DNA from: a virus
Strand: one strand, 5' to 3'
IMG/VR virus record: IMGVR_UViG_3300030107_001381
Coordinates: 1 to 26,260 of that record
DNA: 26,260 nt
Part shown: piece by piece, positions 1 through 26,260 of the stretch
How the letters are laid out: the number at the start of each line of letters is the position of its first letter
Position numbering within the stretch: the stretch's first letter is position 1
Program-made: the position numbers and the translations under genes
The notes under the pieces: model-generated
What the model was told of the DNA's origin: nothing
Seen by the model: the letters and a program-made list of their open reading frames with translations, nothing else
Database searches by the model: none

Positions 1-102
1 TTATGCGAAGAGGGAACTCACGTCACATGGGGCGGTGGTGACTCACTAGACAGAGAAAGAGTTAGAGACCTCGTAATTAACACAAGAGCAATCAATCAGT
101 AA
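1..102 (+). CDS. 3' end of an unidentified protein (partial)
   Basis: The frame is open from the first base and stops at TAA 100-102, giving the last 33 residues of a gene that begins outside the window. The tail is charged and ends RVRDLVINTRAINQ. A glycine triplet (WGGGD) is seen near the window edge. The strand and tight spacing to the next gene agree with the rest of the window. No family is recognised; the fragment is too short to assign a role. Confidence 0.55.
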   Translation, partial: LCEEGTHVTWGGGDSLDRERVRDLVINTRAINQ

Positions 103-148
103 ATCTCACAAACCCACACAGCACGCAAATTTTTTTTTATTAAACATC

Positions 149-487
149 ATGACAACAGCAACAAACCCAGTTCTAAACTACGCTCAAGACTTATGCACAG
201 CACTCACAGAGGACTATAACCACCAGTACCCAAATGGTCAGGATTTACAGTTTAAAATCGAATCAGGTAGAAAGTATTTTAAAATATGCCAATGCGAAAA
301 GAGAAATGGCGAATATTCCTCTAGATCAGTACACGCATTTGTAGATAAGAAAAATGGAAATGTCTTTAAACCTGCTTCATGGAAAGCACCCGCTAAACAT
401 GTACGCTATAACCTACTAGACGAGAATTCCAGGAATTTATGTCTAAATCGTGCTAGTTGGGCAGGTGGTTATCTCTATTTGAGATAA
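149..487 (+). CDS. Conserved small cyanophage-type protein, unknown function
   Basis: This 112-residue protein starts at ATG 149. No clear Shine-Dalgarno sequence is present; the upstream stretch is a T-run (127-138) and A/T-rich. The C-terminal half contains VHAFVDKKNGNVFKPASW, then a K-A-P-A-K-H-V-R-Y-N-L-L-D segment, and ends WAGGYLYLR. From memory this pattern (a 'VHAFVDK..G.V.KPA.WK.PAK..R.NLLD' core with a final GGYLY) recurs in small proteins of T4-like cyanophages and other marine phages, where no function is established. It has no signal peptide or membrane segment and is probably cytoplasmic. It sits 34 bases before the next small gene and may be cotranscribed with it. Confidence 0.85.
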   Translation: MTTATNPVLNYAQDLCTALTEDYNHQYPNGQDLQFKIESGRKYFKICQCEKRNGEYSSRSVHAFVDKKNGNVFKPASWKAPAKHVRYNLLDENSRNLCLNRASWAGGYLYLR

Positions 488-521
488 TTCACCCATTATT
501 CACACTATAGGACAGAAACCA

Positions 522-737
522 ATGAACAGAAAAGAGTATGAACTAATCTACAATGCCTTTAAGCATTATCGTGTTTTTATGGATGATGAACAGGAAGTAA
601 TGTCAGAGAAAATTCTAGATGAACTGTTTTATCCACACTTTGACAAACTGGAGGGCATTTCAGAGTTAGATTTTAAAAAGGTAAATGACCCAGAGTTACC
701 AGAGTTCCCTAGAGAGAACTGGGTAGAAATAACCTAG
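522..737 (+). CDS. Small acidic protein, unknown function
   Basis: The 71-residue product is rich in Asp and Glu (for example MDDEQEVMSEKILDELF), with aromatic residues in the N-terminal third and a proline-containing tail (PELPEFPRENW). No family is recognised. The start at ATG 522 is preceded by AGGA (about 509-512), a weak and slightly distant ribosome-binding candidate. It is followed by a 9-base-pair inverted repeat at 751-780 and a non-coding stretch, so it is likely the last gene of its transcription unit. It is probably a soluble phage accessory protein; nothing in the sequence says more. Confidence 0.7.
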   Translation: MNRKEYELIYNAFKHYRVFMDDEQEVMSEKILDELFYPHFDKLEGISELDFKKVNDPELPEFPRENWVEIT

Positions 738-750
738 TGGGCGTATAGAG

Positions 751-780
751 TTTTCCACAGTTACGGGAAATTGTGGAAAA
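751..780. repeat. Paired DnaA-box-like inverted repeat, copy 1
   Basis: TTTTCCACA at 751-759 faces TGTGGAAAA at 772-780, a perfect 9-base-pair inverted repeat with a 12-base centre. TTTTCCACA matches the DnaA box described for cyanobacteria and differs by one base from the E. coli box TTATCCACA. A second pair with the same arms lies at 1086-1108. The arms could also form an RNA hairpin after the gene ending at 737, but no T-run follows, so a Rho-independent terminator is less convincing. Confidence 0.6.
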
Positions 781-788
781 GTTTATAA

Positions 789-804
789 ATGTTTTAAAAA
801 ACAT
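789..804. repeat. A/T-rich short palindrome
   Basis: ATGTTTT and AAAACAT flank two A residues, giving a perfect 7-base-pair inverted repeat. It lies in an A/T-rich stretch of about 30 bases right after the first DnaA-box-like pair. Such a stretch could unwind easily or be part of a protein-binding site; the sequence alone does not decide. Confidence 0.4.
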
Positions 805-850
805 AGTTAAGTGTTTGATACCTTTGGGAATGTACGGAGTTGTTGGTGTC

Positions 851-910
851 TCAAATTGTCTCATATCATCACCGAATTGTCAACACTATCAGCACGTCCA
901 CACAATTTGA
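851..910. repeat. Inverted repeat overlapping a promoter -35, possible operator
   Basis: TCAAATTGT (851-859) and ACAATTTGA (902-910) are perfect 9-base inverted copies. A related AATTGTC lies between them at about 884-890. The right arm overlaps the first bases of the -35 box TTGACA (907-912), the position expected for a repressor or activator site. No regulator is identified in the window. Confidence 0.4.
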
Positions 911-935
911 CACATAGGCATTTTTGCTATATAAT
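907..935 (+). promoter_or_regulatory. Consensus sigma-70 promoter
   Basis: The -35 box TTGACA is at 907-912 and the -10 box TATAAT at 930-935, with a 17-base spacer; both hexamers are perfect consensus. Transcription would begin near 942 and run into the small genes at 978, 1208 and 1378. A promoter this strong for host sigma factor suggests early or host-polymerase expression of these genes, unlike the late promoter at 8365. Confidence 0.75.
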
Positions 936-950
936 ACTAGCAGTTACTTA

Positions 951-969
951 AGTGTTATTTAATAGCACT
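951..969. promoter_or_regulatory. Near-perfect palindrome just downstream of the promoter
   Basis: AGTGTTATT and AATAGCACT pair over nine positions around one T, with a single mismatch that would be a G-U pair in RNA. It covers about +10 to +28 of the transcript predicted from the promoter at 907-935. That suits an operator; a one-base loop makes an RNA hairpin unlikely in this exact form. Confidence 0.4.
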
Positions 970-977
970 AATTACCC

Positions 978-1130
978 ATGGGTAGGACATACAAACGTAA
1001 TGACCCTTATGTATCACATAAGGCAAAAAGTTTGAGAGAAAAGAGGAAACAATCCCGACCTAATCGTAAGGGAGTTTCTAACAAGTTTTCCACAGAGTAT
1101 GTGGAAAAGTATAAACAAAGACCTGCCTAA
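978..1130 (+). CDS. Small basic protein (50 residues), unknown function
   Basis: ATG 978 to TAA 1128-1130 gives 50 residues, starting MGRTYKRNDPYVSHKAK. The product is strongly basic, with Lys/Arg clusters such as REKRKQSRPNRK, and has no hydrophobic segment, so it may bind nucleic acid. No Shine-Dalgarno sequence precedes the start. It is the first gene downstream of the sigma-70 promoter at 907-935. Its 3' part contains the second DnaA-box-like pair (1086-1108), so this DNA may be under constraint as a binding site as well as coding. The lack of a ribosome-binding site and its small size leave some doubt that it is translated. Confidence 0.55.
   Translation: MGRTYKRNDPYVSHKAKSLREKRKQSRPNRKGVSNKFSTEYVEKYKQRPA
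1086..1108. repeat. Paired DnaA-box-like inverted repeat, copy 2
   Basis: TTTTCCACA at 1086-1094 faces TGTGGAAAA at 1100-1108 across five bases. The arms are identical to those at 751-780, and the shared left side extends to AGTTTTCCACAG. The pair lies inside the small gene at 978-1130. Two such pairs within 360 bases, with none noticed elsewhere in the window, is unlikely to be accidental in A/T-rich coding DNA. Confidence 0.6.
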
Positions 1131-1165
1131 TATGCCCACTAAGTAACAAGAATTAGATGCCTATA

Positions 1166-1202
1166 TTGCCTTAATTGCTTAACACTTTTTTGCCTTAATT
1201 GC
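1166..1202 (+). repeat. 13-base direct repeat before a small gene
   Basis: TTGCCTTAATTGC occurs at 1166-1178 and again at 1190-1202, a 24-base period. The second copy ends five bases before the ATG at 1208. It could be a regulator site or a remnant of a short duplication. Nothing in the sequence decides between these. Confidence 0.45.
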
Positions 1203-1207
1203 CTCTA

Positions 1208-1381
1208 ATGACTAAAACAATTACTTTGGAAACTAACCCCCCAGTTACTATTAAATTGTGGACAAAGGGTAGTAAACATTTTTGGGCATATGATTACCCA
1301 AATTGTAAACCTAACGGAGCGTTTAAATCTTATCAATTAGCGTTAAAAGATGCTGAGAGTTATAGTAAACAATTAGCATGA
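1208..1381 (+). CDS. Small protein (57 residues), unknown function
   Basis: I choose ATG 1208 (MTKTITLETNPPVTIKLW). An in-frame TTG at 1199 would add three residues but lies inside a direct repeat and has no ribosome-binding site. The protein alternates beta-type segments (TITLETN, PVTIKLW, KHFWAYDY) and ends with a likely helix (YQLALKDAESYSKQLA), like small one-domain phage proteins. No family is recognised. Its stop overlaps the next start by four bases (ATGA at 1378-1381), so the two are translationally coupled and probably cotranscribed from the promoter at 907-935. Confidence 0.65.
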   Translation: MTKTITLETNPPVTIKLWTKGSKHFWAYDYPNCKPNGAFKSYQLALKDAESYSKQLA

Positions 1382-1584
1382 AATCTATCCCCTATTCTTT
1401 ACAGTTTCTCCTGGAACTTTACGAGTCTGGATGTTGTCCACCTGATGAACAGATCTTGTTAGCACAGGGTCTAATTGACACAGGTTTAAATGAAGAATTG
1501 CATGGACAATTACAGCAACTATGTGATTACTTCATAGCAGAGGGTTTATGTTATGATGTGGGGTATATTGAGGACACTAATTAA
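1378..1584 (+). CDS. Small phage protein with LIDTG...LQQL motif, unknown function
   Basis: This 68-residue acidic protein starts at ATG 1378, overlapping the previous stop. It contains QILLAQGLIDTGL, then HGQLQQLCDYFIAEGLC. From memory, a 'aQ.LIDTG...(L)QG......LI..G.C' pattern recurs in small proteins of many unrelated tailed phages, with no known function. Here the second half is diverged, since LHGQLQQL replaces the usual LQG. It is mostly helical with no membrane segment. A 7-base-pair inverted repeat (1576-1592) spans its stop codon and no good T-run follows. Confidence 0.7.
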   Translation: MKSIPYSLQFLLELYESGCCPPDEQILLAQGLIDTGLNEELHGQLQQLCDYFIAEGLCYDVGYIEDTN

Positions 1585-1746
1585 CAATTAGTGCATGAAC
1601 AGTTATTAACACTTATGACAGTTAATTTCGTTCGTTCGTTGTCTATAATTAAAAAAGTACCGTCTTTCTAAGCTATAAACGTATCCCAGAGGGGTCGTTA
1701 TATTATGTTATATTAAAAATATTTTTCGTATATAAAAATTTCTCAT
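1585..1746 (+). other. Non-coding gap with A/T-rich elements
   Basis: No gene is seen here. It contains a TTCGTTCGTTCGTTG run (about 1627-1641), a TATAAT at 1644-1649 with no good -35 box at 16-18 bases, CTATAAAC near 1673, and a 12-base perfect palindrome AAAAATATTTTT at 1715-1726 close to the next start. The gap separates the gene group expressed from 907-935 from the chain starting at 1747, so it probably carries an unrecognised phage promoter. Confidence 0.4.
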
Positions 1747-1896
1747 ATGGATGAGACACAGAGGAAGTCGGACAGAAAGTCCGCAAAGAAAATCATCAAA
1801 CTTGCTAAAGAGCATAAAGGGTGGTATACTAAAGAGGAAGTGAAGTATGCTAAATTAATTAAGCGTACTACTAAGAAACCAAAAGAAACAGAATGA
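1747..1896 (+). CDS. Lysine-rich small cyanophage-type protein (49 residues)
   Basis: ATG 1747 to TGA 1894-1896 encodes MDETQRKSDRKSAKK..., with about one lysine in four. The middle reads HKGWYTKEEVKYAKLIKR. Small proteins of this type (a basic helix, then 'YT..EV.YAK..KR') are, from memory, frequent among T4-like cyanophage structural genes and have no known role. The gene overlaps the next by four bases (ATGA at 1893), which shows translational coupling to the oxygenase-like gene. It could bind nucleic acid or an acidic partner; this is inference. Confidence 0.7.
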   Translation: MDETQRKSDRKSAKKIIKLAKEHKGWYTKEEVKYAKLIKRTTKKPKETE

Positions 1897-2522
1897 GCAT
1901 CCACGACATTAAGCAGGACTTCAGCGAACATACTCGTCTGGATAGGGAGACGTATGGTCTTTTTATGACTCCTGTGAGTAAGTTTAATATAGAAGAGTTC
2001 GTAGACCCTGTACTGAAATGGATGAAGAATCAGGATTTCGTTGAGATAAACGAGAGAGCAGTTCTATGTCATAATGTACAACAGGTAGGTAAAACGAATC
2101 AGATCCTGAAGGATATGCCTGATTTAGAGAAGCAGTTAATGGAATGTGTACACTTTCATAATAATGAAGGTTTAAACTATTCTTCTGACTTTCGTATTAA
2201 TGATGTATATGTAGAGGTTGCCCATCAAGGTGCTATCTATGCTCCCCATGAACATGCTAACTGTGTGTTTAGTGGTACATTCTTTATTAACTATGATCAG
2301 GAAGCACATAGTTTTCTTAAGTTTAAACGTCAGGTACAGTCTCAGATGTTCCCTGTAATGATGTTACCGTTTAAACAGATGACTGCTTTTAATCTACAGG
2401 AAGCAACAGTACCGTTTAAGAAAGGAGATGTGGTAATCTATCCAAGTAATCTGACTCATGGGTATGAAAGTAACCAGACAGATAATAGAATCACACTGAC
2501 ATTTAACGTAACACCTGCATGA
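1893..2522 (+). CDS. 2-oxoglutarate/Fe(II)-dependent oxygenase-like protein
   Basis: The 209-residue product resembles the small phage branch of 2-oxoglutarate/Fe(II) oxygenases. The double-stranded beta-helix signature is visible: PHEHANCVFSGTFFINY at 118-134 carries the proximal metal-ligand motif (His119, His121), GDVVIYPSNLTHGY at 178-191 carries the distal ligand His189, and NRITLTFNV at 198-206 supplies Arg199, the usual 2-oxoglutarate contact. The usual motif in related phage proteins is HxHxxSxxSG; here Val125 replaces the first serine. Family members hydroxylate proteins, nucleic acids or small molecules; the substrate here is unknown. T4-like cyanophages often encode several such enzymes. 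It lies in a chain of overlapping starts and stops (1893 and 2519). Confidence 0.8.
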   Translation: MSIHDIKQDFSEHTRLDRETYGLFMTPVSKFNIEEFVDPVLKWMKNQDFVEINERAVLCHNVQQVGKTNQILKDMPDLEKQLMECVHFHNNEGLNYSSDFRINDVYVEVAHQGAIYAPHEHANCVFSGTFFINYDQEAHSFLKFKRQVQSQMFPVMMLPFKQMTAFNLQEATVPFKKGDVVIYPSNLTHGYESNQTDNRITLTFNVTPA

Positions 2523-2680
2523 ATCCAACTAGATGGGAAGCACAAGTACTCTACCCTAGCAATCGTCTTGTTAAGGTAGAGTTTCTTTGTGAGAGTAATC
2601 TCAGACAGGATGCTGAGAATAAATGCAGATCACTCTTTGGAGTGGATGACGTGAGGCAATTAAGAAGATTATGGGACTAA
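2519..2680 (+). CDS. Small protein (53 residues), unknown function
   Basis: ATG 2519 to TAA 2678-2680 gives a product starting MNPTRWEAQVLYPSNRLVKV. The start overlaps the previous stop by four bases (ATGA) and the end overlaps the next gene by ten bases, so it fits an uninterrupted translationally coupled chain. It shows a beta-beta-alpha-like pattern: two strands (WEAQVLY, LVKVEFLC), then a charged helix (NLRQDAENKCRSLF) and a final strand. Many phages carry small proteins with this plan, but I do not recognise a specific family. Confidence 0.65.
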   Translation: MNPTRWEAQVLYPSNRLVKVEFLCESNLRQDAENKCRSLFGVDDVRQLRRLWD

Positions 2681-3168
2681 GACCTACCTACTCAGACACT
2701 TGGCAGAAGTGGAAGTCTTATATGGACTTACCGTGGTGGAAACAAAAACAGAACATCGGAGGATGTTATGGTGTTATCCTTAAGTTCTATGAGGAGCAAT
2801 ACGATATACCTTTATATGACTATCCCTCAGAGAAGAAGTATTACTTTAAAACAGATTATATACATGCTGCTGCACCTGGTGGCAGTACTGTAATATATCA
2901 GGGAAACAACATGGAATCTTTTGATCATCATATCATGAAAGAGGGTGATGTCATGATCATGAGATTGTACATAGCACCTCTCAAAGGCGGTTACAGGAAC
3001 GCTGAAGGGCATCGTTTAGCCAATCATATCGGAATATACCTTGAGGGAGGTTATATGCTACATCACCCATATCAGTGTAATTCCACATTGGTGGACTTAG
3101 AGTCTGATGGGAAGATGTATTTAAGTTATACAGAACTTGTACTTCGGAAAAAAGAAAACACTATATAA
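2671..3168 (+). CDS. NlpC/P60-family peptidase-like protein
   Basis: The 165-residue protein matches the NlpC/P60 papain-like fold. GGCYGVILKFYEEQYDIPL at 30-48 puts the presumed nucleophile at Cys32 in front of a helix. GDVMIMRLY at 92-100 is the strand that follows in the family. NHIGIYLEGGYMLHH at 118-132 carries the presumed catalytic His119, with His131 or His132 as further candidates. Family enzymes cut gamma-D-glutamyl-diamino acid bonds in peptidoglycan stem peptides. In tailed phages they are often tail-associated (for example lambda gpK) and help DNA delivery. The Asp often placed before the Cys is Gly31 here, so catalysis needs testing. There is no signal peptide. It sits in the baseplate gene cluster, which favours a virion role. 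Confidence 0.75.
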   Translation: MGLRPTYSDTWQKWKSYMDLPWWKQKQNIGGCYGVILKFYEEQYDIPLYDYPSEKKYYFKTDYIHAAAPGGSTVIYQGNNMESFDHHIMKEGDVMIMRLYIAPLKGGYRNAEGHRLANHIGIYLEGGYMLHHPYQCNSTLVDLESDGKMYLSYTELVLRKKENTI

Positions 3169-3193
3169 AGTGTCTAGAGATACAAAACATAAT

Positions 3194-3358
3194 ATGGATC
3201 ACAGATATGCTATGAAAGTAGAATTGGACGAAGAAGGAGATTTCTTCATGAGACTCCCTGAGGCACTCGTTGAGGACTTGGGATGGATAGAAGGGACTTT
3301 GTTGGATTTCGAAGAGGATATTGACGGGTCTGTTATACTTAATAAGGTAAAGGATTAA
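3194..3358 (+). CDS. AbrB/MazE-like small protein
   Basis: I choose ATG 3194, giving 54 residues. In-frame GTG 3170 and ATG 3212 are alternatives, and an upstream TTG at 3137 lies inside the peptidase gene and is unlikely. The product has the 'swapped-hairpin' pattern of SpoVT-AbrB domains: VELDEEGDFFMRLPEALVEDLGW, written here as VELDEEGDFFMRLPE and LVEDLGW, then a strand EGTLLDFEED and a last strand SVILNKV. Cellular AbrB/MazE proteins bind DNA, but this version is acidic rather than basic, so a role in assembly or protein binding is possible. Similar small acidic proteins occur in T4-like cyanophages. It is followed by an A-rich spacer of 36 bases. Confidence 0.65.
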   Translation: MDHRYAMKVELDEEGDFFMRLPEALVEDLGWIEGTLLDFEEDIDGSVILNKVKD

Positions 3359-3394
3359 AAAAAATTACCGTAAAAAAAATACCGTCGTTTCATT

Positions 3395-3634
3395 ATGGAA
3401 GAATTCTTAGATCAGTACAAAGAACATATGGAGATGATCGGTAAGGCACTCGAAAACCTTGCCGAGAGATCCAAGAGATTAGAAGAAGCATTTAGTAAGA
3501 TACCCCCGCCTGGTGCTGATATGGTAAAATACAAACCTGAGGGGTATGAAGATTATCTAAACATAAAGCAGTTATTTGACGATCTGTATACGAGACTAAA
3601 TATGTTGGAGGGTCGTATCAAAGAACTTGAGTAA
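3395..3634 (+). CDS. Small coiled-coil protein, unknown function
   Basis: The 79-residue product has a long N-terminal helix (residues 1-35) with heptad-like leucines and charged residues, a proline hinge at about 37-39 (IPPPG), and a C-terminal helix (LFDDLYTRLNMLEGRIKELE at 60-79). Two helices around a short loop suggest a coiled-coil adaptor or chaperone. Its stop shares one base with the start of the next gene (TAATG at 3632-3636), and coupling to the large structural gene makes a role as its assembly partner plausible. This is inference from position and size. No family is recognised. Confidence 0.7.
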   Translation: MEEFLDQYKEHMEMIGKALENLAERSKRLEEAFSKIPPPGADMVKYKPEGYEDYLNIKQLFDDLYTRLNMLEGRIKELE

Positions 3635-6600
3635 TGCCAGCTTATATAATAGAGACTGGAAGAAGTTATCCTAACGTTGTAACATCGTCTACGTTTTTAA
3701 AGACGTTTCAGCGTCCTGCTTTTGGTGGGTATCAATCTCACGATAACCATAGCGGACCAGGAACTAATTACAATATAACGTTTAATGGATTCGGTCCTGG
3801 ATCTATGATTGCGGGTAAGGACGTAGTTTTATATCTGGGAGATGATGATGAGACCTGTGTGGGAACTTGTGACGGGTTTCGTTCGGGAGTTTATAGATGG
3901 TATCGTAGTAAATATCAAGATCATACCTATACAAGGAACAAAGTATTAGATCACAGGAGTGATTTCCCTAATGACCCCAATGCAAAGAAGGTCATGGAGG
4001 GTTATAACAAGGAACCTCGTGATGGAAGACCAGTATTTCATATAGCAAGAGACCAAGCAGCAGGTTCTACAGCGTTGTATGCACATTATAATGCAACTCT
4101 GAACGACACAATGCTGTCTACGACTGCATCTCCTCCTTCTGGATATGCATTAAGAGAGATAATTGGATATATTTGGACAAGTGCAGCGAACGCAGCACCG
4201 TATGCTGCAGCTGGTGAGACAGTAAGACCGTTGTATGAGTATTATTACAACTCAAATACAATGAAGAGAGATCACTTCTACACTATTTCTCCTCAAAATG
4301 AGGTTGGATTGCAGAATCCTGGTGGTGGAGTGCCCGATTGTAAGGATCCTAGAGATCAATTATGGGGATATGTAGGTATAGTTGGTTACTGTTTTGAGTT
4401 AAACAAGGCAAGTAGTGCAGTTACACAGTATGCTGACATCGGATCTATCGGTCCAACGGGAGAATGTAACGTAAATAGGTCAAATTGGTACCAGTGGAAC
4501 AATGAATGGACACTCTTAAAGTACCTTCGAGAGCAAAATGGCGTACCTTCGATCCAAGGTTGGGGTAATCCTGACAATGTAGCTGGTGTTAATACCACAG
4601 ATGCACTGTTTGAGTGGTTCTATGGTAGGAATGGTGCAGTAAAAGCAGCACTTCCCCGCTATCTTTCCTTCGAACAGTCGTACGATTCGCAGTTTATGTA
4701 CTATCTGTACGATACATCGTTCCCATGGAACGGTCCAATCTACGGAATTAACTTCAGTTTGAGTGATGCAGCGTGTTGCCCTAACGATGAGGACTATGCA
4801 GGGTGCCCTGTCTGCGTTCCTGTACCTATAGAATACAGTAGATTCTATGAAATAAGGTCAGATTCGTGGGAAACACTCAAAACTAAGATGTCTCTATCCG
4901 ACATGAAGTCTAAAAATGTCAATGAATCGTTCTTAGTTGCGGATACTACCAGTACAAGAATACTATTTCGGTACACAACTACCACAGGATCCTTCTTTAT
5001 AGGTGAACAAATCAACGGATGGGACATCACACAGGTCAGATACTTCGGTGATGAGCTAAAAGTTGGGTATATGGAGCTATCTGGTCAAGGAAATGAGTTC
5101 ACATATCAGCAAGCATTCACTTCTACGGACTTAGGAGAGATCCAAGTACTTGCAGGATACGGTATTAAGGACAAAGGTGCGTTCTTTGGGGTGTATGAGT
5201 TCCCTAAAAAGATCACTTACTACCGTATTGAGATAGATCCATCACAATTAATCGCAAATCGTACCTTAGATACAGCAGAAATAAGAGCAAATATCAATTC
5301 TGAAGGGCAAGTTGAGAGTATAGACATCATAAATGGTGGATTTGGGTATGCTGCACCGAAGATTGAGATCGAACAACCTGCAGTTTTGACAGAAAGATCC
5401 GCTAATGACAATGCAAGGAAGGTATTTCACAACATGGGAGGTTGGGATCAGGCATTTGTGAACTCTCCGAACGACCCAGTTAACAATCCAGACGGTAGTA
5501 AGAACAATTTTGGTATGAAAGATATCAAAAAGAAGCAGTCTGCGGTTCTAGAAGAGGATATGAGTGAGTCATATCAGGAAAGAGAGAACTTAATGCCCTA
5601 TGGTAAGGGTGCTGCACCAGGAGATGTACAGATAAAGGGTACAAACGAGACTGTAAACACAGGAGCAAAGCAATTACGGAGAGCAAGTGGGGAAGGAAAA
5701 GGTAAAACTCCACTCAAAAAGGCAGTTTTAGAGATTGCACAGATCAATGAGGACGGATCTGTGATAGAAGTGCTCATAAAAGACCGTGGATCAGGTTATG
5801 ATCCAGACCCAAACAATAAACCTAACGTTTATATCGTCGATACTGAGAAGGAATCGTATAAAATGCGTGGTCCTAACGTAAATTTATCGACAAAAACCTT
5901 TAAAGATAACATTAGAGCAGAGAATGGACTAAAGGAGAGCATCAAAGGGCGTGCAGATGCCTCAGATGATCAGATAGACCAGATGGATGACGGTATCATA
6001 GGCGGTTTTAACACTATGATGAACGGATTTACCACAAAGTACCCTACTGGTTACGTCAGAATCAAGGATTATGATGATGAGACTACGAATTTGTGCTCAA
6101 ACTTTCCCGCAAGTTGCATAAACATCGAATTTCCAAGGATATATGAGGACGCATTGTTCACTGCGGAGGATTTATCAGGTCCGATTAAGGCATCTCCACG
6201 TTTTAATGAGATGATGAACAACCAATACCCCGAAATGTTAAAGGGAGTGAGGATAACAGACGATAGAAGTGACGGATTCTCCGATTTATGGGGTTGGAAC
6301 AACAAAGATAACTGTATTAAACTACCTCAACCTAAGTTATACACCGCTACACGTTTCTTTGACATACCTTGCCCCTATATTGAGTTAAATGAAGAGGGTA
6401 AACAGAGGGCATTTGGGTACATGGTGTACAAATATTGTGCTTCGAAGGCAGAGAAGGCTAGTTTCAGGGTTTCGATGGCATTAGAGGGGCATACAATTGG
6501 TCCTCAGGGGCAAGCTTTCATGAACTTCCTAAGGAATTTACCAGAACCCAATTTAACTTGGACTAGAGACTCAGGACCAGGTGGAAATAGCAAGTGTTGG

Positions 6601-7398
6601 CCATGTAAACGAGGTGATATTGAGGGTAGATGCTATCGTGACCCAAGTAATGCGTCTGATATTGTATTTGTACCTGTTGGAAGTGATGAAAACACTTATG
6701 ATTACAACAGACAAGGATTTTCGGAGTATGAACAGTTTAAAACTTGGTTAGGTGACAACTTATCTACTCATGCACCAGGAACTCAGGTAGGTTGGATTGC
6801 TCATGAGGAAGATCCTGAGACTGGGCAGGAACTTGATGTGCGATATTGGTACTATACGAACATAGGTGTAGCCATGCCCGTAAATGGAGTACCTCCTCAT
6901 GAGTGTTGGGATACCTATCTCCGTCATGCTAGTAACCCTAATGGATGCTTAGATGTGTATTGCGGATATAACCCTGCAAACCCAGGTACCAATAAAACTG
7001 CATCTACGGGATATTGGGGAGTTGGGTATATTGCTAATCCTCCTTGTGCGGGAGGTTCCCTAGCACTTGACTTCGTATCTGACGCAGCAATTGCTATAAA
7101 TCCGAAACTCGTGAGTCAGTTTGAGATACTATTAGGACCGTTTAACGGAACTATGACGGTACTGAACTATAATACTGGGTCAACTATCACCTATGGTGAG
7201 TCTATTAAGAACTTTGGTAACCCATACTTCAGTGAATGCGACCTTGTATTCGGAAACATGACCAATTTAACCAATCCTGGTACTCTAATAGATAATACTA
7301 AGCGGATTAACCCTGCGTCACACGATCCTTCCGATGAGGATAGGGATGAATATGACAAGGACTTTATAATACCTGACACACATTATTCTGCAGACTAG
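3634..7398 (+). CDS. Large tail/baseplate-type structural protein (1254 residues)
   Basis: This gene begins at TAATG with the preceding small coiled-coil gene. Residues about 80-260 carry three units resembling DUF5648: GVYRWYRSKYQDHTYT, ALYAHYNATLNDTML (132-183) and LYEYYYNSNTMKRDHFYT (200-217), the last followed by YVGIVGYCF. Two GxGY-type repeats follow: VESIDIINGGFGYAAPKIEI (about 560-579) and VIEVLIKDRGSGYDPDP (710-726). Cysteine pairs are found near 378-395 (CCPNDEDYAGCPVC) and in the C-terminal third. There is no signal peptide or membrane segment. DUF5648-like and GxGY repeats are found in secreted adhesive proteins and phage tail proteins, so I infer a virion protein acting near the baseplate or host contact. 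Its position before a PAAR-like gene and gp25 supports this. No exact T4 counterpart is recognised. Confidence 0.75.
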   Translation: MPAYIIETGRSYPNVVTSSTFLKTFQRPAFGGYQSHDNHSGPGTNYNITFNGFGPGSMIAGKDVVLYLGDDDETCVGTCDGFRSGVYRWYRSKYQDHTYTRNKVLDHRSDFPNDPNAKKVMEGYNKEPRDGRPVFHIARDQAAGSTALYAHYNATLNDTMLSTTASPPSGYALREIIGYIWTSAANAAPYAAAGETVRPLYEYYYNSNTMKRDHFYTISPQNEVGLQNPGGGVPDCKDPRDQLWGYVGIVGYCFELNKASSAVTQYADIGSIGPTGECNVNRSNWYQWNNEWTLLKYLREQNGVPSIQGWGNPDNVAGVNTTDALFEWFYGRNGAVKAALPRYLSFEQSYDSQFMYYLYDTSFPWNGPIYGINFSLSDAACCPNDEDYAGCPVCVPVPIEYSRFYEIRSDSWETLKTKMSLSDMKSKNVNESFLVADTTSTRILFRYTTTTGSFFIGEQINGWDITQVRYFGDELKVGYMELSGQGNEFTYQQAFTSTDLGEIQVLAGYGIKDKGAFFGVYEFPKKITYYRIEIDPSQLIANRTLDTAEIRANINSEGQVESIDIINGGFGYAAPKIEIEQPAVLTERSANDNARKVFHNMGGWDQAFVNSPNDPVNNPDGSKNNFGMKDIKKKQSAVLEEDMSESYQERENLMPYGKGAAPGDVQIKGTNETVNTGAKQLRRASGEGKGKTPLKKAVLEIAQINEDGSVIEVLIKDRGSGYDPDPNNKPNVYIVDTEKESYKMRGPNVNLSTKTFKDNIRAENGLKESIKGRADASDDQIDQMDDGIIGGFNTMMNGFTTKYPTGYVRIKDYDDETTNLCSNFPASCINIEFPRIYEDALFTAEDLSGPIKASPRFNEMMNNQYPEMLKGVRITDDRSDGFSDLWGWNNKDNCIKLPQPKLYTATRFFDIPCPYIELNEEGKQRAFGYMVYKYCASKAEKASFRVSMALEGHTIGPQGQAFMNFLRNLPEPNLTWTRDSGPGGNSKCWPCKRGDIEGRCYRDPSNASDIVFVPVGSDENTYDYNRQGFSEYEQFKTWLGDNLSTHAPGTQVGWIAHEEDPETGQELDVRYWYYTNIGVAMPVNGVPPHECWDTYLRHASNPNGCLDVYCGYNPANPGTNKTASTGYWGVGYIANPPCAGGSLALDFVSDAAIAINPKLVSQFEILLGPFNGTMTVLNYNTGSTITYGESIKNFGNPYFSECDLVFGNMTNLTNPGTLIDNTKRINPASHDPSDEDRDEYDKDFIIPDTHYSAD

Positions 7399-7401
7399 AT
7401 T

Positions 7402-7932
7402 ATGGCATACGGATTTCTATTACCTGTAGCACCCATTACGGGATTGCCTTGCTCTGGGCACGGAATCTGTATTCCGTCCACGGTTCACTGTGTCATGGGA
7501 TGTTCGGGACCTCCTCCCATGTACCCCATTAAGATTAAACAATGGACATGTTGGTGGCCACCTCTTCCTTTAATACCCTTTGGTCCGCTACATCCACTGA
7601 AGGCAACAGTACTAACGAACTTCTTACCAACTATGACATTTGGTGACAGGTTCATTAATCACCCCTCACCGTGTACTAATATAGTAATACACATGTGTCC
7701 GTGCGGTAAAGCGGTATGCCCGATACCAACTCCGTACCCATGTTCCCTATTGACCATAGAAGATGGTGGTATAGGTCACACTAGAATACTCATTGCACAA
7801 TCTAAGACTGTCTTTTGCTACAAACTCCCTATAGGTCGAATATTCGATCCTCTGGGTATTGGATTTCCTGGTTTTTCTTGGCCATGTTCTTCAGTGGTTG
7901 CATATGGTAGTCCTAATGTGCTATCATCATAG
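7402..7932 (+). CDS. PAAR-like spike-tip protein, Cys/Pro-rich
   Basis: The 176-residue product starts three bases after the preceding stop. It is unusually rich in Pro, Cys, Gly and aromatic residues, with about 12 cysteines and spaced histidines. A repeated short-strand pattern ends VVAYGSPNVLSS, close to the GSPNV turn of PAAR proteins, and FGDRFINHPSPCTN (88-101) followed by CPCGKAVCPIP (108-118) resembles a zinc-binding hairpin. PAAR proteins form the sharp tip of contractile tails; T4 gp5.4 is one and lies just before gene 6, as here, but is shorter at 97 residues. DUF4150-type PAAR domains are closest in length. The assignment rests on motifs and place, not on a search. It could instead be a Cys-rich capsule-facing protein. 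Confidence 0.55.
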   Translation: MAYGFLLPVAPITGLPCSGHGICIPSTVHCVMGCSGPPPMYPIKIKQWTCWWPPLPLIPFGPLHPLKATVLTNFLPTMTFGDRFINHPSPCTNIVIHMCPCGKAVCPIPTPYPCSLLTIEDGGIGHTRILIAQSKTVFCYKLPIGRIFDPLGIGFPGFSWPCSSVVAYGSPNVLSS

Positions 7933-7950
7933 AAACACTCAAAGGAGATT

Positions 7951-8085
7951 ATGGCAGTTTACATCGCAGGGAATTTAAAAGAGGCTAAACCAAAGAAGAC
8001 CAGACAAGGGTCATCGATGAATACAAAGTACTCTGCAACTTCCCGTAATGCAGCAAAGAAGAAATATAGAGGACAAGGAAAGTGA
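7951..8085 (+). CDS. Small basic protein (44 residues)
   Basis: ATG 7951 to TGA 8083-8085 has a good ribosome-binding site, AAAGGAG at 7941-7947, ideally spaced. The product starts MAVYIAGNLKEAKPKKTRQG and ends AAKKKYRGQGK, with 11 Lys/Arg in the last 30 residues mixed with Ser, Thr, Gly and Asn. It has no hydrophobic core and looks like a disordered basic tail. Small proteins with 'KPKKTRQG...SATSRN...K.YRGQGK' are, from memory, conserved in T4-like cyanophages with no known role. Its stop overlaps the GTG start of the SET-domain gene by four bases, so the two proteins are made together. That it binds DNA or is the methylated partner is inference. Confidence 0.75.
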   Translation: MAVYIAGNLKEAKPKKTRQGSSMNTKYSATSRNAAKKKYRGQGK

Positions 8086-8369
8086 GCTATCAGGCATTGC
8101 CTAAGTACTTACATATACAAGATAGCCCTGTCGCAGGACAGGGCATTTTTGCCTCACAGGATATTCCTGAGAATTTGTTACTTGGGATGTCCCATATTGT
8201 TGTAGATGAAGAGATAATCAGAACACCCCTAGGAGGGTTTATAAATCACAGTGAAAATCCTAACTGTAGGAAGTGGTTAGAAGGTTCGAAGTACTATATG
8301 AAGACCACTAAACCCATTAAAAAAGGTGAAGAATTGTTTTTAAAGTATACTTTCTACAAAGTGCTATAA
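8082..8369 (+). CDS. Small SET-domain protein (putative lysine methyltransferase)
   Basis: The frame starts at GTG 8082, overlapping the previous stop (GTGA); no better ATG lies upstream. The 95-residue product shows the SET landmarks in order: VAGQGIFASQDI (17-28), FINHSENPNCRKW (53-65) with the canonical NHSxxPNC element, KKGEELFLKYTF (80-91) with a Tyr89 candidate for the active-site tyrosine. SET proteins move a methyl group from S-adenosylmethionine to lysine side chains. At 95 residues it is close to a minimal SET core (usually 110-130), with the insert region nearly absent, so activity is not assured. Bacterial and phage SET proteins are known but have few assigned targets. The coupled basic protein upstream and the late baseplate setting suggest a virion or host protein substrate; that is inference. 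Confidence 0.8.
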   Translation: MSYQALPKYLHIQDSPVAGQGIFASQDIPENLLLGMSHIVVDEEIIRTPLGGFINHSENPNCRKWLEGSKYYMKTTKPIKKGEELFLKYTFYKVL

Positions 8370-8372
8370 ATA
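8365..8372 (+). promoter_or_regulatory. T4-type late promoter core
   Basis: TATAAATA at 8365-8372 is a perfect match to the T4 late promoter core recognised by the gp55 sigma-like factor with the gp45 clamp. It overlaps the stop codon of the SET-domain gene and lies 30 bases before the gp25 start at 8403. Late promoters in this setting direct virion genes after replication begins. It supports late expression of gp25, gp6 and the giant gene. Confidence 0.7.
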
Positions 8373-8402
8373 ATCCAGATAACTGTTATAAACAATTAAA
8401 TA

Positions 8403-8816
8403 ATGGCAGGCTACAGATTCAGGTCTGAGAAGTTCTTTAGTAGAGGTTTTAAGGATTTTGCAATTTCCTTTAAGTCAAATCCTAATACTAAGGACTTTAG
8501 TGCTGTCAAAAATGAGAATGCAATTAAGCAATCTGTTCGTAATTTAATACTTACCCAGTTTGGTGAAAGACCTTATCAGTATGACATTGGATCTAGAGTA
8601 ACAGGATTACTCTTCGAACCTTTTGATGTCTTTCTTGCAGAAGATCTTCGTGATGAAATAGAGAATACGATTAAACGATTAGAACCCAGAGTGGCGGTTA
8701 GACGTATAAACGTTAACCAATCAATAGATGAGAATGAGTTAGACGTTGGAATCGAATATTCTATAATCGGTCAAAATGTGACACAAACAGTTGAGTTCAT
8801 CCTAGAGAGAACCTAA
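8403..8816 (+). CDS. 25: Baseplate wedge protein gp25 (GPW/gp25 family)
   Basis: The 137-residue protein (T4 gp25 is 132) belongs to the GPW/gp25 family of lysozyme-like-fold baseplate proteins that connect the wedge to the sheath and start sheath assembly. FGERPYQYDIGSRVTGLLFE at 53-72 and KRLEPRVAVRRINV at 91-104 match the two conserved motifs, including the EPR element (94-96). The C-terminus VEFILERT is the usual beta-strand end. It starts 30 bases after the late promoter core and ends one base before the gp6 start. The pair 25-6 is characteristic of the baseplate operon in T4-like cyanophages. No catalytic function is expected. Confidence 0.92.
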   Translation: MAGYRFRSEKFFSRGFKDFAISFKSNPNTKDFSAVKNENAIKQSVRNLILTQFGERPYQYDIGSRVTGLLFEPFDVFLAEDLRDEIENTIKRLEPRVAVRRINVNQSIDENELDVGIEYSIIGQNVTQTVEFILERT

Positions 8817-8817
8817 C

Positions 8818-10914
8818 ATGCCAGCTACCCCATCAGAATTAACCTCTCTGGATTTCTTTGAGATAAAAGAGTCCATTAAGTCGTATTTGCGTACTCGTGA
8901 TGAGTTTACTGATTATGACTTTGAGGGATCAGCTGCTTCATACTTAATAGACATACTTGCCTATAACACATACTACACTTCATTTAATGCTAACATGAGC
9001 ATGAATGAAGCGTTTCTTGAGTCAGCAACGGTAAGGGATAATATTGTAAGAATAGCAAAGCAGCTTGGTTATACCCCTCGTTCCATTAAAGCATCTAAAG
9101 CGTGCGTCAGAATGGCAGTTCAGACTGCACTGATTCCAGGTGGACAATCATACCCAGACACAGTAACTATCAAAAAGGGTGATGTCTACATTTCTAGTAA
9201 CACAAATGACACCTACACTTATTGTTTACTAGATGATGTAACTGTATCAGTTGATCAAAACAATGGTATAGCAAGTTTTAGTAAGGTTATTATTCATCAG
9301 GGTAATTTACTTAGATTTACATACACAGTTGATGATACTAAAAAGCAGGAGTTTGTAATACCTGCTGAATCAGTTGATACTGAACTTTTAACTGTTTCTG
9401 TTAAACCTTCAGAACAGTCTGTAGAACTTGATGAGTATTCATTGTCTACAAACGTGGTAGATTTGGCATCTACATCAAGAAACTACTTCCTAGAGGAGAC
9501 TGAAGACCTTAGATACAAGGTAATCTTCGGTGATGGGGTTCTAGGACGTAAATTGATTGATAATGAGTTCATTATATTAGAGTATGTAAGTACTGCAGGA
9601 ACCGAAGCAAACGGATGTACTAAGTTTTCCTTTATTGGACAAGCAGTAGACTCCCAAGGTCGTGCTATACCTCCTTCTAGCATGTCTCTAGCGACCATAG
9701 ACAGCAGTCAAGATGGTACTGACAGGGAATCAGCGTTGGCAGTCAAATTCCGTGCTCCTAGGCAGTTCTCAACGCAGTCTAGGGCAGTTACAGAAGACGA
9801 TTATGCTTATATTGTTTCTTCTCTATATCCCCAAGCAGCAGCAGTTACCGCATATGGAGGTGAGAAGTTAAATCCACCTATTTACGGTAAGGTTTACATT
9901 GCTGTGAGATCAAAATCGGGTGTTAACCTTAATACTACTACAAAAACTCGTATTAAGAACCAATTACTGAAGTATTCGATGGCATCTATCGAACCAGTAA
10001 TCGTTGACCCAAGAATATTCTATATTACACCTAAAGTTTATCCTTTCTATAACGGTAACGAAACTTCTAGATCGTCAAATGAACTAGGTACTGAAATTCT
10101 CAAGTCTATTGACCAGTATAACGGTCAGAATCGTGAAAATAGGTTTAACAATAGATTAGAGAAATCTAAATTTAACTCAATGGTTGATGCTTCAGACGAT
10201 GCTATCTCTGGAACCAGTACTCAACTTACTATGGGTCAAAATTTAGACCAATTTACATTTGGAAACGTATTTACCCAATGTTTAGACTTTGGTAACCCAA
10301 TTACGAACCCAAGTGACTTAGGTGGAAACGATGCAGGAGACTCCACATGCCCTCCTAAGTATAGTGCAGTTAAATCTGGTAAGTTCTACGCTACAGGGTA
10401 CACAGAGAACCTTGCAGACCTCTTAGCGGACGGATCTACTGCAGGTGGTGGTACTGCTGCGTCAGATGCGTCAGATGCCATCTATGCCTCTGGAAATAGA
10501 ACCACTGAGGTGCTAGTACCAGTTAATATTCGTGATGATGGAAAAGGAAATCTTCTATTAGTTGCTACTCGTAACGAAAAAGAAGTAGTTCTTAATAACA
10601 GCATAGGAACCGTTGATTATCAAAACGGTATAGTTTGTGTAGGACCTTTAGATGTTGCTGATACATCTGATGGTACTCCAAGAATCCCTGTTGTTGTATA
10701 CCCAGACTCAGATTCTATTACAATTCCACCAGGAGTTGATCCTACAATCTTTAACCCTGAAGTTTACCCAATTGATTTCATTACTAACCCAACAACTGTT
10801 CCAACATTTGATCCTAATAACTTCGGTGGATGGAACTACGGTGGAACCCCAATAAATATCATTAATTACCCAATCGATGCTTTCGAGTATCCAGAAGTCG
10901 AATCCTGTTTCTAA
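8818..10914 (+). CDS. 6: Baseplate wedge protein gp6 (baseplate J-like)
   Basis: The 698-residue product is a little longer than T4 gp6 (660). The N-terminus has the family signature: DFFEIKESIKSYLRTRDEF, then YDFEGSAASYLIDILAYNTY at 35-54, followed by EAFLESATVRDNIVRIAKQL and GYTPRS. Gp6 dimers form the inner ring of wedges around the hub and hold gp25 and gp53. Residues about 230-350 contain the J-like core, including RYKVIFGDGVLGRKL and AVTEDDYAYIVSSLYPQAAAV. The region 492-560 is a Gly/Ala/Asp-rich insert with DASDASDAIYASG-like character, and 620-698 is a Pro/Asn/Tyr-rich tail ending in Cys-Phe. Those extensions differ from T4 and may contact the giant protein encoded five bases downstream. 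Confidence 0.92.
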   Translation: MPATPSELTSLDFFEIKESIKSYLRTRDEFTDYDFEGSAASYLIDILAYNTYYTSFNANMSMNEAFLESATVRDNIVRIAKQLGYTPRSIKASKACVRMAVQTALIPGGQSYPDTVTIKKGDVYISSNTNDTYTYCLLDDVTVSVDQNNGIASFSKVIIHQGNLLRFTYTVDDTKKQEFVIPAESVDTELLTVSVKPSEQSVELDEYSLSTNVVDLASTSRNYFLEETEDLRYKVIFGDGVLGRKLIDNEFIILEYVSTAGTEANGCTKFSFIGQAVDSQGRAIPPSSMSLATIDSSQDGTDRESALAVKFRAPRQFSTQSRAVTEDDYAYIVSSLYPQAAAVTAYGGEKLNPPIYGKVYIAVRSKSGVNLNTTTKTRIKNQLLKYSMASIEPVIVDPRIFYITPKVYPFYNGNETSRSSNELGTEILKSIDQYNGQNRENRFNNRLEKSKFNSMVDASDDAISGTSTQLTMGQNLDQFTFGNVFTQCLDFGNPITNPSDLGGNDAGDSTCPPKYSAVKSGKFYATGYTENLADLLADGSTAGGGTAASDASDAIYASGNRTTEVLVPVNIRDDGKGNLLLVATRNEKEVVLNNSIGTVDYQNGIVCVGPLDVADTSDGTPRIPVVVYPDSDSITIPPGVDPTIFNPEVYPIDFITNPTTVPTFDPNNFGGWNYGGTPINIINYPIDAFEYPEVESCF

Positions 10915-10918
10915 TTAG

Positions 10919-13900
10919 ATGCAAACTCTAAGTTCTGTTAATATATCTGATAGAGTCGAAGGTCAGTTACCTGACTTTATCAAACACGAAGACGAGCAAT
11001 TTGTCTCGTTTCTTTTTGAGTACTATAAATCTCAAGAAAAGACAGGTCGTCCGTACGACTTATTAAACAATATATTAGATTACCTTGACATTGACCAATA
11101 TGATCAAAAAGTGCTCGCATCTAGCACTACTTTGATTAAGGACGTTGATGCTACAAATAGTTTAATAGAAGTTGAGTCAATTGATGGATTCATGGATCGT
11201 GATGGATCTGTGATGATTGATAATGAGGTAATTTACTACCAAAATACAGTTCGTGGTCCTGATGCTATTCTAACTCCAGGATTATCACTAGAAGAATTTA
11301 ATAAGAAGAGACAAGAACTAGAAAGTCCATTTTTAGACTTTGATGGGGTCACTACAACCTTCCCACTCAAGTTCTTAGGTACTCCAGTCTCACCTGTCTC
11401 AGCAGAGCACTTAGCAGTCATAGTCTACAATCAGAGTATGATCCCTAATGTGGATTATACGATTAGTGGTACTAATATTACCTTTACTACTGCTCCTAGA
11501 ACTAGAATCGGTACTGATGTAGTTGGTTCTACTAGAATCCTTTATTACATTGGTTTTGCTGATTCTGTAATTAAAGAATTGGTCTTCCCTGCAGTTGATG
11601 GTCTAGCAGGTCAAGATTCTATGACCATTAGTTATGATAATCTTCCATATTCTCCAATTTCAGAGATTGGTCTTATCATTAACCGTAATGGTGTTCTATT
11701 AAGACCATATATTGACTATGTGTTGACTGATAACAACACTAGAATCAAATATTTTGTAAATATCACTCCACAGGATGTTTTCCATATTCGTTCTATCGAA
11801 TATGTGTCACCTTCTGTTGGATCAGGTGCTAAAGCGGTTACTCGTGTTGGTCTAAATGGTCAAATCGAAGAAATTCAGGTCAAAGATGGTGGTAAGAGAT
11901 ATGAACTAAACTTTGCACCTAAAGTTACCGTTACATCAGTCGGTACAGGTGAAGGTGCTGCTGCAAGAACCCTAGTTGCAGGTATTAAGGACATTCAGTT
12001 GATCAACGGTGGTCAAGGTTACAGTTCTTATAACCCTCCTAAGGTTAAAATCACTGAACCTAGTGATATGACCAATGGTTCAGGTGCAAGAGCAGAAATC
12101 AGTGTTGATGATACAACTGGACAAGTAGATAGTATAAGAGTTACAAATTCTGGTTCAGGCTACGATTTTATACCCGCTATTTCCTTTGTTAACCCAAGTG
12201 GTGCTATAATAAGTGACCCAACTATTGACTCGGAGGGACGTTTAAATGCTGGATCTATTAGTATTACTGATGGTGGTATCGGCTATAGTAATTCTCCTGT
12301 CATCTACATCGACAAAGCCCCTACTGATGGCGTTGACGCTGTTGCTGAGTGTACTGTTTCTCCAGATGGCGAAATTGTTGCTGTTACTATTACAAACAGA
12401 GGAAGGGGTTACCTCACTCCACCAAGAGCTAGAGTTGTACAACCAATTGGTGCACAGGTTCTTGATGTAACTGTAGCAAATGGTAGTGTTACTAACATTA
12501 ATCTATTAACTGGTGGTACTGGTTATACTGATGCACCTTCTGTATACATTGTAGATGATCGTAAAGGATCACTAGGAGAAGCAATTGGTGGTACTGGTGC
12601 TGAAGCAGCAGCAACCGTCTTTAATGGTGTTATCACAGATATTAATATTATAAACTTTGGTACAGGTTACTCTACAACTGAACCTCCCACAGTTTATATC
12701 GCAGAACCCTTGGCAGCACAGGCATCTTGCGACGTTGGATTTGGAGAAGTAACTGGATTTAGTATTTTATCTACTGGTAAGGAATATCAACCATCTTCAT
12801 TACAAGGATGTGCTAGAGGTGTATCTGAAGTTGTTGATTTTGATAAATTTGGTAATCAGATCTTTGCTAAAGAGGAACAACTAAGGCAAAGTGACCATCC
12901 AACTGGTGCAGTCGTACATAACCTTGATGCACAGATTATTACACAGGTATTTGACAAGTTCCGTCGTCAATATATGCCTACAATCAATATTGACTACAGT
13001 CAAGTCAATCCGATTCAGGTAATTAAGACAATTAAGGACTTCTACCTTTCTAAAGGTACGAAAACTGCTGCTCAATACCTCTTTAAGATTCTATTTGGTG
13101 AAGAAGTTGATATATTCTATCCTAGAGATGAATTAATCAAACCTTCAGATGCTTCTTGGGTTGTTGACACCATTTTGCGTGCAAAATTGATTTCTGGTGA
13201 TCCTGCAGATTTAGGAAATGCTCAATTAGTCCAATATGCAGATCCTGTTGACCAAAACATCAAAGATGCTAACGTTTTGATCGAAAACGTCATTTCTATT
13301 ATTGAGGGAACTGACGTAATCTATGAATTAGCAATATCTGAAGAAACACTCACTGGTGAGTTTAAGATTCCTTATAAAACCAACCTTGTAGAACCATTAT
13401 CAACTACAGGTAACATAATTACGGTTGATAGTACAATTGGATGGCCAGAAAAGAACGGTACTATCATTATTGATGATGAAGAGACTGTTCAGTACAAAGA
13501 AAAGTCACTAAACCAGTTTATTGAGTGTACTAGGTCTCAAAATGGTGTTGTAGAGGATTGGGATCCTGGTACAATCATTCATTCTGATATTTTTGTCTAT
13601 GTTAACCGTGGAACAGCAAATGAAGTCAAGTTAAGAGTACTTGGTATCGCTGAAGCGGGTACTACTGAATTAGAAGACAGTGGATCTTACTATTTGCCTG
13701 GAGATAAGTTAAATGTTGCTGCTCTAGGTTCATCTGGTGAAGATGAGAGACTCCAATCATGGTTATACAACGTTAAGAAGTTAATTAGCGTTACTTCCAT
13801 CAATCCTGGTGGTCTTAACAACCAAACTGCTACTGTTGTCTGCTCTAACCCACATGGTTTGCTTGTAGAAGACCAAGTTACCATTTATGGTGCAAACCCT

Positions 13901-16900
13901 GCTGTTTATAATGGTACATTTGAGGTTACTTCTCGTTTAGATGACTTTACCTTCTCATATAGTATTCCTACTCCAATGGACATCGTTCCACAGGGTAATA
14001 TACTTCTTTCTGTTGACCTCAACCGAGGAAAGTCAACTGAAAGCACTATTGATGAAGTAATTTCGTTATTTACTTCTAATATACAGAACGCATTCTTTAA
14101 TACTAACTACGTTTACGTTGCAGCGTCTGGATTACCCAACTATAAGGTAGGTCCTTTCCAAGGGTCTGCAATGATTCCAGGAAACCAAAGAAAACTACTT
14201 CGTTTCCCTAGAATTGTCGAAACTATCTCTACAAGAACAGAAGTTGGTGCAAACTATCCAATTGGTGCTTGGGTTAACGGTGTTTCTGCTTGGTCTTACA
14301 AATCTAGTGAATTTGTTACCTTTGGTCCTTTAACTTCTGTTAATATCACTAATGAAGGTGTAGATTATGATGCAGGATCAAGACCTACCTTAGAAATCAC
14401 TGGTGGTGGCGGTACAGGTGCTGCAGCGACTGTAACTGTTAATGGATCATTAGATTCAGTCGAAGTTACTGCAGAAGGTACTGGATATACTGAACAACCA
14501 CTAATTTCTATCGTTGGAGGTGGTGGTAGCGGTGCAACTGCTCAAGCGGTTGTTACTAATGGTAGAGTAACAAGAATTCTTGTAGAAAACCCAGGAATTG
14601 GATATACTTCACAACCAACTATATCAATTACTGGTGGAAAAGGTTCTGGAGCACTTGCAACTGCTTCTGTAAGAGGTCCAATCAGTGCAGTTACATTATC
14701 TAATTCAGGTGTCGGATATACCTCTACACCATCCATAAAACTTAATTCTGGTGAAGGAGCACTAGCACAACCTATCGTTATTAACGGTAGAATCGTATCT
14801 ATCGCTATTATTAACTCTGGTGATGCTTATACTTCAGCACCTAAGGTTTATGTCAATGGTGATGGATTTGGTGCTCAAGCAACTGCTGTTATTGGTACTT
14901 TAGGAGAAGATAAGGGTAAAGTTATCTCAGTATCCATTACTAACAAGGGTGTTGGATATACACAAGGAATGACAACTGTTAGATTAGAAGCAGTTGGTCA
15001 ATTAGCAACATTTACTGCAGATGTCTTCCAGTGGAACAAAAATATAGAATATCAGTTAGATCCTGATCCTGCTAACCCTACAGCAACTAATACTGACGGA
15101 TCTCTTAAGAGAAAGTATGATATAGCAAGAGGATACGTCTTTACTGGTTTTAATAACCAATATGGTGGTGAATATGCTCACGTTTCCGATCCTAAGGAAT
15201 TACGTTATGTAATTGGTGATAACGTCTTCTTAAATCCAGAAACTAACCGTTTCCAAGAAGTTCCTTCTAACATTGGTCACTCTCCTATCATTGGATGGGC
15301 ATTTGATGGTAATCCCATCTATGGTCCTTATGGATACATTGATCCTACTGATCAGAACAGTGGTATTAGAAGAATGCGTTCTTCTTACACTTTAAAGACA
15401 GAAATTGTAGAAGATGTGGATACAAACCCAAATCCTGCTCGTATTGATGGTCCTGCACTGGAAACATACCCACCAGGATACTTTGTAAACGATTATAAGT
15501 ACACATTCCAACAAGGTGACCTAGATGCTTATAATGGACGTTTCTGTAAGACTCCAGACTACCCTGCAGGTACATATGCATACTTTATAACCATTGATGA
15601 GTCAGATGCAGGTTTACCAGTCTTCCCATACATCATTGGTCCTAGTTTTAACTCAGTTGTTGATACATGGAACTTAACACAGACTGCAACACAAGAAAAC
15701 ATTCCTCAAGACGTTGCAAGATTCAGAGATCCATATGTAAACGTTGATATTGATATTGAGCGTCAACCAAACCAACAGGCAGACTCATTTGTGACTGAAA
15801 GAGAAGGTGATCTTCTTATTTTCGAAATTGAGGACTTAGATGGTGATGCAATCATATCTCCTGCTGAAATTGCAACAGAACAAGCAATAACAGAAGAAGC
15901 AGCACTACAGATCTATGATTACTTCCCTAGAGTATCAGCAGAGTCAAGAGTTGATATTGAGGTTGATACAACCACTAAATTCGAGTCTGCACAGATTGAT
16001 GGATTCGTTGTTGAGAACGCAGGTGTTTCTTATCAGGTTGATGACACTTTATTCTTCGATAACACAGGTACAGACGGGTTCGGAGCTTCTGCCATTATCG
16101 AGTCGGTCCAGGGCCGAGACATTGCTGCATATACAAAGGAAGTCGTTAATGACATCCCATACGGTAAAATAACCACTGCTACAGACCATGAACTTATCGC
16201 ACAAGACGAAATTATTGTTAACAGTCGAGTTATTACTGATAATACTAACAAGCGTTACTATATGTCAGTTGTTACTGGTATTGAGACTATTACAGTAACA
16301 CAATCAGGTATTGGTTACAATACACAGATTCCACCGACTTATGAGATCATTACCTCTTCTGGACAAGACGTTAACTTTAGTATTGTTCTAGATGAGACAA
16401 CTGGTAAGGTTGGAAGCGTTAATATCGTTAATAGTGGTTTTGGATACGATGTAGACGCTCCTCCACAGATTAGAGTCTCTCATCCACAACAATACAAGAA
16501 AACTTACTATTGGTTATCTGAATATTACGAAGATACCGATAAAATCCAAATATTCGATTCTCAGATAACCACAGATCGTTATATCTACATTTGTGGTGAA
16601 TTAACTCAAGTTAATGGTGATTCTTCTGCATTCCTTGCTAAATTTACTGATTTGGGTGTTTTAGTTTGGGATAGAACACTTTTACCTTCTGCATCCAATA
16701 AAGTTGCTCGTTGGAAGTCAATGTACCTTGATGAGACTTCTGAAGAGAATGAATTGATCTATATTATCGGTGAAACCGAATCTCAGTCAACTGCGACTTA
16801 TAATCCCGATATTTTAGTTGCTAAGTACGAATCTGGGTTTAATAATGCAAATGCACCTGAAGGTATTGTCAGATGGCAAAAAGAGATCGCAGGTGTCTCT

Positions 16901-19900
16901 GGATCTGCTAGAAGAGACTATGCAGGTGATATTCACCTAGATGATGAGCAAAGAGTCTATATTTGCGGTTGGACTGATACTAACTCTCCAGATCCTAACG
17001 ATATCTGGGTTATGCAACTTAATAACCTAGGTGACGTTGTAGAGAAGCGTAAATTTGCTTCTGATGACGAAGGTGAGACAATGAACCAACTTAGGTTCAT
17101 TGGAAACAATAAAATGCTTTGGACTGGTGTTGATGCTGACAATAATGACTTATTATTCGGTGAAATGGAGTACGATGGTGCAAACATCGAACTTAACTAT
17201 ACTAAGAGACTTGCTATAGCAGGTGGTAGTGTACAGAGACCACAGTTCATCCTTGATGAGTGGAACGATCTATTCTTCATATGTGATATGTGGAATGGAA
17301 CTAAGAATTATGGTATAGCATTCTTTAAGATACCTATTGATCAACTTTCTACCAATCCTGCAGCAGGTCCAACATACGAGTTTTCTAAGATTATTGCTCC
17401 TAGTGGCAATTTCGAAGCAGTTAAACATGCAGGTATCAATTTAGATGTCTTTGGTAATGTAAGTGTCGTTGCTGATCTGAAATATTGGGATAATGATCGT
17501 CAGATCGTTGCAATGAACTTTAAGTATGATGGAACTCTTCTTAAGAGTACTAATATCGAAGATACTGATGATATTGGTATGTCAGCATGGACTCACCAAG
17601 TAGATAACTCTGGTGATGTTATTATTCCATGTAATAAGCAACTTCCAGTACAGACATATGTTGCTCGTTTTGAGAATGAGAATGATTTAGATGAAGATAG
17701 CACAAAACAAGCACTTGTAACTACAAGTTTCTCAAATGCTGCATATGCTATTCATAATACACAAGAATTTAAGTTTGGTGCAGGTGCTCTGAAGTTCTCT
17801 GGTGGTCCTGCTTATATGAAGGCAGCAGGAGCTGGAATAACAACTAATTGGACTGTATCAGCATGGAGTTACATGGAACCATCTCATGCTGCGAACAATC
17901 CGAAGGTTGAGATGTTCACTATTGATGATGCAACTGGTAATAGTCTTATTGTTACTGTAGATGGTAACGTTTCTAGTCCTAACCTAGGTAAGATTGAGAT
18001 GACCATTGCACCTCAGGGTGGTGGTGGATCTACTACTGCATCAGTTGGTAGTACATATTGGACTGCGATGGGTTCATCTTCATTCCATCATTGGGGAGTA
18101 GTTAAGGAGGAACCAACCTTAGGTTCATATAAGTATTCTGTTTACTTTGATGGTGCACAGGTTTGTACTGCAACTGTAGTAACAAATATTGGTCTTAATG
18201 ATGTATATGTTGGTGCTAATAAGACAACACCTGCTACAGGTAACTCCTTATTAGGTACTATTGATGATTTTGTTATTGATCCTAATTCAGTATGGAGTGG
18301 AACATTTACTCTTCCTACTGAACGTTATAGAATTACTTCTACTGACTCTAGAGTTAATATTATTAAGTTTGATCGTCAGCATGATAAGAGAGGTGACTAT
18401 AGTGCATTCTCTGAAACTACTCATACTAAAGCACTTAAGTTTACAGAAACATCAGCGATTAACATTAATAGTTTAAGTAATCCTGTTGTAACAATATGGA
18501 ATCAAGGTTCATCTGGTTTACAGATTCTTGACTACTCTGATGTTATATCACAACTTGCACCAGGTAGTTACAACTTTACAAGTGCTAATCATACATTTGC
18601 ATCTAAGACTTCTACAATACCTTCACCACTTGGTAGAAAGGTTAAGGTAACTGCAGTTCCTATGGCGAAGTTCTACATCAGAGATGCAGGATATCAGAAG
18701 ATTGACTTAGTTAAGGAATTTACATTTAACCAAGACATTAAATTTACTAAAGGAACAATTCTACAGCAGACAAATGAGAATGGTATTGTTCAGGGATTTG
18801 GTACTATCGTTGAGGTTCCAACTGGTACAATAGACACACCTGGTCTTGGTACCAAGTATAAGGTTGGTAAGATTTACGGTACATTTAATAATGATACTAC
18901 TGATCTATATCAAAATGATATTGGTGAAGAGAATACTATTGATGATGTTGTATTCGAACAAGCAAGACCTCAAGATCAGTGGGTAACAGGTAAAGCATAT
19001 ACAGTTGATACACAGGTTTACAACGCAGGTAAGATATACAAAGCAACTAATAATTCTACATCTGGTGTTACTGCACCTACTCATGAGATTGGTATAGTAA
19101 CCGATGGTGGTGTTCTATGGCAGTTTATTAGTGTTTCTGGTCCTATAGAAGTTGATCTATTAGAACATGCTTGGCCAAAACCAACTATACCTTTATGGAG
19201 TCCTAGTAAGTCATTCTCATTAAATGATGAAGTCTACTGGGGAAGACAGAGATATCAGTGTACTACTGCAGGTGTTTCTAGTACTGTTCCACCTACACAT
19301 ACTTCTGGTACTGCAACTGATGGTACTGTAGTTTGGACATGGCAGCAACAGTATGATGCATTATCACAATATGCTAGGTTCAGACCTTATGATCCTGGTG
19401 ATTATAGAGTTAAGATTCTTGAGGTATATCCTGGATCTGATTTCATAGTTGGTGATGTAATTTCGCTTGGTGGTAGTGTAACCGCAGGGCCAAAAGAAGA
19501 TAACCCTAAAATTGGTCAAATTAATGGCGTAACTACAGTTAAGAAAATAGAATTAGTAGTTACTCTTAATAAGGATATTATTCGCACAGGAGAGACTAGG
19601 ACTGATCTTATATACTGTTCTGCTCTTAGTGCACATAGATTTACTGCAGGAGATATCCTCTTTGTTGAGGGATTCCAGGGCACACAGTTTGATGGATCAT
19701 TCTTTGTAGAAGAAGTCTTCTCATCAAGAGACTTTACTTATAGAATGAGGGCAACTGCTGTATCTGATCCTACATTTGACAACAATTCTATTGCTAGAGT
19801 TAAGATATCATCTAAGCACCCAACTCTAATGTTGGTAAGAAACCACTCTTATATCTTTGATATGAGTGATGCTTCTAACCAAGACTACTACTTATCATTC

Positions 19901-22900
19901 TCTCAAGATAACCAGTTTAAACTAGAATACTCCTTTAACGTTATCGAACGTGAAGGAATTCCTGGTCAATCTTCTGCTACCGAAGTTCCTATAGTTAAGT
20001 TTACAGTTGGTGGTGAAGTAACTAACATCACATACTACTTTGATCCAAGTAGAACATTACATTCTAACTCTCCAGTTGGTTCTGAATCCTTTATTGATGT
20101 TATTAAGACTCCTTATGATGGAACATTTAACATTGCTGAAATTATTAGTGATACTGAGTTCAGATTCCCATTAGAGCATGAACCAGAATTTAATACTGCA
20201 ATGATTGGATTGGATGATCAGGATAGACCTAATTCATACTATTCCACAACTTCTAAGAAAGCGATTGGACCTATTAACACAATTAAGTTGATCTCTCCAG
20301 GTGGATTCTATAAGAAACTACCAATTATTTCAGAGGTTGCATCTGATCGTAAGATTGAGAAGATAAGAATTGCTAACGGTGGTACTGAATATGCACCTGG
20401 CGTATATACACAGGTTCCTATTATAGGTGATGGTGAAGGTGGTCTAGCTAACATCACAGTTACTATTGATGCTGAGACTGATTCAGGAACAATCAGTGAT
20501 GTTGACCTTATTGATCCTGGTTCTGGATACACAACTGGTGTTATCGATGTAGATGGTATACCAGGAATTCTTGGACCTACACTTTCTGGTTCTGGTGCAG
20601 AATTAACTGTTGTTATACCTGCTGAAGGTACAGGTGCTTCTATATTCTTAACTGGTACACAGATTGGTAAGATTAAAACTCTTAAGAACAATGAATTTGG
20701 TTATGGTTACTCTCATGACTACACTCTACGTCCTGAGATCGCATTCCCAGTTAACTTACAACTCTTTAACACCTCAATACTATCACAGATCAAGATAACC
20801 AATCCAGGTGCTGGCTATACATCTGCTCCTGTTGTTGTAATCGACGGTGGTGGTGGAACTGGTGCTAATGCTGAGGCAATAGTTAAGAACAATAGACTGT
20901 CTGAGATCATCGTTAAGGATCCAGGTGCAGGATATAGTTCAGAACCAGTTGTTACTCTAAAATCAGAATTTACATACGTTGTTAACTTAGACCTTAACTA
21001 TCTACAGTTTAACTTCCCACATGGTATTACAACTGGTGCTGCTGTACAGTTCCGTGCAGAAGATATCGGTACTACAGTTGGTGAACTACCAAAACCAAGT
21101 TCAGTTGGTTTGACTTCATTGTCATCTACACAGACTTACTATGCTATTGCGGGTGATGCTAACTCACTAGAATCTGATCAACTTAGATTTGCGTTAACAC
21201 CTGCTGATGCTGATTCTGGTAACTTTATTACCTTCTTAACACAAGGTGATGGAAGACAGGTTCTTCTTACTGAGGTATTCGGTGGTCAAGCAACTGCTGT
21301 TGTAGAAACCTCAAGATTCTTAGAATCTGAAGAAGTATTCCAAGGTGAATCTTATGAATTAGCAAATGCCTTCGGTACTGTTTCTATTAATGACGGTTGG
21401 CAGATTGGTCCTAAGATTCTTAAGATTGTTAATCCAAAAGGTGAGTTTGTTGTAGGTGGTAAGGTACAAGGTGTTATATCTCGTGCATCTGGTATTATTG
21501 ACAATGTTAACATTGCAAGAGGTATTCTTAATATTGATGCTCTTACAAGAACATCTGGTAGATTTATTGATGACGTTGGTAAACCTTCTGAAATCGTACA
21601 AAAGATTCAGGACTCTTACTTCTATCAGAACTTCTCATATGTTATTAAGTCACAAATTCCAATTAACCGTTGGAAGAAGCAGGTATTAGAGAATAATCAC
21701 CCTGCAGGATTTAATATGTTTGGTCAGTTAGAACTGACTGGTGGTAAGGACGTTTCTGGACGTAAGATTGGTACTGAGTTTACAAAACAGGTTAATATTA
21801 ATGAATATACCAATGTTAACCAAATTACATCATTTGGTGCTGCTCAACCAATATATTCTACATTTAACAACTCTGAAGTTCTATTCAGAAAGAAAAGACT
21901 AACAAACTCTGAGGAAATCTTAACATCTATCGTTAAGAAGTTAGATAACATCTCAGATCAGTTTGATGGTTCTACTAAAGGATTCCCACTTAGTGTAGAA
22001 GGTGAACAGGTAATAATTAAAGAAAATCAGATGTTGGTCACCTTAAACGGTGTTATCCAGTCACCTGGTACTGCATATCAAATTGTTGGTAATCAGATCG
22101 TATTTGCTGAACCACCAAGACCAGATTCTAAGGTTGTTTACAGAAACGTAGAAATACAGATATTACAGATTACTAGACTTAATCTAAACACTATTGGTGG
22201 TATTTTCCCACAAATCGGTGATTTCGTTTCTGGATTCACTTCTAATGCTAATTCTAGAGTTGTTGCTACTGGTGCAACAAGTATTGACGTTATTGACATC
22301 TCATCTGGTCCTTATCAACTCAATGAGAGAATTGACGTTTCTAGAACTGGATTTAGTGCTTTAATTGGTTCTATTGATGTTTTAAGTCAAGAAACTATCT
22401 TTGAGTTCGAAGAAGTCGTTACTAAGGTTGCTTTAAGTGGAGAAACCGCTAAAGTCGAAGAAACTAACTTAGACCTTGATGGTAATACTGATTCCTTCTT
22501 AGTTCTTTCTAAGACTTCTGGTACTGCCGAATATGAGACAGGTGCTTATGCTATTTTCTTAAATGACTTTATATACTCCTCAGCATCAAATATTGCTGCT
22601 AAGGTTGTTGGAATTTCTCCATATAGAGATCCTATCAGTTCTATCAACCTTGCAACTGCAGTAGCCTTCGAAGAGGGAGATCAACTAACTGGTGGGATCA
22701 GTGGTGCTCTAGCGGAAGTTGTTAGAGTAGATGCTGAAGCACAACCACCTGTATTGTACTTTGTAGCTAAATCTGTTGCTAATTTTGTTGATGGAGAAAC
22801 AATTACTGCTGGATCGTTAAATGCTACTGTTTCAGGTGATATCAAGTTAGGTGACGTTGTAGATACTCTTATCATTAACAAAGGTTCTACATTCTTCGGA

Positions 22901-25900
22901 TTAGTATTTGAGAGACTTATATCTCTATCTAACCAGAATATTATTCTTGATAATATCTCTCAGACAACTATTACTCCTACTACATTAACTGACGCTGCAG
23001 ATCGTATTAACGCTGACTTCCTTGATTATGAGTCAGTACGTTCTACTGAGATCGAATATAACAACTTATCTGGTGGTACAATCACTAATAATGATAAGAT
23101 TCGTTCTATCAATGTTACTTACGGTAATGCTGAAACTGACGCTATTAACAGATATAAAGATGCTGCTAGAAGCATTAGAAATAATAGACAAGAAATTATC
23201 GATTTTGCAACCTCTCAAATTGCAATCGACTATCCAGATTTCTACTACACTGGAGAAACAGAAACTACTCAGTATGGTAGATTTAAAGATGGATATCGTT
23301 TAATACAAAAAAATAGCGAATGGATTATTGCTAAGGCATATCAGGACATGATTGTTCAGTATCCTAGTTCTACAATTCCTAGTGCTACTAAATGTAAGAG
23401 AGATATGAGATATCTCATCGATGCTCTCTCAAGAGACACAGGATGGGGTGGTACAGTTTATACTCGTAAGTTCTTACAGAAGTACTTCCCTGATGGTACA
23501 TCATTAGCATATCTTCTTGGTGAAGAAACTGAAACTGTTTGGGGATTCCAGAGATGTGTAGATTATATGCAGGATGCTATTCAGAACACTTTAAGTGGAT
23601 CTGAGACTATTGATGCTGTCGTTTATAACAAATACAATGAGCAATCTAGTGGACCTAATAACAATACTGGTATTACTGCTGACCCTAATCCTGGCGGTAA
23701 TTATGGATCAGCAGGTACCAATACTACTAACAACGGTGTTGACAATTGTGCTGACGTTCAGGCTGCTCTTACAACTCTTTGGACCAATGTTAAGGAAGTC
23801 CTCGAAGCAGCATCACTAAGTGATCTTATTGACCTTACTCTACCTGATGGAGGTTATACTCCTAAAGAGATCAAGTGTAATAGAGATACAGGATACTTTA
23901 TTGATGCTATTGCAGATGACCTAGAAGGTGATGGTAATTATGCAATCGTATCCTTTACTAAGAAGTTCTTTGACTCAAATGGAATTCCAATTAACAATGG
24001 TCTTCCAGAAACAGAAGAAGCGATAACTGCATTTAATAAAGCAAAAGAATTATGTAAGAGAGCAATGAGAAACTTGCTCTACAGTCAGTCTCTTACTGAA
24101 ACTGGTTATAACCTTAATGATCCTACAACATACTCTGCTCCATACTTAGAGAACTCTGGAGTTGCACATTACTATGATCCAGATTATGCTTCAGGATCTA
24201 ACCAGAATGAAACAAACTGTGCAAACGTAGCATCTTCTATTGATACTTTAGCAAATCTTGCTACTACTGCATTTAGTGGTGATCAGTTTACTCCTTCAGG
24301 TGCAACTTATGATGCTGCAACTGGTGACATGGTTCTTACCATTGGATCACATACTTTAACAACATCTGACACTGTAAGAATTGATCCTTATGGATTAACA
24401 TTTACATGTTTGATGGATCAGAATACTGCTCAGAAGACATACCCACGTCCTACTGACCCATGGTATGAAAAGCAGATCGCTATTACTGCTACAGGTCCAA
24501 CAACAATTACAATTAACGTTGGTACAACTCCTCTCGTTAACCATGATGTTACTGCTGCAAATTACAATATAACTTCTGGTGATTTACAATTAACTATCGG
24601 TGCACACACTTTAGAAGTTGGCACAAGTATTAAAATTGCTACTGAATCATTAAGATTCCAGTGTGCTTACAACGGTGGTGGTGAAGGATTATATCCTCGT
24701 GCTAATGGTGCTAATACATCCAGTGGTGCTGACTATGCATATGACACTGCACTTCCTATAATTTCTAAAACAGGAACCACAATCACAGTTAATGTGAACG
24801 GTGGACAGGGTGCTATCTCCAATACTGATGCTCATACATTTGTATCTGCAACTGCAGGTGCTGTAATTTCTGGTGGTAACTACGCACATACATTTGTATC
24901 TGCTATTGCTAATTCTGTTAAGGCAGGTGGTAACCTTGATAATATCAATGCACTCGCAGTTATCTCAGATGGTACTTACCAAGAGAATGAGAACATTCGT
25001 GTTTACAAATTTGCTTATAAGAATAGAGGTGGTACTGGATTCTTCGTTCCTGGTGACACAATAACAGGATCAACATCTGGTGCATCATTCCCACTTAAGG
25101 GTGCAAACTCTGGTTTAAGATGGTTATATGCTCAAACTGTTAGTGGTATATTTGATCTTAAAGAATACATTACCAATAGTAAGATTACCAATAATCCTGG
25201 TGGATCTAATGTTACCATAACTCCTACAGGAGCAACATATGATCCTGATACTGGACAGTTAACTCTTACTCTCAATAACCATGGATATTCTGTAGGTAAT
25301 AAGGTATCGTTTGCTCTTAATGCATTAACCTTTAGTTGTACAATGGATGGTAATGCAACCAACCATACATATCCTCGTGCTGATGATCCAGTTGGACAAG
25401 GACAACAACTTCAGATTTTAAAAACCACAACTAATACATTCACTGTACAGGTTGGTGCTTCTCCTAAGACATACTTACAAGTAACTGGTGCAGATTACGA
25501 TCCTATTACAGGTTCTGTAGTTCTTAATGTCGGTGATCACAATCTTAATATCAATGACAGTGTTAGGTTAAAGCCAAATTCATTAATCTTTACTTGTGAT
25601 CAAGATGGTGGAGCAACAGAAAAATCTTATCCTAGAGTTGCAGGTTCAGGTAACCCTTCAGGTGGACAAGACCCTGCATACAACACTAAGATTAATATAG
25701 ATGCTGTTGGTATACAAGGAACATTCACAAGTACTGATGCAGTTTATACACCTGCGACTGGTACTCTTACACTTAGCGTTGTCAACCATGGAATGCAAAC
25801 AGGTAATAGAATCAAGATTGCTGATAATTCTATAACATTTTCTTGCACTAAAGATGGTAATGCTACCAATCATACCTATCCAAGAACAACTGACCCAGTT

Positions 25901-26260
25901 AGTAACCAGTGGTTAGAAGTTGTTGTAATAGACAATAATAACATTGGTGTTCAGGTTGGTGCTTCTCCTGCAGATGAGCAATATGTACACACATATGTAA
26001 CTTCTGGTGGTTCTAATATTACTAGACAGGATGGAACTATTACTGTTAACGTATTATCCAGTCCTCCTTCTTCTAATACTTCTGCACATCAATTCCAAAG
26101 AGCATTAGCAGACGCATTGGAGATTGGTGGTGGGTATCCACATACATTCCAGAGTGCTACTACTAATGGTACTACCATATACCCTGCTTCAGCTAGACTT
26201 ACTACCATAGAAAAACGTAGTGGAACTAAGTCCCTGAAACTTGATTCAGGAGCATACCTC
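10919..26260 (+). CDS. Giant baseplate/tail-fibre-like protein, 3' end outside window (at least 5114 residues)
   Basis: ATG 10919 lies 4 bases after the gp6 stop, and the frame stays open to the last base. Residues 17-65 (PDFIKHEDEQFVSFLFEYYK...DYLDIDQYD) and 678-748 (FDKFRRQYMPTINIDY, KDFYLSKGTKTAAQYLFK, EVDIFYPRDELIKPSDASW) together make a signature known in large T4-like baseplate proteins of marine phages; its halves are about 610 residues apart here. Then, roughly: GxGY repeats 316-629, 1138-1369, 1787-1855, 3119-3349; YHYH-type domain 1420-1577; propeller-like strands 1876-2253; LamG/ConA-like domain 2266-2461; two carbohydrate-binding-like modules 2687-2808; an IFD...DPSR sandwich 2962-3050; KIQDSYFYQNFSY 3562-3574; CxRD modules near 4159 and 4320; fivefold repeat 4457-5035. 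It holds the place of T4 gene 7, but T4 gp7 is 1032 residues. I infer a baseplate core fused to adhesive arms. No stop was found by reading the frame. Confidence 0.88.
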   Translation, partial: MQTLSSVNISDRVEGQLPDFIKHEDEQFVSFLFEYYKSQEKTGRPYDLLNNILDYLDIDQYDQKVLASSTTLIKDVDATNSLIEVESIDGFMDRDGSVMIDNEVIYYQNTVRGPDAILTPGLSLEEFNKKRQELESPFLDFDGVTTTFPLKFLGTPVSPVSAEHLAVIVYNQSMIPNVDYTISGTNITFTTAPRTRIGTDVVGSTRILYYIGFADSVIKELVFPAVDGLAGQDSMTISYDNLPYSPISEIGLIINRNGVLLRPYIDYVLTDNNTRIKYFVNITPQDVFHIRSIEYVSPSVGSGAKAVTRVGLNGQIEEIQVKDGGKRYELNFAPKVTVTSVGTGEGAAARTLVAGIKDIQLINGGQGYSSYNPPKVKITEPSDMTNGSGARAEISVDDTTGQVDSIRVTNSGSGYDFIPAISFVNPSGAIISDPTIDSEGRLNAGSISITDGGIGYSNSPVIYIDKAPTDGVDAVAECTVSPDGEIVAVTITNRGRGYLTPPRARVVQPIGAQVLDVTVANGSVTNINLLTGGTGYTDAPSVYIVDDRKGSLGEAIGGTGAEAAATVFNGVITDINIINFGTGYSTTEPPTVYIAEPLAAQASCDVGFGEVTGFSILSTGKEYQPSSLQGCARGVSEVVDFDKFGNQIFAKEEQLRQSDHPTGAVVHNLDAQIITQVFDKFRRQYMPTINIDYSQVNPIQVIKTIKDFYLSKGTKTAAQYLFKILFGEEVDIFYPRDELIKPSDASWVVDTILRAKLISGDPADLGNAQLVQYADPVDQNIKDANVLIENVISIIEGTDVIYELAISEETLTGEFKIPYKTNLVEPLSTTGNIITVDSTIGWPEKNGTIIIDDEETVQYKEKSLNQFIECTRSQNGVVEDWDPGTIIHSDIFVYVNRGTANEVKLRVLGIAEAGTTELEDSGSYYLPGDKLNVAALGSSGEDERLQSWLYNVKKLISVTSINPGGLNNQTATVVCSNPHGLLVEDQVTIYGANPAVYNGTFEVTSRLDDFTFSYSIPTPMDIVPQGNILLSVDLNRGKSTESTIDEVISLFTSNIQNAFFNTNYVYVAASGLPNYKVGPFQGSAMIPGNQRKLLRFPRIVETISTRTEVGANYPIGAWVNGVSAWSYKSSEFVTFGPLTSVNITNEGVDYDAGSRPTLEITGGGGTGAAATVTVNGSLDSVEVTAEGTGYTEQPLISIVGGGGSGATAQAVVTNGRVTRILVENPGIGYTSQPTISITGGKGSGALATASVRGPISAVTLSNSGVGYTSTPSIKLNSGEGALAQPIVINGRIVSIAIINSGDAYTSAPKVYVNGDGFGAQATAVIGTLGEDKGKVISVSITNKGVGYTQGMTTVRLEAVGQLATFTADVFQWNKNIEYQLDPDPANPTATNTDGSLKRKYDIARGYVFTGFNNQYGGEYAHVSDPKELRYVIGDNVFLNPETNRFQEVPSNIGHSPIIGWAFDGNPIYGPYGYIDPTDQNSGIRRMRSSYTLKTEIVEDVDTNPNPARIDGPALETYPPGYFVNDYKYTFQQGDLDAYNGRFCKTPDYPAGTYAYFITIDESDAGLPVFPYIIGPSFNSVVDTWNLTQTATQENIPQDVARFRDPYVNVDIDIERQPNQQADSFVTEREGDLLIFEIEDLDGDAIISPAEIATEQAITEEAALQIYDYFPRVSAESRVDIEVDTTTKFESAQIDGFVVENAGVSYQVDDTLFFDNTGTDGFGASAIIESVQGRDIAAYTKEVVNDIPYGKITTATDHELIAQDEIIVNSRVITDNTNKRYYMSVVTGIETITVTQSGIGYNTQIPPTYEIITSSGQDVNFSIVLDETTGKVGSVNIVNSGFGYDVDAPPQIRVSHPQQYKKTYYWLSEYYEDTDKIQIFDSQITTDRYIYICGELTQVNGDSSAFLAKFTDLGVLVWDRTLLPSASNKVARWKSMYLDETSEENELIYIIGETESQSTATYNPDILVAKYESGFNNANAPEGIVRWQKEIAGVSGSARRDYAGDIHLDDEQRVYICGWTDTNSPDPNDIWVMQLNNLGDVVEKRKFASDDEGETMNQLRFIGNNKMLWTGVDADNNDLLFGEMEYDGANIELNYTKRLAIAGGSVQRPQFILDEWNDLFFICDMWNGTKNYGIAFFKIPIDQLSTNPAAGPTYEFSKIIAPSGNFEAVKHAGINLDVFGNVSVVADLKYWDNDRQIVAMNFKYDGTLLKSTNIEDTDDIGMSAWTHQVDNSGDVIIPCNKQLPVQTYVARFENENDLDEDSTKQALVTTSFSNAAYAIHNTQEFKFGAGALKFSGGPAYMKAAGAGITTNWTVSAWSYMEPSHAANNPKVEMFTIDDATGNSLIVTVDGNVSSPNLGKIEMTIAPQGGGGSTTASVGSTYWTAMGSSSFHHWGVVKEEPTLGSYKYSVYFDGAQVCTATVVTNIGLNDVYVGANKTTPATGNSLLGTIDDFVIDPNSVWSGTFTLPTERYRITSTDSRVNIIKFDRQHDKRGDYSAFSETTHTKALKFTETSAININSLSNPVVTIWNQGSSGLQILDYSDVISQLAPGSYNFTSANHTFASKTSTIPSPLGRKVKVTAVPMAKFYIRDAGYQKIDLVKEFTFNQDIKFTKGTILQQTNENGIVQGFGTIVEVPTGTIDTPGLGTKYKVGKIYGTFNNDTTDLYQNDIGEENTIDDVVFEQARPQDQWVTGKAYTVDTQVYNAGKIYKATNNSTSGVTAPTHEIGIVTDGGVLWQFISVSGPIEVDLLEHAWPKPTIPLWSPSKSFSLNDEVYWGRQRYQCTTAGVSSTVPPTHTSGTATDGTVVWTWQQQYDALSQYARFRPYDPGDYRVKILEVYPGSDFIVGDVISLGGSVTAGPKEDNPKIGQINGVTTVKKIELVVTLNKDIIRTGETRTDLIYCSALSAHRFTAGDILFVEGFQGTQFDGSFFVEEVFSSRDFTYRMRATAVSDPTFDNNSIARVKISSKHPTLMLVRNHSYIFDMSDASNQDYYLSFSQDNQFKLEYSFNVIEREGIPGQSSATEVPIVKFTVGGEVTNITYYFDPSRTLHSNSPVGSESFIDVIKTPYDGTFNIAEIISDTEFRFPLEHEPEFNTAMIGLDDQDRPNSYYSTTSKKAIGPINTIKLISPGGFYKKLPIISEVASDRKIEKIRIANGGTEYAPGVYTQVPIIGDGEGGLANITVTIDAETDSGTISDVDLIDPGSGYTTGVIDVDGIPGILGPTLSGSGAELTVVIPAEGTGASIFLTGTQIGKIKTLKNNEFGYGYSHDYTLRPEIAFPVNLQLFNTSILSQIKITNPGAGYTSAPVVVIDGGGGTGANAEAIVKNNRLSEIIVKDPGAGYSSEPVVTLKSEFTYVVNLDLNYLQFNFPHGITTGAAVQFRAEDIGTTVGELPKPSSVGLTSLSSTQTYYAIAGDANSLESDQLRFALTPADADSGNFITFLTQGDGRQVLLTEVFGGQATAVVETSRFLESEEVFQGESYELANAFGTVSINDGWQIGPKILKIVNPKGEFVVGGKVQGVISRASGIIDNVNIARGILNIDALTRTSGRFIDDVGKPSEIVQKIQDSYFYQNFSYVIKSQIPINRWKKQVLENNHPAGFNMFGQLELTGGKDVSGRKIGTEFTKQVNINEYTNVNQITSFGAAQPIYSTFNNSEVLFRKKRLTNSEEILTSIVKKLDNISDQFDGSTKGFPLSVEGEQVIIKENQMLVTLNGVIQSPGTAYQIVGNQIVFAEPPRPDSKVVYRNVEIQILQITRLNLNTIGGIFPQIGDFVSGFTSNANSRVVATGATSIDVIDISSGPYQLNERIDVSRTGFSALIGSIDVLSQETIFEFEEVVTKVALSGETAKVEETNLDLDGNTDSFLVLSKTSGTAEYETGAYAIFLNDFIYSSASNIAAKVVGISPYRDPISSINLATAVAFEEGDQLTGGISGALAEVVRVDAEAQPPVLYFVAKSVANFVDGETITAGSLNATVSGDIKLGDVVDTLIINKGSTFFGLVFERLISLSNQNIILDNISQTTITPTTLTDAADRINADFLDYESVRSTEIEYNNLSGGTITNNDKIRSINVTYGNAETDAINRYKDAARSIRNNRQEIIDFATSQIAIDYPDFYYTGETETTQYGRFKDGYRLIQKNSEWIIAKAYQDMIVQYPSSTIPSATKCKRDMRYLIDALSRDTGWGGTVYTRKFLQKYFPDGTSLAYLLGEETETVWGFQRCVDYMQDAIQNTLSGSETIDAVVYNKYNEQSSGPNNNTGITADPNPGGNYGSAGTNTTNNGVDNCADVQAALTTLWTNVKEVLEAASLSDLIDLTLPDGGYTPKEIKCNRDTGYFIDAIADDLEGDGNYAIVSFTKKFFDSNGIPINNGLPETEEAITAFNKAKELCKRAMRNLLYSQSLTETGYNLNDPTTYSAPYLENSGVAHYYDPDYASGSNQNETNCANVASSIDTLANLATTAFSGDQFTPSGATYDAATGDMVLTIGSHTLTTSDTVRIDPYGLTFTCLMDQNTAQKTYPRPTDPWYEKQIAITATGPTTITINVGTTPLVNHDVTAANYNITSGDLQLTIGAHTLEVGTSIKIATESLRFQCAYNGGGEGLYPRANGANTSSGADYAYDTALPIISKTGTTITVNVNGGQGAISNTDAHTFVSATAGAVISGGNYAHTFVSAIANSVKAGGNLDNINALAVISDGTYQENENIRVYKFAYKNRGGTGFFVPGDTITGSTSGASFPLKGANSGLRWLYAQTVSGIFDLKEYITNSKITNNPGGSNVTITPTGATYDPDTGQLTLTLNNHGYSVGNKVSFALNALTFSCTMDGNATNHTYPRADDPVGQGQQLQILKTTTNTFTVQVGASPKTYLQVTGADYDPITGSVVLNVGDHNLNINDSVRLKPNSLIFTCDQDGGATEKSYPRVAGSGNPSGGQDPAYNTKINIDAVGIQGTFTSTDAVYTPATGTLTLSVVNHGMQTGNRIKIADNSITFSCTKDGNATNHTYPRTTDPVSNQWLEVVVIDNNNIGVQVGASPADEQYVHTYVTSGGSNITRQDGTITVNVLSSPPSSNTSAHQFQRALADALEIGGGYPHTFQSATTNGTTIYPASARLTTIEKRSGTKSLKLDSGAYL
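11864..12805 (+). repeat. GxGY protein repeats, block 1 (about 8 units)
   Basis: Eight units of 33-45 residues follow the plan 'strand - GGxGY - P - strand - GxGA - strand', for example IKDIQLINGGQGYSSYNPPK, VTNINLLTGGTGYTDAPSVY and ITDINIINFGTGYSTTEPPT. They lie between the two halves of the baseplate-type signature of the giant protein. Such repeats probably make a beta-solenoid or a string of small beta domains. At the DNA level they are too diverged to be a simple tandem repeat. Confidence 0.75.
14330..15025 (+). repeat. GxGY protein repeats, block 2 (6 units)
   Basis: Six units are seen, such as VTRILVENPGIGYTSQPTIS, ISAVTLSNSGVGYTSTPSIK and IVSIAIINSGDAYTSAPKVY, the last with Ala in place of the second Gly. 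Between units run Gly-rich turns of the GGGGTGAAATV type. They are the most regular copies in the window and immediately precede the YHYH-type domain. Confidence 0.8.
15176..15649 (+). other. YHYH-type domain within the giant gene
   Basis: Residues about 1420-1577 of the giant protein carry GHSPIIGWAFDGNPIYGPYG, then DLDAYNGRFCKTPDYPAGTY and AYFITIDE. This matches the YHYH family, found in secreted bacterial and eukaryotic proteins of unknown function and in some marine phage structural proteins. The conserved His, Asp-Gly-Pro-Tyr and Cys residues are all present. Its role is unknown, with carbohydrate or metal binding possible. Confidence 0.65.
16277..16483 (+). repeat. GxGY protein repeats, block 3 (2 units)
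   Basis: Two units are seen: IETITVTQSGIGYNTQIPPT and VGSVNIVNSGFGYDVDAPPQ. They lie between an acidic linker segment and the propeller-like segment and seem to act as a spacer. Confidence 0.65.
16544..17677 (+). other. Propeller-like repeat segment within the giant gene
   Basis: Residues about 1876-2253 contain repeated blades of the SBBP-like plan, for example RYIYICGELTQVNGDSSAFL then AKF, ELIYIIGETES then ILVAKYES, RVYICGWTDT then IWVMQLN, and further weaker copies. I count about six. Each blade gives a strand ending in Ile/Cys-Gly, a loop and a partner strand. A beta-propeller exposed at the tail tip could bind a receptor; that is inference. Confidence 0.55.
17714..18301 (+). other. LamG/ConA-like domain within the giant gene
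   Basis: Residues about 2266-2461 have the laminin-G-like jelly-roll landmarks: GALKFSGGPAYMKA, WTVSAWSYMEP, HHWGVVKEEP, YSVYFDGAQV and LLGTIDDFVI. This fold often binds sugars or proteins. A second copy seems to begin at the window end (SGTKSLKLDSGAYL). Confidence 0.7.
18977..19342 (+). repeat. Two carbohydrate-binding-like modules
   Basis: Copy 1 (18977-19135) reads QWVTGKAYTVDTQVYNAGKI then YKAT, TAPTH and GVLWQF; copy 2 (19193-19342) reads LWSPSKSFSLNDEVYWGRQR then YQCT, PPTHT and DGTVVWTW. Both follow the W-x-Y-V-Y-x-A-x-P-x-W plan of chitin-binding CBM5/12-type modules common in phage tail proteins. The identification is from motif spacing only. Confidence 0.6.
20273..20965 (+). repeat. 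GxGY protein repeats, block 4 (about 5-6 units)
   Basis: Units include IEKIRIANGGTEYAPG, ISDVDLIDPGSGYTTG, LSQIKITNPGAGYTSAPVVV and LSEIIVKDPGAGYSSEPVVT. The last two are the clearest; others are diverged, one lacking the second Gly. The block follows a sandwich domain and precedes the segment leading to KIQDSYFYQNFSY. Confidence 0.7.
23393..23920 (+). other. Paired CxRD helical modules within the giant gene
   Basis: CKRDMRYLIDALSRD (4159-4173) and CNRDTGYFIDAIADD (4320-4334) start two related helical modules of about 160 residues; the second also has ELCKRAMRNLL. Similar 'C.RD.GY.IDA' modules are, from memory, frequent in large cyanophage structural proteins. Their role is unknown. Confidence 0.5.
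24287..26023 (+). repeat. Fivefold repeat of about 85-95 residues
   Basis: Five copies begin with a Y-D/N-x-x-T/S-G strand and continue to a T/S-x-x-C-x-x-D/N-G-x-A/G-x-x-x-x-Y-P-R motif: starts near 24287, 24551, 25217, 25487 and 25736. Examples are GATYDAATGDMVLTIGSHTL and ATYDPDTGQLTLTLNNHGYS. Copies 3 and 5 share FSCTMDGNATNHTYPR and FSCTKDGNATNHTYPR. Copies 2 and 3 are separated by an unrelated insert. These are probably beta-sandwich units of a fibre. Confidence 0.75.

Follow-up and report, generated by a model that had tools for sequence, protein, structure and literature searches.

The window, a stretch of 26,260 bases that is an entire linear IMG/VR record, was found to carry on its plus strand (10919..26260) the first 5114 residues, of probably about 8576, of a giant gp7-type baseplate wedge protein. 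This assignment is based on the PHROG 701 family, on alignments with the proteins of phage P-RSM6 and of a second IMG/VR contig, G003, and on dN/dS. We consider it fairly probable, at roughly 60%, that the protein is a gp7 wedge protein with its own fibre-like arms, in phages that have been reported to be without long tail fibres.

The frame starts with an ATG located 4 bases past the gp6 stop at 10914 and runs through 5114 codons to the window end without a stop. The probability of such a run is about 10^-157 at the base composition of the window, the longest open stretch in the six frames of 200 first-order Markov simulations was 181 codons, and the other five frames over 10919..26260 contained 215 to 727 stops each. 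Alignment with the protein of P-RSM6, an isolate, revealed 92.3% identity across all 5114 residues with no internal stop. The contig G003 (IMGVR_UViG_3300006329_000001) holds a complete gene from ATG to stop, encoding 8576 residues with a calculated mass of 927.7 kDa, and is 96.6% identical to the window across the 5114 codons. The dN/dS ratio was below 1 in all 17 full 300-codon bins against both P-RSM6 (0.09-0.33) and G003 (0.07-0.68); for S-SZBM1, which is more distant, saturation of synonymous sites affected 5 of the 17 full bins, and values of 0.06-0.39 were obtained in the other 12. The final 14 codons were omitted from all three counts, and this short bin gave 1.13 against S-SZBM1. The giant frame is under purifying selection along its length, and a chance frame is excluded. 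The initial annotation had described an unbroken frame of at least 5114 codons directly after gp6 with a coherent protein signal throughout, and both statements hold: P-RSM6 and G003 are collinear with it, no stop lies inside, and every full bin against these two relatives shows purifying selection. For the extension to the stop proposed there, the related contig G003 offers a guide, its complete gene encoding 8576 residues.

A fusion of separate genes by the assembly, which the initial annotation had named among the possible refutations, or a collapse or expansion of repeats, is a very unlikely source of this gene. In favour of such an artefact, the record is a metagenome fragment that ends just past a repeat array; however, the window is collinear with an isolate genome (92%) and with a second contig (96.6%), P-RSM6 and G003 carry the same 20 repeat matches, and selection acts in every full bin, so that this reading is nearly refuted already. 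Since the window is the whole of a linear record, the gene is truncated at its 3' side by the contig end. From the alignments with the P-RSM6 (8573 aa) and G003 (8576 aa) proteins, the window most likely holds about 60% of such a protein, and the full-length product is probably near 8576 residues rather than 5114.

The genes of the window are arranged in the order PAAR, [SET], 25, 6 and the giant gene, and the order in T4 is 5.4 (PAAR), 6, 7 and 8. The PAAR-type protein of the tail tip (7402..7932, +; 176 aa) matched PHROG 281 with an E-value of 6.7e-23 and had no Pfam match at 0.01. It is followed by a gp25-like baseplate wedge or sheath initiator protein (8403..8816, +; Pfam GPW_gp25, 8.6e-15; PHROG 261) and by the 698-residue baseplate wedge protein gp6 (8818..10914, +; PHROG 219, 1.2e-205; Pfam Gp6-like_1st, 2.9e-17), the expected partner of gp7. 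In T4-type tails, gp7 binds two copies of gp6, and its N-terminal helix-turn-helix joins the (gp6)2-gp7 core bundle.

We found the gp7 core of the giant protein to be divided into two parts. The first part (aa 1-109; 10919..11245, +) was recognized from the alignment of N-termini and from the secondary structure of the models, in which the helices have low confidence, and would comprise a helix-turn-helix (approximately aa 9-42) and the first half of a small beta domain. The second part (aa 623-834; 12785..13420, +) was identified by profile matches to T4 gp7 and by Pfam Baseplate_wedge, and contains the motif DFYLSKGT at aa 707-714. A profile built from 15 N-termini and compared with the PDB sequences gave T4 gp7 (5hx2_A, residues 730-758) as the top match with an E-value of 8.8e-4, followed by a second T4-like gp7 (9f4a, E 2.6e-3); these matches rest on the motif DFYxxKGT. 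An hhalign comparison aligned T4 gp7 residues 678-827 over 141 columns (E 3.4e-6, probability 88%), and Pfam Baseplate_wedge was detected in 11 of the 15 aligned members, with a best value of 1.4e-7. The window itself scored 19.3 bits against this Pfam family, below the 27-bit cut-off, and its own N-terminus retrieved no gp7 from the PDB sequences, the sole match at E <= 1 being a protein other than gp7 (E 0.25). Depositors have labelled the gene at the giant position as gp7 in P-SSM2, P-HM2 and S-RIM8, and as "baseplate wedge initiator" in S-SZBM1, S-WAM1 and DSL-LC03. The giant gene is apparently the orthologue of T4 gp7, judging from sequence comparison; the T4 gp7 gene position given in the initial annotation is borne out by the order after gp6 together with the core homology.

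Structure prediction placed the core helices at the expected positions in both AlphaFold models, with pLDDT values below about 50-60. A Foldseek search of the PDB with the N-terminal model and with the core model gave zero matches at E <= 0.001. The best row for the core alone was the 1031-residue chain of the T4-like baseplate 9f4a, with an E-value of 4.9e-3 and a TM of 0.14. The best rows for the N-terminal model were immunoglobulin tandems (E 0.015), which were not used. In an AlphaFold model of an insert-free core of the S-PM2 type, the core helices were again of low confidence, and the VIA-align rows fell on two small barrels, many of them being F1-ATPase barrels; the comparison is therefore uninformative on gp7, and no gp7 chain appeared among the 50 rows listed for it.

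The two core parts are separated by a block of about 513 residues (aa 110-622; 11246..12784, +), as revealed by the alignment with relatives and by the spacing of the core motifs. The block lies within the small beta domain, which follows the first helices and precedes the DFYxxKGT helix, and was present in 6 and absent in 9 of the 15 aligned sequences. In IMG/VR, the core-motif spacing was 686-696 aa in all 80 loci that were the best hits of a window-type profile and 179 in all 80 best hits of an S-PM2-type profile; because each list holds the best 80 hits of its own query, intermediates may be missed. AlphaFold predicted the block with pLDDT values of mostly 80-91. Near its beginning, two beta domains (aa 124-296; 11288..11806, +) resembled, in VIA-align, the fibre-docking domains known from tailspikes and tail fibres of phages. 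In particular, aa 217-295 matched 7rfo_B (CBA120 TSP4) with a Z-score of 7.4 over 72 residues at 2.4 Å, 9k09_U of cyanophage A4 with a Z-score of 6.8 and the N-terminus of T7 gp17 (7boz) with a Z-score of 5.3, and aa 124-216 matched 9f4b_FA (Z 6.3) and 5iv5_AC (Z 4.9), the latter being taken as gp10 from its 602 residues. The best immunoglobulin rows for these domains had a Z-score of 4.1. As all of the scores are below 8, a range in which, by the tool's own statement, a match may mean merely a common arrangement, the predicted likeness to docking domains is suggestive. The block also contains a beta repeat in eight copies, each about 38-42 residues long, whose consensus is GGSGAEATATVTNGRITSINITNGGSGYTSAP (aa 301-623; 11819..12787, +), detected with a repeat HMM and modelled with pLDDT values of 80-91.

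Attachment of fibres or spikes near this position has been described in two other phages. In XM1, the tail spikes are reported to be bound to the gp7 counterpart gp17 via loop 80-106 and the C-terminus (PMC10457771), and the long fibre of A-1(L) is reported to be held by the sister wedge protein gp31, through an insertion spanning its residues 81-180 (PMC10966104). Both cases are precedents for fibre attachment at this spot.

Downstream of the core, we observed a long run of predicted beta modules. The GGxGY-type repeat gave 18 HMM matches in the window protein, including a second array of six matches (aa 1133-1349; 14315..14965, +) and a third group of three matches (aa 3171-3343; 20429..20947, +). 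Neighbouring baseplate genes, including gp8, carry such repeats as well. A YHYH domain (aa 1416-1560; 15164..15598, +) matched Pfam PF14240 with 98.2 bits against a cut-off of 25; a single-sequence search with the surrounding aa 1401-1833 gave no PDB match at 0.1. The region of aa 1870-2480 (16526..18358, +) contains a probable beta-propeller followed by a LamG/concanavalin-like domain (aa 2297-2453), according to Pfam searches across five orthologues: Laminin_G_3 was found in three of the five (best 1.4e-7) and SBBP propeller repeats in two (best 3.1e-5). The LamG match of the window itself scored 24.4 bits, under the cut-off of 27.6, and a profile of aa 1870-2480 gave no PDB match at 0.1. 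Self-BLAST returned zero internal pairs for the protein as a whole, and pairs were obtained when it was cut into 200-residue pieces.

The last feature in the window is a series of five matches to a 92-residue repeat (aa 4458-5028; 24290..26002, +), the first of those in the full protein, which was detected with a repeat HMM and lies in a region (aa 4260-5114) that matched PHROG 5342, "tail fiber protein", with an E-value of 2.5e-90. The repeat matches numbered 5 in the window, 20 each in P-RSM6 and G003, 6 in P-TIM40 and 1 in Syn33, with none in the giant proteins of S-WAM1 and S-SZBM1; the HMM was trained on these proteins, and at least two of the 20 matches are fragments (25 and 32 residues). 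In the complete relatives P-RSM6 and G003, the matches form three arrays. The G003 and S-SZBM1 proteins are collinear save at three places, where G003 has 625, 418 and 956 residues versus 77, 2 and 0, so that a net 1920 of the 1957 residues of length difference lie in three insertions. All 20 repeat matches fall within these three gaps, the last one overrunning by 8 residues. The 3496-residue "tail fiber protein" of S-RIM44 contained six matches in the 2217 residues examined, the gp7-position protein of the same phage (3328 aa) contained none, and the gp7 of P-SSM2 contained 10; the module thus occurs on both kinds of gene. The initial annotation had seen a baseplate base merged with adhesive modules usually found on fibre genes. 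The merger is upheld by the presence of the repeat on the S-RIM44 fibre gene; adhesion, through one LamG-like domain, one YHYH domain and the repeats, is what we infer.

Conservation along the protein was uneven. In S-WAM1, S-SZBM1, P-TIM40 and the P-RSM6 type, the N-terminal 4,450 residues have been conserved, except for aa 3800-4450 in S-WAM1, and the same phages share the C-terminal 1,290 residues (G003 aa 7290-8576), with identities of 38-90% in the 200-residue bins lying wholly inside. Between them lies a middle stretch (G003 aa 4455-7290) that is highly variable, both in how long it is and in what it contains. A conserved C-terminus after a variable stretch is unlike classical fibres, in which the far end varies most.

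To place the protein in its family, we searched 50,697 phage records with aa 1-2994 by tblastn. Matches were found in 494 records, named Synechococcus phage in 375 cases, Cyanophage in 61 and Prochlorococcus phage in 24, and 282 of the 494 hold at least 80% of the query in one place. An N-terminal profile identified at least 580 relatives among 600 candidate stretches of IMG/VR, 80 of which were kept. PHROG 701, "virion structural protein" (6136 positions), covers the window protein from aa 6 on with an E-value of 0. This PHROG is filed under head and packaging; its members lie in the baseplate cluster and have T4 gp7 homology, and the label hides a baseplate component.

The length of the gene following gp6 was surveyed in 22 annotated records, which were picked by hand from the matches and are a non-random sample, with lengths calculated from annotated coordinates. 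The lengths were 874 aa in Mosig, 896 in Melnitz-3, 1006 in phiN3, 1892 in metaG-MbCM1 (where the span is split into three ORFs), 3045 in S-CAM3, 3048 in S-PM2, 3328 in S-RIM44, 3494 in ACG-2014i, 4107 in DSL-LC03, 4307 in P-TIM68, 4454 in P-HM2, 5195 in P-SSM2, 6180 in S-SM1, 6376 in Syn33, 6395 in S-RIM8, 6483 in Syn19, 6603 in P-RSM4, 6619 in S-SZBM1, 6737 in S-WAM1, 6817 in ACG-2014d, 7351 in P-TIM40 and 8573 in P-RSM6. Ten of these 22 genes thus encode 6180-8573 residues, compared with 1032 in T4 gp7, and the exceptional size claimed in the initial annotation is ordinary within the family. The window protein adds one more sequence to a family known from marine cyanophages, which has already been deposited, named and reported in virions; among the open-licence PMC papers listed in literature searches, none had a title or abstract dealing with how large this protein is or how its domains are arranged. 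In metaG-MbCM1 (54178-73944), the giant span consists of three ORFs with short gaps, which may reflect a real split or frame errors.

The closest known proteins are those of P-RSM6 (YP_007675165.1, 8573 aa; 92% identity over 5114 residues) and G003 (8576 aa; 97% over 5114 residues), which occupy the same position and have the same repeat arrays; both are complete, whereas the window protein is cut at residue 5114. S-SZBM1_208 (6619 aa) is at the same position, with about 70% identity across aa 5-4454 and the conserved C-terminal region, but differs from these three in having no 92-residue repeat. PHROG 701 and the giant genes that follow gp6 in Kyanoviridae share full-length similarity and gene position with the window protein; this PHROG is filed under head and packaging, whereas the present evidence points to the baseplate. 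T4 gp7 (1032 aa) shares the gene order and homology over approximately its residues 678-827. In T4 gp7, the shared core follows about 650 residues for which no counterpart was detected in the window protein; in contrast, the core of the window protein is N-terminal, is split by an insert and is followed by thousands more residues. XM1 gp17 (242 aa), a minimal gp7 counterpart, can be likened to it by its published description of a helix-turn-helix, a loop and the rest of domain I, although the spikes of XM1 are separate proteins and the additions here are in the same chain (PMC10457771). Tail-fibre proteins of phages have modules in common with the window protein, namely PHROG 5342 and the 92-residue repeat of S-RIM44.

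Presence in the particle has been reported for two orthologues, S-SZBM1 and S-SM1, and refers to the virion as a whole. Mass spectrometry of virions is reported to have detected S-SZBM1_208 (724.20 kDa, 6619 aa) through 71 peptides that cover 13.5% of it (PMC9146016). T4-GC969 is listed among 41 proteins detected in S-SM1 virions (Sullivan et al. 2010, PMC3037559), and in the S-SM1 record, of which 42-84 kb were examined, the 6180-aa gene after gp6 (SSM1_102) is labelled GC 969; this link calls for caution, as the GC_969 label in metaG-MbCM1 sits on a different gene. According to PMC9146016, S-SZBM1 has no long tail fibres, and their lack has also been reported for S-WAM1, P-RSM6 and P-TIM40. 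These are the four named phages that came closest to the window in our sequence searches. Against a fused arm, the phages reported to be fibre-free keep a separate gene annotated as tail fibre connector. The S-SZBM1 virions are also reported to hold a YadA-domain protein and other structural proteins (PMC9146016), which could be the adhesins. In favour of such an arm, S-PM2d081 was described as mutating early in chemostats with the host (PMC9910659), and its length of 3048 aa equals that of the S-PM2 gene after gp6, so we take it to be that gene. The mutations in S-PM2d are reported to affect 18 ORFs, including gp8 and short fibres (PMC9910659), and the result is therefore not specific. On passaging of S-TIM4, the authors single out the YadA-domain protein (PMC6224464). 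The 18 mutated ORFs and this emphasis make other adhesins likely too. No baseplate structure from a marine T4-like cyanophage was found.

To account for these observations, we propose that an ordinary gp7 was enlarged about eightfold, to approximately 8,576 residues, by inserted and appended fibre-like modules. The wedge core would be restricted to aa 1-109 and aa 623-834, and all remaining residues would be additions: the block of about 513 residues, which may loop out of the core and open with two domains like those that dock fibres or spikes, and a C-terminal run of beta modules made up of repeats, YHYH, propeller, LamG-like domain and 92-residue repeat arrays. If the copy number is that of T4, six copies would be present per virion. 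Their added modules may form fibre-like arms on the baseplate rim that touch or bind the cyanobacterial surface and, with arm and wedge being one chain, contact would be passed directly to the wedge that triggers contraction. Some of what separate tail fibres do would thereby fall to the arms. A stronger version, which we hold tentatively and as possible rather than probable, is that wedge and receptor-binding fibre are one molecule, with six chains of about 0.93 MDa, each gp7 bearing a monomeric, non-trimeric arm that grows or shrinks as arrays of the 92-residue repeat are gained or lost at three fixed junctions. If this were true, host contact would pull directly on the wedge with no joint between fibre and baseplate, and the existence of T4-like phages reported to be without long tail fibres would be explained.

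The giant gp7 could alternatively be a pure scaffold, its modules thickening or bracing a larger rim and anchoring other proteins, with receptor binding located elsewhere, for example in the YadA-domain protein. The conserved N-terminal 4,450 and C-terminal 1,290 residues do resemble structure more than a fast-evolving tip, other adhesin candidates exist in the S-SZBM1 virion, and the GGxGY repeats are shared with neighbouring baseplate genes, including gp8. Such a role is harder to reconcile with the strong variation of G003 aa 4455-7290 in length and content, with the 92-residue repeat on a tail-fibre gene and with the reported absence of long tail fibres, and we consider it unlikely, if a serious rival. 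Less likely still is a polyprotein, whose cleavage would release a wedge protein as large as gp7 and, apart from it, fibre-like pieces. By itself, the first part would suffice for a protein of T4 gp7 size, the published coverage of S-SZBM1_208 is 13.5%, and the 20-kb span of metaG-MbCM1 is annotated as three ORFs; however, the three ORFs may stem from an error of frame or of metagenome assembly, and the S-SZBM1 protein was scored as a single protein with its 71 peptides. We know of no protease acting on T4 gp7, which we also count against cleavage.

The pattern of interest is that one gene position spans 874 to 8576 residues across the family, with an insertion into the wedge core that can be dated and three junctions at which repeat arrays were gained. 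In the cultured phages P-RSM6, S-WAM1 and S-SZBM1, it can be tested how T4-like cyanophages reported to be without long tail fibres recognize their hosts, and how a baseplate protein that bears load can tolerate having grown eightfold.

Several further genes were observed upstream of gp6. A 95-residue ORF with a SET domain (8082-8369, +; Pfam PF00856, 46.6 bits with a cut-off of 22.4) lies between the PAAR gene and gp25, and a 99-residue hypothetical protein is annotated at its place in P-RSM6. A 1254-residue protein (3634-7398, +; PHROG 22792) showed partial similarity to the baseplate wedge family PHROG 719. A 165-residue NlpC/P60-like protein (2671-3168, +) scored 24.2 bits in Pfam with a cut-off of 23; its ORF overlaps a MazE/AbrB-like ORF (3137-3358), and its counterpart in P-RSM6 is annotated as a minor tail protein.
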